Assembly (NCBI RefSeq): GCF_003696235.1
Contig: NZ_RFFJ01000003.1
Span: 1-64,000 of the forward strand
Direction: 5' to 3'
Length of the DNA: 64,000 nt
Source of the DNA: Streptomyces triticirhizae
Lineage (GTDB): Bacteria > Actinomycetota > Actinomycetes > Streptomycetales > Streptomycetaceae
The position numbers and the translations under genes are program-made. The notes below the pieces were generated by a model. It was not told the origin of the DNA, searched no databases, and worked only from the letters and a program-made list of their open reading frames with translations. Shown here piece after piece: positions 1-64,000 of this stretch. Position 1 is the first letter of the stretch. The number at the start of each line of letters is the position of its first letter.

Positions 1-221
1 CCGGCGGGCCGCGCCGGCCGCCCGGGGCGGGCCGCCTGACGCGGGCACGGCCCGGGCGAGCGCGGGTGGGCGGGCGTCAAGGGGCGTTCCGTGGGCGAGC
101 GGTGAACGTTTCTTCACCGTCGGCGGTGTGGGCGCACGGGGTTACCCGCCCGTAACTTGGCATGAGCCCGTCGCTGTGACTCGGGCCACATCCCCGCGAC
201 CCTCGGGTGAGGAGAGCCGCC

Positions 222-1133
222 ATGCCCTTCGGGAAGTCCGGACCGCCGAAATCGTCCAAACCGTCGAAGAAGCCCCGATTCGCCCTGCTCGCCGGCCTGT
301 TGGCCCTGCCGCTGCTCGCCCTGCCGGGCGGCGCCGCCAACGCCGCCGCCCCCGCCGACGCCAACGCCGCCGCCTCCGGCGGCGGTTGGAACCGGGCCGA
401 CTGCGTCTCCGAGCACCCGCGCCCCGTGGTGCTGGTCCACGGGACCGGGGCCAACGCCACCGTGAACTGGCTGGGCCTCGCGCCCTACCTGGTCGAACGC
501 GGCTACTGTGTCTACTCGTTGGACTACGGCCAGCTCCCCGGCCTGCCCGTCTTCCACGGTCTCGGGCCCATCGAGGAGTCCTCGGCGCAGCTGGCCGCCT
601 TCGTCGACGAGGTGCTGGCCACCACGGGCGCCGACGAGGTGGACCTCGTCGGCCACTCGCAGGGCGGGATGATGCCCCGCCACTACCTGAAGAACCACCA
701 GGGCGCCGCCGACAAGGTCGGCGCCCTGATCGCCATCGCGCCCAGCACCAACGGCACCACGCTGCTCGGCCTGACCGCGCTGCTCGACGTCTTCCCCGGA
801 CTCGCCGACGCCATCGACGGGTTCTCCCCGGCGCTGCTCCAGCAGGTCGTCGGCTCGGACTTCCTCACCGAGCTGAACGCCGACGGCTACACCGTTCCCG
901 GCGTGGACTACACCGTGATCGCCACCCGCTACGACGAGGTGGTCACCCCCTACCGGAGCCAGTTCATCGACGAGCCGGGCGTGCGGAACGTGCTGCTCCA
1001 GGACCTCTGCCCGCTGAACGTCTCCGGGCACGCCACGATCGGGCTCACCGACCGGATGGCCTTCCACGAGGTGGCCAACGCCCTGGACCCGGACACGGCC
1101 GAACCCACCGACTGCCGGCACATCCTCTCCTGA
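222..1133 (+). CDS. Secreted triacylglycerol lipase/esterase (alpha/beta hydrolase)
   Basis: Predicted exported lipase of the actinobacterial LipA/EstA (lipase class 2) type, about 303 aa. The N-terminus is a lysine-rich stretch, a hydrophobic core (FALLAGLLALPLLALPGG) and an Ala-rich cleavage region, so Sec export is likely. After the signal come PVVLVHGTG (oxyanion region) and the nucleophile elbow GHSQGG with Ser146. A late His in the GHATIGLTD segment is the probable catalytic His. The ATG at 222 is preferred over the upstream in-frame GTG at 207 because AGGAGAG sits just before it. It is monocistronic and convergent with the next gene. Substrate is not predictable beyond acyl esters. Confidence 0.88.
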   Translation: MPFGKSGPPKSSKPSKKPRFALLAGLLALPLLALPGGAANAAAPADANAAASGGGWNRADCVSEHPRPVVLVHGTGANATVNWLGLAPYLVERGYCVYSLDYGQLPGLPVFHGLGPIEESSAQLAAFVDEVLATTGADEVDLVGHSQGGMMPRHYLKNHQGAADKVGALIAIAPSTNGTTLLGLTALLDVFPGLADAIDGFSPALLQQVVGSDFLTELNADGYTVPGVDYTVIATRYDEVVTPYRSQFIDEPGVRNVLLQDLCPLNVSGHATIGLTDRMAFHEVANALDPDTAEPTDCRHILS

Positions 1134-1150
1134 GCCCCGACCCGACCCCG

Positions 1151-1813
1151 CTAGTCGGCGTAGAGCCGCTGCGCGTAGGCGGGACCGTAGTGCTCCTCCA
1201 GCGCCTCCAGCGACTCGTCGGGGCGGTCCAGCGCCTTGGCGAGCCGGGCCCTGGCCGGCAGCGCGTCCGGCCGCCAGGTCTCCGGCTCCCAGGCGCGGGA
1301 CCGCAGGAACGCCTTGGCGCAGTGGTGGAAGACCTCCTCGATCTCCACCAGCAGCGCCAGCCTCGGGCGGTTCCCCCGGACCACCATCCGGTCCAGGAAC
1401 GGCGCCCGACTCACGATCCTGGCCCGGCCGTTGACCCGCAGCGTGTCGCCCCGGCCCGGCAGCAGGAAGATCAGCCCGACGTGCGGGTTGCGCAGGATGT
1501 TGCGGAAGCCGTCCACCCGGCGGTTCCCCGGGCGGTCCGGGATGGCGAGGGTGTGGTCGTCCAACACCAGGGCTATCCCGGCCGGATCGCCCTTGGGTGA
1601 GACGTCGAGCCGGCCCTCGGCGTCCGAGGTGGCGATCAGGCAGAGCGGGGAGTGCGCCAACCACTGACGGTCCAGCGGATGCAGCGCCGTGCGCACCTTG
1701 TCCCTGGTGTACGAGGCGGGCTCGCCGACCAGCGCGGTCAACTCCTCCTCGCTGGTGACCTCGTGTGTCTCCCCGGCCTCTCGGGCCAGCTCCGACAGCT
1801 CTCCGGTGTCCAT
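1151..1813 (-). CDS. Pyridoxamine 5'-phosphate oxidase family protein
   Basis: About 220 aa, a split-barrel flavin-binding protein of the PPOX superfamily, resembling the MSMEG_1061-type subgroup. Recognisable segments are the central LDVSPKGDPAG, the RRVDGFRNILRNPHVGLIFLLPG strand-turn region and the NGRARIVSRAPF segment. The ATG at 1813 follows a strong GGAGAGGAG ribosome site. The longer upstream reading frame runs into the iron-box promoter of the siderophore operon and is not believed. Single gene, divergent from the desA-like gene. Physiological substrate unknown; such proteins bind FMN, F420 or heme, and the sequence alone does not decide which. Confidence 0.8.
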   Translation of the reverse strand: MDTGELSELAREAGETHEVTSEEELTALVGEPASYTRDKVRTALHPLDRQWLAHSPLCLIATSDAEGRLDVSPKGDPAGIALVLDDHTLAIPDRPGNRRVDGFRNILRNPHVGLIFLLPGRGDTLRVNGRARIVSRAPFLDRMVVRGNRPRLALLVEIEEVFHHCAKAFLRSRAWEPETWRPDALPARARLAKALDRPDESLEALEEHYGPAYAQRLYAD

Positions 1814-1953
1814 CGCCCCGCTCCTCTCCGACGGCTCCACCCCTGTCGGTGACCCTACGCCCACCCACGGACAAACCGGTCGCGGGGACGGCCACCGGCG
1901 GCCGCGCGCGGACGGCCGCCGTCTCGGGTCGTGGGACGGCTCGGTTGACAAAG

Positions 1954-1972
1954 TTAGGTGTGCCTAACCTAA
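1954..1972 (+). promoter_or_regulatory. DmdR/IdeR-type iron box upstream of the siderophore genes
   Basis: The 19-bp site TTAGGTGTGCCTAACCTAA differs at one position from TTAGGTGAGCCTAACCTAA, the reverse complement of the iron-box consensus known for Streptomyces DmdR1. A TTGACA-like hexamer starts at 1945 just before it. It lies about 157 bp before the first siderophore gene, so repression by iron-loaded DmdR is expected. Confidence 0.9.
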
Positions 1973-2128
1973 ATTGTCGGGGGTTGCCGTGCCGGGTCGA
2001 ATCCTCAACGGCGGCCCTCGGCACCGTCGTTCGACCCAACCGCCGCCCGGCACGCCGGGCGGGTGCTCAGACGCGCACACCCCCACACAACAGCCGCGAC
2101 ACCCGAGACAAAGGGACGTCACCGACTC

Positions 2129-3703
2129 ATGAGCATGTCCGGCCACGTACCAACCGTGCCCGCGCCCACCCCGCTGCTGGAGCCCGACCTGCTGGCAGCC
2201 GACCCCGAGGGAATCGTCGAGGTCGGCCGCCTGGTCAGCGAGTTGACCAGCGAGGCAGCCAAAGCCCTCCGCCGCAGAGGCGGCCCGCTGCCCCCGCTCA
2301 CCCCCGTCGAACTGGCCCATGTGGTGGACGCCCAGCTCCCCGAGGGGCCGCTGCCCCGCGAGGGCGGCGGCCGGGACGCGGTGCTCGCGCTGGCCAGGGC
2401 CTACGCCAGCTACACCGTCGACCTCGCCGACCCCAGGGCCGCCGCCCACCTCCAACCCCCCGCGCTGGGCGTCGCCACCGCGACCGACGTGCTGGCCTCC
2501 GCGTTCAACGCCTCCGTCGACACCTGGGACAGCGGCCCCATCGCCGTCGAACTGGAGAGCCGCCTGGTGCGCGCGCTCACCGCGCTCGCCGGCTACGGCC
2601 CGCGCGCCGACGGCGTGCTCACCCCCGGCGGCACCGCGTCCAACCTCCAGGCGCTGCTCATCGCCAGGGACACCGCGCTGCGCGCCCAACGCGACATCAG
2701 GGGCGAGGGACTGGCCGGACTCGCCACCAGACCGGTCGTCTACTGCTCGGAGTTGGCACACTTCTCGGTGGCCAGGGCCTGCGCCGTGCTCGGCCTCGGC
2801 GAGGACGCGGTCCGCCCCGTCCCGGCCGACGCGCACCGCCGGATGACCGCCGAGGCCCTGGAGCTGGCCCTCGCCGAGAGGACCGAAGAGGAACTCCCCA
2901 TCGCCGTCGTCGCCACCGCCGGCACCACCGACTACGGCTCCATTGACCCCCTGCCCGAACTCGCCGCCGTCGCCGAACGCCACGGGGTCCGGCTGCACGT
3001 GGACGCCGCCTACGGCGGAGGCGCCCTCTTCTCCGACCGGCTGCGCCCGCTCCTCGCCGGCATCGAGGCCGCCGACTCGATCACCATCGACCTGCACAAG
3101 ACGGCCTGGCAGCCGGCCGCCGCCAGCGTGCTCCTCGTCCGCGACGCCGCCGACCTCACCGCCAGCACCGGGCTGCGCGTCGCCTACCTCAACCCCGACG
3201 ACGACGGCGCCGCCGGCTACGACGGGCTGCTCGGCCACTCCCTGGCCACCACCCGCAGGGCCGACGCGCTCAAAGTCGTCGCCACCTTCCTGGCGTTGGG
3301 CCAGCGCGGCGTCGGTGCCATGCTGGAGGCCTGCCACGACCTGGCCACCTTCGCCGCCGAGGCGATCGCCGCCCGCCCGCGCCTGCGACTGACGGCGACA
3401 CCCGTGCTGACCACCGTCGTCTTCCGCTACGTTCCGGAGCACGGCACGTCCGGCGGCACCGGCGAAGGACCGGCCGACGCCGCCCGCGCCGACGCGATCA
3501 ACGGCGCCCTGCGCCGCCGGCTGCTGCTCCAGGGCCGCGCCCTGATCGGCCGCACCGACGACGTCGCCGAGGACGCGACCGGCGGCCGCGTCCGGCTGAA
3601 ACTCACCCTGCTCAACCCGCAGGCCACGCGGGACGACATCCAGGAGCTGCTGACCGCCGTCGAGGTGGCCGGCCGCGCCGTGGAGACGGAGGAACTCCCG
3701 TGA
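2129..3703 (+). CDS. desA: PLP-dependent amino acid decarboxylase of siderophore biosynthesis (DesA-like)
   Basis: Group II PLP-dependent decarboxylase, about 524 aa, a little longer than typical DesA. The PLP lysine is Lys324 in the SITIDLHKTAWQPAA segment; the cofactor-contacting VDAAYGGG lies upstream, and the substrate-proximal DTWDSGP motif is near the N-terminus. In desferrioxamine synthesis DesA converts L-lysine to cadaverine, which DesB then N-hydroxylates. The ATG at 2129 was chosen (another ATG lies two codons on); AAAGGGA precedes it. The stop overlaps the next start as GTGA, so the two genes are translationally coupled. An iron box lies upstream. Ornithine or diaminobutyrate as substrate cannot be excluded from sequence. 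Confidence 0.85.
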   Translation: MSMSGHVPTVPAPTPLLEPDLLAADPEGIVEVGRLVSELTSEAAKALRRRGGPLPPLTPVELAHVVDAQLPEGPLPREGGGRDAVLALARAYASYTVDLADPRAAAHLQPPALGVATATDVLASAFNASVDTWDSGPIAVELESRLVRALTALAGYGPRADGVLTPGGTASNLQALLIARDTALRAQRDIRGEGLAGLATRPVVYCSELAHFSVARACAVLGLGEDAVRPVPADAHRRMTAEALELALAERTEEELPIAVVATAGTTDYGSIDPLPELAAVAERHGVRLHVDAAYGGGALFSDRLRPLLAGIEAADSITIDLHKTAWQPAAASVLLVRDAADLTASTGLRVAYLNPDDDGAAGYDGLLGHSLATTRRADALKVVATFLALGQRGVGAMLEACHDLATFAAEAIAARPRLRLTATPVLTTVVFRYVPEHGTSGGTGEGPADAARADAINGALRRRLLLQGRALIGRTDDVAEDATGGRVRLKLTLLNPQATRDDIQELLTAVEVAGRAVETEELP

Positions 3704-5082
3704 CCGAACCGGACCTCGACCTGGCGGCCGTGGGCGTCGGCCCGTTCAACCTCGCCCTGACCGCGCTCGCCGACGAGGTGCCCGAGCTGCGCTTCGCCGC
3801 CTTCGACCGCCGCGAGCGCTACGACTGGCACCCCGGCCTGATGTTCGACTGGGCCTCGCTCCAGGTCGGCTTCCTCGCCGACCTCGTCTCGCTGATCCGC
3901 CCCACCAGCCGCTGGTCGTTCCTCAACTACCTGGTCGAACACGACCGGATGTACCCCTTCTACATAGCCGAACGCTTCCATGTCCCGCGCCGCGAGTACG
4001 CCGACTACTGCGCCTGGGCCGCCGCCCGGCTGCCCGGCTGCCACTTCGGCGTCGACGTCACCGAGGTGACCTGGGACCAGGCCGCCGAACGCTGGGTGCT
4101 GACCCTGCGCGAGGTCGCCACCGGAACGGTCAGCGTCCGGCGCGCCCGCCACCTCGTGCTGGGCGTCGGCACCGAACCGGCCCTCCCCGAGCCGCTGCGC
4201 CGCCTCGCCGGCGAGCCGTCCGGCCAACGGGTCTTCCACTCCGGCGAGTTCCTGCACCGGATCGACGCGGTCGCCGAGGCCGGCGCCCGTTCCGTCACCG
4301 TGGTCGGCTCCGGGCAGTCCGGCGCCGAGGTCTTCCTCGACCTGCTGCGCCGCCAGCGCGACGCGGGCTGGGCCGTCAACTGGCTCACCCGCTCCTGGGG
4401 CTTCGCCCCACTCGACTACTCCAAGCTGGTCCTGGAGTACACCACCCCCGCCTACATGCGGTACTTCAACGCCCTGCCGCCGGCGACCAGGGACCGGCTG
4501 ATCGCCTCCCAGTGGCAGCTGTACAAGGGCATCGACACCGAGACCATCGACCTGATCCACCAGGAGCTGTACGACCACCTGCTGGACGGTGACCGGCCCC
4601 CGGTGACCCTGCTCCCGGCGACCGCCGTGCGCGGAGCGGAACTCGCCGAGGGCGGCGCGGACTCCGCCGAGGGCGGCGCGATCCGCCTGACGACCCGGCA
4701 CGCCGACACCGAACGGGAGTCCGTCCTCGCCACCGACGCCGTGATCGCCGCCACCGGCTACGCGGCCCGCCGCCCGGACTGTCTGGCGCCCGTCGAGAAG
4801 CTCATCGCCTGGGACGAGCAGGGCCGTTACGACGTCTCCGAGGGCCACCGGGTGGCGACCGTTCCCGAGGTCACCGGCGGGCTCTTCGTCCAGAACGCCG
4901 AACTGCACACGCACGGCGCCGCCGCCCCCGACCTGGGCATCGGCGCCTACCGCAGCGCGTTGATCCTCAACGCGGTCACCGGCAGGGACGTCTTCCGCGT
5001 CCCGCGCGACACCGCGTTCCAGACCTTCGGGCCGCTCGGGTCGCCGGCCGGACCGCCGCCCGGACCGGCCGCCGGCGGCTGA
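3700..5082 (+). CDS. desB: L-lysine/ornithine N6-monooxygenase (DesB-like)
   Basis: Flavin-dependent N-hydroxylating monooxygenase of the IucD/SidA/PvdA family, 460 aa. The FAD-binding glycine motif is VGVGPFNLAL near the N-terminus, and the NADPH-binding VVGSGQSGAEV lies in the middle. The ATGYAAR and the C-terminal LGIGAYRSALILNAVTGR are typical of the family. It would N-hydroxylate cadaverine (or lysine/ornithine) for hydroxamate formation. Start is the GTG at 3700 overlapping the desA-like stop, with GGAGGA just upstream. The partner acyltransferase (DesC) and NIS synthetase (DesD) expected next are absent: a GntR gene follows instead. Confidence 0.87.
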   Translation: MTEPDLDLAAVGVGPFNLALTALADEVPELRFAAFDRRERYDWHPGLMFDWASLQVGFLADLVSLIRPTSRWSFLNYLVEHDRMYPFYIAERFHVPRREYADYCAWAAARLPGCHFGVDVTEVTWDQAAERWVLTLREVATGTVSVRRARHLVLGVGTEPALPEPLRRLAGEPSGQRVFHSGEFLHRIDAVAEAGARSVTVVGSGQSGAEVFLDLLRRQRDAGWAVNWLTRSWGFAPLDYSKLVLEYTTPAYMRYFNALPPATRDRLIASQWQLYKGIDTETIDLIHQELYDHLLDGDRPPVTLLPATAVRGAELAEGGADSAEGGAIRLTTRHADTERESVLATDAVIAATGYAARRPDCLAPVEKLIAWDEQGRYDVSEGHRVATVPEVTGGLFVQNAELHTHGAAAPDLGIGAYRSALILNAVTGRDVFRVPRDTAFQTFGPLGSPAGPPPGPAAGG

Positions 5083-5149
5083 GCGGCCGGCACACCGGAA
5101 CCCGTCCGGCGAAGCGCCGGGCGGGAGCCCGTGCGGCACAATCGGGCCA

Positions 5150-5527
5150 ATGAACGGGATGACAGTGCGCATCGACCCCGACTCCGCCGTGCCGCCCTAC
5201 GAGCAGCTGTGCCTCCAGGTGGCCGAGCAGGCCAGAGGGGGCCGGCTGCCCGTCGGCTACCGACTCCCCACCGTGCGGGCGCTGGCCGCCGAGTTGGGGG
5301 TCGCGGTGAACACGGTGGCCAAGGCGTACCGGACGCTGGAGGCCGACGGCGTCGTGGAGACCAGGGGCCGGCAGGGCACGTTCGTCGCGTCGGCGCGGAC
5401 GGCCGCCGCCCGGGAGGCGGCGGCCGCGGCCGAGGCGTTCGCCCGGCGGGCGAAGCGGCTCGGCCTCGACGCGGACGCCGCCGTGGCGGCGGCGAGGGAC
5501 GCGGTGCGCGCGGCCTACGCGGAGTAG
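5150..5527 (+). CDS. GntR family transcriptional regulator (YtrA-like, short)
   Basis: 125 aa. The N-terminal winged-helix GntR domain is clear: VPPYEQLCLQVAEQARGG, LPTVRALAAELGVAVNTVAKAYRTLEADGVVETRGRQGTFV. It is followed only by an Ala-rich helical tail of about 45 residues, as in the YtrA subgroup. ATG at 5150 or 5159 are both possible. It lies 67 bp after the desB-like gene on the same strand and may share its transcript. Targets are unknown; YtrA-type regulators often control neighbouring transporters, but none is adjacent here. Confidence 0.85.
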   Translation: MNGMTVRIDPDSAVPPYEQLCLQVAEQARGGRLPVGYRLPTVRALAAELGVAVNTVAKAYRTLEADGVVETRGRQGTFVASARTAAAREAAAAAEAFARRAKRLGLDADAAVAAARDAVRAAYAE

Positions 5528-5591
5528 CTCTCCTGCGGAGCGGTGGGGCGCCCGGGGAGCGCCGTGCGCGCCGCGCGCCGGGCCGGGTGGC

Positions 5592-6347
5592 CTACAGCGG
5601 GTGGTGCACCCACACGCCCGGTTCCACATAGACCGCGATGTCCTGCTCGACGCTGCACTGGACCGGCACCAGCGCGTCGGGCACCACGACGGGACCCGTC
5701 GTGTCGAACGGCAGGCCGGTCCAGGAACGCCACTCCGCCAGCGTGCCGGGGATGACCATCGCGCGTTTGCAGGTGCCGACGATCCGGCCGCCGGCCCGGA
5801 CGTGGACGCGCAGCCACGGGTCCTGCGGCAGGCCGTCCTCGCGGACCAGCGCCGCGTACGCGTCGATCGGCAGGTCAGGAACCAGATGCTTGCGGTTCGG
5901 CCGCACCGGCGCGACCAGATGCTCGAACCCGAGGCGGGCCGCGTTCTCCCGCATCGCCGCGAGCATCCGGCCGGACAGGCCGGTGCCCTGGAGGTGCGTG
6001 GCCACGGTGATCTCCAGCGCCGAGACGAGGTTCCGCCGCCGGCCGAGCTGCCGGTCGCGCGCCGAGCGCCAGATCACCCCGTCCCAGCCGTCCTCGGGAA
6101 GCTCGCCGCGCGCCGGGTCGCCGTCCCAGGCGAACGGCACGCAGTACGCGCGGGCGACCGCCTGGTCCGGAGCCTCGGCGTCATAGGCGACGAACGCGTA
6201 CTCCGGGTGCGCGGTCCTGACGTCGCTGTAGTACAGCAGGGCCATGGGGTCCTCTTCCATGAACGCGGGCCATGGCTCGCTCTCCACGTTCCCGAAGGAC
6301 GACTTCAGGTCGGGCCGTTCGGCGACCGTCACGATGCGTAGATCCAT
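5592..6347 (-). CDS. GNAT-like N-acetyltransferase
   Basis: About 251 aa. The segment ALEITVATHLQGTGLSGRMLAAM matches the acetyl-CoA pyrophosphate-binding pattern of GNAT enzymes, preceded by a mixed alpha/beta region and followed by a longer C-terminal part (FEHLVAPVRPNRK onward). I recognise it as a family often annotated N-acetyltransferase in Streptomyces; the substrate is unknown. The ATG at 6347 is the first codon of the conserved reading frame. It is convergent with the GntR gene, and no operon partner is seen. Confidence 0.65.
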   Translation of the reverse strand: MDLRIVTVAERPDLKSSFGNVESEPWPAFMEEDPMALLYYSDVRTAHPEYAFVAYDAEAPDQAVARAYCVPFAWDGDPARGELPEDGWDGVIWRSARDRQLGRRRNLVSALEITVATHLQGTGLSGRMLAAMRENAARLGFEHLVAPVRPNRKHLVPDLPIDAYAALVREDGLPQDPWLRVHVRAGGRIVGTCKRAMVIPGTLAEWRSWTGLPFDTTGPVVVPDALVPVQCSVEQDIAVYVEPGVWVHHPL

Positions 6348-6428
6348 GCCCCGGACCGTAGGCCGATCCGCCCGCGCGCCGACACCTGATTTCGCCGCGC
6401 GGCGGAGACGCCGCCCGGGAACGGCCCG

Positions 6429-6740
6429 TCACCGACGTCCCTGGACGTCGAGGGAGGGCGCTTCGCCGCGCTCGGGTGACCGGGAACGGGCGATGCGGTA
6501 GGCCGCCCACAGGTCGTCACCGTCGTAGTGGCAGCGGGCGAGTTGGCGGAGGGCGTCGTCGGCGTTCACGGCCACGGTGTGGCTCAGCTCCCGGAACAGG
6601 GGGATGTCCGAACCGGAGTCCCCGTAGGCGGTGCGGGAGTCCCGGCCGAGACCCAGCGCCGTGCGGACCCGGTCCACGGCCGTGACCTTGTCCGCCGGCG
6701 TGAGAATCCGCCCGGGATCGAGCGCGGTGCGGAACGGCGG
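6429..6740 (-). pseudogene. C-terminal remnant of a HAD-family phosphatase
   Basis: The translated stretch reads as the second half of a HAD hydrolase: ALDPGRILTPADKVTAV, then the acid motif YGDSGSDIPLF (motif IV DxxxD type) and the terminal helix NADDALRQLARC. The first half, with the nucleophile motif DxDGT, is missing. Upstream in frame there is only low-complexity Pro/Arg/Gly translation. A 5'-truncated relic. Confidence 0.65.
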
Positions 6741-6885
6741 CGAGGGCCAGCCGGAGGCCACCCCGGCCTGTCCCGGCGGACGGGGTGTTCGTTCAACGAC
6801 CGAGCCTCGCACGGCCTCGCGCGGACGTGGCCGCTCCCGGAGTGCGTCCGGTGAGGGCCGGACCAACCTCCGGCCGGGCCCGTCC

Positions 6886-6946
6886 GGCCGGGGCCCCTTG
6901 GCCCCGGCCAGGGCCGGGCAGTGGCCGGGGCCAAGGGGCCCCGGCC
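6886..6946. terminator. Very strong hairpin downstream of the alpha-glucosidase gene
   Basis: A perfect 25-bp inverted repeat (6886-6910 and 6922-6946) around an 11-nt loop, starting GGCCGGGGCCCCTTGGCCCC. It begins 10 bp after the glucosidase stop and has no T tract, as is usual for Streptomyces terminators. Confidence 0.75.
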
Positions 6947-6955
6947 ACGTCTGTG

Positions 6956-8638
6956 CTAGGCCCGTCCTGCCAGGGCACCGCCACCCCAGAGCCAGACGGT
7001 CGTGTCCGGCGGCAGGTGCCCGTTCGTGAGGCGTTCGCTGGCCAGCAGCACGCCCCAGTTCTTCGGCAACGGGTACGGCTCACCCGAGAAGTTGACCGCG
7101 CAGCGCAGCACCGGCGAACGTTCGAACGCGAGCACCCCCTCCGGCGTGGTCAGCCAGCGCAGCGTCCCGGAGCCGAAGCCCGGCTGCTCGCGGCGCAGCC
7201 GCAGCGCCGAGCGGTACAGCTCGAGCATCGACCAGGGGATGCCCGACTGGGCCTGCGCCGTCAGGCTCTTCCACTCGGCCGGCTGCGGCAGCCACGGCTT
7301 GGTGCCCTTGGGCCCGAAGCCGAACGGCCCGTCGAGCCCGGACCAGGGCAGCGGCACCCGGCAGCCGTCGCGGCCGCGCACGGTGTGGCCCGAACGTTCC
7401 CACGTCGGGTCGGCCAGCACCTCCTCCGGCAGGTCCTCGACCTCCCACAGGCCCAACTCCTCGCCCTGGTAGACGTAGGCGCCGCCCGGCAGGGCCAGGG
7501 TCAGCAGCGCCGCCGCGCGCGCCCTGCGGGTGCCCAGCTCCAGGTCGGTGCCGCCGCCGGCCGTGTCGTGCTCGTGGGTGCTGGTGTCGCTCCGGCCGTA
7601 GCGGGTCACGTGCCGGGGCACGTCGTGGTTGGAGAGCACCCAGGTCGGCGGCGCGCCGACCTCCGCGAGCGCGGTCACGCCCCGGTCGATCACCTCCCGC
7701 ATGGCCTTGGGCTCCCAGGAGCACTTCAGGTAGGGGAAGTTGAACGCGGTGTGCAGTTCGTCCGGCCGCAGGTAGTTCGCCAGCCGGTCGTCGCGGACAT
7801 GGGCCTCGGCGACGAAGACCCGGTCGCCCGCGTAGGAGTCGGCGATCTTGCGCCACTCCTGGTAGATCTCGTGCACCCCGTCCTGGTCCCAGTGTGGGTG
7901 GTGCTCCCGGTGCCGCTCGTGCTCGAAGAGCGCGTCGGCCGGGATGCCCAGGTCGGGCAGCGCCGGGTCCTTGACGAGGCCGTGCGCCACGTCGATCCGG
8001 AAGCCGTCCACGCCCCGGTCGAACCAGAAGCGCAGGATCGACTCGAACTCGTCCCGCACCTCCCGGTTCGCCCAGTTCAGATCGGGCTGTTGCGAGGCGA
8101 ACAGGTGCAGGTACCACTGGCCGGGGCTGCCGTCCGGCTCGGTGATCCTGGTCCAGGCCGGGCCGCCGAACCGGCTGCGCCAGTCGTTGGGCGGCTGGTC
8201 GCCGTCCGTTCCCCGGCCGTCCCTGAAGACGTAGCGCTCCCGCTCGGGTGAGCCGGGCGCGGCCGTCAACGCCTCCCGGAACCAGGGGTGTTGGTCGGAG
8301 GTGTGGTTGGGCACGATGTCCAGCACGACGCGCATCCCGAAGGTGTGCGCCTCGGCGATCAGCTCCTCCGCCTCGGCGAGGGTGCCGAACGCCGGCTCGA
8401 TCGCGCGGTAGTCGGCGACGTCATAGCCGCCGTCGGCCATCGGAGACGGGTACCAGGGGTTGATCCACAGCGCGTCAACCCCCAGTTCCTGGAGGTAGGG
8501 CAGACGGGCACGCAGACCGGCGATGTCGCCGATCCCGTCGCCGTTCCCGTCGGCGAAGCTTCTGATGTAGACCTGGTAGATGACGGCGTCGGCCCACCAG
8601 GGCGCGGCCGACTTCTGGTCAATGCGGGTGCGGGGCAC
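6956..8638 (-). CDS. Alpha-glucosidase / oligo-glucosidase, GH13
   Basis: GH13 (alpha/beta)8-barrel enzyme, 560 aa, the usual length for cytoplasmic alpha-glucosidases (subfamily 23/30 type). Conserved regions are visible: DIVPNHTS, nucleophile Asp216 in GFRIDVAHGL, acid/base Glu278 in VFVAEAHV, and transition-state stabiliser Asp339 in LSNHDVPRH. No signal peptide. It would hydrolyse imported maltose/isomalto-oligosaccharides from the non-reducing end. Start is the GTG at 8638 with GGAAGA upstream. The LacI regulator gene lies 55 bp upstream on the same strand. No sugar ABC transporter is adjacent, unlike the agl loci of many streptomycetes. Confidence 0.9.
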   Translation of the reverse strand: MPRTRIDQKSAAPWWADAVIYQVYIRSFADGNGDGIGDIAGLRARLPYLQELGVDALWINPWYPSPMADGGYDVADYRAIEPAFGTLAEAEELIAEAHTFGMRVVLDIVPNHTSDQHPWFREALTAAPGSPERERYVFRDGRGTDGDQPPNDWRSRFGGPAWTRITEPDGSPGQWYLHLFASQQPDLNWANREVRDEFESILRFWFDRGVDGFRIDVAHGLVKDPALPDLGIPADALFEHERHREHHPHWDQDGVHEIYQEWRKIADSYAGDRVFVAEAHVRDDRLANYLRPDELHTAFNFPYLKCSWEPKAMREVIDRGVTALAEVGAPPTWVLSNHDVPRHVTRYGRSDTSTHEHDTAGGGTDLELGTRRARAAALLTLALPGGAYVYQGEELGLWEVEDLPEEVLADPTWERSGHTVRGRDGCRVPLPWSGLDGPFGFGPKGTKPWLPQPAEWKSLTAQAQSGIPWSMLELYRSALRLRREQPGFGSGTLRWLTTPEGVLAFERSPVLRCAVNFSGEPYPLPKNWGVLLASERLTNGHLPPDTTVWLWGGGALAGRA

Positions 8639-8693
8639 GTATCTTCCATTCCTCTTGCGAGTTGACCCTGGGAGATGCGCGGTCGACGGCGGC

Positions 8694-9770
8694 TCACCGC
8701 GCGGTGGTGCTGTGCTGGTCCGGTTCAGGTCCCGGCCGAGGTGTGGAGTGATATCGGGGCGGATGTTCCCGAGCCGCGCCGGTGGTGCCCCGGACGACCA
8801 GCCGGGTCGGCACCACCACCCGGGTGGGCTCCTCGTCCCCGCCGGACAGGGCGTCCAGTATCTGGCGGGCGAGCAACTCTCCCTGGTGGGCTACGGGTTG
8901 CGCGATCGTGGTGAGATCGAGCAGCTCGGCCGTCTCGTGGTCGTCAAACCCGATGACCGAGACATCGTCGGGGGCGGTCAGCCCCATGCGGCCCAACGTC
9001 CGCAGGGCGCCGAAGGCCATCTGGTCCGACTCGGCGAAGACCGCCGTCGGCGGCTCCGGCAGGCTCAGCAGCTGTGCCATCGCTGACGCACCCTCGTCGA
9101 TACTCAGATGACCCGGCACTTCCAGATCCGGGTCGTAGGCAATCCCGGCCTGCGCGAGCACCGTGCGGTAGGCGTGCTGGCGAACGATCGGGGTGGTGAA
9201 CCCCCGAGGATCTCCGGGGGCGGCGGTGATCATACCGATCCTGCGGTGCCCCAGGTTGATCAGGTGACGGACGGCGGTGCTCGCGCCCTCCGCGTTGTCG
9301 ATGGAGACGTGCCAACAGCCCGGAACGCGGGTGCCGAGCACGGCGATCGGCACCTCCATCGACGCCAGCGCCTCGCTCTCGGCGGTGGAGAGCGGGAGGT
9401 TGAGCACGATCAGGGCGTCCACCCTGCGGCGCAGCGGCATTCTGGTGAAGAACCGCTCGTGCACCCGCTCGTCGCCGAGGTTGTACAGCAGCAGATCGAG
9501 GTCGTGGGCGCGCAGCACCGAGTCGATGCCCGCCAACACCTGGCTGTAGAACCAGCGGTTGACGAACGGCACGACCACGCCGACCGTCCCCGTCCGGCCG
9601 GAGGCCAGCGAGGAGGCGTGCGGGGAGACCGAGTACGACAGCTCCTCCGCCGCGCGCAGCACGCGCTCGCGGGTCGCCGCCGACACGTTCGGCAGCCCGC
9701 GCAGGGCGCGGGAGACGGTCGCGGTCGACACCTCCGCGCGCCGGGCGACATCCATGATGCTCGCGGCCAT
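8694..9770 (-). CDS. LacI family sugar-responsive repressor
   Basis: 358 aa. The N-terminal HTH (SIMDVARRAEVSTATVSRALRG) and hinge helix (AAEELSYSVSPHASSLASGR) are followed by a periplasmic-binding-like effector domain (TVGVVVPFVNRWFYSQVLAG, VIGFDDHETAELLDLTTIAQP). It very likely represses itself and the downstream alpha-glucosidase. A canonical LacI-type operator lies 52 bp upstream of its ATG. The inducer is expected to be an alpha-glucoside, by neighbourhood only. Confidence 0.9.
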   Translation of the reverse strand: MAASIMDVARRAEVSTATVSRALRGLPNVSAATRERVLRAAEELSYSVSPHASSLASGRTGTVGVVVPFVNRWFYSQVLAGIDSVLRAHDLDLLLYNLGDERVHERFFTRMPLRRRVDALIVLNLPLSTAESEALASMEVPIAVLGTRVPGCWHVSIDNAEGASTAVRHLINLGHRRIGMITAAPGDPRGFTTPIVRQHAYRTVLAQAGIAYDPDLEVPGHLSIDEGASAMAQLLSLPEPPTAVFAESDQMAFGALRTLGRMGLTAPDDVSVIGFDDHETAELLDLTTIAQPVAHQGELLARQILDALSGGDEEPTRVVVPTRLVVRGTTGAAREHPPRYHSTPRPGPEPDQHSTTAR

Positions 9771-9821
9771 AACCCTCCGATCACGGCAGTGAGCCGAACG
9801 TACTGCCGACCCCGGAGGTAA

Positions 9822-9835
9822 TGCAATCGCTTACA
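9822..9835. promoter_or_regulatory. LacI-family operator
   Basis: TGCAATCGCTTACA fits the palindromic LacI/CcpA-family consensus TGnAAnCGnTTnCA exactly. It lies upstream of the LacI gene (start 9770) and is the probable autoregulatory site for the regulator-glucosidase transcript. Confidence 0.8.
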
Positions 9836-9978
9836 TGAAAAGATCTTGTGCTTTCGGCCAACTCGGGGCAGAGGGCGTCAGGTTGACGCCTGATGAACCG
9901 ACAAAACACCGCAACACCGCGCTGTAAACGTGTGCATGAGAACAGCACACGAGAACAGCGCGGCGCCGCGGATCGTGC

Positions 9979-10689
9979 CTACCCCTCCAGCCGGGCCAAC
10001 GCGGCCTCGGCGGTGGCGAGGAACTCGGTCACCGGCGCCTGAGACAGTGTGCCCATCTGGCCCCAGCGAACCACCGTGACCAAGCTCCCTTCCCTGATCA
10101 CCGCGGAGAGATTGACATCGTGGGCGGACTCGGGTGGCGCGGTGTGCACGCCGATGACCCGCGCGTAGTCCGCGCCCTCCACGCCCCCGAAGTCGTCCCA
10201 GGACGCGGTCCCGCCCGGGTGCTGCCACAGCCACTCGGAGGCGCAGTCGGTGCTCGCCTCGTTCAGCACCTCGACCAGCCCGGCGGCCGCGCCCTCGCTG
10301 CCGAGGTCCATCACCACCTGGACGGCGTTGGTGTCCAGCTCCGTCCAGTGGGTGACATGGGCGACGTTCTCCTCGGGCAGCAGCGCGTCGTAGCAGAAGA
10401 CCGGCACCTCGGGGAGGCCGTCGACCGGGCCCTCGCTGTACCAGCCGTCCGGGTGCTCCGGCAGCTCGTCGCCGGTGAGGAACGCGTCCGCCGGTATCGC
10501 GGCCGCTTCCGTCGCCCCGTTCGTCCCGGCCCCGTTCGTCCCGTCCGTGCTCGCGATGGCCGCCGTCGCCGTGGCCGGCTGGTCGGCGGTCGCCGTTCCG
10601 GTGAGCGTGGTCACCGCCAGCGCGCCGGCCCCGAGCGCCGCGCCGGCGGCGATCGCCAGCCCGCGCACCGAGTTCCGTGTGTGCCGCAT
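9979..10689 (-). CDS. Secreted protein of unknown function (sensor-like)
   Basis: About 236 aa. A signal peptide is evident (MRHTRNSVRGLAIAAGAALGAGALAVTTLTGTATA), followed by a Thr/Ala/Asn-rich linker (about residues 40-60) and a globular domain with two cysteines (VFCYDALL, TDCASEW) and several Trp residues. The shape recalls extracellular PknH-like sensor domains, but I cannot assign a family firmly. Start at 10689 has GAGGGGG upstream; a longer start at 10712 is possible. Divergent from the membrane-anchored XRE gene, and the pair may be functionally linked. An inverted repeat at 9874-9890 (GGCGTCA-GGT-TGACGCC) may end transcription. Confidence 0.7.
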   Translation of the reverse strand: MRHTRNSVRGLAIAAGAALGAGALAVTTLTGTATADQPATATAAIASTDGTNGAGTNGATEAAAIPADAFLTGDELPEHPDGWYSEGPVDGLPEVPVFCYDALLPEENVAHVTHWTELDTNAVQVVMDLGSEGAAAGLVEVLNEASTDCASEWLWQHPGGTASWDDFGGVEGADYARVIGVHTAPPESAHDVNLSAVIREGSLVTVVRWGQMGTLSQAPVTEFLATAEAALARLEG

Positions 10690-10984
10690 CGGCCCATCCC
10701 CCTCGTCTGTCATTCCGTTGGTCGTTCCGTGGGTGTCGCTTCTCCGGCAGGCTCGGCGGGGCCGGGGGGCGGCGGCAAGCCCGGCGGCGCCTTCTGGGAC
10801 GGTGGAACGGCCGGAGCCCCGCTGACGTCGAAGAACGTGAGCCCCTGGAACGCGGAGCGGGACGCCGAACGGGGCGTGGAACGGGTCGTGGACCGAACGC
10901 GCGCCACGCGGAGCGGGGACGCTCAACGGGCACGGGATCAACGGTGATCGACGGTGATCAACGGGGAACACACGCGGGGGAGCC

Positions 10985-12157
10985 GTGGGGGAGTCGAGCA
11001 GGGACAACCGGCCGGCCGAGGAGTTGGCGGCCCGGCTGCGCGCGCTCAAGGAGCGCTCGGGGCTGAGCTTCGGCGCGCTGGCCAAGCGCCTGCACACCAG
11101 CACATCGACCCTGCACCGCTACTGCTCGGGCGCGGTGGTGCCGGCCGAGTACGCGCCGGTCGAGCGGCTGGCCAGCGCCTGCGGCGCCCGGCCCGACGAG
11201 CTGCTCGCACTGCACCGGCTGTGGCTGTCGGCCAACGACGCCAGGAGCCGGCCGCCCGCCGAGCCCCAGGACCCCGAGCCGGCGCTCGCGCCCGCTCCCG
11301 AGCCCGCCCCTGAGCCCGCTCCCGAGCCCGGGGCGGCGGCCCCGCCCGCGTCCCGTTTCCGGCGGCGCCGCCCCTGGTCGCTGGTCCTCGTGCTGCTGCT
11401 GGTCGCCACGCTGGGCGGCTGGGGGGTCTGGAACGCCCGTCCCTCCGGCGGCGGTTCGGCCGCCGCCCAGGCGAACCAGGCGGCCCGGGACGTCGGGAGC
11501 CCCGGCGACGAGCCCGCCCCGCCGGAGGCGGCCGGGCCAGCGCCGCTGGAGTACTCCGTCCGTTCGCACGTCTGGGCCGAGGGCTGCGGGCACCGCTACC
11601 TGGTCGACCGCGCCCCGGCCGCCGTTCCGCCCCCGCCCGTGGCCCAGGACGCCGAGGAGTGGGCGACCCAACTGGGCGCGGTGCACGGGGACTCCACCAT
11701 CCTGGAGGCCACCGTCACGGCCACCGGCGAGGAGCCGGTCGTCGTCGAGGCGATCCATGTGCGGGTGGTGGAGCGCCGCCCGCCGCTGGCGTGGTCGGCG
11801 TTCGACATGTCCCCGGGCTGCGGCGGCGCCCTCACCCCGGCCGCCTTCGAGGTGGACCTGGACGCCGAGCGGCCCCAACCCGCGCCCAGGGGCGGCTACG
11901 ACGCCATGAGCGAACGCGAACTCGCCGCGCCCCACCTTCCGTTCGCGGTCACGGCGCGGGAGCCGCTGGCGCTGCGCGTCGAGGCGCGGGCGGCCGACTG
12001 CGACTGCGACTGGTTCGTCGAACTGGAGTGGAGCGGCGGCGGCGAGCGCGGCACGCTGCGGCTGGACGACGGGGGAGCGCCGTTCCGCACCAGCGGTGGG
12101 GGAGCGGAGGGGGCGTGGCAGTACCAGGAGGAGTGGGGCGGCTGGTCGCGCGGCTGA
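10985..12157 (+). CDS. XRE-type HTH protein with a membrane anchor and extracytoplasmic domain
   Basis: 390 aa. Order: HTH domain (about residues 10-75, LRALKERSGLSFGALAKRLHTSTSTLHRYCSG), a Pro/Glu/Ala repeat linker (about 90-120), one transmembrane helix (PWSLVLVLLLVATLGGWGVW, about 130-150), and a C-terminal outside domain with conserved Cys/Trp (HVWAEGCGHRYLVDR, CDCDWFVELEW). This is the common actinobacterial pattern of a DNA-binding domain tethered to a membrane sensor. GTG start at 10985 after GGGGGAG. Divergent from a secreted protein gene. Signal and targets unknown. Confidence 0.82.
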   Translation: MGESSRDNRPAEELAARLRALKERSGLSFGALAKRLHTSTSTLHRYCSGAVVPAEYAPVERLASACGARPDELLALHRLWLSANDARSRPPAEPQDPEPALAPAPEPAPEPAPEPGAAAPPASRFRRRRPWSLVLVLLLVATLGGWGVWNARPSGGGSAAAQANQAARDVGSPGDEPAPPEAAGPAPLEYSVRSHVWAEGCGHRYLVDRAPAAVPPPPVAQDAEEWATQLGAVHGDSTILEATVTATGEEPVVVEAIHVRVVERRPPLAWSAFDMSPGCGGALTPAAFEVDLDAERPQPAPRGGYDAMSERELAAPHLPFAVTAREPLALRVEARAADCDCDWFVELEWSGGGERGTLRLDDGGAPFRTSGGGAEGAWQYQEEWGGWSRG

Positions 12158-12194
12158 CCGAAAATGGTCGGTGGAAGTGGGGCAGGATCGGCCC

Positions 12195-13163
12195 ATGAGC
12201 AACCTCGACCAGCGGCCGGCCCCCACCCTCTGCGGCGCGGCCCGCCACACCGGGCCGGTGCGGGAACTCCAGGAGGGCCGCCGGGTGCCGCTCGGCGAGT
12301 CCACCGTCGTCCGACGGCTTCTGCCCACCTTGGGGCGTCGAATGATCGGCGCCTGGTGCTTCGTTGACCACTACGGACCGGACGACATCACCGACACGCC
12401 GGGGATGCGGGTGCCGCCGCACCCGCACATCGGGCTCCAGACGGTCAGTTGGCTGCACGCGGGCGAGGTGGTGCACCGGGACAGCGTCGGCTCGCTGGCC
12501 ACCATCCGCCCGCGCGAGCTGGGCCTGATGACCTCGGGCCGGGCCATCGCCCACTCCGAGGAGTCGCCCCGCCCGCACCGCGACGCGCCGATCCTGCACG
12601 GCGCCCAGCTGTGGGTGGCGCTGCCCGACCAACACCGCCATGTCGCCCCGGCCTTCGAGTACCACGCCGAACTGCCCCGGGTCACCGGCGGCGGCGGGCT
12701 CGACGCCACCGTGATCCTCGGCACCCTGGACGGCGCGACCTCGCCCGGCACCGTCTACTCCCCGCTGGTCGGCGCCGACCTCACCCTGGCCGCCGGCACT
12801 GACGCCCGGCTTCCGCTGGAGGAGGACTTCGAGTACGCGGTGCTCACCATCGACGGAGAGTCCGAGGTCGACGGGGTCCGCCTCGCCCCCGGCTCCCTGC
12901 TCTACCTCGGTGAGGGCCGCGCCGAACTCCCGCTCCGCGCCGACGACCACGCCTCGGTCCTGCTGCTGGGCGGCCTCCCGTTCGAGGAACAACTGGTGAT
13001 GTGGTGGAACTTCATCGGGCGGACGCACGAGGAGGTTACCCAGGCCCGCCAGGACTGGGCGACGGGTGTCCGGTTCGGCACGGTCGACGGCTACGACGGC
13101 CCGCCCCTGGAGGCGCCGCCGCTGCCGCCAACTCCCCTGAAGCCGCGCGGAAGAACGCGCTGA
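12195..13163 (+). CDS. Pirin family protein
   Basis: About 322 aa, bicupin fold of the pirin family. The N-terminal cupin carries the metal motif PPHPHIGLQTVSW followed by the conserved GLMTSGRAIAHSEESP. The C-terminal cupin contains SPLVGADLTL and LLLGGLPFEE. Pirins are Fe-dependent proteins with quercetinase or regulatory activities, and the precise role here is unknown. Start ATG 12195, 37 bp after the XRE gene. A small inverted repeat lies in that gap. Confidence 0.88.
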   Translation: MSNLDQRPAPTLCGAARHTGPVRELQEGRRVPLGESTVVRRLLPTLGRRMIGAWCFVDHYGPDDITDTPGMRVPPHPHIGLQTVSWLHAGEVVHRDSVGSLATIRPRELGLMTSGRAIAHSEESPRPHRDAPILHGAQLWVALPDQHRHVAPAFEYHAELPRVTGGGGLDATVILGTLDGATSPGTVYSPLVGADLTLAAGTDARLPLEEDFEYAVLTIDGESEVDGVRLAPGSLLYLGEGRAELPLRADDHASVLLLGGLPFEEQLVMWWNFIGRTHEEVTQARQDWATGVRFGTVDGYDGPPLEAPPLPPTPLKPRGRTR

Positions 13164-13421
13164 CCGGCGGTTTCGTTCGATCCGTTGCGGGTGAGCCGGT
13201 CCCATGCAGGCTCCCGACAGAAGGCCGAGAGGTCGAGTTCTCGATCAGTCTCGTGCCCACGGCGGTCTGCTAACGGGGCGCCGGACACCGCGCGTGGCGA
13301 GTCGACCCGAGGGCGTCTGTGATGGGGGCTGGCAGGACGGATGCTGACCCAATGCTGACTTTCGTGATGGATCGCCAGGTCCGGTTGGTCTGGATGGGAT
13401 CGCCCGGGGGGCCGGCTGTCC
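13164..13421. other. Intergenic stretch without recognisable gene
   Basis: 258 bp. I see no reading frame with family features on either strand. The downstream side grades into gene fragments. Confidence 0.5.
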
Positions 13422-13784
13422 GTGTGGCTACCCGAGCCTGCGCTGCCTGACCCAGGCCTGCGCACTTCGGAAACCTTGAAGCGAATCTTCGCCGACGTCG
13501 CCCGCGAGTCCATCGCCGCCGCACCCGCCGAGACACCGGCATGGGTGGCCGCCACCCTCGTCCTCGCGCTCGCCGAGGCCCGCGACACCCCTGAAGAAGC
13601 AGCCAGCCGTGCCCTCGGCGTGCTCGACCTGGTCCCTCCACAGCGGCTCCGGGCCACCGCCCGAACCCGTCTGGCCCGACTCGGACGCCTCCTCGACACC
13701 GCGACGGTCGGCTCGGCCACGGAGTTGCGGGAACGCCTGAGCACTCTTCCCGCCCCGATCCGAGCCGACGGAACAGCCGCGTAG
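13422..13784 (+). pseudogene. C-terminal fragment of an XRE/TPR-type regulator
   Basis: The 120-aa frame resembles the helical C-terminal half of Streptomyces regulators with an XRE head: TPEEAASRALGVLDLVPPQRLRATARTRLARLGRLLD, then ATELRERLSTLP. There is no HTH domain, and no ribosome site is convincing at the GTG. It is best read as a truncated relic in a decayed stretch. Confidence 0.5.
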
Positions 13785-13979
13785 CTCTCGAACACGACCA
13801 CAGAGCCGTGCCCACACCGCGAGACGGTTCGAGCTGATGCTCACGGCCGTGATCTCCTCTCGCGGTGTGGGCTTGTCAGCAGTCGTGCCGCACCTTGAGG
13901 ACAGCGTGATCGCCGGCATCGGGGAACCGCTGGCGTCTGAGAGACAGACGGGCCACGGTGTTCGCGCCACCGGGACCGG

Positions 13980-14275
13980 TCAGATGAAGGCGGCGTCGGG
14001 GCGGTCGGCGTTGACGAGGAGGGGGAGGCGGCGGCGTTGGCCGGCGGCGATGACGGCGTACTGGTAGAGCGCCGGCGGCTCGTGCAGCTCGCGCATCGGC
14101 ACCCAACTCGCGCCCTCGGCCGGGTCGTTGGACGGCAGCTCCGGGATCACCCCGCCGTCCAGGACACAGGAGAAGCCGGTCAACGCTCCGTCGTCGTCCG
14201 TGGTCGGCGTGACGGCGAGCACCTCGGAGAGCGAACGGTCAAGCCCCGTCGTCTCGTTGAGCATCCCCGCGACCT
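13980..14275 (-). pseudogene. C-terminal remnant of a Nudix hydrolase-like gene
   Basis: The frame reads LNETTGLDRSLSEVLAV ... GFSCVLDGGVIPELPSNDPAEGASWVPMRELHEPPALYQYAV and ends normally at 13980. The DPAE...WVPMRELHEPPALYQYA tail is typical of Streptomyces Nudix hydrolases. The catalytic Nudix box (GX5EX7REUXEEXGU) is missing because the frame is joined to unrelated sequence at about 14276. Confidence 0.55.
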
Positions 14276-14430
14276 GATCACGCCGCTCGCGCGCACGCGG
14301 CCCTGCGTGACGCGCGGTCGGCCGCCGGCTCCCTGGCCGCGGCGGACCGGGCGCTGGACGCCAGCCGGGGCCCGGAGGAGGAGTCACCCTGGGACCGATA
14401 TATCGACGCGACGACGCCGACCGAGCCGCG
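14276..14430 (+). pseudogene. Internal fragment of another XRE/TPR regulator
   Basis: One frame reads DHAARAHAALRDARSAAGSL, then AAADRALDASRGPEEESPWDRYIDA. It closely resembles the TPR segment preceding the PW.RY.D signature in Streptomyces XRE-TPR regulators. It has neither beginning nor end, and its left edge coincides with the Nudix remnant on the other strand: a recombination scar. Confidence 0.5.
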
Positions 14431-14479
14431 CGGGCCCCCCAGCGACTCCTCTCGTCGAGCGCACGCGGCGACCCGCGCT

Positions 14480-14560
14480 CCCCGCGACAACAACAGACGA
14501 ACAACGCACTCCCCCAACCCCCGTGAGCCGCCCGTCACCAGGACGCGCCGCCCTCCGAAC
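14480..14560 (-). pseudogene. N-terminal remnant of a short-chain dehydrogenase
   Basis: The reverse strand encodes FGGRRVLVTGGSRGLGE, then CVVRLLLSRGARVAACAR, the Rossmann TGGSRGLG start of an SDR. It breaks off after the second strand. No catalytic YxxxK part follows. Confidence 0.55.
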
Positions 14561-14668
14561 TCCCCACGCGTCAGCCTTCGTTCCGCGCTCGGCGCTGGCC
14601 CACCGCTTTGTGTAACCCCTCACCAACCATGCCAACTCCCTTGGCCCAGAACATCTCTCGTACGCCCT

Positions 14669-16138
14669 TCACCGCTCGCCACCGTCGCGCTTCTCCTGTG
14701 GACCTGCCCGTTCCGGTAGGCGCTTGTGGTGAGGCATTCGGCCTGCCTGGGCTCGGACCGGGAGGCCGTACCCCGCACCGCCTCCGGGTCGGTCACGGGC
14801 CGGCGCCCGGTCTCCGTGTTCTCGTGCCGCTTCCGGGCGCGGGGCGCCGCCCTGAGGCGGAGTGCTTCGGGTGCGAGGGCCGGTGACGAGCGCGAGCACC
14901 GTCGAGGTGACGACGGCACCGGCGATCACGTAGTAGGCGGGGGCGAGGTCGTCGCCGGTCTGGGAGGCGAGGAAGGAGACGACGAACGGCGCGGTGCCGC
15001 CGAAGGCGGCGGTGGCGATGTTGTACCCCAGGGACAGGGCGCTCTGTCGCACCTGAGCGGGAAACAGCTCCGCCAGCGCGGCGGGCGCCGGACCGGAGAA
15101 GACCGCGAGGACGCCCGCGAAGACCACCTGCCCAAGCAGCAGGCTGGCGTAGGTGCCCCGCGCCATCAGCCAGTAGACGGGGTACGCCACCAGGGCGAGC
15201 GCCAGGGTGGAGCCCAGCAGGAGCGTTCTCCACCCAACCCGGTCGGAGAGCGCCCCGGTGACGGGCAGGAGCAGGATGTGCGCGACCATGGCGACCAGGT
15301 TGCAGGTGAGCGCGGTGGACAGCGGCACACCCAGGGTCCCCGCCGTGAAGCTGGGCATACCGATCAGGGCGTAGTACGCGATCGTCCACGCGACGACGAT
15401 GCCCACGACCAGGAGGACGGTGCGGGTGTGCTGGGTCAGGGCCTCCCTGAGCGGAGCGCGCGCCACCGACCGGTCGCGCGCCAGGCTCCGGAAGGCGGGG
15501 GTGTCCTCCAGCCGCAGGCGCAGTCGCAGACCGACCAGTGCGCCGAGCGCCCCGACGAGGAACGGCACCCGCCAGCCGTAGGAGTCGAGCGCCGACCGCG
15601 TGAAGGCCGTCGTGACCAGCGTGCTCATCGCGATCCCGCAGACGAAGCCGAGGATGGTGGCGAACTGGTGGAGGCTGCCGTACAGGCCCTTCCGGCCCTC
15701 GGGCGCGTACTCGACGAGGAAGGCCGTGCCACCTCCCCATTCGCCGCCCGCCGCCAGCCCCTGGACCATGCGGGCGACCACCAGCAGCACCGGGGCGAGC
15801 GTTCCCGCCTGGGCGTGGGTGGGCAGTACCGCGATGGCCAGGGTGGCCGCCGCCATCAGGATGATCGAGGCCGAAAGGGCGTTGCGCCGCCCGAACCTGT
15901 CGCCGTAGTGGCCGAACACCGCGCCGCCGACGGGACGCAGAACGAAGCCGACGGCGAAGATGGCGAGGGTGTTCAGGAGCGCGCTGGTGGGATCGCCCTC
16001 CGGGAAGAACAGCCGGGCCATGACGGTGGCCAGGTAGGCGTACACCGCGAAGTCGTACCACTCGACCAGAGCGCCCACTGAGCCCGCCAGGACGACCTTG
16101 CGAAGGTTTGCCGGAGGGGCCTCGTCCCGCTGTGTCAC
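14669..16138 (-). CDS. MFS transporter, metabolite:H+ symporter (MHS) family
   Basis: About 489 aa, 12 predicted transmembrane segments. MHS signatures are present: VEWYDFAVYAYLATVMARLFFP in the first helix, GGAVFGHYGDRFGRRNAL in loop 2-3 and QGLAAGGEWGGGTAFLVEYAP. These match ShiA/ProP/KgtP-like importers of organic acids, betaines or shikimate. A Pro/Arg-rich tail of roughly 60 residues is unusual. The GTG start at 16138 overlaps the stop of the M20 peptidase gene by 4 bp, so import and hydrolysis are probably coupled. Substrate unknown. Confidence 0.88.
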   Translation of the reverse strand: MTQRDEAPPANLRKVVLAGSVGALVEWYDFAVYAYLATVMARLFFPEGDPTSALLNTLAIFAVGFVLRPVGGAVFGHYGDRFGRRNALSASIILMAAATLAIAVLPTHAQAGTLAPVLLVVARMVQGLAAGGEWGGGTAFLVEYAPEGRKGLYGSLHQFATILGFVCGIAMSTLVTTAFTRSALDSYGWRVPFLVGALGALVGLRLRLRLEDTPAFRSLARDRSVARAPLREALTQHTRTVLLVVGIVVAWTIAYYALIGMPSFTAGTLGVPLSTALTCNLVAMVAHILLLPVTGALSDRVGWRTLLLGSTLALALVAYPVYWLMARGTYASLLLGQVVFAGVLAVFSGPAPAALAELFPAQVRQSALSLGYNIATAAFGGTAPFVVSFLASQTGDDLAPAYYVIAGAVVTSTVLALVTGPRTRSTPPQGGAPRPEAAREHGDRAPARDRPGGGAGYGLPVRAQAGRMPHHKRLPERAGPQEKRDGGER

Positions 16139-17364
16139 GGCGCCCCGCCCGCTTCGGACGGGAGGCCCGGCAGGGCGAGAGCGGCGCGCAGGTACACGGC
16201 GGTCGCGGTGACCATGTCGTCGACCGCCACCCACTCGTCGAGGCTGTGCGCCTGGGCGAGCGACCCGGGTCCGAAGAGCAGGACGGGCGAGCCGAAGTAC
16301 GCCGCGTCCGAGCTGGCGGGGAACCCGTGGGGGGCCGTGTCCGGAATCCCTTCCTCCGTGGCGGCGGCACGGACCACCTCGGCCAGGGCGTGATCGTCGG
16401 GAAGTTCGTACGGCTCGACGGTCCACCAGGCGTCACCGAGGCTCCATGGCAGCCGGTCGTCCGGTGCGCCGAGCAGCTCCGCGATCTCCGCCCGCACGAC
16501 GGCCGGGGTCTCGCCCGGCAGCAGCCGGCGGCTGAGGCCGACGCGGCACCGGGAGGGCACGATGTTGGGCTTCACGCCGCCCTCGATGGTTCCGACGTTG
16601 ACGGTGGGGTGCCCGAGCAACGGGTGGTGGTGGCGCTCAAGTTGCCGTGCGTAGCGGGGGAAGAAGCCCAGGAGTTCCGCCGCGGCGAGGACGGCGTTGG
16701 TCCCGTGGTGGGGCACGCTGCTGTGCGTGGCCCTGCCCGTGACGGTCAGGTCGTAGGCGGCCAGTCCCTTGGTGGCGTGGCAGATCCTCAGCTCGGTCGG
16801 CTCACCGACGATGACGCCGTCCACGCGCGGACCGGACCGGCCCAGGGCCTTCGCGCCCTCCTGGCGGTACTCCTCGTCGCCGACTCCGGCGATCAACAGC
16901 TCACCGTTCGGGGGCAGCCCCCGCTCCGCCAGGACCTCCGCCACCTCGACGTAGCAGGCGAGCGCGGCCTTCATGTCACACGCACCGCGCCCGTACACCC
17001 TGCCGTCGCGCACGGTTCCGGAGAGGGCCTCGGGATAGCCGGTCGTCTCGACCGTGTCCATGTGTCCGGCCAGCATCAGTGACCGCCCGTGCCCCGTGGC
17101 GCGGGCACGGGGTGAACGGGCGACGAGGTTGTACCGTCCGGGGGCGAACTCCGTGGTTTCGCACGCCCACCCGAGCCCTTCGAGCCGGCGGCCGAGGTAG
17201 TCGGCCACTTTCCGCTCTCCGGCCTCGCCGACCGGCGGGGCGCCGAAGGGGTTGACGCTCGGCAGCCCGATCAGGTCGACCAGCGTCGCCGCCAGCCGGT
17301 CGCGGTCGATCCCGGCGATGTGACGTGCCGCGTCGTCCGCGCGGCCCGCGGCCGGTGTGCCCAC
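16135..17364 (-). CDS. M20 family metallopeptidase/deacylase (ArgE/DapE-like)
   Basis: About 409 aa. Metal ligands are recognisable in order: the LAGHMDTVE His/Asp, Asp of GRGACDMKAAL, the catalytic Glu pair of GVGDEEYRQEG, Asp/Glu region GEPTELRICHATKG, and the late His of AQAHSLDEWVAVDD. The dimerisation domain is intact (RATHSSVPHHGTNAV). Family members remove N-acyl groups or cleave small peptides at a di-zinc centre. GTG at 17364 has GGGAGG six bases upstream. Translationally coupled to an MHS transporter and divergent from the ACP-led cluster, whose product or intermediate it might deacylate (inference). Confidence 0.88.
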   Translation of the reverse strand: MGTPAAGRADDAARHIAGIDRDRLAATLVDLIGLPSVNPFGAPPVGEAGERKVADYLGRRLEGLGWACETTEFAPGRYNLVARSPRARATGHGRSLMLAGHMDTVETTGYPEALSGTVRDGRVYGRGACDMKAALACYVEVAEVLAERGLPPNGELLIAGVGDEEYRQEGAKALGRSGPRVDGVIVGEPTELRICHATKGLAAYDLTVTGRATHSSVPHHGTNAVLAAAELLGFFPRYARQLERHHHPLLGHPTVNVGTIEGGVKPNIVPSRCRVGLSRRLLPGETPAVVRAEIAELLGAPDDRLPWSLGDAWWTVEPYELPDDHALAEVVRAAATEEGIPDTAPHGFPASSDAAYFGSPVLLFGPGSLAQAHSLDEWVAVDDMVTATAVYLRAALALPGLPSEAGGAP

Positions 17365-17435
17365 GTGAAACCTCCCGGTTGTTCGGTGCGTGTCCTCGCA
17401 GGGCACGACGGGCCGTTCCGGCTTTCTCGGATGTG

Positions 17436-17460
17436 AACTCCCCCTGTACAGAGGGGAGTT
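17436..17460. promoter_or_regulatory. Inverted repeat in the divergent promoter region of the cluster
   Basis: AACTCCCC (17436-17443) and GGGGAGTT (17453-17460) form perfect 8-bp arms around CTGTACAGA, itself containing the palindrome CTGTACAG. It lies 72 bp upstream of the peptidase start, in the 541-bp region between the divergent units. This fits an operator, with a regulator not encoded nearby. Rest of 17365-17905: no gene seen. Confidence 0.4.
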
Positions 17461-17905
17461 GACGCGGACTCGGCAAGGTGACGACCCGTACACGGCCCGG
17501 TACGCGCCGGACCGAGCCCAGGGTGCCCGGGCGTCCGGGAGCCCCGCAAGACGGCCGGGGAGCCCCCGTGGACCGGTTGGCGGAAACCGTACGTCCAGGG
17601 GAAGAACGGTTCCGCGCCCTCAGCTGCGCAACGTGGTTCCCGCGACACGATGCGTGGGGGGCCGCAAGACGGCGAAAGCTGCCAACTTCGCGGGGCCCGC
17701 TTGTGACGATCACGCGGGGCGTCGTTGAATCTGGTGCGTCATCACCCCCACTCATCCCTGCCGCCCACGGCGTCGCCCGAGGCCACATGCCACGGCCCGG
17801 GCACCGGATACCGACCGGCCCTTCCCCAGCGGCCGGTCCCTTTCGCACCACCGTCAACCGCATCGCCCGGTCGCCCTGGTCAGGGCTGTCGAAAAGGAGA
17901 TCCGA

Positions 17906-18190
17906 GTGAACGCAACGAACGTGGCACAGACCGTCAGAGGACTGCTCGCCTCCGAGCTGATGGTGGAGGTCCCGGTCGGCCGGATGGACGCGGACGACAG
18001 CCTGCGGGACGTCTACGGGCTGGACTCGCTCGGCTTCGTGGAACTGCGTGTGCTGTGCGAGGAGAACTTCGGCATCACCATCTCGGAGGACGACTTCTCG
18101 CCCGAGCACTTCGCCACCCTCGGCGCGGTCGTCAGCCTCGTGGAGCGGCTGCTGAAGGAGCAGAAGGACACCGTCGAGCCCGCCGGTTGA
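17906..18190 (+). CDS. Acyl carrier protein
   Basis: 94 aa, a normal stand-alone ACP. The 4'-phosphopantetheine attachment site is Ser41 in YGLDSLGFVELRV. Helices II and III follow (EENFGITISEDDFSPEHFATLGAVVSLVERL). GTG start with AAAGGAG nine bases before. It opens the co-directional cluster and presumably carries the growing acyl or aminoacyl chain for the ketosynthase, dehydratase, aminotransferase and thioesterase downstream. Primary-metabolism AcpP is less likely, given the context and the unusual residues around the DSL. Confidence 0.93.
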   Translation: MNATNVAQTVRGLLASELMVEVPVGRMDADDSLRDVYGLDSLGFVELRVLCEENFGITISEDDFSPEHFATLGAVVSLVERLLKEQKDTVEPAG

Positions 18191-18313
18191 CGGCCGTCCC
18201 GGCCCATCGGTTCAGCACGGGCCGGGCCCCACGGCGCCCGGGGCATCCCCGCCGCCGTCGTACACGCGCACGGAAACGATCAACTCATCGCATCTTCAGG
18301 GACGGAGACGCCG

Positions 18314-19705
18314 TTGTCCGCGCCAGTCAGCACCCGGCTCACCGAATCCGAACTCGACCAGCTCCAGCGAAGTCAGTCCCTGCACTTCAACCACTACGGC
18401 CGCCCGCCGCTGCCCTTCGCCTGCCTGGGCGCCCGGGGCGTCGAGCTGGAGGCGGTCGAGCTGGCCGGGCCCCGACGTGGTGAAACGTTCACCCTCTTCG
18501 ACGCCAGCGGCGGCTACGGCAGCGCCTGCCTGGGCGCCGGCCACGACAGCGTGCGGCGTTCCCTGGGGCGGGGCGTCACCGACACCGGGTACGTGACCGA
18601 CGAGATCGCGTCCCGCGAACGGGCGGCCCTGCTGGACCAGCTGTTCGGGGCCGAGGGGCTGTGGACGGAGCACTTCCCCGGTGACGCCTACCACGTCGCG
18701 GGCCGCAACTCCGGTTCCGAGGGAGTGGAACTGGCCCTCCGGCTGGTCCTCGAATCGCGGTTCGACCCCAGGCGTCTGCGCCACCGCCCCGGGCGCGAGA
18801 AGCGGGACACCATCCTGGCGTTCGAGGGCGCCTGGCACGGCTGGACGCACGGCCTGCTGCCCCTCCTCAACCGCCGCCACTACCGGGTCGGTCTGCCGGG
18901 ACCCGTCGCCGACCACGACTACGGCCTGCGCGTGGAGCACATCCCGTTCGGCGACGAGGGCGCGCTGGAGGAGTACTTCGCCGCCCACTCCGAGCGGCTG
19001 CTCGCCGTCTTCGTCGAGCCCGTCCAGGGCGACGCCGGAATCCTGCTGCCCCCGCCCGGCTACCTGCGCCGCCTGTCGGAGATGTGCGGGGACAACGACA
19101 CCTGGCTGGTCGCCGACGAGGTGCTGACCTTCGCGAAGACCGGCGGCTGGTTCGGTATGCGCGACGCGCGGGGACCGGTGCCCACCGACATCACGGTGAT
19201 CGGCAAGAGCCTGGGCATGGGCGTGCTGTCGACCTCCCTGGTCATCGCCCGCCGCGAGCTGCGGGCCCGTGCCACCGGCACCATCTCCACCTCCGACCTG
19301 CGGCCGCTGACCTGCGCCGTGATACGCGACGGCATCGATCACCTGGTGAGCGAGGAACTGCTCAAACACTCCGTCGCACTGGGCGCGCGGCTGGCCGACC
19401 GGCTGCGGTCCGGGCTCGTCGAGCGCTTCCCCGAGATCTACACGCACGCGCGGGGCCTCGGCGTGATGCACGGCGTGGAGCTGTCCGAGACCGCGTCGAC
19501 CCAACTGGACCTCCTGCGCACCCACCTGATCTCGGCCGGGGTGTACGTCGAGTTCATGGCCGGTGCCGCGAAGCGGTCACACGGCCTGCGCTACGTGTAC
19601 CCGACGATGCGGATCGCTCCGCCGCTGATCACCAGCGAGGCGCAGGCGGACGAGATCGTCGACCGGCTGAGCGAGGGCACCCGGCGCTTCCGGGAGACGC
19701 TGTGA
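18314..19705 (+). CDS. Class III PLP-dependent aminotransferase
   Basis: 463 aa, fold-type I class III transaminase (ornithine/4-aminobutyrate/GSA-aminomutase group). Landmarks are HVAGRNSGSEGVELALRLVL, the FEGAWHGWTHGLL motif, the VEPVQGDAGILLPPPGYL segment, the Asp of WLVADEVLTFAKTG, and Lys298 in DITVIGKSLGMG. TTG start at 18314 with GGAG upstream. It overlaps the next gene by 4 bp. In an ACP/KS setting it may aminate a beta-keto or aldehyde carbon of an acyl intermediate, as known for transaminases in assembly lines. A free amino acid donor/acceptor role cannot be excluded. Confidence 0.9.
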   Translation: MSAPVSTRLTESELDQLQRSQSLHFNHYGRPPLPFACLGARGVELEAVELAGPRRGETFTLFDASGGYGSACLGAGHDSVRRSLGRGVTDTGYVTDEIASRERAALLDQLFGAEGLWTEHFPGDAYHVAGRNSGSEGVELALRLVLESRFDPRRLRHRPGREKRDTILAFEGAWHGWTHGLLPLLNRRHYRVGLPGPVADHDYGLRVEHIPFGDEGALEEYFAAHSERLLAVFVEPVQGDAGILLPPPGYLRRLSEMCGDNDTWLVADEVLTFAKTGGWFGMRDARGPVPTDITVIGKSLGMGVLSTSLVIARRELRARATGTISTSDLRPLTCAVIRDGIDHLVSEELLKHSVALGARLADRLRSGLVERFPEIYTHARGLGVMHGVELSETASTQLDLLRTHLISAGVYVEFMAGAAKRSHGLRYVYPTMRIAPPLITSEAQADEIVDRLSEGTRRFRETL

Positions 19706-20175
19706 CCCCGGCGGACGCCCCCGCTACCGCCGTCGGCACGGTGCGGCGCCGGATCGAGCACGTCGACACCGACGCCTCGGGGGTCGTCCACTTCTCCCGG
19801 TATGTGTCCCTCCTGGAGACCTTCGTACTCGACCACTTCGAGGAACACGGCGCGGGTCTGGCCCGGATCGCCGAACTCGGCGCCGACCTCGCCGTCACCG
19901 AGCTGACGGTGCGCTACCGCAGGCCGGGCGCCTACCGGGACCCGATCGTGGGGGAGGTCGTCGTGGAGCACGTCGGGGCCGCCCGCGTCCGGGTGGCCGC
20001 CAGCCTGCTGCGTGAGGAGACGAACGGCTCACGCACCGAACTCGCCTCCGGAACCCTCACGTTCGCGGCCGTTCACCCGACGACCGGCGGCCCGGTGCCG
20101 CTGCCTCCGACTGTCCGTCACACTCTGAAAGGGATCACCCCCGATGCAGCTCGACACGACACCGCAGCCCACTGA
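19702..20175 (+). CDS. Hotdog-fold acyl thioesterase (4HBT/YbgC type)
   Basis: 157 aa. The sequence VDTDASGVVHFSRYVSLLETF is the 4-hydroxybenzoyl-CoA thioesterase motif with the catalytic Asp24; the central beta-sheet segment LTVRYRRPGAYRDPIVGEV follows. GTG start overlaps the aminotransferase stop (GTGA). The 3' end overlaps the next gene by 32 bp. It could release the finished chain from the ACP or edit misprimed carriers. Small size and a full motif favour an active enzyme. Confidence 0.85.
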   Translation: MTPADAPATAVGTVRRRIEHVDTDASGVVHFSRYVSLLETFVLDHFEEHGAGLARIAELGADLAVTELTVRYRRPGAYRDPIVGEVVVEHVGAARVRVAASLLREETNGSRTELASGTLTFAAVHPTTGGPVPLPPTVRHTLKGITPDAARHDTAAH

Positions 20176-20683
20176 ACGCACGGCGGCGGTGCCCCCGGCG
20201 CGGGAGCCGCAGCGGGGCGCCGACCGGCAGATCGGCTTCTCGGAGCTGAAGAAGTGGCTGCGCCACCGCCACCCGATGATCTACATCGACCGGATAACCG
20301 ACCACGAGCCCGGGGTCTTCCTCAGGAGCCTGCTGTCGGTCTCCGGAAACCTCGACGCCATCGCGGGGCACTTCCCGGAACGGGCGATCTACCCGGGAAG
20401 CCACCTGATGCAGGCGTTCGCGCAGTCCGGGATCATCCTCTACCAGCTGAGCACCAGCCCGCTGGCCGACGACGAACTGACGCTGATCGGTTCCGTCAAG
20501 TCGCGGTTCACCAGCCCCGTCGTCCCCGGCGACCAGGTGGTCTTCGACGTCCGGGCCGACCGGCTGGTCGGCACCACGTTCTTCTTCTCGTGCCAGGCCA
20601 CCGTGGACGGCCTGACGGTCGCCGCCTTCCGTGGAACGCTGACCCGCAGGAAGGTCTCGGACCTCGGCCGTCAGCTGTGGTGA
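20144..20683 (+). CDS. FabZ-like (3R)-hydroxyacyl-ACP dehydratase with altered active site
   Basis: 179 aa, single hotdog domain after an N-terminal extension of about 30 residues. FabZ features are LRHRHPMIYIDRI, the catalytic His in AIAGHFPERAIYPGSHLMQAFAQSG, and SVKSRFTSPVVPGD. In FabZ the active-site Glu lies in the ILEAMAQ helix; here the aligned residue is Gln (LMQAFAQ). Dehydration may therefore be impaired or redirected. ATG at 20144 is preceded by AAAGGGA. Overlaps both neighbours, so strictly co-expressed. Confidence 0.85.
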   Translation: MQLDTTPQPTERTAAVPPAREPQRGADRQIGFSELKKWLRHRHPMIYIDRITDHEPGVFLRSLLSVSGNLDAIAGHFPERAIYPGSHLMQAFAQSGIILYQLSTSPLADDELTLIGSVKSRFTSPVVPGDQVVFDVRADRLVGTTFFFSCQATVDGLTVAAFRGTLTRRKVSDLGRQLW

Positions 20684-22455
20684 CGGCCGGCACCGAGGCC
20701 GTCGTCACCGGCATGGCCTGGGCGACTCCGCTGGGCGACGGTCTCCAGGAGGTGTGGCGGCGGCTCTGCTCGGGCGCGACGGGTGTCGCCGACCAACCGT
20801 CGCCGCACCGGCTGCGCACGGAGCGTGCCGCCGCCGTGCCCTCCCCGCCCTACCGCCCCGGAGGCCGGGAGGCATGGGAACGGCAGGTCGCCCTCGCGGC
20901 GCGCACCATGGACGCGGCCCTGCGGGACGCGGGCGTGGCGGCGGACCACGGGCGGCTGACCCTCGTTCCGGGCACCAGCTTCGACGCCCGGATCGACCGC
21001 GAGGCCCCCGAGGAGGACTGGGCCGTGGCGGCAGCCCGCCAACTCGGCCACCCCAGAAGGCCGTTGGTGGTCACCACCGCCTGCTCGGCCGGGGCCGACA
21101 GCCTGTTACTCGCCCTGGCACTGCTCCGCGAGGGGGGCGGCGAGGGAATCTTCCTGGCCGGCGGCGTCGACGTGCTGACCGAGGCCAAGCGGCTCGGTCA
21201 CTCCGCGCTCGGCACGATGAGCCCCACCGGGCTGCGCGCCTTCGACGTGGCGCACGACGGCATGACCCTCGGCGAGGGCGCGGGCTTCCTGGTGCTGGAG
21301 GGCGCCGCCGCCGCCCGCCGCCGGGGCGCCCGGGTGTACGCGACGCTGAGCGGCGCGGGTTCGGCCAACGACGCCTTCGGACTGACCGCACCGGACCCGT
21401 CGGGGCGCACCGTGACCGCCGCGGTGCGGCGGGCCCTCGCGGGGTCGGGCGGCGTGCCCGGCGACGTGGCCGTGATCTGTGCGCACGGCACCGGCACCCC
21501 GGCCAACGACGAGGTCGAAGCCGCCACCGTGCAGCGGCTGTTCGGCGGCGTCCGGAGCGGACCCGTCCCCGTGGTCTTCGGCACCAAGGGGGCGCTCGGC
21601 CACAGTCTCGGTGCCACCGGGGCGATCGAGGCGGTGGCCACCGTGCTCGCCCTGCGCGAAAGACAGGTGCCTCCGCTCCACGGGCTCTCCTCCCCGCTGC
21701 CGGGGCTGTCGCTCCGGCTGCCCCGTGGGGGGCCGGAGAAGGCGTACGGGACGCGGGGCATCAGCCTCACGCTGGGGTTCGGCGGATTCAACACCTGTCT
21801 GCTGTTCGACTCCGGGCCGCCCGCCGGGGATGCCGGAGACGGCGCGGCCACGGCGGTGCCCGCCGGCCCCGCGTCTGACCCGCCGCTCGCCGTCGCCGGG
21901 CACGCGACGCTGCGCGTCACCGACCCCGCCTCCCACACCCGCGACAAGCCGTCCTTCTACGCCGATCCGGTCGCCTGGCTGATCGTCTCCGCCGTCGAGG
22001 AGGCGCTCGCCCCCTGCCGGGAGGAGGCCCTGGCGGAGCCCGACGAGGTCGCCGTCCTGGTGACCCACGACGGCCAAGCCCTGCCCACGCACCGGAGGAT
22101 CGCCCGGGACGCGGCGCGCGGCCGCGTCTCGCCCCTGCGGTTCGCCGGCTCCAACCCCGGCATCCTGGCCGGACTCACCTGCCTCACCCTCGGTCTGCGG
22201 GGCCCGTCCCTGGTCCTGGAGGCGGACCCGGCGGACGCCGGGAACGCCGGGACCGCGCTGGTCGGGGACTGGCTGCGCACCGGCCGGGCGAGGTACGTGC
22301 TGTGGGCCGCCCACCGAGCGGACGGCGACGCGCACACGGCGACCTGCGTGGTGCTCCGTCCCGGGACGCCCGACGACGACGGTGCCGACGGCGCCGGGTT
22401 CGCCCGGCAACTGCTCACCGACCCGCCGACCGCCGACGCGGTACAGCGGCCATGA
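20680..22455 (+). CDS. Beta-ketoacyl synthase fused to a degenerate ketosynthase-like domain
   Basis: 591 aa. Residues 5-390 form a complete FabF-type KS with Cys135 (VTTACSAGADSL), His269 (CAHGTGTPANDEVE), Lys303 and His308 (GTKGALGHSLGATGA), and a normal C-terminal GFGGFNTCLLF. About 180 further residues (roughly 402-585) resemble the N-terminal half of a second KS of the chain-length-factor/Ketoacyl-synt_2 type (DPVAWLIVSAVEEAL ... GSNPGILAGLTCLTLGLRGPSLVL), with no active Cys. GTG start overlaps the dehydratase stop. A TTA leucine codon at 21106-21108 suggests dependence on bldA tRNA. It would extend an ACP-bound chain; no dedicated KR or AT is nearby. Confidence 0.9.
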   Translation: MTAGTEAVVTGMAWATPLGDGLQEVWRRLCSGATGVADQPSPHRLRTERAAAVPSPPYRPGGREAWERQVALAARTMDAALRDAGVAADHGRLTLVPGTSFDARIDREAPEEDWAVAAARQLGHPRRPLVVTTACSAGADSLLLALALLREGGGEGIFLAGGVDVLTEAKRLGHSALGTMSPTGLRAFDVAHDGMTLGEGAGFLVLEGAAAARRRGARVYATLSGAGSANDAFGLTAPDPSGRTVTAAVRRALAGSGGVPGDVAVICAHGTGTPANDEVEAATVQRLFGGVRSGPVPVVFGTKGALGHSLGATGAIEAVATVLALRERQVPPLHGLSSPLPGLSLRLPRGGPEKAYGTRGISLTLGFGGFNTCLLFDSGPPAGDAGDGAATAVPAGPASDPPLAVAGHATLRVTDPASHTRDKPSFYADPVAWLIVSAVEEALAPCREEALAEPDEVAVLVTHDGQALPTHRRIARDAARGRVSPLRFAGSNPGILAGLTCLTLGLRGPSLVLEADPADAGNAGTALVGDWLRTGRARYVLWAAHRADGDAHTATCVVLRPGTPDDDGADGAGFARQLLTDPPTADAVQRP

Positions 22456-22468
22456 AGGGACACCACGG

Positions 22469-23869
22469 ATGTCTGCCACGGATGACCTCGTGTTGGAACA
22501 CCGGCGGGTCGCCGAGTTCCTGGACCGCTCCTCCGAGCCCGGCGCGGCGGACGGCCCGGAGCCGTCGCTGGACGACACCCTCGCCGCGCTGGCCGCGCTG
22601 GGCCTGCCGCCCGGCAGCGCCGTGCTGCTGGCGCTCTCCAACTCCCTGCACATGCTGCGCCTCTACCTGTCCGCCCTGCTCCTGGGGCTCGTGCCGCTCG
22701 CCGTCGCCCCGGCGACCCCCTCGGCGCGCATCCGTGGGCTGGCCAGGCGACTTGACGTAGCGGCGCTGATCGCCGCCTGGCCCGACCCGGAGCGCTACGG
22801 CGCCCCGCGCGCCCACCCGGTCCCGGGCGGCGCGGCCGTCCTGCTGAACGACGCGAGCGGCCCGCCCCCGTACCGGGCGGGAGACGTGTTGATGTCGACC
22901 TCCGGGACGTCCGGGGCCGCCAGCGCCTGCCTGCACCGGACCTCGTCCCTGCTGCGCAACGCGGAGCGGCACGCCGGGGCCGTGGGGATGCGCGCGGGGG
23001 ACACCGTCCTCGTCAACCTGCCCCTGTACTACTCGTACGCGATGGTCGCTCAGGTGCTGGCCGCGTACGGGTGCGGTGCCAGGGTGGTGGTGTCCGGGCC
23101 GCCCTTCTCCCCGGCCACCTACGTCAAGCAGATCGCTGACCACGGGGTGACCCACTCCTCCATCACGCCGACGATCGTCCGGCGGCTCATCGAAGGACCC
23201 ACGGGAACGCCGTCGGGCGTCCGGGCGCTCACCGTCGGCGGCGACCACCTGCCGCCGGACCAGGTGGCCCGGCTGCTGGCGGCCCGTCCCGGCGCGGAGC
23301 TGTACCTCACCTATGGGCTGACCGAGGCGGGCCCCCGGGTGTCCACCCTCGCCGCGCACGCGGAACCCCCGCGCCGGTACGCCTCCGTGGGGCTGCCGCT
23401 GCCCGGGGTCCGGGTCTGGCTGCGCGAGCGGCCCGGCGACGAGGGCACCGGTGAACTCATGGTCGCCAGCGACACGGCGCTCGTGCGCAAGATCTCCGAC
23501 GCACCAGGAGCCGGACGGACGCTCGCCGCCCCGGGGGTCGTCGCGACCGGCGACGTCTTCCGCATCGAGGACGGCTACCTCTTCTTCCGGGGCCGTCTGT
23601 CGGACTTCGTGATGATCCGGGGCGAGAAGGTCTCCCTCAGCTCCGTCCGCCACACCGCGCTGACCCTGCCCGGCGTGGAGCGCTGTGTGACGAGGGTGGG
23701 CACGGGGGACGACGGAGAGTCCTTTCTCGAGGTGGAGTTGGCGGTACCCGATCCACCGCCCGACGCGGCGCGGACCTTGCGGCGGGCCCTCAACTCCCTC
23801 CTCCTGCCGTCGGAGCGCCCCCGCACCGTCACGGTGACCGAGGCCGACCGGGAGGGCTTCCACAAGTGA
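22469..23869 (+). CDS. Acyl-AMP ligase (ANL superfamily)
   Basis: 466 aa, short for the family. P-loop-like A3 motif is VLMSTSGTSGAASACLHR (the usual PK after it is replaced), A5 is YLTYGLTEAGP, A7/A8 is TGDVFRIEDGYLFFRGRLSDFVMIRGEKVS. The C-terminal subdomain is intact, and the last residue is Lys in EADREGFHK, probably the A10 lysine. It should activate a carboxylic acid as adenylate and load it onto the ACP or CoA, either as starter supply or to join the acyl chain to an amine. ATG at 22469 with GAAGGGA upstream, 13 bp after the KS gene. Confidence 0.85.
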   Translation: MSATDDLVLEHRRVAEFLDRSSEPGAADGPEPSLDDTLAALAALGLPPGSAVLLALSNSLHMLRLYLSALLLGLVPLAVAPATPSARIRGLARRLDVAALIAAWPDPERYGAPRAHPVPGGAAVLLNDASGPPPYRAGDVLMSTSGTSGAASACLHRTSSLLRNAERHAGAVGMRAGDTVLVNLPLYYSYAMVAQVLAAYGCGARVVVSGPPFSPATYVKQIADHGVTHSSITPTIVRRLIEGPTGTPSGVRALTVGGDHLPPDQVARLLAARPGAELYLTYGLTEAGPRVSTLAAHAEPPRRYASVGLPLPGVRVWLRERPGDEGTGELMVASDTALVRKISDAPGAGRTLAAPGVVATGDVFRIEDGYLFFRGRLSDFVMIRGEKVSLSSVRHTALTLPGVERCVTRVGTGDDGESFLEVELAVPDPPPDAARTLRRALNSLLLPSERPRTVTVTEADREGFHK

Positions 23870-24065
23870 CCGCGCCATCCGTCCCCCGTGTGCCGACGCG
23901 GAGGGGGCCGCACTCCGACGAGGGCCGCGCCGTGCCCCACCGCGACGGCGGCCACGGCGCCCGGTGCGTGGGAGTTCCCCGGCTGCCGGGGCGCGTCAGC
24001 GCGCGACCGCCGCAGGCCGAGCCGGGGCCGTCGGGACGCTCCACCGTCGGGAGGGAGGGACAGGG

Positions 24066-25022
24066 ATGGTGAGGGGCTATCTGCTCATCGGGCTCTCCGC
24101 GACCGGCTTCGGGCTCATGCCCGTCTTCGCCACGTTCGCCTACCGTGACGGGCTGACCCTCGCCACGCTGCTCTTCCTCCGCTTCGCCCTCGCGGCGGCG
24201 GTCTTCCTCCCGTACGCGGTCCGCCACGCCCGCCGCACCGGCCCCCCGAAGCGGGCGGACCTGCTGCGGCTGGTCGTGCTGGGCGGAGTCCTGTACACGG
24301 CACAGTCGACGCTGTACTTCTCGTCCGTCAAGCACATCTCGCCCGCGCTGGCCGCCCTGTTGTTGTACGTGTACCCGGCCCTGGTGGCCACGGTGTCCGC
24401 CGTCCTCGGCCGGGACAGGCCCTCGCTGGCCGTCGTCGGCTCGATGCTGGCGTCCTTCGCCGGCGTGTCACTCGTGCTGGGCCGCATCGGGACGGACCTG
24501 AACGTCGTGGGCGTCCTCCAGGTGCTCGGCGCCGCCGGGGTCTACACCGCCTACATCCTGTACGGCGACCGGGTGAGCGGCAGCGTGCACCCCGTGGTGA
24601 TGACGGCCTGTGTCTCGGCGGCCGCGGCGGTCTCCTTCCTGCTGTACGGGGCGGCCACGGGCGACCTGAGACTCGACTTCGCCTACCGGGGCTGGCTCTG
24701 GGTGCTCGCCCTGGCCCTGGCCTCCACGGTCGTGGCGATTCTCTGCTTCTTCCTCGGGATGACCCTGATCGGTCCGACGCGCGCGTCGATCGGCAGCATG
24801 TTGGAGCCCGTGGTGAGCATCGTCGCCAGCGCGGTGCTGCTGAGCAGCGGGCTGACGTGGCTGCAACTCCTCGGTGCCGCCCTGGTCCTGACCGGTGCCA
24901 CCGTGGGCGTCCTCTCCCGCCGTCCCCCGTCCCCGGGCGCGCCGCCCGCGCTGCCGCCGCAGCTCTCGCGGGACCACGACGCCACGCCACCACGTTCCGG
25001 GCAGCCGCCCCCGCGCCGCTGA
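24066..25022 (+). CDS. EamA/DMT family exporter
   Basis: About 318 aa with ten hydrophobic helices in two EamA repeats (GYLLIGLSATGFGLMPVFATFAYRDG...; GVLQVLGAAGVYTAYILYGDRV...). Members export amino acids and metabolites. The ATG at 24066 follows GGAGGGACAGGG. It has a Pro-rich cytoplasmic tail. Located in the middle of the cluster, with 197 bp upstream (23870-24065) that hold no other gene and may carry a promoter. Likely exports the cluster product or a toxic intermediate (inference). Confidence 0.88.
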   Translation: MVRGYLLIGLSATGFGLMPVFATFAYRDGLTLATLLFLRFALAAAVFLPYAVRHARRTGPPKRADLLRLVVLGGVLYTAQSTLYFSSVKHISPALAALLLYVYPALVATVSAVLGRDRPSLAVVGSMLASFAGVSLVLGRIGTDLNVVGVLQVLGAAGVYTAYILYGDRVSGSVHPVVMTACVSAAAAVSFLLYGAATGDLRLDFAYRGWLWVLALALASTVVAILCFFLGMTLIGPTRASIGSMLEPVVSIVASAVLLSSGLTWLQLLGAALVLTGATVGVLSRRPPSPGAPPALPPQLSRDHDATPPRSGQPPPRR

Positions 25023-25064
25023 CGGCCGCCGCCCGCCCCTCCCCGAGGAGAACCAGGAGACCCC

Positions 25065-26054
25065 ATGCCCCCACATCCGCTCTTCTGTTCGGCCGATGAG
25101 GTCGAGACGCTGCTCGGAACGGACGAGGCCATCGCCTCCCAGCGCCGCGCGTTCACCGCCCTCGCCCACGGCACGGTCGATCTGCCACCGAAGATCATGC
25201 ATCCGAGCCGCTTCGACGACAGCGTGATGTTCTGTTACGTGTCCCGCCTCTCCGAGGACACCGGCGCCGTCGCCAAGTTCGGCGGCGTCCACCCCGCCAA
25301 CCGCGCGCACGGCCTGCCCAGCGTGAACGCGGTCGTCGTCGTTCTCGACCCGGTCACCGGGGTCGTCGTCGCGGTACTGGACGGCACCACGGTGACGACC
25401 CTGCGCACGGCGGCGGCGAGCGCGGTGGCCGTCGACGCGCTCGCGCTTCCCGAAGCGGACGAGCTGGGGCTGATCGGATCGGGCACCCAGGCGCTGGCCC
25501 ACGCCCGGGCGATCGCGCGGATACGGCCGCTGCGCGCGGTGCGCGTCTGGAGCCCCACCGAGAGGCACCGCGTCCGGGCCGCCGAGCGCATCGCCGTCGA
25601 ACTCGGGGTGCGGGCCGACGCGGTGGGCAGCGCGCGGGAGGCGGTGAACGGCGTGCCCATGGTCGCCACCTGCACCCTCAGCCGCGAGCCGGTCGTGCGC
25701 GGGCCGTGGCTTTCGCCGGGCGCCACGGTGGTGGGCGTCGGCTCGTTCGAACCCGACCGGCACGAGGTGGACGCGCACGCCCTGCGACGGGCCGCCACGG
25801 TCGTCGTGGATGATCCGCGAACCGCCGCCGGACACGCGGGGCCCGTGGTCGCCGCGCTCGACGGCGGCGACCTCGGGCCCGGCGACCTCGTGCCCCTCGG
25901 CGAGGTACTGACCGGGCAGCGGGCGGCCCGCTCCTCCGAGCGGGACATCGTCCTGTACTTCAGCGTGGGCCTCGGCCTCCAGGACGCGGCGGCGGCCTGG
26001 GCCGTCGTCGACGCGGCCAGGGCCTCGGCCGAGCGACCGGCGGTCGCGCGATGA
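25065..26054 (+). CDS. Ornithine cyclodeaminase/mu-crystallin family enzyme
   Basis: 329 aa. Rossmann motif LGLIGSGTQALAHARAIARI, the family segment AKFGGVHPANRAHGLPSVNAVVVVLDPVTG, TTLRTAAASAVA, and VGVGSFEPDRHEVD near the end. Known activities include ornithine/lysine cyclodeaminase (lysine to pipecolate), ketimine reductase (mu-crystallin) and alanine dehydrogenase. Next to an FAD amine oxidase and two saccharopine dehydrogenases, a lysine-to-pipecolate role is attractive but unproven. AGGAGA precedes the ATG. The stop overlaps the next start (ATGA). Confidence 0.88.
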   Translation: MPPHPLFCSADEVETLLGTDEAIASQRRAFTALAHGTVDLPPKIMHPSRFDDSVMFCYVSRLSEDTGAVAKFGGVHPANRAHGLPSVNAVVVVLDPVTGVVVAVLDGTTVTTLRTAAASAVAVDALALPEADELGLIGSGTQALAHARAIARIRPLRAVRVWSPTERHRVRAAERIAVELGVRADAVGSAREAVNGVPMVATCTLSREPVVRGPWLSPGATVVGVGSFEPDRHEVDAHALRRAATVVVDDPRTAAGHAGPVVAALDGGDLGPGDLVPLGEVLTGQRAARSSERDIVLYFSVGLGLQDAAAAWAVVDAARASAERPAVAR

Positions 26055-27229
26055 GCGGGCGCGGGGCCCGGCCGGGCGGCGCCCTGCCGGACCGGGCGTC
26101 GGTCGTCGTCATCGGCGGCGGGGTGATGGGCACCAGCATCGCCTACCACCTCGCCCGCGCCGGCGTGCGCGACGTGGTGCTCGTCGAGCGGGACCAACTG
26201 GCCTCCGGTTCCACGTCCAAGGCCGCTGGGGGAGTGCGGGCGCAGTTCTCCGACGTCCTGAACATCCAGCTCGGCGCCCGGAGCCTGGAGGCCTTCGGCC
26301 GCTTCGGCGAGGAACCGGGGCACGACATCGGGCTGCACCGGGTGGGGTACCTCTTCCTCCTGTCGACACCCGAGCAGGTGGCCTCCTTCGAGGCCGGTGT
26401 GCGGTCGCAGAACGGCCTGGGCGTGCCCAGCCGCATGATCGACGTCGCCGAGGCACAACGGCTGTCCCCGCTGATCAGCGCCGAGGGGCTGCTGGCCGCC
26501 GCCTTCTCCCCGGACGACGGGTACTGCACCCCCGAGGCGGTGGTGCTCGGTTACGCCGACGCCGCGCGGCGGCACGGCGTGGTGATCGTCCGGCGGTGCG
26601 CCGTCACCGCCATCGAGACGAAGGGGTCGGGCATCACGGCGGTCCTCACCTCCCGGGGGAGGATCGCCACGACCGACGTCATCTGCGCCGCCGGTGCCTG
26701 GTCGGCCGAGGTCGGCGCCATGGTGGGCGTGGACCTGCCCGTGCGGCCGCTGCGCCGTCAGATCGCCGTCACCGGAGCGGTGCCGGGGATGCCGCCCGAC
26801 GCGCCCATGACGATCGACTTCGACAGCGGCTTCTACTTCCACGGGGAGGGCCCCGGCGTCCTGCTCGGCATGTCCGACCCCGAGGAGACTCCGGGCTTCC
26901 GCACCACGGTCTCCGACGCGTGGCTGCCTCGGCTGCACGCCGCGATGAGCCGGCGCGCCCCCGCCCTGCTGGAGGCACCCGTCACCGGCGGCTGGGCCGG
27001 GCTGTACGAAACCACCCCCGACCACAACGCGCTGATCGGCGAGGCGGGCGGCCCCACCCGCTTCCTGTACGCCACCGGGTTCTCCGGGCACGGCTTCCTC
27101 CAGGCGCCGGCGGTGGGCGAGGTGGTCCGCGACCTGTACCTCGGCCGGGAGCCCTTCGTCGATGTGTCCCCGTTGCGAGCCGAGCGGTTCGCCGCTCAGG
27201 AGGCGCGCCCCGAGGCCAATCTCGTGTGA
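26051..27229 (+). CDS. FAD-dependent amine oxidoreductase (sarcosine/pipecolate/glycine oxidase-like)
   Basis: 392 aa, DAO-fold flavoenzyme. N-terminal dinucleotide motif SVVVIGGGVMGTSIAYHLARAG with the acidic end LVERD, the STSKAAGGVRAQFS segment, DVICAAGAWSAEVGAM, and C-terminal GWAGLYETTPDHNALIGE plus FSGHGFLQAPAVGEVV. It belongs with monomeric sarcosine, pipecolate, proline-dehydrogenase-beta and glycine oxidases. Coupled to the cyclodeaminase-like gene by a 4-bp overlap. If that enzyme makes pipecolate, this one could oxidise it to piperideine-6-carboxylate. Substrate assignment is inference. Confidence 0.87.
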   Translation: MSGRGARPGGALPDRASVVVIGGGVMGTSIAYHLARAGVRDVVLVERDQLASGSTSKAAGGVRAQFSDVLNIQLGARSLEAFGRFGEEPGHDIGLHRVGYLFLLSTPEQVASFEAGVRSQNGLGVPSRMIDVAEAQRLSPLISAEGLLAAAFSPDDGYCTPEAVVLGYADAARRHGVVIVRRCAVTAIETKGSGITAVLTSRGRIATTDVICAAGAWSAEVGAMVGVDLPVRPLRRQIAVTGAVPGMPPDAPMTIDFDSGFYFHGEGPGVLLGMSDPEETPGFRTTVSDAWLPRLHAAMSRRAPALLEAPVTGGWAGLYETTPDHNALIGEAGGPTRFLYATGFSGHGFLQAPAVGEVVRDLYLGREPFVDVSPLRAERFAAQEARPEANLV

Positions 27230-27337
27230 GCGGAACCCCGTACACCCCGTAACCCCGTAACCCCGGACTCCCAGGCATCCGCGCCACCGAAGCACCGTCG
27301 CGACCGGCACCGAAACCGACAGGAGCGGCCGACCGCC

Positions 27338-28420
27338 ATGACCGATGCCCCGCAGCTCTGGATGCGCCGCGAGACCCGCCCTCACGAGCGGCGCGCCCCG
27401 ATCACTCCGAAGGACGCCCGTCGGCTCGTCGCCGCCGGGGTCCCCGTGACCGTCGAGGACTGCCCGCAACGGGTGTTCCCGCTGTCGGCCTACCTGGCCG
27501 CCGGATGCCGGTCCGCCGCACCGGACGCCTGGACCGGCGCCCCGCGCGGCACGGTCGTCGTCGGCCTGAAGGAACTCCCCGACGAACCGGCCGAGTTGGT
27601 GCACCGTCATGTCATGTTCGGCCACGCCTACAAGGGTCAGCCGGGCGCCGCGCGCCTGCTGGAGCGGTTCGCGAGGGGCGGCGGCGAGCTGCTCGACCTG
27701 GAGGAACTCACCGACGACCTGGGCCGCCGCCTGGCCGCCTTCGGCTACTGGGCCGGGTACGCCGGGGCGGCCCTCGCGGTCCTGCACGCCCGGGGCAGGC
27801 TCACCTCGCCCGTCGCCCCGACCACGCGGGCCGCGCTGGACGCCTCCTTGGAACGGGCACCCGACGACCCGGAGTTCAGGGCCCTGGTCCTCGGCGCGCT
27901 CGGCCGCTGCGGACGCGGCGCGTGCGACGCGCTGACCGCCGCCGGCGTCGACCCGGTCCGCTGGGACCTGGCCGAAACCCGCCGGCTCGACCGCCCGGCC
28001 CTGCTCGCCCACGGCCTGCTGGTCAACGCCGTGCTCAGCACGGCTCCCGCCACCCCGTTCCTCACCCCGCGCGACCTCGACGCCCCACACCGCAGGCTCG
28101 CCACCATCTGCGACGTGACGTGTGACGTCGGATCGGAGTGCGACATGCTGCCGATCTACGACGCGGTGACCAGCTGGGAGCGGCCCGTACGCAGACTGCT
28201 CGACGCGCCGCCGCTCGACCTGATCGCCCTGGACAACCTCCCCTCGCTGCTGCCCGATGAGGCCAGCGTGGACTTCTCGGCGGCGCTGCTGCCCCAACTG
28301 CTCGCCCTCGCCCACGGCCACGACGGCCCGGCCTCCCCGTGGGGCCGTTGCGCGGCCCGTTTCCACACGGCACTGCTGACGGACATCGACCGCACCTCGG
28401 GAAGGACCGGACGTGACTGA
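27338..28420 (+). CDS. Saccharopine dehydrogenase (NAD, L-lysine-type), LYS1-like
   Basis: 360 aa. Matches the AlaDh/PNT-like LYS1 family from the first residues (LWMRRETRPHERRAPITP, VTVEDCPQRVFP). The catalytic pair is present: Lys78 in VVVGLKELPDEP and His96 in HVMFGHAYKGQPGAARLLERF, as in the yeast enzyme. LLDLEELTDDLGRRLAAFGYWAGYAGAALAVL and ICDVTCDVGSECDMLPIYD are also characteristic. Reversibly joins lysine and 2-oxoglutarate as saccharopine. It ends 8 bp inside the LYS9-like gene. The 108-bp gap before it holds a short CCCCGTA-type repeat. Confidence 0.9.
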   Translation: MTDAPQLWMRRETRPHERRAPITPKDARRLVAAGVPVTVEDCPQRVFPLSAYLAAGCRSAAPDAWTGAPRGTVVVGLKELPDEPAELVHRHVMFGHAYKGQPGAARLLERFARGGGELLDLEELTDDLGRRLAAFGYWAGYAGAALAVLHARGRLTSPVAPTTRAALDASLERAPDDPEFRALVLGALGRCGRGACDALTAAGVDPVRWDLAETRRLDRPALLAHGLLVNAVLSTAPATPFLTPRDLDAPHRRLATICDVTCDVGSECDMLPIYDAVTSWERPVRRLLDAPPLDLIALDNLPSLLPDEASVDFSAALLPQLLALAHGHDGPASPWGRCAARFHTALLTDIDRTSGRTGRD

Positions 28421-29582
28421 AGTGAACGGCGCGACCGACGTGATCGCCCCCACCGGCACCGTGCACTGGATGGGGGCCGGCCTGTCCACGGGCAGCGGCC
28501 TCGCTGCCGTCCTCCGCACGGCAGCCCGGGTGCGACTCTGGCACCGTGGCGTCGACCGCGCCGAGAAGGCGCTGGACCGGCTCGGGCTGTCCGGGCGCGT
28601 CGCCCCCCGTGCCTTCACCCCCGAAGCGCTGAGCGCGGAACTGACCCCAGGCGACATCGTGGTCTCCATGCTGCCTGCCCGCGAACACGACGCGCTGCTG
28701 CGCGTGTGCGTCGACCACCGGGTCCATTTCGCCTGTAGCAGCTACGCCTCCGACACCATGCGCGCACTCGACCCGGTCGCCGCCGCGAACGGCACCGTGG
28801 TCCTCGCGGAGGCCGGTCTCGATCCGGGCATCGACCATCTCTTCGCCCACAGCCTGATCGGCCGGGCCGGGGAACGGTGGGGCGACGCGCCCGCACGGGT
28901 CCGCTTCACCTCCTACTGCGGGGGAGTGCCGGCCGTTCCCAACGCCTTCCGCTACCGCTTCAGTTGGGCGCCCCGAGGCGTTCTGGGAGCGCTGCGCACC
29001 CCCGCCCGTCATGTGGCGAACGGCGTCCCGGTCACCGCCGTGCGGCCGTGGGAGGCCGCCGTCACGCGGACGGTCGGCGGCGAGACCTTCGAGGTGTACC
29101 CCAATCGCGACAGCGTGCCCTTCATCGCCCAGTACGGGCTTCCCCCGCAGTGGAGCGTGGACACGTTCGTCCGGGGCACGCTGCGCCTGGAGGGCTGGCT
29201 CAACGCCTGGGAACCGGTCTTCGCCGAACTGCGCCGTGGTGACGACACGCGGATCGCCTCCCTGGCAGACGAGTTGGCGGCACGTCACCCCACCACCGAC
29301 AGCGACCGCGACCGCGTGGTCCTGACGGTCTCCCTTGACGTGCGCGACGACGCCGGGGACACCTGGGAGGGCCACTACCTCCTCGACACGGTCGGCGACG
29401 CCGCCGAGAGCGCCATGGCCCGCTGCGTGTCCCGGCCCCTGGCGGACGGGGTGGGACAGATCCTGCACGGCCTCCTGCCGGCGGGCCTGACCTGCGCGGC
29501 CCGTGGCGCCGACGACTCCGAACGGGCTCTCGCCCGCCTCGCCGAACAGGGCATCGACTTCACCCGTCACCTCCCCGACTGA
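28413..29582 (+). CDS. Saccharopine dehydrogenase (L-glutamate-forming), LYS9-like
   Basis: 389 aa. Rossmann start GTVHWMGAGLSTGSGLAAVL; then DIVVSMLPAREHDALLRVC, FACSSYASDTMRALDP, VVLAEAGLDPGIDHLFAHSLI and the substrate domain (FTSYCGGVPAVPNAFRYRFSWAPRGVL, FEVYPNRDSVPFIAQYG). This is the saccharopine reductase family that interconverts saccharopine with glutamate and 2-aminoadipate 6-semialdehyde. GTG start inside the LYS1-like gene, so the two are coupled and together form a complete lysine/semialdehyde interconversion. No semialdehyde dehydrogenase is adjacent, which suggests the aldehyde or its cyclic imine is the wanted product. Confidence 0.88.
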   Translation: MTEVNGATDVIAPTGTVHWMGAGLSTGSGLAAVLRTAARVRLWHRGVDRAEKALDRLGLSGRVAPRAFTPEALSAELTPGDIVVSMLPAREHDALLRVCVDHRVHFACSSYASDTMRALDPVAAANGTVVLAEAGLDPGIDHLFAHSLIGRAGERWGDAPARVRFTSYCGGVPAVPNAFRYRFSWAPRGVLGALRTPARHVANGVPVTAVRPWEAAVTRTVGGETFEVYPNRDSVPFIAQYGLPPQWSVDTFVRGTLRLEGWLNAWEPVFAELRRGDDTRIASLADELAARHPTTDSDRDRVVLTVSLDVRDDAGDTWEGHYLLDTVGDAAESAMARCVSRPLADGVGQILHGLLPAGLTCAARGADDSERALARLAEQGIDFTRHLPD

Positions 29583-29852
29583 GCCCCGGTGGGGCCCCCG
29601 GCGGGGACGCGGGACGCGCGGGTGGGGTGGTCCCGTACGCTTCCTTCGGTTCCCTCCGGCACCGCGCGGAGAAGCGGGAACCCACCGAGACGGTCAGCCG
29701 ACCGTGGCAGGGACCCCCGGGCGCCGGCCCGGGGAGCGGACGTCAGATCCCAGCGGTACGACCGACGGTCCTCATGGTGCGACGAGCGGCGGACCACCCG
29801 GCCACGTCGCACCGTCGACAGGGGCGCGCACCGCCCCAGGGAGGCATGTTTC

Positions 29853-30329
29853 ATGCACACGGCAGTCCAGCGGGTTCGCGAGGTCCTGACCGAGCACGGC
29901 GCCCCGGTCAGCATCGTGGAACTGCCCGACCCCGCCCCGACGGCCGCCGCGGCGGCGGCGCAACTGGGCTGCGCCGTGGGCGCCGTGGCCAACAGCATCG
30001 TCTTCCGCGTCGACGGTGAGCCACTCCTGGTCGTCACCAGCGGCGGGCACCGCGTCGACACCCGTCTCCTGGCCGGTCTCCGTGGCGTGGCCCACCGCAG
30101 GGTCCGGCGGGCCGACCCCGACTACGTCCTTGAGGTCACCGGCCAGCGCGTCGGCGGCGTCGCCCCGATCGGTCACCCCGAGCCCCTGCCGACGCTGATC
30201 GACGAGCACCTTCACACGTACCCGCACATCTGGGCGGGGGCGGGACTCCCCCACACCGTGTTCCGGACGACCTGTGCGGATCTGACCCGCCTGACCGGGG
30301 CCAGGACGGCGAGGGTGGCCGGCGCCTGA
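29853..30329 (+). CDS. YbaK/ProX-type aminoacyl-tRNA deacylase
   Basis: 158 aa, single YbaK/EbsC domain. Typical pieces are AQLGCAVGAVANSIVFRVDGEPLLVVTSGGHRVDTRLL, the VLEVTGQRVGGVAPIGHPEPLPTLIDEHL core and the final WAGAGLPHTVFRTTCADLTRLTG. The family hydrolyses mischarged tRNAs (for example Cys-, Ala- or imino-acid-tRNA(Pro)). ATG at 29853 with AGGGAGG upstream. The 270-bp gap before it (29583-29852) shows a GC-rich hairpin-like start and otherwise nothing. In this position it may protect against a non-protein imino acid, though the family is also common outside clusters. Confidence 0.85.
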   Translation: MHTAVQRVREVLTEHGAPVSIVELPDPAPTAAAAAAQLGCAVGAVANSIVFRVDGEPLLVVTSGGHRVDTRLLAGLRGVAHRRVRRADPDYVLEVTGQRVGGVAPIGHPEPLPTLIDEHLHTYPHIWAGAGLPHTVFRTTCADLTRLTGARTARVAGA

Positions 30330-30469
30330 CGGTGACCGGGCTGACCGCGCACGGCGCACCGCGTTCCGGGTTATGTCATGTCCTCTTCCGTTCCCTTCGA
30401 TTGCTTGCTTCTGTGGAAGCGACCACGAACCCACACTGCCAAACAGCTTGTGCAACACGGGAGTTGCCC

Positions 30470-32722
30470 ATGAGGAAGAGGCAGAAGCCCCGAGCCGCCC
30501 GAGCGTTCCCGGTGCGTTCCGCACTGGTGATCGCCGTGGCGGCGGGGGCCCTTCAGACGAGTCCAGCGCACGGAGCCGCCCCGGAGACCTGGACCGTCAG
30601 CGGGCCGGCGGGCCCGTCCGGCGTCTCCGCCGAAGTCACCCTCGACGAGGGCGCGTTGAGCTTCTCGGTCGCCAGCGGGGACAGCACCGTCCTGTCCCCG
30701 GCCCCGATCGGGATCGAGACCGACGACGCCGACCTGACCCGGGACCTGGAGTTCGCACAGCGCGAGGACCGGACCGTCACCGAGTCCTACGCCATGACGA
30801 CGGGCAAGAGCGCGCGGCCGGAGACCACCTACACCGAGACCACCCTGTCGTTCACCGGCGAGAACGGGGCCGCGCTCGACATCGTCGTGCGGGCCTCCGA
30901 CACCGGGGCCGCCTACCGCTATGTGCTGCCGGGCTCGGGCACGGTGACGGTCAACGGCGAGGCGTCCACCTGGAGCGTGCCGGCCGACGCCGACGCCTGG
31001 CTGGTGCCCGAACACGCCGAGGACCAGGGCAGATGGCTGCCGACCACGGCCGGCGCCGCGCCGAGCGGCGACTACGCGGTGCCGGCGCTCTTCGAGGTGG
31101 ACGGCACCTACGCGCTGCTGGCCGAGACCGACCTCGACGGCCGCTACGCCGGCGCCCGCCTCACCCACGAGGAGGGCTCGGCCACCTACACGACCACCCT
31201 GGAGGGCGACCCGGTCACCGCCGAACTGCCGCTGGCAACGCCCTGGCGCACCGCCGCGATCGGCGACCTGGCGACCGTCACCGAGTCCAGCGTCGTGGAC
31301 GACCTCGCCCCACCGTCCCGGATCGAGGACACCTCCTGGATCGAGCCCGGCACGGTCGCCTGGTCCTGGCTGACCGAGCACTCCAGCCCCGGCGACCCCG
31401 ACCGGCAGCGCGAGTACATCGACTTCGCCCAGCGCAACGGCTGGGACTACGTCCTGATCGACGAGGGCTGGGACCCGGCCTGGGTCCCCGAGGTCGTGGA
31501 CCACGCGCGGGAGCGGGGCGTCGGGGTGATCCTCTGGTTCCACTCCGACGACCTCGACACCGCCGAGGAGCGCGCCGAGTGGCTGCCGCTGGTGAGGAGT
31601 TGGGGCGTCGCGGGCCTGAAGGTCGACTTCGCCTTCGAGTTCGTCCAGCCGACGCTCCAGTGGTACGACGCCATCCTCGCCGAGACCGCCGAGCACGAGC
31701 TGATGGTCAACTTCCACGGCAGCGGCACCCTGCGCGGGACACAGCGCACCTGGCCGCACGTGATGACCTCGGAGGCGGTCTTCGGGGCCGAGCAGCAGCA
31801 GAACCGGGCCGCGCTCAACACCATCCTCCCCTTCACCCGCAACGTGGTCTCCAGCATGGACTTCACCCCGGTGACCTTCAGCATCGCCAACCGGGACACC
31901 ACCGACGCCCACGAGCTGGCCACCGCGCTGGTCTTCGAGTCCGGCTGGCAGCACCTCGCGGACAACCCCGAGTCCTACCAGCTGCGGCCCGAGGCGCTGC
32001 GCGTCCTCAACCAGCTGCCCACCGCCTGGGACGAGACCCGGCTGCTGGGCGGCCAGCCGGGACAGGACGCCTACCTCGCCCGGCGCGGCGGCGACACCTG
32101 GTATGTGGGCGGCATCCGTTCGGGCTCGGCGACCACTTTCGAGACGCCGCTGAGCTTTCTCGGCGACGGCGAGTGGCTGGTCGAGACCGTGCGGGACGGG
32201 GACGGCGGGCTGGTCGCGGAGACCAGCGTGGTCACGGGCGCGGACACGCTGTCCGTTCCGGTGGCGGAGAACGGAGGGTTCGCCACCGTCGTCTGCCCCG
32301 CCACCGAGGGCGCCTCGACCTGCGGCGGCGGGAGCGCCGGCGGCCTGCTGCGCGGCGCGGCCTCCGGGCGGTGCGTCGACGTTCCCGACGGCGAGCGGGC
32401 GGGCGGGACTCCGGTCGCGCTCTGGGACTGCAACGGCGGCGCCAACCAGGTCTGGACCCCCACCGAAGCGGGCGAGTTGAGGGTCCACGGCGACAGCTGC
32501 CTGGACACCGCCGGCGGCGCCACGGAGAACGGGACGGCCGTGGTGATCGAGGACTGCGACGGCGCGCCGACCCAGCGGTGGTCGCTCGACGGGACCGGCC
32601 CGGTGGTCAACGAGGCGTCGGGCACCTGCCTCGACGCCTATGACACCGGCACGGAGAACGGCACCCCGCTGGTGCTCTGGCCCTGCGGCGGCGCCGGCAA
32701 CCAGAGCTGGACCCTGGGCTGA
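30470..32722 (+). CDS. Secreted GH97 glycosidase with C-terminal ricin-type lectin domain
   Basis: About 750 aa. Signal peptide (residues 1-37), N-terminal beta-sandwich of GH97, then the (alpha/beta)8 barrel: GTVAWSWLTEHSS, GWDYVLIDEGWD, VILWFHSDDLD, GLKVDFAFEFVQ with Asp386 as probable nucleophile (retaining, alpha-galactosidase-like branch), and ELMVNFHGSGTLRGTQRTWPHVMTSEAVFG. A Gly-rich linker leads to a beta-trefoil (about 625-750) with three Q-W repeats (NQVW, TQRW, NQSW), a CBM13. Acts outside the cell on alpha-galactoside or alpha-glucoside polymers. A GCTTC-TGTG-GAAGC inverted repeat at 30407-30420 may be an operator. Confidence 0.9.
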   Translation: MRKRQKPRAARAFPVRSALVIAVAAGALQTSPAHGAAPETWTVSGPAGPSGVSAEVTLDEGALSFSVASGDSTVLSPAPIGIETDDADLTRDLEFAQREDRTVTESYAMTTGKSARPETTYTETTLSFTGENGAALDIVVRASDTGAAYRYVLPGSGTVTVNGEASTWSVPADADAWLVPEHAEDQGRWLPTTAGAAPSGDYAVPALFEVDGTYALLAETDLDGRYAGARLTHEEGSATYTTTLEGDPVTAELPLATPWRTAAIGDLATVTESSVVDDLAPPSRIEDTSWIEPGTVAWSWLTEHSSPGDPDRQREYIDFAQRNGWDYVLIDEGWDPAWVPEVVDHARERGVGVILWFHSDDLDTAEERAEWLPLVRSWGVAGLKVDFAFEFVQPTLQWYDAILAETAEHELMVNFHGSGTLRGTQRTWPHVMTSEAVFGAEQQQNRAALNTILPFTRNVVSSMDFTPVTFSIANRDTTDAHELATALVFESGWQHLADNPESYQLRPEALRVLNQLPTAWDETRLLGGQPGQDAYLARRGGDTWYVGGIRSGSATTFETPLSFLGDGEWLVETVRDGDGGLVAETSVVTGADTLSVPVAENGGFATVVCPATEGASTCGGGSAGGLLRGAASGRCVDVPDGERAGGTPVALWDCNGGANQVWTPTEAGELRVHGDSCLDTAGGATENGTAVVIEDCDGAPTQRWSLDGTGPVVNEASGTCLDAYDTGTENGTPLVLWPCGGAGNQSWTLG

Positions 32723-32746
32723 GCCAGGGGAGCGGCACGACGGCGA

Positions 32747-32782
32747 ACGGAGACGGCCCGGGAGGCCCAGGGCCGTCTCCGT
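32747..32782. terminator. Bidirectional hairpin terminator between convergent genes
   Basis: Perfect 13-bp arms ACGGAGACGGCCC (32747-32759) and GGGCCGTCTCCGT (32770-32782) around a 10-nt loop, lying exactly between the GH97 gene and the GntR gene. Confidence 0.85.
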
Positions 32783-33516
32783 CAGCCGTGGGCGGCCCGC
32801 GCGTCGGCGGCCTGGAGCGTGGTGTTGTGCTCGTGGATCAGCCGCAGCGCCTCGTCCCTGTCCCTGCGGTCGAGCGCGTCCACCAGGTCGCGGTGGAGTT
32901 CGTGCCGGTGCGCGATGTACTCGCCCAACGGCTGGTCGCTGGCGGGCAGCACGGTCAGCGTGTGGCGCTCGATCAGGTCGAGCAGATGCGTGTAGAGCGA
33001 GCTGAGCAGCGCGTTGGGGCTGGTCGCCGCGATGGCGGCGTGCAGCCGCCAGTTGGCGTGGACGAACGCGACGGGATCGGCCGCGTCCTTGGCCTCCTCC
33101 ATGGCCGCGATGTGCCGGCGCAGCCCGGCGATGTCGGCCGGGGAGGCGTGCCAGAGGGCGTCCTCGATCAGCAGCGGGTCGAGGGCGTCGCGGATGCGCA
33201 CCGCGTCGGCGACGTCGTTCGCCTGGGTGTCCAGCGCGAGCACGGAGTTGCCGAGCCGGACCATCGGGGACTGCTCGGCGCTGAACAGCCCGCCGCCCGG
33301 GCCCGGCTTCACGGTGACCAGGCCGCGCGACTGGAGGAGGCGCAGCGCCTCGTTGAAGGTGCCGACCGAGACCCCGCACAGCGTCCTCAGCTCCTCCTTG
33401 GTGCCCAGCCGGGAGCCGGGCGGCACGCTCTCGACCAGCTCGGCGACCTTCTCGGCGGCGCGCTCGGCGCGCCCCGACGGCGTCGGCCGTGCGGCACGGT
33501 CGGGGGTGACCCTCAC
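32782..33516 (-). CDS. GntR family regulator, FadR/FCD subfamily
   Basis: 244 aa. N-terminal winged helix (VPPGSRLGTKEELRTLCGVSVGTFNEALRLLQSRGLVTVKPGPGGGLF) and an all-helical FCD effector domain (ADAVRIRDALDPLLIEDALW, FVHANWRLHAAIAATSPNALL, HRHELHRDLVDALDRRDRDEALRLIHEHN) with the metal-binding His pattern. It is divergent from the FAH-family hydrolase gene and probably represses it through the palindrome between them. The effector is likely a small carboxylic acid. Confidence 0.9.
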   Translation of the reverse strand: MRVTPDRAARPTPSGRAERAAEKVAELVESVPPGSRLGTKEELRTLCGVSVGTFNEALRLLQSRGLVTVKPGPGGGLFSAEQSPMVRLGNSVLALDTQANDVADAVRIRDALDPLLIEDALWHASPADIAGLRRHIAAMEEAKDAADPVAFVHANWRLHAAIAATSPNALLSSLYTHLLDLIERHTLTVLPASDQPLGEYIAHRHELHRDLVDALDRRDRDEALRLIHEHNTTLQAADARAAHG

Positions 33517-33574
33517 ATCGTCTCCTCAAGCCGTCATATTCATCATGGCGATTGTGCTCGCATCCCTTGACGCT

Positions 33575-33586
33575 GTGGTGCACCAC
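33575..33586. promoter_or_regulatory. Palindrome, candidate GntR/FCD operator
   Basis: GTGGTGCACCAC is a perfect 12-bp palindrome in the 231-bp region between the divergent GntR and FAH-family genes. Size and position suit a FadR-type operator. Confidence 0.55.
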
Positions 33587-33747
33587 GTGCAACATCAGGG
33601 TAATCATCATGCTGAATTGCCGATGGGGGAGCAAGACCTCCGTTGTCGCTGGCGGCGCGTCGCGCGACTCCCTCGGCAGTCGAGCGGCCGCCCGAGCCGT
33701 TCCCCGGCCCGGGCGTTCCGCTCCCGTTCCCCGTCCGGGAGACCCCT

Positions 33748-34590
33748 ATGCGCATCGCCAACCTCTCCGGCCGCCTGGCCCTCGTCGTCGACGGCCGCGC
33801 CGTGGACGTCGCTCAGGCAAGCGACGGCCGCTTCTCCGCGGACCCGCAGGCCGTCTTCGCACGATGGGAGGAGTTCCGCGCCTGGGCCGACGCCGCCGAA
33901 CTGCCGGAGGGCGCCGCGTTCGACCCGGCCGACCTGGGCTCGCCGGCCCCCGCGCCGCGTCAGGTGCTGGCCGTCGGCCTCAACTACCGCGACCACGCCG
34001 CCGAGTCCGGCTTCGCCGTGCCCGATGGCCTGCCGCCCGTCTTCACCAAGTTCGCCACCAGCATCACCGGTCCCGTCACCGAGGTGCGGCTGCCGGCGGA
34101 CGGCCACACCGACTGGGAGGTCGAGCTGGTCGCCGTCGTCGGACGCCACGCCGAGAACGTCGCCGAGGCCGACGCCTGGGACCATGTCGCCGGCCTCGCC
34201 GTCGGCCAGGACATCTCCGAGCGCATCACCCAACTCGCCGGCCCTGCCCCCCAGTTCAGCCTCGGCAAGTCCTTCCCCGGCTTCGCCCCGATCGGCCCCT
34301 GGCTGGTCACGCCCGACGAGTTCGACAACCCCGACGACCTCGAACTGACCTGCTCGATCAACGGCGAGGAGGTCCAGAAGGGCCGCACGAGCGACCTGAT
34401 CCACTCCGTGCCCGCCCTCCTCGCCCGCCTCTCCGCCGTGCTGCCGCTGCTCCCCGGCGACGTCGTCTTCACCGGCACCCCGGCCGGCGTCGGCCTGGGC
34501 CGGGACCCGCAGCGCTTCCTCGCGGCCGGCGACGAACTCGTCAGCTCCGTCGAGGGCATCGGCGAACTGCGACAGACCTTCGTCGCCTGA
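33748..34590 (+). CDS. Fumarylacetoacetate hydrolase family protein
   Basis: 280 aa. The C-terminal FAH fold is clear: QVLAVGLNYRDHAAESG, metal-binding Glu pair in DWEVELVAVVGRHAENV, the VAGLAVGQDISER stretch, FSLGKSFPGFAPIGPWLV, and GDVVFTGTPAGVG. Family members are divalent-metal C-C hydrolases or isomerases in aromatic-acid catabolism (for example 2-hydroxyhepta-2,4-diene-dioate or acylpyruvate). ATG at 33748. Regulated probably by the divergent GntR. Downstream it runs into remnants of a VOC dioxygenase gene, so it is what remains of a larger catabolic unit. Confidence 0.88.
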   Translation: MRIANLSGRLALVVDGRAVDVAQASDGRFSADPQAVFARWEEFRAWADAAELPEGAAFDPADLGSPAPAPRQVLAVGLNYRDHAAESGFAVPDGLPPVFTKFATSITGPVTEVRLPADGHTDWEVELVAVVGRHAENVAEADAWDHVAGLAVGQDISERITQLAGPAPQFSLGKSFPGFAPIGPWLVTPDEFDNPDDLELTCSINGEEVQKGRTSDLIHSVPALLARLSAVLPLLPGDVVFTGTPAGVGLGRDPQRFLAAGDELVSSVEGIGELRQTFVA

Positions 34591-34653
34591 AGCCACCGGC
34601 CTCGACGGACAAAGGAGTCCCCAGGGGCACCGCACCGACTGACCTCCATCACC

Positions 34654-34960
34654 ATGGGGGTCCCCCAGGTCGCCGAGACCGCCGCCTACTACACCGACTT
34701 CGGCCTCACCCCCGAGGACGACGGCTGGTTCGCCACCCAGGACGGCGGCCGGCAGCTGCGCATCGTGCACGCGCCGACCCGCCGCCTGGTCGAGGTGCGC
34801 GTCGGCGTCGACAGCCCCGACCTCGACGGCACCACCGCGTTCTTCCGCGACGGCCTCGGCTTCAGGGCCTCCGATTCTTCAGCCAGCCCGAGGTGGAGGA
34901 CGTGCTCGCCGCCGCCGTCGCGCGCCAGCCCACGGTCACCGTGCGGCGCGGGTGCCGCCG
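34654..34960 (+). pseudogene. Truncated, frameshifted VOC (glyoxalase/extradiol dioxygenase) gene
   Basis: The frame starts as LTSITMGVPQVAETAAYYTDFGLTPEDDGWFATQDGGRQLRIVHAPTRRLVEVRVGVDSPDLDG, a typical first VOC module. After GFRA the homology continues in another frame (FFSQPEVEDVLAAAVARQPTVTVR), so there is a frameshift near 34870, and then it stops. A good AAAGGAG at 34610 lacks a start codon at the right distance, so the original start may also be lost. Confidence 0.7.
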
Positions 34961-35038
34961 GCGCCTACCCGCTGCGCCGGCGGGACGGCGCCCGGGTCAC
35001 CGTCGCGGCCATGGGCGCGCGGGGTCAGCCGGACGCCG

Positions 35039-35215
35039 GGGCGTGCTCGGCGCCGCCGACCCAGACGCGGCGGACGGCGCGGGTCGCGGTGATGTCGGCG
35101 AGCGGGTCGCCGTCGACCAGCAGCGGGTCGGCGCCGTAGCCGGGGCGGATCGCGCCCCGGTCCCGCAGCCGGAAGTCCTGCGCGGGCGGGACGGTCGCCG
35201 CCAACCGGGCGCGTC
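35039..35215 (-). pseudogene. C-terminal scrap of an amidohydrolase
   Basis: The reverse frame reads LAATVPPAQDFRLRDRGAIRPGYGADPLLVDGDPLADITATRAVRRVWVGG, the standard tail of imidazolonepropionase-like amidohydrolases (RG.I.PG..ADLVLVDGDPL.DI). The metal-binding barrel is gone. Confidence 0.7.
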
Positions 35216-35296
35216 GGAGCGGCGGGTGAGGGCGCGGGTTCCGGCCTCGGGACATGATGGGGGCACCGGCCAGGTGCGAGAGGCGGTGACGGCCCC

Positions 35297-37174
35297 ATGA
35301 GGGCGAACGACGCGGACAACGAGGCGCCCGGAGACGCCGACGAGCGCCTCGACGGCGACGGCCCGCTGGCCGAGGCCGCCGTCGCCCTCGTCGAACGTCG
35401 CGGCGTCGTCGTCGGCTGGTCCCGCGCCGCCGAGGAACTCCTGGAGCGCCCCGCCGCCGAGGTGCTCGGCCGCTCCGTGCTCCGGCTGCTGCCCCGGGCC
35501 GAACGGGCCGGGCCGCCGCCGGAGAGCGGCGAGGTCACGGTGGAACGCGGCTCCGGGCGGGCGGTCGCCGTGCGCTACCAGGCGCGGCCGCTGCGGGACG
35601 GCGCGGGCATCGCGATCCTGGCCGTCACCGCCGAACGGGCCAGGGAGATCGAACACGCCGAGTCCCTGAGCCGCGCGCTGCTCTCCCAGGACCGGATCGG
35701 ATACGTCCTGCGGGACACCGAGCTGGCGGTGGTGCGGACCAACGTCGACCGCGACGGGTTCCCCGGCCCGGCGCTGCCCCCGGGCTCCCGGCTCTCCGAC
35801 GTCATGGGCTCGGCCGACGCGGCGGGCGCGGACGCCGCCCTGCGCGGCGTGCTGGAGACCGGCGAGCCGCTGGCCGGGAACGACCAGCGGGTGCGGTCCA
35901 CGCAACCGCCGTACGGGGACTGGTCCTGGTCCGTCTCCGCGCTGCGGATGACGGACCGGCGCGGCCGGCCCACGGGCGTCGCGGTCCTGCTCACCGACGC
36001 CACCGACCACTGGAAGATGGCCCGCCGCAGCGCGCTGCGCCACCGGGCGGCGCGGATCGGCGGCACCCTCGACACCGAGGGGACGGCCCAGGAGATCGTC
36101 GACACGCTGGTGCCGGACTTCGCCGACTACGCCTGGGTCGACCTGGCCGAACCCGTTCTCACCGGGGACGAGCCGCCGAGGTCGCTCAAGGGCGGCGACC
36201 TCAACCTGCGGCGGGTGTCGGTGCGTTCCGCGCACGGCCCCTGGCCGTCCGAACTCCTCCAGCCGGGACACGTCGTCCCGGACCTCCCGGACCACCCGAT
36301 GGTGCGACGTCTCCAGGAGGGCCGCACCATCGTGGTCGACCGGGCCACCCTGGAGGAGGGGCTGGCCGATCCGGCCCGCGTTCGGCGGGCGGCGCCCGAG
36401 GGCGGCCACTCGCTGTCGATCGCCCCGCTCTTCGCGCGCGGCCTGGTCCTGGGGGTGGTGGCGGTCTGGCGGGCCAAGCGGCCCGAGCCGTTCGACGAGG
36501 AGGACGGCGCGCTGCTGACCGAGATCGCCGCGCACGCCGCGCTCAGCGTGGACAACGCCCGCCGCTACACCCGCGAACACCGCGCCACCATGGCCCTCCA
36601 ACGGCGGCTGCTGCCCCGGGCCTCCACCGTCACCTCGGTCATGGAGACCGCCGGCGCCTACCGCCCGGCGGCGGGCGGCGCCGGCCTCGGCGGCGACTGG
36701 TTCGACGCCATCGAACTGCCCTGTCTGCGGACCGCCCTGGTCGTCGGGGACGTGACCGGCCACGGCCTGCACGCCACCGCCACCATGGGGCGGCTGCGCA
36801 CGGCCGTGGGGACCCTGGCGGATCTGGAGCTGGCGCCCGACGAACTCCTCACCCACCTCGACGACCTGGTGAAGCGGCTGGCCGGCGAGGCGGACCCGGC
36901 GCACCGCGACGTGGTGAGCGCGACGTGCCTGGTCGCGGTGCACGACCCCGTCGCCGGGCGCTGTGTGATGGCCGCCGCCGGCCACCCGCCACCGCTGATG
37001 GTGGCGCCGGACGGCCCCGCCCGGCCGGTGCCCATCCAGCCGGGGCCGCCGCTGGGCGTGGGCGGCCTGCCGTTCGAGGCCACCTCCGTGGACGTGCCGC
37101 CCGGGAGCGTTCTCGCCCTGTACACCGACGGGTTGCTCCTGCGGTACGGCGACGACCTCGACAGCGGCACCTAG
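35297..37174 (+). CDS. PAS/GAF-SpoIIE serine phosphatase, cut short by an in-frame TAG
   Basis: 625 aa to the stop. Two PAS-like segments (about 30-100, with AEVLGRSVLRLLP, and about 130-240), a GAF domain (about 255-425, SLSIAPLFARGLVLGVVAVW), and a SpoIIE/PP2C phosphatase domain (about 440-620) with the metal Asp467 in GLGGDWFDAIELP, VVGDVTGHGLHATATMGRLR and AGHPPPLMV, YTDGLL. The TAG at 37172-37174 falls just before the last phosphatase helices. The same frame continues without interruption for 172 codons into an ATPase domain. In Streptomyces such fused proteins control anti-sigma factor circuits. The stop is probably a recent mutation. Confidence 0.82.
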   Translation: MRANDADNEAPGDADERLDGDGPLAEAAVALVERRGVVVGWSRAAEELLERPAAEVLGRSVLRLLPRAERAGPPPESGEVTVERGSGRAVAVRYQARPLRDGAGIAILAVTAERAREIEHAESLSRALLSQDRIGYVLRDTELAVVRTNVDRDGFPGPALPPGSRLSDVMGSADAAGADAALRGVLETGEPLAGNDQRVRSTQPPYGDWSWSVSALRMTDRRGRPTGVAVLLTDATDHWKMARRSALRHRAARIGGTLDTEGTAQEIVDTLVPDFADYAWVDLAEPVLTGDEPPRSLKGGDLNLRRVSVRSAHGPWPSELLQPGHVVPDLPDHPMVRRLQEGRTIVVDRATLEEGLADPARVRRAAPEGGHSLSIAPLFARGLVLGVVAVWRAKRPEPFDEEDGALLTEIAAHAALSVDNARRYTREHRATMALQRRLLPRASTVTSVMETAGAYRPAAGGAGLGGDWFDAIELPCLRTALVVGDVTGHGLHATATMGRLRTAVGTLADLELAPDELLTHLDDLVKRLAGEADPAHRDVVSATCLVAVHDPVAGRCVMAAAGHPPPLMVAPDGPARPVPIQPGPPLGVGGLPFEATSVDVPPGSVLALYTDGLLLRYGDDLDSGT

Positions 37175-37690
37175 GGTCTCGCGGACCGGCTGGCGCGACT
37201 GCCGCGTGCCGAGGGCGACCTCTCCGCGTTGACCGAGGAGCTGATGGCGCCGGCCGGGGGCGCCCCGCTGCGGGACGACGCCGCCCTGGTGCTGGCCCGC
37301 ACCTCCCGGCTGGCGCCGGACGCCGTCGCCGGCTGGGAGTTCCCGGCCGAGCCCGGGTCCGTCGCCTCGGCGCGCGAGGCGGCGACCGGGAAGCTCGCCG
37401 ACTGGGGCCTCACGGACAGCATCTTCGCGACCGAGCTGATCGTCAGCGAACTCGTCACCAACGCCGTCCGGTTCGCCGGTGGGCCCGTGGGGCTGCGCCT
37501 GATCCGGGGCGGGGCGCTGTTCTGCGAGGTCACCGACCCCAGCGCCACCCAGCCCCGGATGCGCCGGGCGCACACCACCGACGAAGGGGGGCGCGGGCTG
37601 TTCCTGGTGGCGCAGCTCAGCAGTCGGTGGGGGAGCAGGTACGGGCCGAGCGGCAAGACCATCTGGGTCGAGCAGGAGCTGCCGGCCTGA
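37175..37690 (+). pseudogene. Severed C-terminal part of the same gene: phosphatase tail and HATPase domain
   Basis: Continues in the frame of the upstream gene directly after the TAG: GLADRLARLPRAEGDLSALTEELMAPAGGAPLRDDAALVLART (end of SpoIIE), then an anti-sigma kinase-like HATPase (FATELIVSELVTNAVRFAGGPVGLRLIRGG, EVTDPSATQPRMR, DEGGRGLFLVAQLSSRWG). Separate re-initiation is conceivable at ATG 37241, which has GAGGAG close before it. Confidence 0.8.
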
Positions 37691-37719
37691 GCCGGAGCAT
37701 CCGGCCGGCGGGTCGGCCG

Positions 37720-37880
37720 GTCAGGACGCCGGCGCCGCCGCCACCGGGCTGGCGCTCGGCGGCATCATCACCGGCGTCGTCGGCCGAACCCCGCTGCCGG
37801 AGTGGGACTTTCACGCGCTGTTCCTCTTCGGCGTCCTCCCCCTGGCGCTGATCCCCGTGGTGTGGCGCATGGTCCCCGCC
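37720..37880 (+). pseudogene. Fragment of an MFS (aromatic acid:H+ symporter-like) transporter
   Basis: A frame reads GLALGGIITGVVGRTPLPEW, then DFHALFLFGVLPLALIPVVWRMVP, i.e. one loop and one transmembrane segment as found in PcaK-type MFS proteins. Nothing of the remaining ten or eleven helices is present. Confidence 0.5.
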
Positions 37881-37907
37881 GTGGTGTGGGACGCCGCCAC
37901 CAGGTCG

Positions 37908-38094
37908 ACATGGGCCTTGCCCCGCCGCTGGTGCTCGCCGCCGGCGACTCGCTGCCGCTGGTCGTCACCCCGGTCATGCCCGCGCGCGGCGTCACGGACG
38001 AGGAGATCGCCCGGCACCCGGCCGAACTGCTGCGCTCGGCCCGGGCCATGTCCGAGGACCTGGGCCACGCCACGCACCAGGACGGCGAGGGCTG
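37908..38094 (+). pseudogene. C-terminal fragment of an IclR-type regulator
   Basis: Reads MGLAPPLVLAAGDSLPLVVTPVMPARGVTDEEIARHPAELLRSARAMSEDLG and stops normally. The pattern GLA.P......LPL..T.VMPAR...DEEIARH..ELL.SA..IS.DLG is the end of an IclR effector domain. No HTH is left. Confidence 0.55.
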
Positions 38095-38110
38095 AGGTCT
38101 CTCGTTCGGG

Positions 38111-38704
38111 TCTTCGTGGATCAGTGAGCGGCTCCTCTTTGGCTGTTGTCGCGAGCCCGTGAAGATGCGAGAGAGGGGGCCCCGGCCGGGACGGTGAACG
38201 GGCGGGGTGGTCGTTGACCGAACCCACCCCTCACCGCCCGCCCAACACCGGACCGTCACCGTCCCCGCGATGAGTTCGACGCGTCGTCACACCCGCGACG
38301 GGCCATCCGCCGGGGCAGGCCGGAGAAGCCGGTGCGCGCCACGCACGCCCCCACCGGCCAACCGACCTCCCACAACCCCGCAGTCGCCGCGCGTCCCAGG
38401 GCGCGTACCGCCATCCACCACCGTCCCCGGCGACAACAAGCCCACCCCCGGAAGACGCCCCTCCCTTCCCTCTCCCGGCCAGCCCGTCGCAGTCCTTCGT
38501 TACGCCCGCACCCGGCCGAACGTGCGCCAGGTAAGCCGCCCACCGGGGCCCGCGCCACAACCTCAACCCCCCACCTCCACAGCCTCGTCAACAACCAACC
38601 AGCCAGCCGGGCTTACCCGCACCGGCCACCGGCCCGCAGAGGGACCGGGCACACCCACCGGCCCGCACCCACCACCCGCACCCCCCGCCACTGATCCACG
38701 AAGA
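38111..38704. repeat. 16-bp perfect inverted repeats flanking a 562-bp C-rich segment
   Basis: TCTTCGTGGATCAGTG at 38111-38126 and its exact reverse complement at 38689-38704. No coding sequence between. Could be a non-autonomous insertion or a rearrangement product. No target duplication was recognised. Confidence 0.5.
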
Positions 38705-38818
38705 TCCAGAAGAGGGCGACGGCCGTTTTTGGACACGGCGAGATCAACCGTTCCACCAGCGGTTCCCCTTCGGTGGGCCGAACGACGAGGCCGGCGCACC
38801 TCGTTGCGGCTTCCGGGC

Positions 38819-38840
38819 CTGCCCGCCGTCCGGCGGGCAG
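38819..38840. terminator. GC-rich hairpin
   Basis: CTGCCCGCCG (38819-38828) and CGGCGGGCAG (38831-38840) with a 2-nt loop. May terminate a transcript entering the empty region; its owner is unclear. Confidence 0.4.
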
Positions 38841-39120
38841 CTCTGAGCGCCAGGTCACACCATGAACCCGTGGACAGGGGCCGGTTCATCCGCTCCCCGG
38901 GTCGCCCCGCGCCCCCGTGGTGTGCCCTCGGGAAAAGTCCATCCTGTCGAACCCCTTGCCCGGGGCATGAGTAGAACGGTATACCAACGTCGGACGGAAC
39001 CTTTCCGCCACGGGCGCACCGGCCGATGCCGGCCCACACCCCCCATGACGCACCAGACATGGGACGACTCGACGCTGCGCTTACTTAAGTTACTGCCTGA
39101 AGTTTTGCGAAGGGCTACTC

Positions 39121-40805
39121 ATGATCAACGGATCGCGCTCGCGCGTTCTCGCCTCCTGCGTCACCGTCACCGTCCTGGGGCTCACGGCCTGCTCGGGGGC
39201 GGCACCAACGCGTCCTCCGGGGATGGCCTGATCCTCAACGCCTACGCCGGTGCCAGCGGGACCTTCGTGGAGAACTGGAACCCGCTCTCGCCCACGGTCC
39301 TCAGCGGCGCGCAGGGCATGATCTACGAGCCGCTGTTCTACTTCAACAACCTCAAGCCGGCCACCGAGGAGCCGACGCCCCTCCTGGGCACGAGCTACTC
39401 CTGGAACGAGGACGGCACCGTCCTCTCGGTCGAGACCCGGGATGGCGTCAACTGGAGCGACGGGGAGCCGTTCTCCGCCGAGGACGTGGCGTTCACCTTC
39501 AACCTCATCAGGGACACGCCGGAGTTGAACACCACCGGCACCACCCCGGAGGCCGAGGCGGTCGACGACACCCATGTCACCCTGACCTTCGAGGAGCCGT
39601 CCTTCATGGACGCCCCGACGCTGCTGGGCGGCACCTATATCGTTCCCGAGCACATCTGGTCGGAGAAGCCGGACCCCGCCACCGACCCCAACCGCGAGCC
39701 GGTCGGCACCGGGCCCATGGTGGCCTCGGACTTCACCCCGCAGTCCTACCTGGTGGAGAAGAACCCGGAGTTCCGCAACGCCGACGACGTCCAGGTGGGC
39801 GGGCTGCGGTACCACTCGCTCTCGGGCAACCAGGCCGCGACCGACAAGCTGCTGGCCAAGCAGCTGGACTGGGCGGGGATCTTCATCCCCGACGTCGACA
39901 ACGTCCTCGGCAACCGGGACGACATCGGCCTGACCTCCTTCGGCAGCCAGCAGGTGGTCCTCGCCACCTGCGCCAACGCCGAACTGGGCTGCGAGGGGCC
40001 GCAGACCGACCCGGCCGTCCGGCACGCGCTGTCCGCCGCGCTCGACCGTGACCAGGTGAACCGGCTGGCCTACTACGACAGGGCCGAGCCGATCTCGGCG
40101 ACCTTCGCGCTGCTGGAGCGCGACGCCGACCTGATCGCGCCCGACCTCCGCGAGCCGATGCCCGGCAGCCCCGACGTCGAGGCCGCCAAGAGCCTGCTGG
40201 AGGAGGCCGGTTGGACCATGGGCTCGGACGGCATCTACGTCAGGGACGGCGAGCGCCTCTCCATGAACGTCCAGGTGACCACCGGCTACACCGACTACAT
40301 CACCGCCCTCGACGCCATGGCGCAGCAGGCCAAGGCGGCGGGCATCGAGCTGGTGACCCGGCAGGTCGCCAACTCGGAGAACACCAGCTCGCAGGGGCTC
40401 GGCAACTTCGAGCTGGCTATCAGCGGCATCTTCCAGGGCCGGGGTCCCGACCCGTACTACATCTACGAGACCTACTTCTCCTCCGAGAACACCGGCCCGG
40501 TCGGCGAGTCGATCAACCCCTACGGCAACGTCGTCCGCTACTCCAACCCCGAGGTCGACGAGGCGCTCGTGGCCGCCGCCAGCACCGAGGACATGGCGGT
40601 GCGCGCCGAGCAGTACGCGATCATCCAGGAGCACATCGTCGAGGACATGCCGTACATCCCGGTCGTCAACAACATCTCGTTCGCGACCTACAGCACGGAG
40701 CGCGTGACCGGCTTCCCGACCGAGGACGACCTCTGGGCCAGCCCCGACGTGATCGGCGCGCCGAGCAACGGCCTGGTCATCCAGCGCCTGCGGCCCGTCA
40801 ACTGA
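39121..40805 (+). CDS. ABC transporter substrate-binding lipoprotein, family 5, frameshifted after the lipobox
   Basis: The ATG at 39121 has GAAGGG upstream and encodes MINGSRSRVLASCVTVTVLGLTACSG, a lipoprotein signal with lipobox LTAC. After a run of five G (39195-39199) this frame ends soon at TGA, while the mature SBP_bac_5 protein (NASSGDGLILNAYAGASGTFVENWNPLSP ... VIQRLRPVN) continues in another frame. One extra G would join them exactly (CSGGGTNASSG). The mature part, about 535 aa, looks intact (LFYFNNLKP, FSAEDVAFTFNLI, GTGPMV, VRHALSAALDRDQVNRL). Family 5 proteins bind peptides or oligosaccharides. First gene of a five-gene importer operon. Confidence 0.85.
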
Positions 40806-40838
40806 CGCCGCCGGCGCACCGTTCCGAGGCAACCATCC

Positions 40839-41825
40839 ATGTATCTCCTGCGGAAACTCGCCTTCTACCTCGCCGCCTTCTGGGCGGCGGTCACCCTCAA
40901 CTTCCTGATACCGAGGCTGCTCCCCGGCAACCCGGTGGACATCCTCATCGGGAAGCTCGCCCAGCAGGGCCCGGTCGCCCCGGGCACCCGGGACTCGTTG
41001 GAGATGCTGCTGGGCTCCGACACCTCCGAGTCCCTCTGGTCCCAGTACGTGAGCTATCTCAGCGGCCTGGCCAAGGGCGACTTCGGGACGTCGGTGACCT
41101 ACTTCCCGGCCCCGGTGACGGACGTCATCGGGCAGGCCATCCCGTGGACCCTGCTGCTCGTCGGCATCTCCACACTGCTGGCGTTCCTGCTCGGCGTCGG
41201 CCTCGGGGCCTTCGCCGGGTGGAAGCGGGGCACCTGGGTCGACTCGATCATCCCGGCCACCGCGCTGCTCCAGTCCGTGCCGTACTTCTGGCTGGCGCTG
41301 GTCCTGGTGTACTTCTTCGCGGTCAACCTGGGCTGGTTCCCGCTGAGCGGCGGCTACGACGTCAACTCGGTGCGCCCCGGCTGGTCCTGGGAGTTCATCG
41401 AGAGCGCCATCTCCTACGGCACGCTCCCCGCGATCACCATCGTCGTCAGCTCCATCGGCGGCTGGCTGCTGGGGATGCGCAACATGATGGTCTCCACGCT
41501 CTCCGACGACTACGTGGTCACCGCGGAGGCCAAGGGCCTGCACCCGGTCAGGGTGATGATCACCTACGCGGCCAGGAACGCGGCGCTGCCCTCCGTCGCC
41601 GGGTTCGCCATCTCACTGGGTTTCGTGGTGGCCGGGTCGATCGTGACCGAACAGGTCTTCTCGTATCCGGGCATCGGCAACGCGATGCTGCTGGCGGTGT
41701 CGAACAACGACTACGCGCTCATGCAGGGGCTGTTCCTCGTCATCACCATCGCCGTCCTGGTGTCGAACCTGCTCGTCGACCTGTTCTACGGGCTCATCGA
41801 CCCCCGTACCCGGACCCGGAACTGA
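40839..41825 (+). CDS. ABC transporter permease, DppB-like
   Basis: 328 aa, six hydrophobic segments. The N-terminus (YLLRKLAFYLAAFWAAVTLNFLIPRLLPGNPVDIL) and the GDFGTSVTYFPAPVTDVIGQAIPWTLLLV segment are typical of DppB/OppB. The EAA loop reads VVTAEAKGLHPVRVMITYAARNAALP, and EQVFSYPGIGNAMLLAVSNNDYALMQG is diagnostic for the family. 33 bp after the binding-protein gene and 12 bp before the second permease, so one transcript. Confidence 0.93.
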   Translation: MYLLRKLAFYLAAFWAAVTLNFLIPRLLPGNPVDILIGKLAQQGPVAPGTRDSLEMLLGSDTSESLWSQYVSYLSGLAKGDFGTSVTYFPAPVTDVIGQAIPWTLLLVGISTLLAFLLGVGLGAFAGWKRGTWVDSIIPATALLQSVPYFWLALVLVYFFAVNLGWFPLSGGYDVNSVRPGWSWEFIESAISYGTLPAITIVVSSIGGWLLGMRNMMVSTLSDDYVVTAEAKGLHPVRVMITYAARNAALPSVAGFAISLGFVVAGSIVTEQVFSYPGIGNAMLLAVSNNDYALMQGLFLVITIAVLVSNLLVDLFYGLIDPRTRTRN

Positions 41826-41837
41826 GAGGCCGTCCCC

Positions 41838-42752
41838 ATGTCCAGTGTGCTGAACGACACCATGGCCGCCGCCGAGGAGGGCTCCATCGAGGAGGCGGCG
41901 GGGCCCCGGCGTCGGCGCTGGCGTGAGCCCAAGCTGCTCACCGGCGCCGGCATCGTCATCGTCATCGTGCTGTTCGGGCTGCTCGGCCCGCTGCTGACGC
42001 AGGACCCGTACGCGGTCGACAACATCGGCATGACCCCGCCCAGTGGGGACCACCTGCTGGGCACCACCCAGACCGGCGAGGACGTGCTGGCGCAACTCGC
42101 CCACGGCACCCGGGGTTCGCTGCTGATCGGCGTCATGGTGGGCGCCATGACCCTCGGGCTCTCCGCCTTCTTCGGCATCCTCGGCGCGTTCGTCGGCGGC
42201 ATCCTCGACGAGCTGTTCTCGCTGCTCACCAACATCGTGCTGGTGATCCCCGGGCTGCCGCTGATGATCGTGATCGGCAGCTATGTCGAGCAGAAGAGCA
42301 TCTTCCTGGTGGCGGGCGTCCTCGCGCTGACGGGCTGGGCCGCCGGCGCGCGGGTGGTGCGGGCCCAGACGCTGTCGCTGCGCGACCGCGACTACGTGCT
42401 CGCCACCCGGGTGGCGGGGGAGTCGACCTGGCGGATCATCTGCGTGGAGATCCTGCCCAACCTGCTGCCCGTGCTGTCCTCCGGGTTCGTCTTCTCGATC
42501 GTCTTCGCGATCCTCGGCGAGGCCGGGCTCGCGTTCATCGGCATCGGCGCCAGCGACTCCCTGACCTGGGGCACGATGCTCGCCGACGCGCAGAACGGGC
42601 AGGCGCTGCTGCTCGGCGGCTGGTGGTGGTTCGTGGCCCCCGGCTTCCTGATCGCCATCCTCGGCTGCGGCCTCGCCCTGATCAACTTCAGCATCGACGA
42701 GATCATCAACCCCAAGCTGCGTCCGGCTCGTGCCCGAAAGAGGTCGTCGTGA
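41838..42752 (+). CDS. ABC transporter permease, DppC-like
   Basis: 304 aa. Cytoplasmic N-terminus then TM1 (GAGIVIVIVLFGLLGPLLTQDPY), the DppC motif DHLLGTTQTGEDVLAQLAHGTRGSLLIGVM, EAA loop (LATRVAGESTWRIICVEILPNLLPVL), and the final GWWWFVAPGFLIAILGCGLALINFSIDEIINPKLR. Stop TGA shares one base with the ATG of the ATPase gene. Partner of the DppB-like permease. Confidence 0.93.
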   Translation: MSSVLNDTMAAAEEGSIEEAAGPRRRRWREPKLLTGAGIVIVIVLFGLLGPLLTQDPYAVDNIGMTPPSGDHLLGTTQTGEDVLAQLAHGTRGSLLIGVMVGAMTLGLSAFFGILGAFVGGILDELFSLLTNIVLVIPGLPLMIVIGSYVEQKSIFLVAGVLALTGWAAGARVVRAQTLSLRDRDYVLATRVAGESTWRIICVEILPNLLPVLSSGFVFSIVFAILGEAGLAFIGIGASDSLTWGTMLADAQNGQALLLGGWWWFVAPGFLIAILGCGLALINFSIDEIINPKLRPARARKRSS

Positions 42753-43612
42753 TGGCGAAGGCACCCGTTCTCACCGTGGACGGACTGTCCGTCGACTACG
42801 TCACGGACCGCTCCGTCCCGGCCGTCGATGAGGTGAGCCTCCAGATCCACCGGGGCGAGATCCTCGGCCTGGCCGGGGAGAGCGGCTGTGGCAAGTCGAC
42901 GTTCGCCTACGGCATCAACCAGCTGATCCGCCCGCCGGGCACCATCTCCGGCGGCAGCGTCACCTTCCACGACAGCTCGGGCGAGGACATCGACGTCCTG
43001 AAGCTGACCGGGCGGGCGCTGCGCGCCTACCGGTGGGACAAGGTGTCCATGGTCTTCCAGGGCGCCATGAACTCGCTGAACCCGGTCATCCCCGTCCACG
43101 CCCAGCTCGGCGACGTCTTCAAGACCCACCGACCGGAGATGAGCCGGGCCCAACGCCAGGCCAGGGCCGAGGAGTTGTTCGAGTTCGTCGGCGTGCCGAC
43201 GAACCGGCTGCGGTCCTACGCGCACGAGCTGTCCGGCGGGATGCGGCAGCGCGTGATGATCGCGATGGCGCTGGCGCTCTCGCCCCAGCTGATCATCATG
43301 GACGAGCCGACGACCGCCCTCGACGTGGTGGTGCAGCGGGACATCATCGAGGAGATCACGCGGCTCCAGCGCGAACTCGACTTCTCCGTCCTGTTCATCA
43401 CCCACGACCTGCCGATGCTGCTGGAGATCAGCGACCGCATCGCCATCATGAAGAACGGGAGGATCGTGGAGCTGGCCGGGGCCGAGGACATCTTCTTCGC
43501 GGCCCGCCACCCGTACACCAAGGAACTGCTGCGGTCCTTTCCGAGCCTCACCGGAACGCGCGGCGACTTCATCCGACACGGCGCCGGCATCGAAGAGTCC
43601 GGGGAGGAATGA
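42752..43612 (+). CDS. ABC transporter ATP-binding protein, DppD-like
   Basis: 286 aa. Walker A GESGCGKSTFAYGI, Q-loop MVFQGAMNSLNPV, signature LSGGMRQRVMIAMALALSP, Walker B LIIMDEPTTALD, switch His in FITHDL. C-terminal RHPYTKELLRSFPSL is the oligopeptide-type extension. ATG 42752 overlaps the permease stop by one base. A couple of in-frame codons upstream are less likely. Heterodimerises with the following ATPase. Confidence 0.93.
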   Translation: MAKAPVLTVDGLSVDYVTDRSVPAVDEVSLQIHRGEILGLAGESGCGKSTFAYGINQLIRPPGTISGGSVTFHDSSGEDIDVLKLTGRALRAYRWDKVSMVFQGAMNSLNPVIPVHAQLGDVFKTHRPEMSRAQRQARAEELFEFVGVPTNRLRSYAHELSGGMRQRVMIAMALALSPQLIIMDEPTTALDVVVQRDIIEEITRLQRELDFSVLFITHDLPMLLEISDRIAIMKNGRIVELAGAEDIFFAARHPYTKELLRSFPSLTGTRGDFIRHGAGIEESGEE

Positions 43613-43614
43613 CG

Positions 43615-44547
43615 ATGGCCACTCTCGAAGTGCGTGCACTGAAGAAGGACTTCCCGGTCAGAGAAGGGGTGCGCCGCACCCTGTTCCCGGCGGTGAAGGG
43701 GGTCGACTTCGAGCTGAACGCCGGCAGCACCGTGGCCCTGGTGGGCCAGAGCGGCAGCGGCAAGTCCACGGTCGCCCGCATGATCGCCCAGCTGGAGAGG
43801 CCGACCGGCGGGGAGATCCTGCTCAACGGGCAGCCGGCGACGTTCCGCAGGCGCGGGATGCGGGAGTACCGCAGCCAGGTGCAGATGGTCTTCCAGGACC
43901 CGTTCGCCTCGCTGAACCCGTTCCACACCATCGCGCACCACCTGGAGCGGCCGCTGCTGCGCAACGGCCGGGTCCGGGGGAAGGCGGCGCTGCGGGCCAG
44001 GGTCGAGGAGCTGCTGGAGCGCGTCAACCTGACGCCCGCCGACAGCTTCGCCGAGCGCCGCCCGCACGAGCTGTCCGGCGGGCAGCGGCAACGCGTCGCC
44101 ATCGCCCGGGCGTTGGCGCCCGAGCCGACGGTGCTGATCGCGGACGAGCCCGTCTCGATGCTGGACGTCTCGATCCGCCTGGGCATCCTGCACCTGCTGG
44201 CCAGGCTGCAACGGGAGGAGAACCTCGCGGTCCTCTACATCACCCACGACCTCGCGACCGCGCGCCACTTCTCCGACGAGATCCTCGTCATGTACCAGGG
44301 GGAGGTCGTGGAACGCGGCCCGGCGGACGACGTGATCCTGCGGCCCACCGCCGAGTTCACCCGCCGCCTCGCCAACGCGGCCCCGGAGCCGGCGCGCACC
44401 GAGCGCTTCCGCCGCGCGGCAGCGCGGTACGCCTCCGGCGGGGACGGGGACGGGGACGGGGACGGGGACGGGGACGGGGACGGGGGCGCGGAGCCGTCCG
44501 GGGCGCCGGGCGCCCCGGACGCGTCGGGGACGTCGGGGACGCCCTGA
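43615..44547 (+). CDS. ABC transporter ATP-binding protein, DppF-like, with Gly-Asp repeat tail
   Basis: About 310 aa. Walker A GQSGSGKSTVARMI, Q-loop MVFQDPFASLNP, signature LSGGQRQRVAIARALAPEP, Walker B VLIADEPVSMLD, switch ITHDLATARHF. ATG 43615 is preferred because GGAGG lies seven bases before; ATG 43609 overlaps the previous stop. After residue about 272 the protein ends in a (GD)n run encoded by seven perfect GGGGAC units and a Gly/Ser/Pro/Ala tail, which is not part of the family fold and probably arose by repeat expansion. Confidence 0.92.
   Translation: MATLEVRALKKDFPVREGVRRTLFPAVKGVDFELNAGSTVALVGQSGSGKSTVARMIAQLERPTGGEILLNGQPATFRRRGMREYRSQVQMVFQDPFASLNPFHTIAHHLERPLLRNGRVRGKAALRARVEELLERVNLTPADSFAERRPHELSGGQRQRVAIARALAPEPTVLIADEPVSMLDVSIRLGILHLLARLQREENLAVLYITHDLATARHFSDEILVMYQGEVVERGPADDVILRPTAEFTRRLANAAPEPARTERFRRAAARYASGGDGDGDGDGDGDGDGGAEPSGAPGAPDASGTSGTP
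44440..44481 (+). repeat. Hexanucleotide tandem repeat GGGGAC x7
   Basis: Seven exact GGGGAC units inside the 3' end of the second ATPase gene, encoding alternating Gly-Asp. Unit length is a multiple of three, so copy-number changes keep the frame. Confidence 0.95.
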
Positions 44548-44742
44548 ACGGCGCCCCGGCGCCGATGCGGAGCCGTCCGGGACGTAGGTCACGTCTGGGA
44601 TGCCGGACGCGCCGGAGCGGTCCGGGACGCCGGGGCGGTCCGGTCACGCCGGACGCGCCGGAACCGTCCGGGGCGGGGACGTTTCGAACCGCCTTGCCGG
44701 CGGCCCGCGTTCACACTCCACGACTGCGAAGGGGCACCACCG

Positions 44743-45601
44743 ATGAGCCTGACCCCGATGCCGGCACCCGACGCCGTGTTCGTCCAGAGCCGGCCGACCG
44801 GGCGGTTCGAGCCGGCGACCCGGTCCGGCGACCGTTGGACCCGGGAGGGGGTGGAGGCGCGCGTCGCCGAGGCTCCCGGCTGGTCGACCCTCTCGGTCGC
44901 CGCCGGGGGCGGAGAGCTGTCCCGGGTCGCGCTCCGCTGGCGCGGCGGCGTCCCCGAGGGACGCGCGTGCTGGGCGACGCCTGGGAGCGGTCGTACGGCG
45001 ACCTCGCCTGGGAGGGCGTGGTGCCGCACCGCGTGCTGCCCTGGTACTGGCTGGCCCACGACGAGCGGGCCGGCCACACCCTCGGCGCCGGGGTGCGGAC
45101 CTCGCCGGCGGCCTGGTGCTCCTGGTCGGTCGACGCCGAGGGTGTCACGCTCTGGGCCGACCTGCGCGCCGGGCAGCGGCCGGTGCGGCTGGGCGACCGC
45201 GAGCTGGAGGTCGCCCAACTCGTCCGGCTTGACACGGAGTCGGGGCCGCACGCGCGCACCGCGAACTCGTCGTCGGGCTCGCGCCGGCGCCCGTGCCCAG
45301 CGGGCCGCTGGTCGGCGCCAACAACTGGTACTACGCCTACGGGCACGGCTTCGACGCGGACGCGGTGGTCGGGGACGCGCGGATCGTCTCCCGGCCGGCC
45401 GGGGACCACCCGGTGCGGCCGTTCAGCGTGATCGACGCCGGCTGGACCCCGGGCGGCGGCACGGGCGGCGGCCCGTGGGACCGGGGCCTGGGCTCCTTCG
45501 CCGACGTGGCGGAGGTCGCCTCCCGCATCAGGGCCGAGGGCGCCAGACCAGGGCTCTGGTACCGGCCGCTGGGCGCCGAGCCGTTCATCCACGACGTGTA
45601 A
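44743..45601 (+). pseudogene. Alpha-galactosidase-like gene (GH36/GH27-type) with two frameshifts and a lost 3' end
   Basis: Three frames in succession read as one protein: MSLTPMPAPDAVFVQSRPTG, continuing VEARVAEAPGWSTL ... VALRWRGGVPEG; then from about 44960 TRVLGDAWERSYGDLAWEGVVPHRVLPWYWLAHDERAG ... LVRLDTESGPHAR; then from about 45250 RELVVGLAPAPVPSGPLVGANNWYYAYGHGF ... FSVIDAGWTPGGG ... FADVAEVASRIRAEGARPGLWYRPL. The barrel start NNWYYAYG and VIDxGW are glycosidase-like. It then ends after PFIHDV, before the catalytic residues. Clearly dead; it lay downstream of the importer, suggesting a sugar-uptake locus. Confidence 0.7.
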
Positions 45602-45639
45602 CCATCCGCGACGGGTGAGCGGTGCGCCGGCCCCGGGCC

Positions 45640-45945
45640 GGCGCCGGTGGCCACGCCGCCGCAGGGGCGGGGGAGACCGCGGTGGCGTGGCGGGCGGGGA
45701 CGCCGGGCAGGGCCCGGCGGGCGAGCCCGGCCAGGGTGCGGCCGGGGCCGATGTCACGGAAGGCCGTGCGGCCCAACTCCCCGTGGAGCGTGCCGAGGAT
45801 CTCCGGACGGGACCGGTCAGCTGGCGGGCGCCCAACTCCCGCCAGCGGTGGCCTCCCTCGTGCGGGCGGGCGTCGACGTTGGCGACCACGGGCAGCGCGC
45901 TGGCCCGGAAGCCCGTCAGCTCCAGGGCGCGGCGCGCGCCACGCG
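45640..45945 (-). pseudogene. C-terminal fragment of a malonyl-CoA:ACP transacylase (FabD-like)
   Basis: On the reverse strand, ALELTGFRASALPVVANVDARPH, then WRELGARQLTGPVR, followed in another frame by FRDIGPGRTLAGLARRALPG, match the end of an acyltransferase domain (P.V.NV.A.P......LLA.QLT.PVRW ... VGPG..L.GL..R). The N-terminal half with GHSLG is absent and there is at least one frameshift. Confidence 0.6.
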
Positions 45946-45976
45946 GCGGGCCGGCCCCCGCAGTCAGGAGGTGGCC

Positions 45977-46699
45977 GTGCTGAACGACACGCGGCTGCGC
46001 CGGCCGTCCGCCCCGCGCACGCTCCACGTCGGGGACCTGAAGGTGAGTTATGTGCCGGACGGCGCGATGCCGCTCAAGCCCGCCGGGCCGCCGCACCCGG
46101 CGGCGTACCGGGCCTGTCTCAACGACACGGGCCATCTGGTCGCCAACATCGGCGGGTCGCTGGTGCGGTGCGGCAACCCGGGCCCGGAGGGCATCGAGGT
46201 GGTGGCGTTCACCCGGCTCCACCTCGACCACGTCGGCTGGGCCAGCGTGCGTCCGCCGGTGTTCACCCGGGCCACCTTCGTGGTCCCGGCCGGGGCCTGG
46301 GAGGGCCCGGTGCCCGTGCCGCCGCCGGCGCTGCGGCGGCGGCAGCGCCGGGTGGTGCCGGGGGAGGAGGTCTTCCCCGGCGTCCACGTTCTGGCGCTGC
46401 CGGGGCACACCGGCTTCACCATCACCTCCCGTGGCGAGCGGCTGGTGGCGTTCGGCGTCGCGCTGCACTCGCCGGTCCAGGTCCGGCACCCCGAGTGGTC
46501 CCCGCCGCCCGACCCCGACCCGCGCGGCGCGCCCTTCCGCGACACCGGGACACCGGGTCGGGAGGCGCGCCGCCCCGTTCCGCCGTCGGTGGGCCTGCGC
46601 GGGAGGGATGGAAAACGTTCGCCCTTGGGTATTTCCATCGCTGTAAGTCCCGTGATGCCATGGCCAGTCGAAACCCGACGCCGCACACGGCGTCCCTGA
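45977..46699 (+). pseudogene. Degenerate metallo-beta-lactamase-fold protein
   Basis: About 240 aa from GTG 45977 (AGGAGGT upstream). It resembles a hydrolase of the MBL superfamily, but the key motif HxHxDH is TRLHLDHVGWA (first His lost), the loop before it is shortened (GSLVRCGNPGPEGIEVVAF), GHTG survives in LPGHTGFTI, and the metal Asp of GDxxH is Val (FGVALHSPVQ). The last 60 residues are low-complexity. Probably non-functional, though the frame itself is open. Confidence 0.6.
46607..46639. promoter_or_regulatory. Inverted repeat upstream of the GH43 gene
   Basis: GATGGAAA (46607-46614) and TTTCCATC (46632-46639) are exact inverted arms. An AACGTT core follows the left arm, reminiscent of LacI-type operators. 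It lies 88 bp before the GH43 start, partly inside the decayed MBL frame. Confidence 0.45.
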
Positions 46700-46726
46700 G
46701 GACCCCGACCGACCGAGGGAGCACCG

Positions 46727-48175
46727 ATGCGCGCCCGCTCCAGAACCGCTCTGATCACCGCCCTGCTCGCGTTGCTCATCGGCCTGGCCGGTGCGCCGCC
46801 GTCCTCGGCAGGAGAAGCGATGCCGCACGCCACCGGAACCTTCCGCAACCCGCTCAACACCGGCCCCGACCCGTTCGTGACTCACGCCAACGGGAACTAC
46901 CACCTCGCCACCACCCAGGGCGACGCCATCCGGATGTGGAGCGCGCCCTCGTTGGCCACCCTGCTGGCCGCCGACCCCGTCACGGTGTGGACCGACACCG
47001 ACCCGTCCCGCGACCAGCACATCTGGGCGCCCGAGTTCTACCGCTTCAACGAGCGCTGGTACATGTACTACACGGCCGACGACGGCGTGGACGAACACCA
47101 CCGGCTCTACGTCCTGGAGTCCGAGGGCGACGACCCCAGGGGGCCCTACCACTTCAAGGGCAAGCTCGAACCGCCCAACCACGTCGACGACTTCGCCATC
47201 GACCCCGGCATCCTCCAGCACGACGGCCGCCTCTACCTCGCCTACAGCGGCCTCAACGAGTACCAGCACAACGGCCTCAACATCGCCCCGATGTCCAACC
47301 CCTACACGGTCTCCGGCGACGCGACAGCCCTGGACGCCGCCGGCGGCTGCCCCGAGGTCCGCGAGGGACCGGCGTTCCTCTACCGCGACGGCCGCACCTG
47401 GATGACCTACTCCACCTGCGACACCGGCAAGCCGGACTACCAGGTCTGGATGATGTCCCTGCCCGACGGTGCCGACCCGCTGGTCGCGGAGAACTGGACC
47501 CAGCACCAGGGTCCGCTGCTGTCCCGCGACGACGCGGCCGGCGTCTTCGGCCCCGGCCACCACAACTTCTTCACCTCGCCGGACGGGACCGAGGACTGGA
47601 TCGTCTACCACGCCAAGACCACCCCGGAGTACACCTACTCCGACCGCACCACCCGCGCCCAGCGCATCGGTTGGCACCCCGACGGCAGCCCCGACCTCGG
47701 CACCCCGCTCGCGCTCGGCGCGACCCAGGACCTGCCGTCGGGCGACCCGGGCGCCGGCGTGGAGGGCCTCACCTACTGGATCAACGACGACGGCCGCTCC
47801 AGCGGCGACGGCACCGTCACCTTCGAGGGCGACTGGAACTCCGGCACCGGCTGCGCCAGCCAGTGCTTCTGGGGCGACGACCACTGGAGCGACCAGCCGG
47901 GCGCCACCGCGACGTTCACCTTCACCGGCACCAGGATCGCGTTGCTGTCCGTGCGCGACACCCGCAACGGCATCGCCGCGATCAGCGTGGACGGCGGCCC
48001 CGAGGAACGCGTCGACCTCCACGGCCCGATCCGCGTCGGCGAGGCCCTCCAGTACCTCAGCCCCCGACTGCCGCACGGCACCCACACGTTGACGATCCGG
48101 GTCACCGGTGAGCGCGACTCCTCATCCTCCGCCGCCTTCGTCAGCGTGGACCGGGCCGAGGTCTACGCCGACTGA
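46727..48175 (+). CDS. Secreted GH43 family glycosidase (arabinanase/arabinofuranosidase-like)
   Basis: 482 aa. Signal peptide MRARSRTALITALLALLIGLAGAPPSSA. Five-bladed propeller of GH43: catalytic base Asp in RNPLNTGPDPFVTHANGNYHLATTQ, pKa Asp in FAIDPGILQHDGRLYLAYSG, acid Glu in CPEVREGPAFLYRDGRTWMTYS, and GHHNFFTSPDGTEDWIVYHAK. A C-terminal beta-sandwich (about 350-480, VTFEGDWNSGTG ... SVDRAEVYAD) looks like a carbohydrate-binding module. Likely attacks arabinan or arabinoxylan side chains. GAGGGAG precedes the ATG. Monocistronic, followed by a clear terminator. Confidence 0.9.
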   Translation: MRARSRTALITALLALLIGLAGAPPSSAGEAMPHATGTFRNPLNTGPDPFVTHANGNYHLATTQGDAIRMWSAPSLATLLAADPVTVWTDTDPSRDQHIWAPEFYRFNERWYMYYTADDGVDEHHRLYVLESEGDDPRGPYHFKGKLEPPNHVDDFAIDPGILQHDGRLYLAYSGLNEYQHNGLNIAPMSNPYTVSGDATALDAAGGCPEVREGPAFLYRDGRTWMTYSTCDTGKPDYQVWMMSLPDGADPLVAENWTQHQGPLLSRDDAAGVFGPGHHNFFTSPDGTEDWIVYHAKTTPEYTYSDRTTRAQRIGWHPDGSPDLGTPLALGATQDLPSGDPGAGVEGLTYWINDDGRSSGDGTVTFEGDWNSGTGCASQCFWGDDHWSDQPGATATFTFTGTRIALLSVRDTRNGIAAISVDGGPEERVDLHGPIRVGEALQYLSPRLPHGTHTLTIRVTGERDSSSSAAFVSVDRAEVYAD

Positions 48176-48190
48176 GCGCCGGCGCGCGCC

Positions 48191-48212
48191 GGCCCGCCCC
48201 GTGGGGCGGGCC
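48191..48212 (+). terminator. Hairpin terminator after the GH43 gene
   Basis: GGCCCGCCCC (48191-48200), GT loop, GGGGCGGGCC (48203-48212), 15 bp past the stop codon. Confidence 0.8.
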
Positions 48213-48321
48213 CGGCGAAACCTCGCGAACGCTGCCTAGAAGGCGACGAATCGGGAACGCTCGACCACAGGGAGGTGGCCAGGGCCCCGGACGGGCACCA
48301 CGGATCAAGGGGAGTGACAGG

Positions 48322-48762
48322 ATGAACGGCATTCGAACGGTGGGACGGGCCGGCGCCCAGGGCAGGGCCGCCGCCGGCGTGGCCGGCACGACCCTGGCGG
48401 ACGTCTCCCGGGCCCGCGACCTCACCCGCGCCTTCTGCGACAATCTCACCCCCGCCCCGAGCCAGGACCTGGCGGACGCCCTGCTGTTGGCGGTCTCCGA
48501 GCTGGTCACCAACGCCCTCCGCCACGGCGGCGGCGGCTTCGCGCTGCGTCTGACCGCCACGCCGGAGGCGGTGGCCGTGGAGGTCGACGACGGCGAGCCG
48601 CGCCCGCCGCACGCCCGCAGCCCCGACGTGCTGCGCGGCGGCGGCTTCGGCTGGCCGCTGGTGCTCTCGCTGGCGTCGGGGGTCGCCGTCGTCCCCAGGC
48701 CGGGAGGCAAGACGGTGCGGGCCACGTTCCGGCGCGCGGCCGACCTCAACCAGGCCGCCTGA
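48322..48762 (+). CDS. Anti-sigma-factor-like ATP-binding protein (HATPase_c)
   Basis: 146 aa, stand-alone GHKL ATPase domain of the RsbW/SpoIIAB-like type abundant in Streptomyces. N-box ADALLLAVSELVTNALRHGGGGFALRL, G1 region VEVDDGEPRPPHARSPD, then GGFGWPLVLSLASGVAVVPRPGGKTVRATF. It would bind ATP and a sigma or anti-anti-sigma partner in the cytoplasm. No sigma factor is adjacent. RBS GGGGAG/GACAGG upstream of ATG 48322. Confidence 0.85.
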   Translation: MNGIRTVGRAGAQGRAAAGVAGTTLADVSRARDLTRAFCDNLTPAPSQDLADALLLAVSELVTNALRHGGGGFALRLTATPEAVAVEVDDGEPRPPHARSPDVLRGGGFGWPLVLSLASGVAVVPRPGGKTVRATFRRAADLNQAA

Positions 48763-49106
48763 CCCGGGAGTCGGGGCGCGCGCCATCCCGCCGTCACAGT
48801 GGTTGTCATACCGGTGCTTTGGCGGCCCTTGGGGTGGACACGGCCCTTCTCGGGGCAGAGTGGACGATCGGGATATTAGCCCTTGCGAGTGGATGCCATG
48901 ATGGTGGTACGGATGGGTCCCGGGAGCCTCAGGAGGCGCCCGGGACCCCGGGGACACGGCGGTTCGCGACGTCCGGCGGGGCGTCGGCGTGTTCGTCAAC
49001 CCCGTTGCGGGAAAGCTGAATCGTGGGACCGGGATACCCACGTGTCCTTGTGGGGCGTTAGGGTTACCCTGCCCGGACCGGGTGCCGCTGTACGGGTGGG
49101 AGAGTC
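48763..49106. other. 344-bp intergenic region
   Basis: No gene seen. It contains a short palindrome AGGGTTACCCT at 49060-49070 shortly before the next small gene, possibly part of its promoter. Confidence 0.4.
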
Positions 49107-49376
49107 ATGAAGCAGATAACAGCGCACGGCAGGCCGCCGCGAGTGCCTGCGATCAACTGCGGGAGCACGGCCAACAGCGCGCGCCTCGACCGTCACCTGA
49201 GCGTGCTCGGCGGTCCCGCCGTGCCGGCGGGTGAGACCGAGGAGGCCACCACGCTGATGCGGGAGTTGACCCGCCGCGACCACAAGAGCCCGACCCGGGT
49301 CAACCGCACCGCCCGAGTGCTGCTCTTCGCCCCGCTCCGCCGGCTGCGTCGCACGCTCTTCGGCGGGCGCGGCTGA
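49107..49376 (+). CDS. Small basic protein of unknown function
   Basis: 89 aa, not recognised. A polar N-terminus (MKQITAHGRPPRVPAINCGSTANSARLDRHLSVLGG) is followed by an acidic patch (ETEEATTLMRELTRRD) and a strongly basic C-terminus (RLRRTLFGGRG). No membrane segment. GGGAGAG directly before the ATG supports translation. Isolated, co-directional with the ATPase gene upstream. Confidence 0.5.
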   Translation: MKQITAHGRPPRVPAINCGSTANSARLDRHLSVLGGPAVPAGETEEATTLMRELTRRDHKSPTRVNRTARVLLFAPLRRLRRTLFGGRG

Positions 49377-49623
49377 GCCTGGCTGACGCCCCTTTCGACG
49401 TTCCCGCCGCCGCCGAGCCCGGTCCGGTCTCCGGCGGCGGCACCCACCCCGGGCGGGCGCCGGGCGACGCCTCCCACGCGTCGCGCTCCCGGTCCCTGGC
49501 GCCTCCCGGGACGAGGCCGTGTCCCCACCCTGCGGCGTACTCCCGCCCTGCGGCGGCGCGTTGACGACGCCCGTTCGGCTGCGGGCGCCCGTCGAGCACC
49601 GCCCATCCAGCCGAGCCCCCCGT

Positions 49624-50472
49624 TCAGTTGAGCACGTCGTGCCGCGCGGCCGGCCCGTCCCGTTCACCGTCTGGCTCCTCCGGCTCCTCCGGCTCCGCTT
49701 CGCGCTCCGGCGCGCCGCGTTCCGCCTCCACGGTCACCGAGAAGGAGAAGCGGTCGCCCCGGTAGGACATCAGGGCCACGTCCACCACCCGCCCGGTCAG
49801 GTCGTGCTCCACGCCCGTGATGTGCAGGATCGGGCTGAGCAGCGGCACCTCCAGCAGCCTGGCCGTGGTGGGATCGGCCAGCCTGGCCTGCGCCGTGTTG
49901 TCGACGCGGCCGACCCTGACCCCCGCCACGTCCCGCAGCACCCGCGTCATGGGCCAACGCTCCAGCGCCGAGGGGTCGATGCGGTCGGCGACCTCGGGGT
50001 GGATCAGGTTCTCCACCCAGCTCACCGGCTCCCCGTCCGGCGCGGCGCGGCGCAGCCGCCGGAAGCGCACCACCTCGGCGACCCCGGGGAAGTGCTCCAC
50101 CAGCCCGGTCGGCACCGGCACCGGCACGGGGCCCGGGTCCAGCAGGGTGGTGTGGCCCCCGGACTGCTGGGCGACGATGGTGTCCAACGTGCCCAACAGC
50201 CGCACGGGCACCCCGCGTTGGGCCGCCGGCTCGATGAAGGTGCCACGCCTGCGGTGCCGGCTGATCAGCCCCTCGGTCTCCAGCTCCTTCAGGGCCTGCC
50301 GCATGGTCAGCACGCTCACGCCGAAGTGCTCGGCGAGCTGCTCCTCGGTGGGCAGGCGCAGCGGCGCGTGGGGCGGGCGCCCGAGTATGGAGGCGCGTAA
50401 CGACTGGGAGACCTGGTACCACAGCGGGAGCTTGCGGTTCAGGTCGATCGAGTCGGGGGCGAAGACGTTCAC
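49624..50472 (-). CDS. GntR family regulator, HutC/UTRA subfamily
   Basis: About 282 aa. Winged helix LPLWYQVSQSLRASILG ... LRLPTEEQLAEHFGVSVLTMRQALKELETEGLISRHRRRGTFI, then a UTRA effector domain (EHFPGVAEVVRFRRLRRAAPDGEPVSWVENLIHPEVADRI ... PLLSPILHITGVEHDLTGRVVDVALMSYRGDRFSF). An acidic Glu/Pro-rich tail follows. GTG start at 50472. It lies 55 bp downstream of the homogentisate dioxygenase gene on the same strand and probably controls tyrosine/homogentisate catabolism. Confidence 0.88.
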   Translation of the reverse strand: MNVFAPDSIDLNRKLPLWYQVSQSLRASILGRPPHAPLRLPTEEQLAEHFGVSVLTMRQALKELETEGLISRHRRRGTFIEPAAQRGVPVRLLGTLDTIVAQQSGGHTTLLDPGPVPVPVPTGLVEHFPGVAEVVRFRRLRRAAPDGEPVSWVENLIHPEVADRIDPSALERWPMTRVLRDVAGVRVGRVDNTAQARLADPTTARLLEVPLLSPILHITGVEHDLTGRVVDVALMSYRGDRFSFSVTVEAERGAPEREAEPEEPEEPDGERDGPAARHDVLN

Positions 50473-50527
50473 GGCTGACGGACTTTCGGGTCGGGAGGCG
50501 AACCGGCGCCGGCCCGGCGGGCCCTCG

Positions 50528-51892
50528 CTACGGTCGCGTCGGGGAGAAACGCTGCTCAAGACCTTGCCACACCTCGTCGTAGCGGCGCTGACGGTGGGAG
50601 GCGTCGGCGGCCAGCGCGGTGAGCGCCACCGGCCAACGCGTCTCGAACATGAACGCAAGCCCGTCATCGATCCGTTCCGGGCGCAGCTCGGCCGTGCTGG
50701 CCCGCTCGAAGGTGATCCGGTCCGGGCCGTGCGCGGACATCATGGTGTGCAGCGAGCCGCCACCGGGCCGGAAGCCCTCCGCCTTGGCGTCGTAGGCGCC
50801 CTCGATCAGGCCCATGTACTCGGTCATCACGTTGCGGTGGAAGTAGGGCGGCCGGAAGGTGTCCTCGCCCACCAGCCAGCGGGGCGCGAAGACCACGAAG
50901 TCCACGTTGGCCTGGCCCGGCAGCTCCGACGGCGAGGTCAGCACGGTGAAGATCGAGGGATCGGGGTGGTCATAGCTGATCGAACCCAGCACATTGAACC
51001 GGCGCAGGTCATAGAGGTAGGGCACATGGCTGCCGTGCCAGGCCACCACGTCCAGCGGCGAGTGGTCGTACTCGGCGGCCCAGAGCCGGCCGCAGAACTT
51101 GGTGACCACCTCGACCGGGCCGCTCGCCTCCTCGTAGGCGGCCGTGGGCGCCAGGAAGTCCCGCGCGTTGGCCAGGCCGTTGGCGCCGATCGGCCCCAGC
51201 TCGGGCAGCGTGAACGGCTGTCCGTGGTTCTCGCAGACATACCCGCGCGCCGGCCCCTCGGGCAGCTCCACCCGGAACCGCACCCCGCGCGGGATCAGCG
51301 CCACCTGTCCCGGCGAGGCCCGCAGCACGCCCAACTCGGTGCGCAGCAGCAGCGTTCCGCGCTCGGGCACCAGCAGCAGTTCGCCGTCCGCGTCGCCGAA
51401 CACCCGGTCGGTCATGGGGGAGTTGGCGTGGTAGAGGTGGATCGCCATGCCGGAGCGCAGCCGGGTGTCACCGTTGCCGCCCAGGGTCCACAGCCCGGCG
51501 ACGAAGTCGGTGCCGGCCGGCGGCTCGGGCAGCGGGTCCCAGCGCATCCGGTTGGGATCGGGCTCGGTCTCCTCGAACGGCGCGCCGCGCAGCGAGCCGT
51601 TGCCGATCCGGTGGAACGGCGGATGCGCGGCCGAGGGGCGCAGACGATAGAGCCACGAGCGCCGGTTGTGCGCCCTCGGCTCGGTGAACGCGGTGCCGCT
51701 GAGCTGCTCGGCGTAGAGCCCCAGGGGCGCGCGCTGGGGCGAGTTGCGCCCCACAGGGAGCGCCCCCGGCACCGCCTCGCTGCTGTGCTCGTTGCCGAAC
51801 CCGGTCAGATAGCGCGGCGCCCCCTGGTCCCAGTCGGGGCTCGGCCGTTCGCCGGCGGTCGACGCCGCCGTGGTCGCCTCGTCGGTGTCCAT
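50528..51892 (-). CDS. hmgA: Homogentisate 1,2-dioxygenase
   Basis: 454 aa, full length. Recognised from [56 protein letters not shown] at the start, and the iron-binding cupin region with [31 protein letters not shown] plus the upstream His/Glu ([14 protein letters not shown]). Opens the homogentisate ring to maleylacetoacetate in phenylalanine/tyrosine degradation. ATG 51892 has GGGAG six bases before. Followed by its probable GntR regulator; the FAH and isomerase genes expected beside it are not here. Confidence 0.95.
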
Positions 51893-51964
51893 CACACACT
51901 CCCGCCGCCGCTGATTCCTCTGATGGTGCGCAGGAATTGACGGTAGGAACGCCGGTCGGGCAAG

Positions 51965-53272
51965 TCAACGACCCTGCGGAGTCCGGCTCAACAACTCAGC
52001 CGTCTGCCGACGGTTGCGATACGGGTGCAACGCCTGGCGCATCGCGCGCAACGCCTGCTCGGCGTCGCCGGACCGCAGCCGCTCCCGCCCGTCGAGGAAT
52101 CCGCTCCACGCCGCGCACGCCTCGTCCAGCCGGCCGGCCCGCAGCAGGAGTTGGCCGAATCTCGCCTGTGTCAGCGCCCGGCCGCGCAGGTCGGAGGGCG
52201 AGCGTTCCACGGCCGAGCGCCGCAGCGCGCCCAGCGCGCCCGGCAGGTCGCCCAGGGCCTCCAGCACCCCGGCCGTCTGGAAGTGCAGCGCGGCGGTCGG
52301 ATAGCTGTCGAACGGGGCGCCGGCACCGCCCGCCTGCTCGGCCGCCCGCTCCGCCCGGCCGAGCACGGCGAGGGCCTCCCTGCGGTCCCCGCTGCGGGCC
52401 AGCACCACCGCCAACTGCGTGCCCACATACGCCTGGTGCGCCGGCGGAGCGCCGTGCGCCCCCTGCTGCGCCGCCTCCGCCAGCTGGAGCGCCGAGGGCA
52501 GATGCCCCAGGCGCTGCGCCTGCGCGCTCATCGCGCGCAGCACCACGCTCCAGGCGGTGCGGTCCCCGGACTCCCCGGCCAGCCGCTGCGCGTAGTTGTA
52601 GTAGCGCTGGGCCACGCCGTGCAGCAGCCCGTCCTCGTACATGCGGGCCAGCAGGAAGGCCAGCCGGCTGGCCAGCACCAGCAACTCGGCCCGCATCCTG
52701 GGCGTCTGCCGGGACCCGAGCAGCGGCACCACGTCGTCGGCCAGATAGGCGGAGAGCGCGCTGCGGGCGTGCCGGCCGCCGTGGGAGTCGATCGAGGTGG
52801 CGAAGAACTCCACCGCGTCGTGCAGCGCCTTGGTCTCCTCGGCGCGCTGGCCCAGGCCCCTGAACCGCGCTGGCCCCTGCGGCGGATGCGGCACCACGGC
52901 GTCCGCGACCCGGTAGGGGCGCTGGTGCAGCGGCACCCGGCGGGCGGCGTCGGCGTCCGAGCGGCAGAGCGCGGTGAAGCCGGTGACCGGGTCGATCGGC
53001 GGGCCCTCGCTGGCGACGTCGGCGAACCCGGCCGCCTCCGGGGTGATCGCCCGGCCGATCCGTCGGGACAGCGCCTCGGCGGCGAGTTGGGGCACCGGGT
53101 GGCGGGGCTGGGTGCCCGACAGCCAGTGCGCGACGGCGGTGCGGTCGTAGCGGAGCGTGGAGCCGATCTCGGCCCCCAGGATGTTGACGGAACGCGCCAG
53201 CGCCTCCTGTGTCCAACCGGCCTCGGTGAGCAAGGCGCGCAGCCGGTGGTTCGGCCCCTGCCGCTTCTTCAT
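51965..53272 (-). CDS. XRE-head regulator with TPR C-terminus
   Basis: About 435 aa. N-terminal HTH (LRALLTEAGWTQEALARSVNILGAEIGSTLRYDRTAVAHWLSGTQPRHPVPQLAAEALSRRIG, residues 8-75), then a long helical region with TPR-like pairs (MYEDGLLHGVAQRYYNYAQRLAGESGDRTAWSVVLRAMSAQAQRLGHLPSALQLAEAAQQ; VLARSGDRREALAVLGRAERAAEQAGG). This pattern is common in Streptomyces and often linked to development or specialised metabolism. ATG 53272 has GGAGG immediately before; the upstream in-frame ATG at 53317 lacks a site. Confidence 0.85.
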   Translation of the reverse strand: MKKRQGPNHRLRALLTEAGWTQEALARSVNILGAEIGSTLRYDRTAVAHWLSGTQPRHPVPQLAAEALSRRIGRAITPEAAGFADVASEGPPIDPVTGFTALCRSDADAARRVPLHQRPYRVADAVVPHPPQGPARFRGLGQRAEETKALHDAVEFFATSIDSHGGRHARSALSAYLADDVVPLLGSRQTPRMRAELLVLASRLAFLLARMYEDGLLHGVAQRYYNYAQRLAGESGDRTAWSVVLRAMSAQAQRLGHLPSALQLAEAAQQGAHGAPPAHQAYVGTQLAVVLARSGDRREALAVLGRAERAAEQAGGAGAPFDSYPTAALHFQTAGVLEALGDLPGALGALRRSAVERSPSDLRGRALTQARFGQLLLRAGRLDEACAAWSGFLDGRERLRSGDAEQALRAMRQALHPYRNRRQTAELLSRTPQGR

Positions 53273-53428
53273 GCCTCCAGTGGTCTCACGCCGGGGGCGC
53301 GAGTCGCCAGGGCGCATGGAGGCATGGGGCGCGGTCGCTCTGCACCCCGATCACACGATCGAGTTGCTTTTGGGGCATTCGGTCATGCTCAAGTGGCGTG
53401 CGGCGACACGGTGGTTGACCGTATGGGC

Positions 53429-53584
53429 ATGAATGATCCGAACGCGTATGCCACGGTCGTCCGTCCGCCCAAGCCGTCCGAGACCGCGAACCCCCGGAAC
53501 GCGCCCGCGCGTTGGGCCCCCGAGGCGGACGAGCGGTCCGTTCCCTCGGCCGTCGCCGTTGACCGTCGGACCGTGGGCGGGTGA
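53429..53584 (+). CDS. Possible small peptide, divergent from the XRE-TPR regulator
   Basis: 51 codons from ATG 53429: MNDPNAYATVVRPPKPSETA, then NPRNAPARWAPEADERSVPS and a short basic end. Hydrophilic, no signal peptide, no recognised family, weak ribosome site. Listed because XRE regulators in this group are often paired with small divergent genes. It may be chance. Two 14-bp GTTGACCGCCGTCG copies lie just beyond (53594-53621). Confidence 0.25.
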   Translation: MNDPNAYATVVRPPKPSETANPRNAPARWAPEADERSVPSAVAVDRRTVGG

Positions 53585-53685
53585 CGGCTGTCCGTTGACC
53601 GCCGTCGGTTGACCGCCGTCGGTGGAACGTCGCCCGCCCGGCCCGGCGTCCCGCCACCGCCGGGGCCGGGCCCCGCAGGTGGCGG

Positions 53686-54147
53686 TCAGGGGAGGAAGCG
53701 GGTGACGGTCTCCGCCGCGCAGACCGGCTTCTCGCCGCCCTCCCGCTCCACGGTGACCGCCAGGGTGAGCTGCCAACCGTCGCGCACCGGCTCGGCGTTG
53801 ACCACCGAGCCCCGGGCCCGCACCCGGGAGCCCACCGGGAGCGGGGCGGGGAAGCGCACGCGGTTGCTGCCGTAGTTGATGGCCATCCGCACGCCTTCCA
53901 CGCGCAGCAGCTGGGGGGTCAGCACGGGCAGCAGCGCCAACGTCAGATAGCCATGGGCGATCGTTGACCCGAAGGGGCCGTTCGCCGCCCGTTCCCGATC
54001 GGTGTGAATCCACTGGTGATCGCCGGTGGCCTCCGCGAACTGGTCGATCCTGCGCTGGTCGACGAGCAGCCAGTCGCTCGGGCCCAGCGGCTCGCCGATC
54101 GCCTCCGGCAGGGCGTCGGGCGAGGAGATGATCCGTGGTTCAGCCAT
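53686..54147 (-). CDS. MaoC-like hydratase/dehydratase
   Basis: 153 aa, single hotdog domain. The MaoC/(R)-hydratase motif is DQRRIDQFAEATGDHQWIHTDRERAANGPFGSTIAHGYLTLALLP with the catalytic Asp/His pair, followed by NYGSNRVRFPAPLPVGSRVRARG. It would hydrate/dehydrate an enoyl-CoA in fatty-acid-type metabolism. ATG 54147 chosen at the start of conserved sequence; the longer frame to 54219 has no site. Neighbours give no pathway. Confidence 0.87.
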   Translation of the reverse strand: MAEPRIISSPDALPEAIGEPLGPSDWLLVDQRRIDQFAEATGDHQWIHTDRERAANGPFGSTIAHGYLTLALLPVLTPQLLRVEGVRMAINYGSNRVRFPAPLPVGSRVRARGSVVNAEPVRDGWQLTLAVTVEREGGEKPVCAAETVTRFLP

Positions 54148-54194
54148 CCGGCCAGAATACTCAGCGGTAGCCACGCGGGGGAGGGGTCGGCGGA

Positions 54195-54557
54195 TCAGCC
54201 CGAAGCGGTCACCAGCCACACCCCGGCCAGCACCGCCAGCGCGATCACGCTCCCGGCGGCGAGCAGCACGGTGCCAGGGCCCACGCTCCGGTCGCCCGAC
54301 CTGGCCAGCGAGACGATCCGCCGCTGGGTCAACACCAGGAAGCCGGCCCAGACCAGTGCCGCGCCGGCCACCGCCAACCCGCCGGCCAGCGCCCCCGAGT
54401 CCGCCATCACCACCCCGCGCCCCGCGAGCACCAGGGTCAGCGCGAAGGCCAGGGTGGTCCGCCGCCAGGCCAGCCGGGTGCGTTCCTCCTGCCCCTCGCC
54501 GGCCCGCCGCCCCTCGCCCGCGCGTCCCGCCGAATCCTCGGGCTCTAGTGGGGCCAC
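54195..54557 (-). CDS. DUF202 membrane protein (second of a pair)
   Basis: About 120 aa. EERTRLAWRRTTLAFALTLVLAGRG is the DUF202/YidH signature, followed by two more hydrophobic helices (LAVAGAALVWAGFLVL; VLLAAGSVIALAVLAGVWLV). GTG start at 54557 overlaps the upstream DUF202 gene by 13 bp. Function of the family is unknown. Paired DUF202 genes probably form a small membrane complex. Confidence 0.8.
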   Translation of the reverse strand: MAPLEPEDSAGRAGEGRRAGEGQEERTRLAWRRTTLAFALTLVLAGRGVVMADSGALAGGLAVAGAALVWAGFLVLTQRRIVSLARSGDRSVGPGTVLLAAGSVIALAVLAGVWLVTASG

Positions 54558-54934
54558 AGCAGGGCCCCGATGACCAGCAGCGCCGTGAGCACCGTGCCCA
54601 CCGAGAGCACGGCGGGGAACCGGCTCAACGGCAGGTCGTCGCCGCGCCGTATGGCCCGCTCGGTGCGCACCCAGTGGTCGACCGCGCGCACCGCGCACAG
54701 CGCGCCGCACAGCACCAGCAGCAGCGCCACGGCCGTCCGGAACGCCCACGGCAGCTCGGTCAGGAACTGCTGCACCGCGATCCCGCCGGCGAGCAGCGCC
54801 AGGGCGGTCCTCAACCAGGCGAGAAACGTGCGCTCGTTGGCGAGCGAGAACCGGTAGTCCGGCGTCTTCCCCTCGTTCCGCATCCGCTGGGGGGAGAACC
54901 ACCACCGCACGGCATCCCACGTTCGTCCGATCAC
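54545..54934 (-). CDS. DUF202 membrane protein, YidH family (first of a pair)
   Basis: 129 aa. DYRFSLANERTFLAWLRTALALLAGGIAVQQFL is the classical YidH N-terminal signature, with two further helices (AFRTAVALLLVLCGALCAVRAVDHW; VLSVGTVLTALLVIGALLW). GTG start at 54934. A MITE-like element begins only 10 bp upstream and so may have brought or disrupted its promoter. Confidence 0.85.
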   Translation of the reverse strand: MIGRTWDAVRWWFSPQRMRNEGKTPDYRFSLANERTFLAWLRTALALLAGGIAVQQFLTELPWAFRTAVALLLVLCGALCAVRAVDHWVRTERAIRRGDDLPLSRFPAVLSVGTVLTALLVIGALLWPH

Positions 54935-54944
54935 GCCCCCGACC

Positions 54945-55114
54945 CTAGGTCGTGTCCGTAGAGTCTCGTCGGATCAGACCGCGGCGTTGGACGCGGTGCG
55001 TCGCAAGGCGCCGGATCGCAGCTCATACCTGGCCGTGTTCGCGCGATGCGGTAACGCGGCGAGGTGCCGCGTATGGCGTCGCGGACCCGGCGAGACTTTA
55101 CGAACACGGCCTAG
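54945..55114. mobile_element. 170-bp MITE-like element with 24-bp terminal inverted repeats
   Basis: Left end CTAGGTCGTGTCCGTAGAGT(CTCG) at 54945-54968; right end at 55091-55114 is its reverse complement with three mismatches. Both ends begin with CTAG, which may include the target duplication. There is no coding capacity. Ends of this kind are typical of non-autonomous relatives of IS5-type elements in streptomycetes. Confidence 0.75.
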
Positions 55115-55284
55115 GGCCTGGCCGTTCAGAATCGGCCACCGAACGCCCGATCACCTGCACAAGCCGCCCATGACCGATCCATGCATCGCTGCCTCGATCG
55201 ATCTGCTCTTCTCCGGTCCTCGCGGTTGACGACCCGCTTCCGGGCCACCCAGGATCACTATCGATCGAACGGGAGGATCGTGGG

Positions 55285-56937
55285 ATGGCATATGACGCCG
55301 ACGTGATCGTGATCGGCGCCGGGCTCGCCGGCCTGGCGGCCACGGCCGAACTGGCCGACGCCGGGCGCAAGGTCATCCTGCTGGACCAGGAGCCGGAGGC
55401 GTCCGTCGGCGGCCAGGCCCACTGGTCCTTCGGCGGCCTCTTCCTGGTGAACTCCCCGGAGCAGCGCAGGCTTCGGGTGCGCGACAGCCACGAACTGGCC
55501 TGGCAGGACTGGCTGGGCACCGCCGGCTTCGACCGGCGCGAGGACCACTGGCCGCGCCGCTGGGCCGAGGCCTACGTGGACTTCGCCGCCGGCGAGAAGC
55601 GCTCCTGGCTGCACGGCATGGGCGTGCGGTTCTTCCCCGCCGTGGGCTGGGCTGAACGCGGCGGCTACGACGCCTCGGGGCACGGCAACTCCGTGCCCCG
55701 TTTCCATGTCACCTGGGGCACCGGGCCCGGCGTGGTGGCCCCGTTCGAACGCCGGGTCCGCCGGGCCGCCGAACGGGGCCTGGTGGACCTGCGGTTCCGC
55801 CACCGGGTCAGCGGGCTGGCGCGCACCGGGGGAGAGGTGGACACCGTCCTGGGCGAGGTGCTGGCCGAGGACACCGCGCGGCGCGGCGTCGCCAGCAACC
55901 GGGAGGTGATCAGCGCCTTCGAACTCCGCGCCCAGGCCGTGATCATCACCTCCGGCGGCATCGGCGGCAACCCGGACCTGGTCCGCGCCGCCTGGCCCGA
56001 ACGCCTGGGCAGCCCGCCGGCCCACCTGCTCAGTGGGGTTCCGGCCCATGTGGACGGGATGATGCTGGGCATCGCCGAACGCGCCGGCGCGCGACTGATC
56101 AACCGCGACCGGATGTGGCACTACACCGAGGGCATCACCAACTGGGACCCGATCTGGGCCCACCACGGCATCCGCATTCTGCCCGGGCCGTCCTCCCTCT
56201 GGCTGGACGCCAGGGGCCAACGGCTGCCGGTCCCGCTCTTCCCCGGCTTCGACACCCTGGGCACCCTGGAGCACCTCAGGCGCACCGGGCACGACCACAG
56301 CTGGTTCATCCTCACCCGGAAGATCGTCGAGAAGGAGTTCGCGCTCTCCGGCTCCGAGCAGAACCCCGACCTGACGGGGAAGAGCGTCCGCCAGGTCCTC
56401 GGCAGGGCCCGCTCCGGCGCCCCGGCCCCGGTGCGGGCGTTCCTCGAACGCGGCCCCGACTTCGTCGTGGAGCACGAACTCGGCGCGCTGGTCCGGGGGA
56501 TGAACGCGGTCACCGGCGAGAAGCTGATCGACGAGTCCGAACTGCGCCGCCAGATCGAGGCCCGCGACCGGGAGATCGGAAACCGCTTCACCAAGGACCT
56601 CCAGATCACCGCGATGCGCGGCGCGCGGAGCTACCTCGGCGACCGACTGATCCGGATCGCCAGCCCGCACCGGCTGCTCGACCCCAAGGCGGGGCCGCTG
56701 ATCGCGGTGCGGCTGCACATCCTCACCCGCAAGACGCTCGGTGGTCTGGAGACGGACCTCTCGGGTCGGGTGCTCACCGACGGCGGCGAGCCGCTGCCCG
56801 GCGTCTACGCGGCCGGCGAGGCGGCGGGCTTCGGCGGCGGGGGGATGCACGGCTACCGCTCGTTGGAGGGCACCTTCCTCGGCGGCTGTCTCTTCTCCGG
56901 CCGGACGGCCGGTCGGGCGGCGGCCAAGGCTATCTGA
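55285..56937 (+). CDS. FAD-binding dehydrogenase (fumarate reductase/ketosteroid dehydrogenase-like)
   Basis: 550 aa. FAD motif DADVIVIGAGLAGLAATAELADAGRKVILLDQEP, then GGQAHWSFGGLFLVNSPEQRR, the AVIITSGGIGGNPDLVR turn and the C-terminal VYAAGEAAGFGGGGMHGYRSLEGTFLGGCLFSGRTAG. It belongs to the flavocytochrome-c/KstD superfamily, in a subgroup widely conserved in actinomycetes whose substrate is not known to me. ATG at 55285 with GGGAGG upstream. Monocistronic. Between the MITE and this gene (55115-55284) no gene is seen. Confidence 0.87.
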   Translation: MAYDADVIVIGAGLAGLAATAELADAGRKVILLDQEPEASVGGQAHWSFGGLFLVNSPEQRRLRVRDSHELAWQDWLGTAGFDRREDHWPRRWAEAYVDFAAGEKRSWLHGMGVRFFPAVGWAERGGYDASGHGNSVPRFHVTWGTGPGVVAPFERRVRRAAERGLVDLRFRHRVSGLARTGGEVDTVLGEVLAEDTARRGVASNREVISAFELRAQAVIITSGGIGGNPDLVRAAWPERLGSPPAHLLSGVPAHVDGMMLGIAERAGARLINRDRMWHYTEGITNWDPIWAHHGIRILPGPSSLWLDARGQRLPVPLFPGFDTLGTLEHLRRTGHDHSWFILTRKIVEKEFALSGSEQNPDLTGKSVRQVLGRARSGAPAPVRAFLERGPDFVVEHELGALVRGMNAVTGEKLIDESELRRQIEARDREIGNRFTKDLQITAMRGARSYLGDRLIRIASPHRLLDPKAGPLIAVRLHILTRKTLGGLETDLSGRVLTDGGEPLPGVYAAGEAAGFGGGGMHGYRSLEGTFLGGCLFSGRTAGRAAAKAI

Positions 56938-57075
56938 CCGAACCGACCGATCCGGCCGGGCCCCTGCGGCACCCGCCGACCGCCAACCCGAGCCCGCGCG
57001 CCCTGCGTTGCCCCGAGCGCGCGGGACCCGGGGCGGCCGGCGTCGAGCCGACAGCCCCGGGCCCCGTCGCGCTGT

Positions 57076-57096
57076 CGCCGGCCCCTCGGGCCGGCG
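57076..57096. terminator. Hairpin between convergent FAD dehydrogenase and BCCT genes
   Basis: CGCCGGCCC (57076-57084), CTC loop, GGGCCGGCG (57088-57096), five bases beyond the BCCT stop. Probably serves both genes. Confidence 0.75.
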
Positions 57097-57100
57097 CCCG

Positions 57101-58912
57101 TCAGGGCTTGGACGGACCGGTGCCCCCCGCCGAACCGCTCTCGTTCTCGTCCGAGGACGCGCCGTCCACGCCGCCGGAGGACTCGGCGATCACGGCCGTC
57201 GACCCCGCCTCGGCCACCGCGCCGTTCTCGACGGTGCCCGGGCCGATCCGGATCTCGAAGTCGCCCGCGTACTTCTCGCTGCCCGCGATGACGGCCATCT
57301 CCACGACCTCCTCGCCCTTGCGCTCGCGCAGCACCAGGGCATCCCTGCGCAGATCCTTCATCAGCGCGAAGCAGAGGCCCACCATCACCAGGGTGAAGGG
57401 CACCGCCGCCAGGATCGTGAGGTTCTGTAGGCCGGCGAGGGCCGGGTTGTCGCCCTCCTCACCGCCCTCGCCGCTGCCCACCAGGAGCATGATCGCGGCG
57501 ACCGCACCGGTGAGCGCGCCCCAGAAGATGACGACCAGCCGGTGCGGCTCCTGGGAGCCCTTCTGCGAGAGGGTGCCCATCACGATGGAGGCCGCGTCGG
57601 CGCCGGAGACGAAGAAGATGCCGACCAGGATCATCACCAGCAGCGAGGTGACCGTGGCGATCGGATACTCGGCGAGCACCGTGAACAGCTGTGCCTCCTC
57701 GCCGCCCTGCCCGGCCACGTCGACGCCGCTCTCCTGCACCCGCATCCCGGTCCCGCCGAAGATCGCGAACCACACGAGGCTGACGGCGCTCGGCACCAGG
57801 ATCACGCCGCCGACGAACTGGCGGATCGTGCGGCCACGGCTGATCCGGGCGATGAACATGCCGACGAACGGCGTCCAGGAGATCCACCACGCCCAGTAGA
57901 AGACGGTCCAGCCGGAGAGCCAGCCGGCCACGTCCTCGCCGCCGCTGGCCTCGGTGCGGGCCGCCATCTGCGGCAGCTGGTCGATGAACGAGCCGACCGA
58001 GGTGGGGATGAGATCCAGAATGATCACGGTCGGGCCGGCCACGAAGACGAAGATCGCCAGCACGGCCGCCAGCACCATGTTGATGTTGGACAGCCACTGG
58101 ATGCCCTTGGCCACACCGGAGACCGCCGAGAGCACGAAGGCCGCCGTCAGGAAGGCGATGATCGCCACCAGCAGGCCCTCGCCCACATCGCTCATCCAGT
58201 CGAGTTCCTCTATCCCGCTGCCGATCTGGAGCGCGCCCAGACCGAGCGAGGCGGCCGAGCCGAAGAGGGTGGCCACGATGGCCAGGATGTCGATGACCTT
58301 GCCGACGCCTCCGTTGGCGCGTCGCTCTCCTATCAGCGGGGTGAAGACCGCGCTGATCGTCTGCCGCCGCCCACGCCGGTAGGCGCTGTAGGCGATGGCC
58401 ATGCCGACGACCGCGTAGATCGCCCAGGGGTGCAACGTCCAGTGGAACAGCGTGGTCGCCATGGAGGTGGCCATCGCCTCGCCCGAGTCACCGGGGGAGG
58501 TGCCCGGGGGCGGGGTCACATAGTGGCTGATCGGCTCGGCGACCCCCCAGAACATGAGCCCGATGCCCATGCCCGCGCTGAACATCATCGCCACCCAGGA
58601 CACGGTCCTGAACTCGGGCTCCTCGCCCTCCTTGCCCAGGGTGATCCGGCCGTAGCGGCTGGCCGCCAGCCAGAGCGCGAACACCACGAACCCGGAGGCG
58701 GCGAGGACGAAGCCCCATCCGGCGTTCTTGATGATGCTGTTCAACGCGTCGCTCGATGCGTCGGCCAGCGAGTCGGTGGCGACGGCTCCCCAGATGACAA
58801 AGGCAAGAGTGACCGCTGCGGACACGCCGAACACCACGGGATCCGTCCGTGGCTTTGCGAAGGCGGCCCGCGTGGGCTCTTCCCATGTCGGTGAGTTCTT
58901 ATCGCCTGGCAC
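57101..58912 (-). CDS. BCCT family transporter (betaine/choline/carnitine)
   Basis: 603 aa, twelve transmembrane helices. Diagnostic segments are FSAGMGIGLMFWGVAEPISHY (Gly-rich TM3), TLFHWTLHPWAIYAVVGMAIAY and FYWAWWISWTPFVGMFIARISRGRTIRQF (TM8 aromatic box). A hydrophilic, acidic C-terminal tail of about 80 residues may sense osmolarity. Imports glycine betaine or a related osmolyte with Na+ or H+. GTG start at 58912 with AGGTGG nine bases before. Monocistronic. Confidence 0.93.
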   Translation of the reverse strand: MPGDKNSPTWEEPTRAAFAKPRTDPVVFGVSAAVTLAFVIWGAVATDSLADASSDALNSIIKNAGWGFVLAASGFVVFALWLAASRYGRITLGKEGEEPEFRTVSWVAMMFSAGMGIGLMFWGVAEPISHYVTPPPGTSPGDSGEAMATSMATTLFHWTLHPWAIYAVVGMAIAYSAYRRGRRQTISAVFTPLIGERRANGGVGKVIDILAIVATLFGSAASLGLGALQIGSGIEELDWMSDVGEGLLVAIIAFLTAAFVLSAVSGVAKGIQWLSNINMVLAAVLAIFVFVAGPTVIILDLIPTSVGSFIDQLPQMAARTEASGGEDVAGWLSGWTVFYWAWWISWTPFVGMFIARISRGRTIRQFVGGVILVPSAVSLVWFAIFGGTGMRVQESGVDVAGQGGEEAQLFTVLAEYPIATVTSLLVMILVGIFFVSGADAASIVMGTLSQKGSQEPHRLVVIFWGALTGAVAAIMLLVGSGEGGEEGDNPALAGLQNLTILAAVPFTLVMVGLCFALMKDLRRDALVLRERKGEEVVEMAVIAGSEKYAGDFEIRIGPGTVENGAVAEAGSTAVIAESSGGVDGASSDENESGSAGGTGPSKP

Positions 58913-59535
58913 GCGATTCCACCTATCTGTAATCGTTATCTTCCCTGGTCAGGACAGGTACCTGCACAGGGCAAGCGGTTGGGTACGCGGGGGCGGCTAC
59001 CCGTGCTCGACAGGCCCATGCGCGAAGGTTATCGACCCGAGACCTCAGCCGATCGCGGAAAGTGACCGCACTGCTGCAAAAGGTAGCGGGTGGGTCTGAC
59101 AATGCCCGCGATTGCGGGGTCCCGGGGGGATCTCGGCGCCGCCCCGCTGGCGGCTCTGTGACGCGAATGACACCGGAGAACGGTGGGGCTGGTGGGACCG
59201 ACGGGGTCGGTGGGGCGGTGGGCTTGGATGCGGGTGCGGCGGGTCTGGTCAGGCGGGGCGGTGTGGGCCCGGAGACTCCGACCGTCCGCTCGGTGGCCGG
59301 TGCTCGGTGCTCGGTGCTCGGTGACCGGTGGCCGGTGCCCGGTGCCTGGCCTTGGCCTTGACCGGTGACCGGACATCAGCTGGCCATTGATGAAAGCCAG
59401 TTGACCTGGGGGCGGCGGGGGTCGGTCAACGGGATGAAGTGAACGTCCAATGCCGCTCGTTATTGACATGCCCACTTCCATCAACGCGCGTTGCTTGGTA
59501 CAAACAGTGCCACAGCGACCCCCCATGGAGGTTCC
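58913..59535. other. 623-bp intergenic region
   Basis: No gene seen. It holds a short GGTGCTC triplication near 59299-59319, an imperfect inverted repeat (59376-59384 with 59396-59404) and a TTGACA hexamer at 59463-59468 that may belong to the lipase promoter. Confidence 0.4.
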
Positions 59536-60330
59536 GTGAGACTGACCAGACGCCTGTCGGCCGTCGCCGCACTGATCTTCGGCGTCGTGCTGACGCTGAT
59601 GGGCGCCGGCCCGGCACAGGCAGCAGCCCCCGCCTATGTGGCCCTCGGGGACTCGTACTCCTCGGGCAACGGTGCCGGCAACTACATCGACTCCAGCGGC
59701 AACTGCCACCGGAGCAACAACGCCTATCCCGCCCTGTGGGAGCGGGCGAACAACCCCTCCAGCTTCTCCTTCGTGGCCTGCTCCGGGGCCGTCACCAGCG
59801 ACGTGACCGGCTCCCAGGTGAGCGCGCTCAACTCCTCCACCGGCCTGGTGAGCATCACCATCGGCGGCAACGACGCCGGATTCGCCGATGTGATGACGAC
59901 CTGCGTGCTCGGTTCCGACAGCACCTGCCTGAACCGGATCAACACGGCTCGCAACTTCGTCAACAGCACCCTGCCGGCCCGCCTTGACAGCGTGTACAAC
60001 GCCATCAAGTCCCGGGCGCCCAACGCGCATGTGGTGGTCCTCGGCTACCCCCGCTTCTACACCGAGCCCTCCGGCATCTGCCTGGGGCTCAGCCAGACCA
60101 AGCGGCAGGCCATCAACGACGCCTCCGACCTGCTCAACTCCGTGATCTCCGCCCGGGCCTCGGCCCACGGCTTCACCTTTGGCAACGTGGCAGCCGCCTT
60201 CGACGGCCACGAGCTGTGCTCGGGCGACGACTGGCTCCACGACCTGGCGCTTCCGACCTGGGAGGCCTACCACCCGACCGCCCTGGGGCACTCGGCCGGC
60301 TACTACCCGGTCCTCAACGCCAACGACTGA
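59536..60330 (+). CDS. Secreted SGNH/GDSL lipase
   Basis: About 264 aa. Signal peptide (RLTRRLSAVAALIFGVVLTLMGAGPAQA). Block I GDSYSSGNGAGNYI with the nucleophile Ser, block III GGND, and block V with Asp/His in YHPTALGHSAGYYPVL. Cysteines suggest three disulfides. It closely resembles the extracellular lipases/esterases of S. rimosus and S. coelicolor. GTG at 59536 has GGAGG four bases before. Monocistronic with a strong terminator. Confidence 0.93.
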   Translation: MRLTRRLSAVAALIFGVVLTLMGAGPAQAAAPAYVALGDSYSSGNGAGNYIDSSGNCHRSNNAYPALWERANNPSSFSFVACSGAVTSDVTGSQVSALNSSTGLVSITIGGNDAGFADVMTTCVLGSDSTCLNRINTARNFVNSTLPARLDSVYNAIKSRAPNAHVVVLGYPRFYTEPSGICLGLSQTKRQAINDASDLLNSVISARASAHGFTFGNVAAAFDGHELCSGDDWLHDLALPTWEAYHPTALGHSAGYYPVLNAND

Positions 60331-60373
60331 CCCGGCAAGGGCGCGCGACGCCGTGCCCTGCGCTTCCGTCGAT

Positions 60374-60405
60374 GTGGCCGGCGGGGTCCCCGCCCCGCCG
60401 GCCAC
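60374..60405 (+). terminator. Hairpin terminator after the SGNH lipase
   Basis: Perfect 13-bp arms GTGGCCGGCGGGG (60374-60386) and CCCCGCCGGCCAC (60393-60405) around TCCCCG, 43 bp past the stop. Confidence 0.85.
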
Positions 60406-60455
60406 ACCGACGCGTCGACGGCGGAACCGCCCCGCCGACGGCGGGAGTTGGCCCT

Positions 60456-60490
60456 CGGCTCGGCTCGGCTCGGCTCGGCTCGGCTCGGCT
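60456..60490. repeat. Pentanucleotide repeat CGGCT x7
   Basis: Seven exact CGGCT units between the lipase terminator and the methyltransferase stop codon, which abuts the last unit. Expansion or contraction would reach into the methyltransferase 3' end only marginally. Confidence 0.9.
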
Positions 60491-61200
60491 CAGGCCGGCC
60501 CGGGGCGGTGGGCGAGGATGTAGCCCTGCTGGCCCCGGCCGCGCGCGGGACGCTCGTCCTCGTCCGGCTCTCTGACCAGGTGGGCGTCCACCGCCAAGCC
60601 GGCCTCCGTCAACATGGCGATGACGCGGTCGACGGGGAACCAGTAGACGTCGAGGTCCACCGCGTGGCCGTAGCCGTGCTCCAGACGATGCCGGCGATCG
60701 CCCACCTTGAAGGCATGGATCAGCCGCCCGCCCGGCGCCAGGACGCGACGGAACTCGGCGAAGACCGCCGGCAGTTCCTCCGGCGGGGTGTGAACCGTGG
60801 AGTACCAGGCGACCACGCCCCCCAGCGAACCGTCCGCCAGGTCGAGGTCGTGCATCGCGCCCACCTCGAACCGCAGCCCCGGGTGGGCCCTCCTCGCCAC
60901 CGCGACCATCTCGGGGGAGAGGTCGATCCCGAACATGCCGGACACCCCGAGGCCGTGTAGATAACCGGTGATCCGCCCGGGGCCACAGCCGAGATCGGCC
61001 ACCGGAAGCCCGCTTCCGCCGCTCTGGACCAGCTCGGCGAACGCCCCCAACAGGGCGCGTTCCAGCGGTCTGCGGTCCAGGTCCCTCCCGAGCAGCCGGG
61101 CATAGTCCTCGGCGACCGTGTCGTAGGCGGTGCGGGTGCGGGCGGTGTGGGGCGGCCGTGAGCCGGCGGGCGGCGGGGGAGAGGAGGCGCGACGAGACAT
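60490..61200 (-). CDS. Class I SAM-dependent methyltransferase
   Basis: 236 aa. Motif I VADLGCGPGRITGYLHGLGV, acidic end of motif II FGIDLSPEMVAVARR, then VGAMHDLDLADGSLGGVVAWYSTVHTPPEELPAVFAEFRRVLAPGGRLIHAF. Methyltransf_11/25 type; the methyl acceptor is unknown. ATG 61200 has no clear ribosome site, so translation may be leaderless. Divergent gene spacing and neighbours give no pathway. Confidence 0.87.
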   Translation of the reverse strand: MSRRASSPPPPAGSRPPHTARTRTAYDTVAEDYARLLGRDLDRRPLERALLGAFAELVQSGGSGLPVADLGCGPGRITGYLHGLGVSGMFGIDLSPEMVAVARRAHPGLRFEVGAMHDLDLADGSLGGVVAWYSTVHTPPEELPAVFAEFRRVLAPGGRLIHAFKVGDRRHRLEHGYGHAVDLDVYWFPVDRVIAMLTEAGLAVDAHLVREPDEDERPARGRGQQGYILAHRPGPA

Positions 61201-61258
61201 ACGGAGAGTGTAGGCATGGGGTCTGACAGTGACTGTCCGTCGTCGGTGGCGGGTGCGC

Positions 61259-62107
61259 TCACTCCAGGAGGGCGCCGCGCAGCGCCTCGCGCTGTTCCCG
61301 CTGCCACCGCTGGACTCGGTCCCAGCGCGCCCAGCCGCCGCTCTTGGCCATCGCCCGTTGGTAGACGGGGTCGCCGTTGGCCAACCGCCCGGCGACAAAG
61401 GCGCGTCCGACGGCAGTGGCCTGCTCGATGGCCTCCGGGAGGTCCGCGCGTTCCCGAGGTGTCAGCCCGTAGCCGTCCACGAGCACCCGCACACGGTCGA
61501 TCGGTTCCAGACCGTCGGGGTAGGAGCCGGCGCGGGACCGTGGGTCGACCATCGGCGCCCAGTAGCGAGCGGCCTGCGCGACGTCCCACAGCGGGCGGCC
61601 GGGCGCCGCCAGGTCGAAGTCGATCAGGGCCACGGCTCGGCCGTCGCGGAAGACGGTGTTCTCCGGGCACACGTCGTTGTGGCAGAGCACGGTGCCGCCC
61701 CGGGGATCGGCGAGTTCCGTGCTCCAGCGCGTCGACGCGTCGGGCGGCAGCCCGACGGAGGCGTCGTGCAGCCGCCGGAGCAACTCGCCCACCGAGCGCA
61801 GCGCGGCCTCGCTCATCGCCCAGTCGGGGAACGGCGGGAGCGGCACATCACCCGGCACGAAGCTCAACCGCTCGCGCCCGTCCGGTCCGATCGCCAGGGG
61901 CTCGGGCACGCCGTCCAAGCCTCGGGCCCGGAGGGCGGCGAGGTGGGCGTGGAGCGCCCTGGCCTGGGGCGGAGCCGGGCGGTCCACACGATCGCCCCGG
62001 CGGAAGACCGCGCCGGCGTTGGCCATGCCGCCCGCGAGCCGCACCGGCTCCTCGACGGGGTCATCGGATGTCGGGTCGTGGTCGCGATCGCCGGGCGTGG
62101 CGGCCAT
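61259..62107 (-). CDS. Aminoglycoside phosphotransferase (APH) family kinase
   Basis: 282 aa. Kinase-like fold with nucleotide region LAGGMANAGAVFRRGDRVDRP, catalytic loop GGTVLCHNDVCPENTVFRDG (HxDxxxxN type) and the metal Asp in VALIDFDLAAPGRPLWDVAQAARYW. Most such chromosomal proteins phosphorylate unknown small molecules; antibiotic resistance is not implied. ATG at 62107. The large surrounding frame to 63946 is antisense to the next two genes and is not real. Confidence 0.87.
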   Translation of the reverse strand: MAATPGDRDHDPTSDDPVEEPVRLAGGMANAGAVFRRGDRVDRPAPPQARALHAHLAALRARGLDGVPEPLAIGPDGRERLSFVPGDVPLPPFPDWAMSEAALRSVGELLRRLHDASVGLPPDASTRWSTELADPRGGTVLCHNDVCPENTVFRDGRAVALIDFDLAAPGRPLWDVAQAARYWAPMVDPRSRAGSYPDGLEPIDRVRVLVDGYGLTPRERADLPEAIEQATAVGRAFVAGRLANGDPVYQRAMAKSGGWARWDRVQRWQREQREALRGALLE

Positions 62108-62404
62108 GAAGGACCTGCCTTCCGTGGGAGGTGGGGGCGGCGGGGGCGACGGGGTGGGGCCCGCCGCCCGGCCGTGCCGAAGCTTCGGGACGATCGCTGC
62201 CTGCCCCAACCGCCGGCGGCACGCCGGCCGTTCGCACCATGCCGCCGCCCCAGGGCGTGGCGGCGCGTGGCGCCGGCACGTGACGTGGCCACGCGTGCGA
62301 GGCGGCGGCTGGCGGACGATCATCACCGCACCATGTTGAACCAGCGGCCACCGCACGGGAATCCCGTGGCGCACCGCCCACCGGGGGCGCGATACTCCGG
62401 GCTC
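62108..62404. other. 297-bp divergent intergenic region
   Basis: Promoter region of the phosphotransferase and the tandem P-loop gene. A GATACT hexamer lies about nine bases before the latter's GTG, suggesting a leaderless transcript. Nothing else recognised. Confidence 0.35.
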
Positions 62405-63583
62405 GTGAACGCTCCGCTGTCCGGTTCCGGCACCCCCTTTCCCGTTCTCTGGCTCTGTGGACCGCCCGGGGTCGGCAAGTCGACCAGCGGATGGCTGCTC
62501 TACCAGCGGATCGCCGCCGCCGGCACACCGGTTGGATATGTGGACATCGACCAGCTGGGCATGATCTACCCGGAGCCGGAGGGCGACCCGGGGCGCTACC
62601 GGCTGAAGACCGCGAACCTGGCCTCGCTGGCCGCCAACCACCGCCTCGCCGGCGCCCGTTGCCTCGTCGTCTCCGGCGTGGTGGACCCGCTCCTCGGCGT
62701 CGATCGAGGCCAGCTGCCCGGGATCGACCTGACTCTGTGCGGACTGACCGCGCCCCCCGATGAGCTGAGCCGACGCTGTCTCGGGCGAGGCACCCTGCCG
62801 GAGGAGCTGGCCCGGGTCCTCGCCGAGAACGAGGAGTTCGAACGCGCTGGCCTGGTGGATCGCCGCGTCGACACCGGCGGCCTCCCGCCCGCGAAGGTCG
62901 TCGAACGGGTCCTCGCCGACTGGCGCCCACCCGCGCCCGCGAGCGACGGGCAACCGGCGCCGAACCCGCCCGCGCCCACGCCCGCTTCCCCCAACGGCCC
63001 AGTCGCGACGCTGCTGCTCTGCGGCGCTCGCGGGGTGGGCACCTCGACCGTCGGCTGGGAGGTGGCGCAACGACTCCAGAGGGCCGGGCTCCGCACGGGC
63101 TTCGTCGACCTCGGACAGGTCGGATTCCTCCAACCCGCGCCCGTGGACGGCCCCGGGGCGCATCGCCTCAGGTCCGCGAATCTGGCGGCCCTGCTCGGCC
63201 GGTACGCGACCCGGGGCACCCGCCATCTGGTCGCGGTCGGGTCCCCACGCACCGAGGATGACCTGGCGGAGTACCGGCGTGCCCTGGCCGGGAACCCGCT
63301 CACCGTCGGTCGGCTGACCGCCGGCCCCGAAACGCTCGCCGACCGTGTGCGCCGCCGTGGCGCCGGAGAGGGCCCGCAACTGCCCGGTGACCTGCTCATC
63401 GGTCGGTCCGAGGAGGAACTGGCCGCGATCGCCGCCGAGTCCGCGCGCGAGGCCCGGCGGCTCGCCGACGCCGCGCTCGGTGACCTGGCCCTGGACACCG
63501 ACGACCGGAGCGTCGGAGAGATCGCCGACGTCATCCTCCGGCTCTGGGGCCACGCCCCAAGGACAGCCGTGCCCTCCCTCTGA
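62405..63583 (+). CDS. Tandem-duplicated P-loop NTPase/kinase-like protein
   Basis: 392 aa made of two homologous halves joined by a Pro/Ala linker (about 184-200). Half 1: Walker A VLWLCGPPGVGKSTSGWLLYQRI and YVDIDQLGMIYPEPEGDPGRYRLKTANLASLAANH. Half 2: LLLCGARGVGTSTVGWEVAQRL and FVDLGQVGFLQPAPVDGPGAHRLRSANLAALLGRY. In half 2 the Walker A Lys is Thr, so only the first half should bind ATP normally. The fold recalls small-molecule kinases (CPT/shikimate kinase-like). GTG at 62405; ATG at 62333 is an alternative. Function unknown. Confidence 0.82.
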   Translation: MNAPLSGSGTPFPVLWLCGPPGVGKSTSGWLLYQRIAAAGTPVGYVDIDQLGMIYPEPEGDPGRYRLKTANLASLAANHRLAGARCLVVSGVVDPLLGVDRGQLPGIDLTLCGLTAPPDELSRRCLGRGTLPEELARVLAENEEFERAGLVDRRVDTGGLPPAKVVERVLADWRPPAPASDGQPAPNPPAPTPASPNGPVATLLLCGARGVGTSTVGWEVAQRLQRAGLRTGFVDLGQVGFLQPAPVDGPGAHRLRSANLAALLGRYATRGTRHLVAVGSPRTEDDLAEYRRALAGNPLTVGRLTAGPETLADRVRRRGAGEGPQLPGDLLIGRSEEELAAIAAESAREARRLADAALGDLALDTDDRSVGEIADVILRLWGHAPRTAVPSL

Positions 63584-63661
63584 CGGGCTGTCGCGAACTC
63601 GTCGGGAAACGCCTCCGCGCCCAGGTGACGGACCGTATTCTCCTCGGTGGGAGGGACGACG

Positions 63662-64000
63662 ATGGACGTGGCGAGCGTGGGGGTGCGCCTCGGCTCGGGG
63701 GTGGTCGCGCCGCTGGTGCGGCGGCTGTTCAAGAACCCGGGACCGGGGGCCGGCCTGGTCGACAAGCCGGTGCGGATCGACGAGCTGGTGTCCTTCCGAG
63801 GCGAGAAGCGCACCCTCGGCGAACGCGAAATGGCCAAGCTCGCCCGCGAGTTGGTCGATCGCGGCCTCAAGGCGCTGGGCACCGAGGGCGCCGCCCTGGC
63901 CGAGGAGCGCCCGGCGCTGGAGACGGCCCTCGCCGAGACCCTGCACGGCCTGGGCCGGCTCGACATGGACGACGCGCAGGCGGTCAGACTCGGGGCGGAT
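63662..64000 (+). CDS. N-terminal part of a NACHT-type STAND NTPase (bNACHT-like), cut by the window end
   Basis: 113 codons without stop. The sequence MDVASVGVRLGSGVVAPLVR, then RLFKNPGPGAGLVDKPVRI, DELVSFRGEKRTLGEREMAKL and ARELVDRGLKAL resembles the N-terminal helical domain that precedes NACHT ATPase domains in many Streptomyces proteins. Such bNACHT proteins are known anti-phage sensors in other bacteria. ATG 63662 has GGGAGGGAC seven bases upstream. The NACHT and repeat sensor domains would lie beyond the window, so the assignment rests on the N-terminal domain only. Confidence 0.65.
   Translation, partial: MDVASVGVRLGSGVVAPLVRRLFKNPGPGAGLVDKPVRIDELVSFRGEKRTLGEREMAKLARELVDRGLKALGTEGAALAEERPALETALAETLHGLGRLDMDDAQAVRLGAD

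Follow-up and report, generated by a model that had tools for sequence, protein, structure and literature searches.

Saccharopine dehydrogenase genes beside a cispentacin-type core may serve to regenerate the amine donor lysine

The 64-kb stretch of DNA analyzed here (the window) carries four intact, co-directional ORFs between 25065 and 29582 that encode OCD, DAO, LYS1 and LYS9 family proteins; the OCD and DAO ORFs overlap by 4 bases and the LYS1 and LYS9 ORFs by 8 bases. Directly upstream, on the same strand, profile searches of the window detected a complete core, AmcB-H, for cispentacin, an amino acid with antifungal action. The relevant features are:

17906..18190, + strand, acyl carrier protein, AmcB homologue (PF00550, 47.5 bits), with an equally placed counterpart in the compared AmcC loci
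18314..19705, + strand, AmcC, class III aminotransferase (NF058664, 781 bits, cut-off 600)
19702..20175, + strand, AmcD-type thioesterase (PF13279; synteny)
20144..20683, + strand, AmcE, FabZ-like dehydratase/cyclase (NF058663, 280.1 bits, cut-off 140)
20677..22455, + strand, AmcF-AmcG fusion (KS plus CYF), a single 592-aa ORF (NF058662, 506.5 bits, residues 8-378; NF058659, 198.2 bits, residues 406-560; both above cut-off)
22469..23869, + strand, AmcH, 2-oxoglutaryl-ACP ligase (NF058661, 643.6 bits, cut-off 370)
24066..25022, + strand, EamA-type exporter, putative cispentacin exporter (PF00892, 108.8 bits)
25065..26054, + strand, OCD/mu-crystallin-family reductase (PF02423, 213.6 bits; 6t3e)
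26051..27229, + strand, DAO-family flavin oxidase (PF01266 DAO, 249.2 bits; 1y56_B)
27338..28420, + strand, LYS1-like saccharopine dehydrogenase, lysine-forming type (PF05222, 74.2 bits; 2q99; K78, H96, E122)
28413..29582, + strand, LYS9-like saccharopine reductase, glutamate-forming type (PF16653, 122.3 bits; PF03435, 44.3 bits; 1e5l)
29853..30329, + strand, YbaK/ProX-type aminoacyl-tRNA editing domain, candidate self-protection gene (PF04073; 2cx5)

All seven amcB-H genes have homologues in the window, and five NCBIfam models of the core (AmcC, AmcE, AmcF, AmcG and AmcH) exceed their cut-offs. The seven core functions are shared with the amcB-H set of the amipurimycin cluster (PMC10698177), the aminotransferase model scoring as listed above. 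In contrast to that cluster, the window has AmcF and AmcG fused, and adds EamA, OCD, DAO, LYS1, LYS9 and YbaK genes. Promoter and terminator scans found none. The first-pass annotation had recognized the four-gene module but missed its cispentacin cluster context.

The published account of cispentacin biosynthesis (PMC10698177) describes an AmcC homologue that draws the amino group from L-Lys or L-Orn, with PMP formation and 4-to-5 conversion reported for either amino acid. In the same account, 2-OG is the sole acid loaded by AmcH among those tried, NADH is consumed in the FabI step, and amcB-H by itself in S. albus gave about 200 mg/L cispentacin. By analogy with the homologue, lysine may be a donor for the window AmcC; that AmcC could take ornithine instead counts against a lysine-based loop.

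The nearest solved structure to the LYS1-like protein is 2q99, a lysine-forming saccharopine dehydrogenase (219.9 bits over residues 6-339), whereas AASS chains score at most 61.1 bits. Besides this whole-length similarity it has the catalytic residues: Lys78 and His96, already placed at these positions by the first-pass annotation, are near-invariant among 111 aligned homologues (Lys in 110, His in 111), and the Glu at 122 is kept in 111. The LYS9-like protein combines an NADP domain with a Sacchrp_dh_C domain and is closest to the saccharopine reductase 1e5l (121.1 bits). Pfam and structure matches bear out the families and placement that had been given for all four genes, and support the idea that the two routes they represent converge on aminoadipate semialdehyde (AASA)/piperideine-6-carboxylate. 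In fungi, LYS9 and LYS1 are reported to convert AASA to lysine (PMC9854754); in the window, the direction of the LYS1/LYS9 reactions is beyond what sequence can fix.

The OCD-family protein is probably a cyclic ketimine reductase, as it scores 157.5 bits with the Δ1-pyrroline-2-carboxylate reductase 6t3e and about 75 bits with lysine cyclodeaminases of solved structure; as a lysine cyclodeaminase it was thus outscored by reductases. For the DAO protein we propose the oxidation of pipecolate, or of a similar cyclic or secondary amine. Its best solved relative is 1y56_B, deposited as a sarcosine oxidase (204.1 bits). The earlier description of it as pipecolate-oxidase-like holds at the level of the DAO flavin oxidase family, but the L-pipecolate oxidase AmaA model is far from reached (NF050086, 40.9 bits, cut-off 600). 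A Penicillium route from pipecolate to lysine requires a pipecolate oxidase and saccharopine reductase, according to a title cited in PMC9854754. The window module differs from it in being bacterial, clustered, accompanied by an OCD-family gene and located within an antibiotic cluster, with an oxidase that is only distantly AmaA-like.

We consider it somewhat better than an even chance that the four genes form an accessory module of the cispentacin cluster, with the task of regenerating lysine as amine donor. In this scheme AmcC would aminate the ACP-bound oxocyclopentane acid at the expense of the lysine omega-amino group, leaving AASA. From their families, LYS9 would condense AASA with glutamate and NADPH to give saccharopine, and LYS1 would convert saccharopine and NAD+ to lysine, 2-oxoglutarate and NADH, so that lysine would be catalytic and regenerated in each round. 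The released 2-oxoglutarate could be the next starter for AmcH, and the NADH made by LYS1 would match the need of the FabI step; a single glutamate could therefore be the source of the amino group as well as of the starter carbons. The OCD-family reductase and the DAO oxidase would recover AASA that had cyclized and been reduced to pipecolate, or lysine that had lost its alpha-amino group to give piperideine-2-carboxylate; the roles of these two enzymes are the weakest part of the proposal. The EamA protein would export cispentacin. More tentatively, and less likely than not, the locus may be a closed nitrogen and carbon shuttle, in which lysine is the carrier regenerated through a fungal-type LYS9/LYS1 pair, glutamate contributes its nitrogen and then its skeleton to cispentacin, YbaK gives self-protection at the tRNA level, and the pair belongs to a general AASA-to-lysine kit that also serves hydrazine and other clusters.

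The module recurs in few other cispentacin loci. A same-genus genome (L077) keeps the whole set at 85-94% identity. Couchioplanes L102 has the cispentacin core, EamA and YbaK together with a divergently arranged DAO-LYS1-LYS9 group, and OCD was not found in its stretch. In Spongiactinospora (L101/L248), LYS1-LYS9 adjoin the core in the company of LysA-like, DapD-like and adenylating/NRPS-like genes; because the LysA-like and DapD-like neighbors make the LYS1 direction ambiguous, L101 was counted for co-location only. LYS1 lies within the stretch in L094, L101 and L102, the remaining 38 of 41 cispentacin loci showing none. It was found genome-wide in four of 28 further AmcC genomes, in two of them at the AmcC locus, and was absent genome-wide from the other 24; six of eight same-genus AmcC genomes lack it. 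S. rosea L099, with a similar core, has no LYS1 genome-wide; one of its small genes is presumably EctC-like. Two AmcC genomes (L100, L104) carry the LYS1-LYS9 pair on another contig without the core, and Kutzneria L095 has OCD without LYS genes. Since LYS1 occurs in few cispentacin loci and the core alone is productive in S. albus, the module is regarded as accessory. A chance control that took LYS1 to be as frequent as across the genus, and genomes to measure 8.5 Mb, predicts 0.026 cases of LYS1 lying within 10 kb of AmcC in 39 loci (P(≥2) = 3.2e-4); L101 and L102 are the two independent cases. Among 113 loci scanned, a class III aminotransferase near LYS1-LYS9 was found in L082, L224 and L247 and in four cispentacin loci only, so that a wider link between the two is thin, with three non-cispentacin examples.

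The module has relatives well away from cispentacin. We compared 109 same-genus LYS1 loci, the window and L077 among them, after scoring five candidates per genome, merging two G377 fragments and dropping a G188 fragment (L229) without a LYS1 match; the stretches extend 6 kb or more to either side of LYS1 in 99 loci, but 7.5 kb or more to either side in only 14. A GTP cyclohydrolase II gene (RibA2) adjoins LYS1 in 77 of the 109, without AmcC, and of these 66 also have DAO and 27 also OCD; the module therefore has another job there. The gene order RibA2-(OCD)-DAO-LYS1-LYS9 otherwise repeats that of the window, identities across seven sampled loci being 75-78% for DAO and 64-67% for LYS1, and every DAO-LYS1 pair found (68 of 68) is co-directional with short gaps. 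These observations speak for an operon of general pipecolate/lysine salvage that the cluster picked up, or that lies beside it, by chance and with no particular tie to cispentacin, in which DAO would convert pipecolate to piperideine-6-carboxylate/AASA, LYS9 and LYS1 would produce lysine, and OCD would feed in piperideine-2-carboxylate. We think this account unlikely, though it has a real chance of being right. L102 joins a cispentacin cluster to DAO-LYS1-LYS9 in another genus, with a LYS1 that branches elsewhere in the LYS1 tree; the LYS1 proteins of the window, L077 and L101 (partial) group together as a clade (FastTree support 0.884) that neighbors the RibA2 group but lies outside it; and the window genes sit between EamA, also found in L094, L095, L098 and L102 among the 41 AmcC loci, and YbaK, both recurrent in cispentacin loci.

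LYS9 lies beside LYS1 in 93 of the 109 loci, nearly all without cispentacin, and 16 have no LYS9 match. Hydrazine-type neighbors occur within 7.5 kb in 15 loci, in the form of a lysine N-hydroxylase together with another DAO-family protein; 11 of these loci also encode a cupin-MetRS protein (Pfam domains were read for one set). A Spb39-type step of the hydrazine pathway is reported to release AASA (PMC11705231, PMC13274452). The AzsH/AzsI (azaserine) and Tri23/Tri24 (triacsin) proteins are likewise paired saccharopine dehydrogenases in pathways that consume the lysine epsilon-amino group; their authors suggested a role in lysine supply, and disruption of tri23/tri24 is reported to have left triacsin production unchanged (PMC10445470). 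Lysine is the N-N carrier in those clusters, whereas in the window it would be a transaminase donor. The window does not hold a Spb38-40 cassette: Spb39-type and cupin-MetRS homologues are absent from it, and a Lys N-hydroxylase homologue at 3730-4983 (35% identical) is its only cassette member.

The first-pass annotation had read AASA or the cyclic imine as a precursor, that is, lysine would be converted to AASA/piperideine-6-carboxylate or pipecolate as the building block of a cispentacin conjugate. The convergence of four enzymes on this compound without an adjacent dehydrogenase accords with such a role, which is plausible in Spongiactinospora L101/L248 with its adenylating/NRPS-like genes by the core. 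For the window it is not the best reading and appears distinctly improbable. Among the genes looked at (12-35 kb) AmcH is the sole adenylating enzyme and neither an NRPS nor an amide ligase was found, and the LYS1/LYS9 pair is also found where lysine is the nitrogen donor. AmcC in the same cluster would itself make AASA from lysine; AASA is therefore better seen as a by-product for return to lysine, and LYS9/LYS1 would run opposite to the direction previously assumed. Catabolism is very improbable; it would lead from lysine through saccharopine and AASA to aminoadipate and draw on an AASA dehydrogenase gene outside this locus. The reported lack of an adjacent semialdehyde dehydrogenase was confirmed: tblastn with five own-genome proteins as queries (E 1e-10) found no aldehyde dehydrogenase in the window, nor in the sequence read to either side of LYS1 at the 109 loci, where one had been named as contrary evidence. 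A search elsewhere in the genome, also proposed at that stage, gave 11 Aldedh matches, of which eight proteins were scanned against family models. Five exceed a cut-off (aminobutyraldehyde DH, succinic semialdehyde DH, PruA, PaaN and ProA), one has no model at the threshold used, and two fall below every cut-off shown, with no solved-structure match named AASA dehydrogenase at the thresholds used. These two and the three matches outside the scan leave some room for catabolism; among the eight no dedicated AASA dehydrogenase was recognized, absence not being proven in a draft of 428 contigs. A catabolic role would also make the oxidase route to the same aldehyde redundant. It is scarcely credible that LYS1/LYS9 have turned to another opine-like substrate, for instance to join cispentacin to 2-oxoglutarate: the family has a precedent for recruitment, PyrL having been suggested for a hydrazine analogue in pyrazomycin (PMC8664883), but the conservation of Lys, His and Glu across the LYS1 homologues and the frequent company of LYS9 outside cispentacin loci argue against it. 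The points that we counted for lysine regeneration are the complete core upstream, the published AmcC, AmcH and FabI chemistry, the L102 case, the L077 set, the chance control, the two of four LYS1-bearing AmcC genomes with LYS1 at the AmcC locus, the hydrazine-type loci, the absent aldehyde dehydrogenase and the fungal LYS9/LYS1 and pipecolate precedents; those counted against it are the rarity of LYS1, its separation in L100/L104, the sufficiency of amcB-H in S. albus, the tri23/tri24 result, the L095/L102 OCD pattern, the RibA2 loci, the loci without LYS9, ornithine as an alternative donor and the limits of sequence on reaction direction.

If lysine is indeed regenerated, saccharopine dehydrogenase pairs in unrelated antibiotic clusters would be explained as repaying lysine stripped of its epsilon-nitrogen, and their likely misreading as precursor or degradation genes would be corrected. 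The module would also offer an engineering handle for cispentacin yield, and the repayment idea could be put to the test by isotope labelling and with a small number of soluble enzymes.

The YbaK protein is of the YbaK/ProX trans-editing type (PF04073, 92.8 bits, cut-off 25.5) and matches 2cx5, a "putative trans-editing enzyme", at 95.2 bits. It may clear cispentacin off mischarged tRNA; the cispentacin analogue BAY 10-8888 is reported to inhibit isoleucyl-tRNA synthetase (PMC10698177). The recurrence of the gene suggests a self-resistance hypothesis for the drug lead cispentacin. A domain-trimmed search placed a YbaK-type gene in 10 of 41 AmcC loci, the count from an iterative search over stop-to-stop ORFs having been discarded because it gave shadow frames.

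The block at 17906-23869 is, by sequence comparison, a complete cispentacin core. It is followed by a predicted EamA exporter gene, the four lysine-type genes OCD-DAO-LYS1-LYS9 and a gene for a YbaK-type editing protein, and every gene from the core through the YbaK gene (17906-30329) lies on the plus strand.

Cispentacin core and downstream genes in the window
Within 17906-23869, plus strand, AmcC, 781 bits
Within 17906-23869, plus strand, AmcE, 280 bits
Within 17906-23869, plus strand, AmcH, 644 bits
20677-22455, plus strand, AmcF and AmcG as one fused ORF, 506 and 198 bits
Within 17906-23869, plus strand, ACP
Within 17906-23869, plus strand, 4HBT thioesterase
25065-26054, plus strand, OCD (Pfam OCD_Mu_crystall)
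26051-27229, plus strand, DAO (Pfam DAO)
27338-28420, plus strand, LYS1-like (Pfam AlaDh_PNT_N)
28413-29582, plus strand, LYS9-like (Pfam Sacchrp_dh_C with Sacchrp_dh_NADP)
29853-30329, plus strand, YbaK-type tRNA-editing protein

The AmcF-AmcG fusion is shared with the same-genus locus L077; the two are separate ORFs in 10 of the 12 other loci displayed, and AmcG is uncalled in L100. At 2129-5082, a PLP decarboxylase gene followed by a Lys/Orn monooxygenase gene looks like the opening of a siderophore cluster of the desferrioxamine type.

The four ORFs downstream of the core are intact and share a strand, and their positions agree with the first-pass annotation. The nearest solved structure to the LYS1-like protein is 2q99, a lysine-forming saccharopine dehydrogenase that we take to be yeast Lys1, at 219.9 bits versus at most 61.1 bits for AASS chains; that of the LYS9-like protein is the saccharopine reductase 1e5l (121.1 bits). 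The catalytic Lys78 and His96 already claimed for LYS1 are kept in 110/111 and 111/111 homologues, as is E122 in the alignment (111/111), their catalytic meaning being assumed from yeast Lys1. Among solved structures OCD scores highest against pyrroline-2-carboxylate reductase. For DAO the top match is 1y56_B, whose deposited name is sarcosine oxidase and which we assume to be a proline dehydrogenase subunit.

The best-supported reading of the module, to which we give somewhat better than even chances from sequence, is recycling of the amino donor. According to the 2023 cispentacin paper, AmcC takes L-ornithine or L-lysine as donor, 2-oxoglutarate was the sole acid of those offered that AmcH loaded, and FabI ring reduction uses NADH (PMC10698177). 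With lysine as omega-donor, AmcC would leave aminoadipate semialdehyde (AASA), and the fungal LYS9 and LYS1 convert AASA and glutamate to lysine and 2-oxoglutarate (PMC9854754), so the pair could repay the lysine donor, and its 2-oxoglutarate and NADH would be substrates within the cispentacin pathway. Since pyrroline-5-carboxylate reductase can reduce AASA/piperideine-6-carboxylate to pipecolate (PMC9854754), a rescue enzyme would make sense; OCD and DAO with LYS9/LYS1 would form a bacterial counterpart of the Penicillium pipecolate-to-lysine route (a title cited in PMC9854754). A rescue role does not account for Kutzneria L095, with EamA and OCD and without DAO, LYS1 and LYS9.

A search through the genomes of 84,980 species, using patterns built on the window AmcC, yielded 41 AmcC loci, and LYS1 lies within three of these stretches (L094, taken as the same contig as L077; L101; L102). 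The strongest single case is Couchioplanes L102, where the core and EamA share one strand, DAO-LYS1-LYS9 is divergent with YbaK beyond, and LYS1 comes from a different tree region than the window LYS1. If LYS1 is as frequent as in the genus overall, chance alone would give 0.026 co-locations in the 39 loci not on very short contigs (P(>=2) = 3.2e-4). Among 392 same-genus genomes, AmcC exceeds the cut-off in 8 and LYS1 is present in 100; two genomes, that of the window and G368, have both. LYS1 occurs in 4 of 28 AmcC-locus genomes searched, at the AmcC locus in 2; the other two hold a LYS1-LYS9 pair elsewhere (L246, L247). In Spongiactinospora gelatinilytica (L101 17689-20508, L248 6894-8911), LysA-like, DapD-like, LYS1, LYS9 and a gene read as EctC-like adjoin an NRPS-type cispentacin cluster, LYS1 being split across two contigs.

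Counted against donor recycling is the module's commonest setting: when 109 same-genus LYS1 loci were scanned over at most 7.5 kb per flank, 77 had a neighbouring gene for GTP cyclohydrolase II (66 of the 77 with DAO, 27 with OCD; for example L081 7084-10050 and L087 9288-13219). Across the 109, LYS9 occurs in 93, DAO in 68, always co-directional with LYS1, and OCD in 29, always with DAO. Fifteen loci carry a lysine N-hydroxylase and a second, hydrazine-type DAO-family protein, 11 of them also a cupin-MetRS protein (one such set was assigned by Pfam). Of the 109, two belong to cispentacin clusters, and the remaining settings are mixed. The absence of an adjacent dehydrogenase, pointed out in the first-pass annotation, extends to these relatives, with an aldehyde dehydrogenase in 0/109 stretches. 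Published work describes AASA release by an Spb39-type step in the hydrazine pathway (PMC11705231, PMC13274452), and the azaserine authors interpret their own saccharopine dehydrogenase pair as lysine supply (PMC10445470); regeneration of lysine from AASA would fit as the job shared across these cases. Apart from the cispentacin loci, just three (L082, L224, L247) have a class III aminotransferase in the neighbourhood of LYS1, those beside the LYS1-LYS9 pairs of L247 (9622-19562) and L224 (6629-12132) being other than AmcC. A second LYS1-LYS9 pair in the window's own genome (L092 12906-15827) sits beside a TPP-enzyme C-terminal domain at a contig edge.

LYS1 was not found in the stretch read of 38/41 cispentacin loci, the core alone yields cispentacin in S. 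albus (PMC10698177) and tri23/tri24 disruption leaves triacsin unaffected (PMC10445470); the module is therefore accessory at most.

The YbaK-type gene is a candidate self-resistance gene. In open-licence PMC literature we found no paper on cispentacin together with YbaK, on trans-editing as self-resistance in a biosynthetic gene cluster, or on saccharopine with a lysine amino donor and transaminase in Streptomyces, and the main text of PMC10698177 mentions neither saccharopine, YbaK nor resistance. In the remaining 107 LYS1 loci, no YbaK gene turned up in the flanks scanned, up to 7.5 kb on either side of LYS1. It accompanies the core in the window, L077 and 10/41 AmcC loci (L098, L102, L107, L113, L114, L116, L120, L121, L123, L129). 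The hosts are Streptomyces, Couchioplanes, Polycladospora and, in eight loci, myxobacteria, where the YbaK gene lies immediately upstream of ACP.
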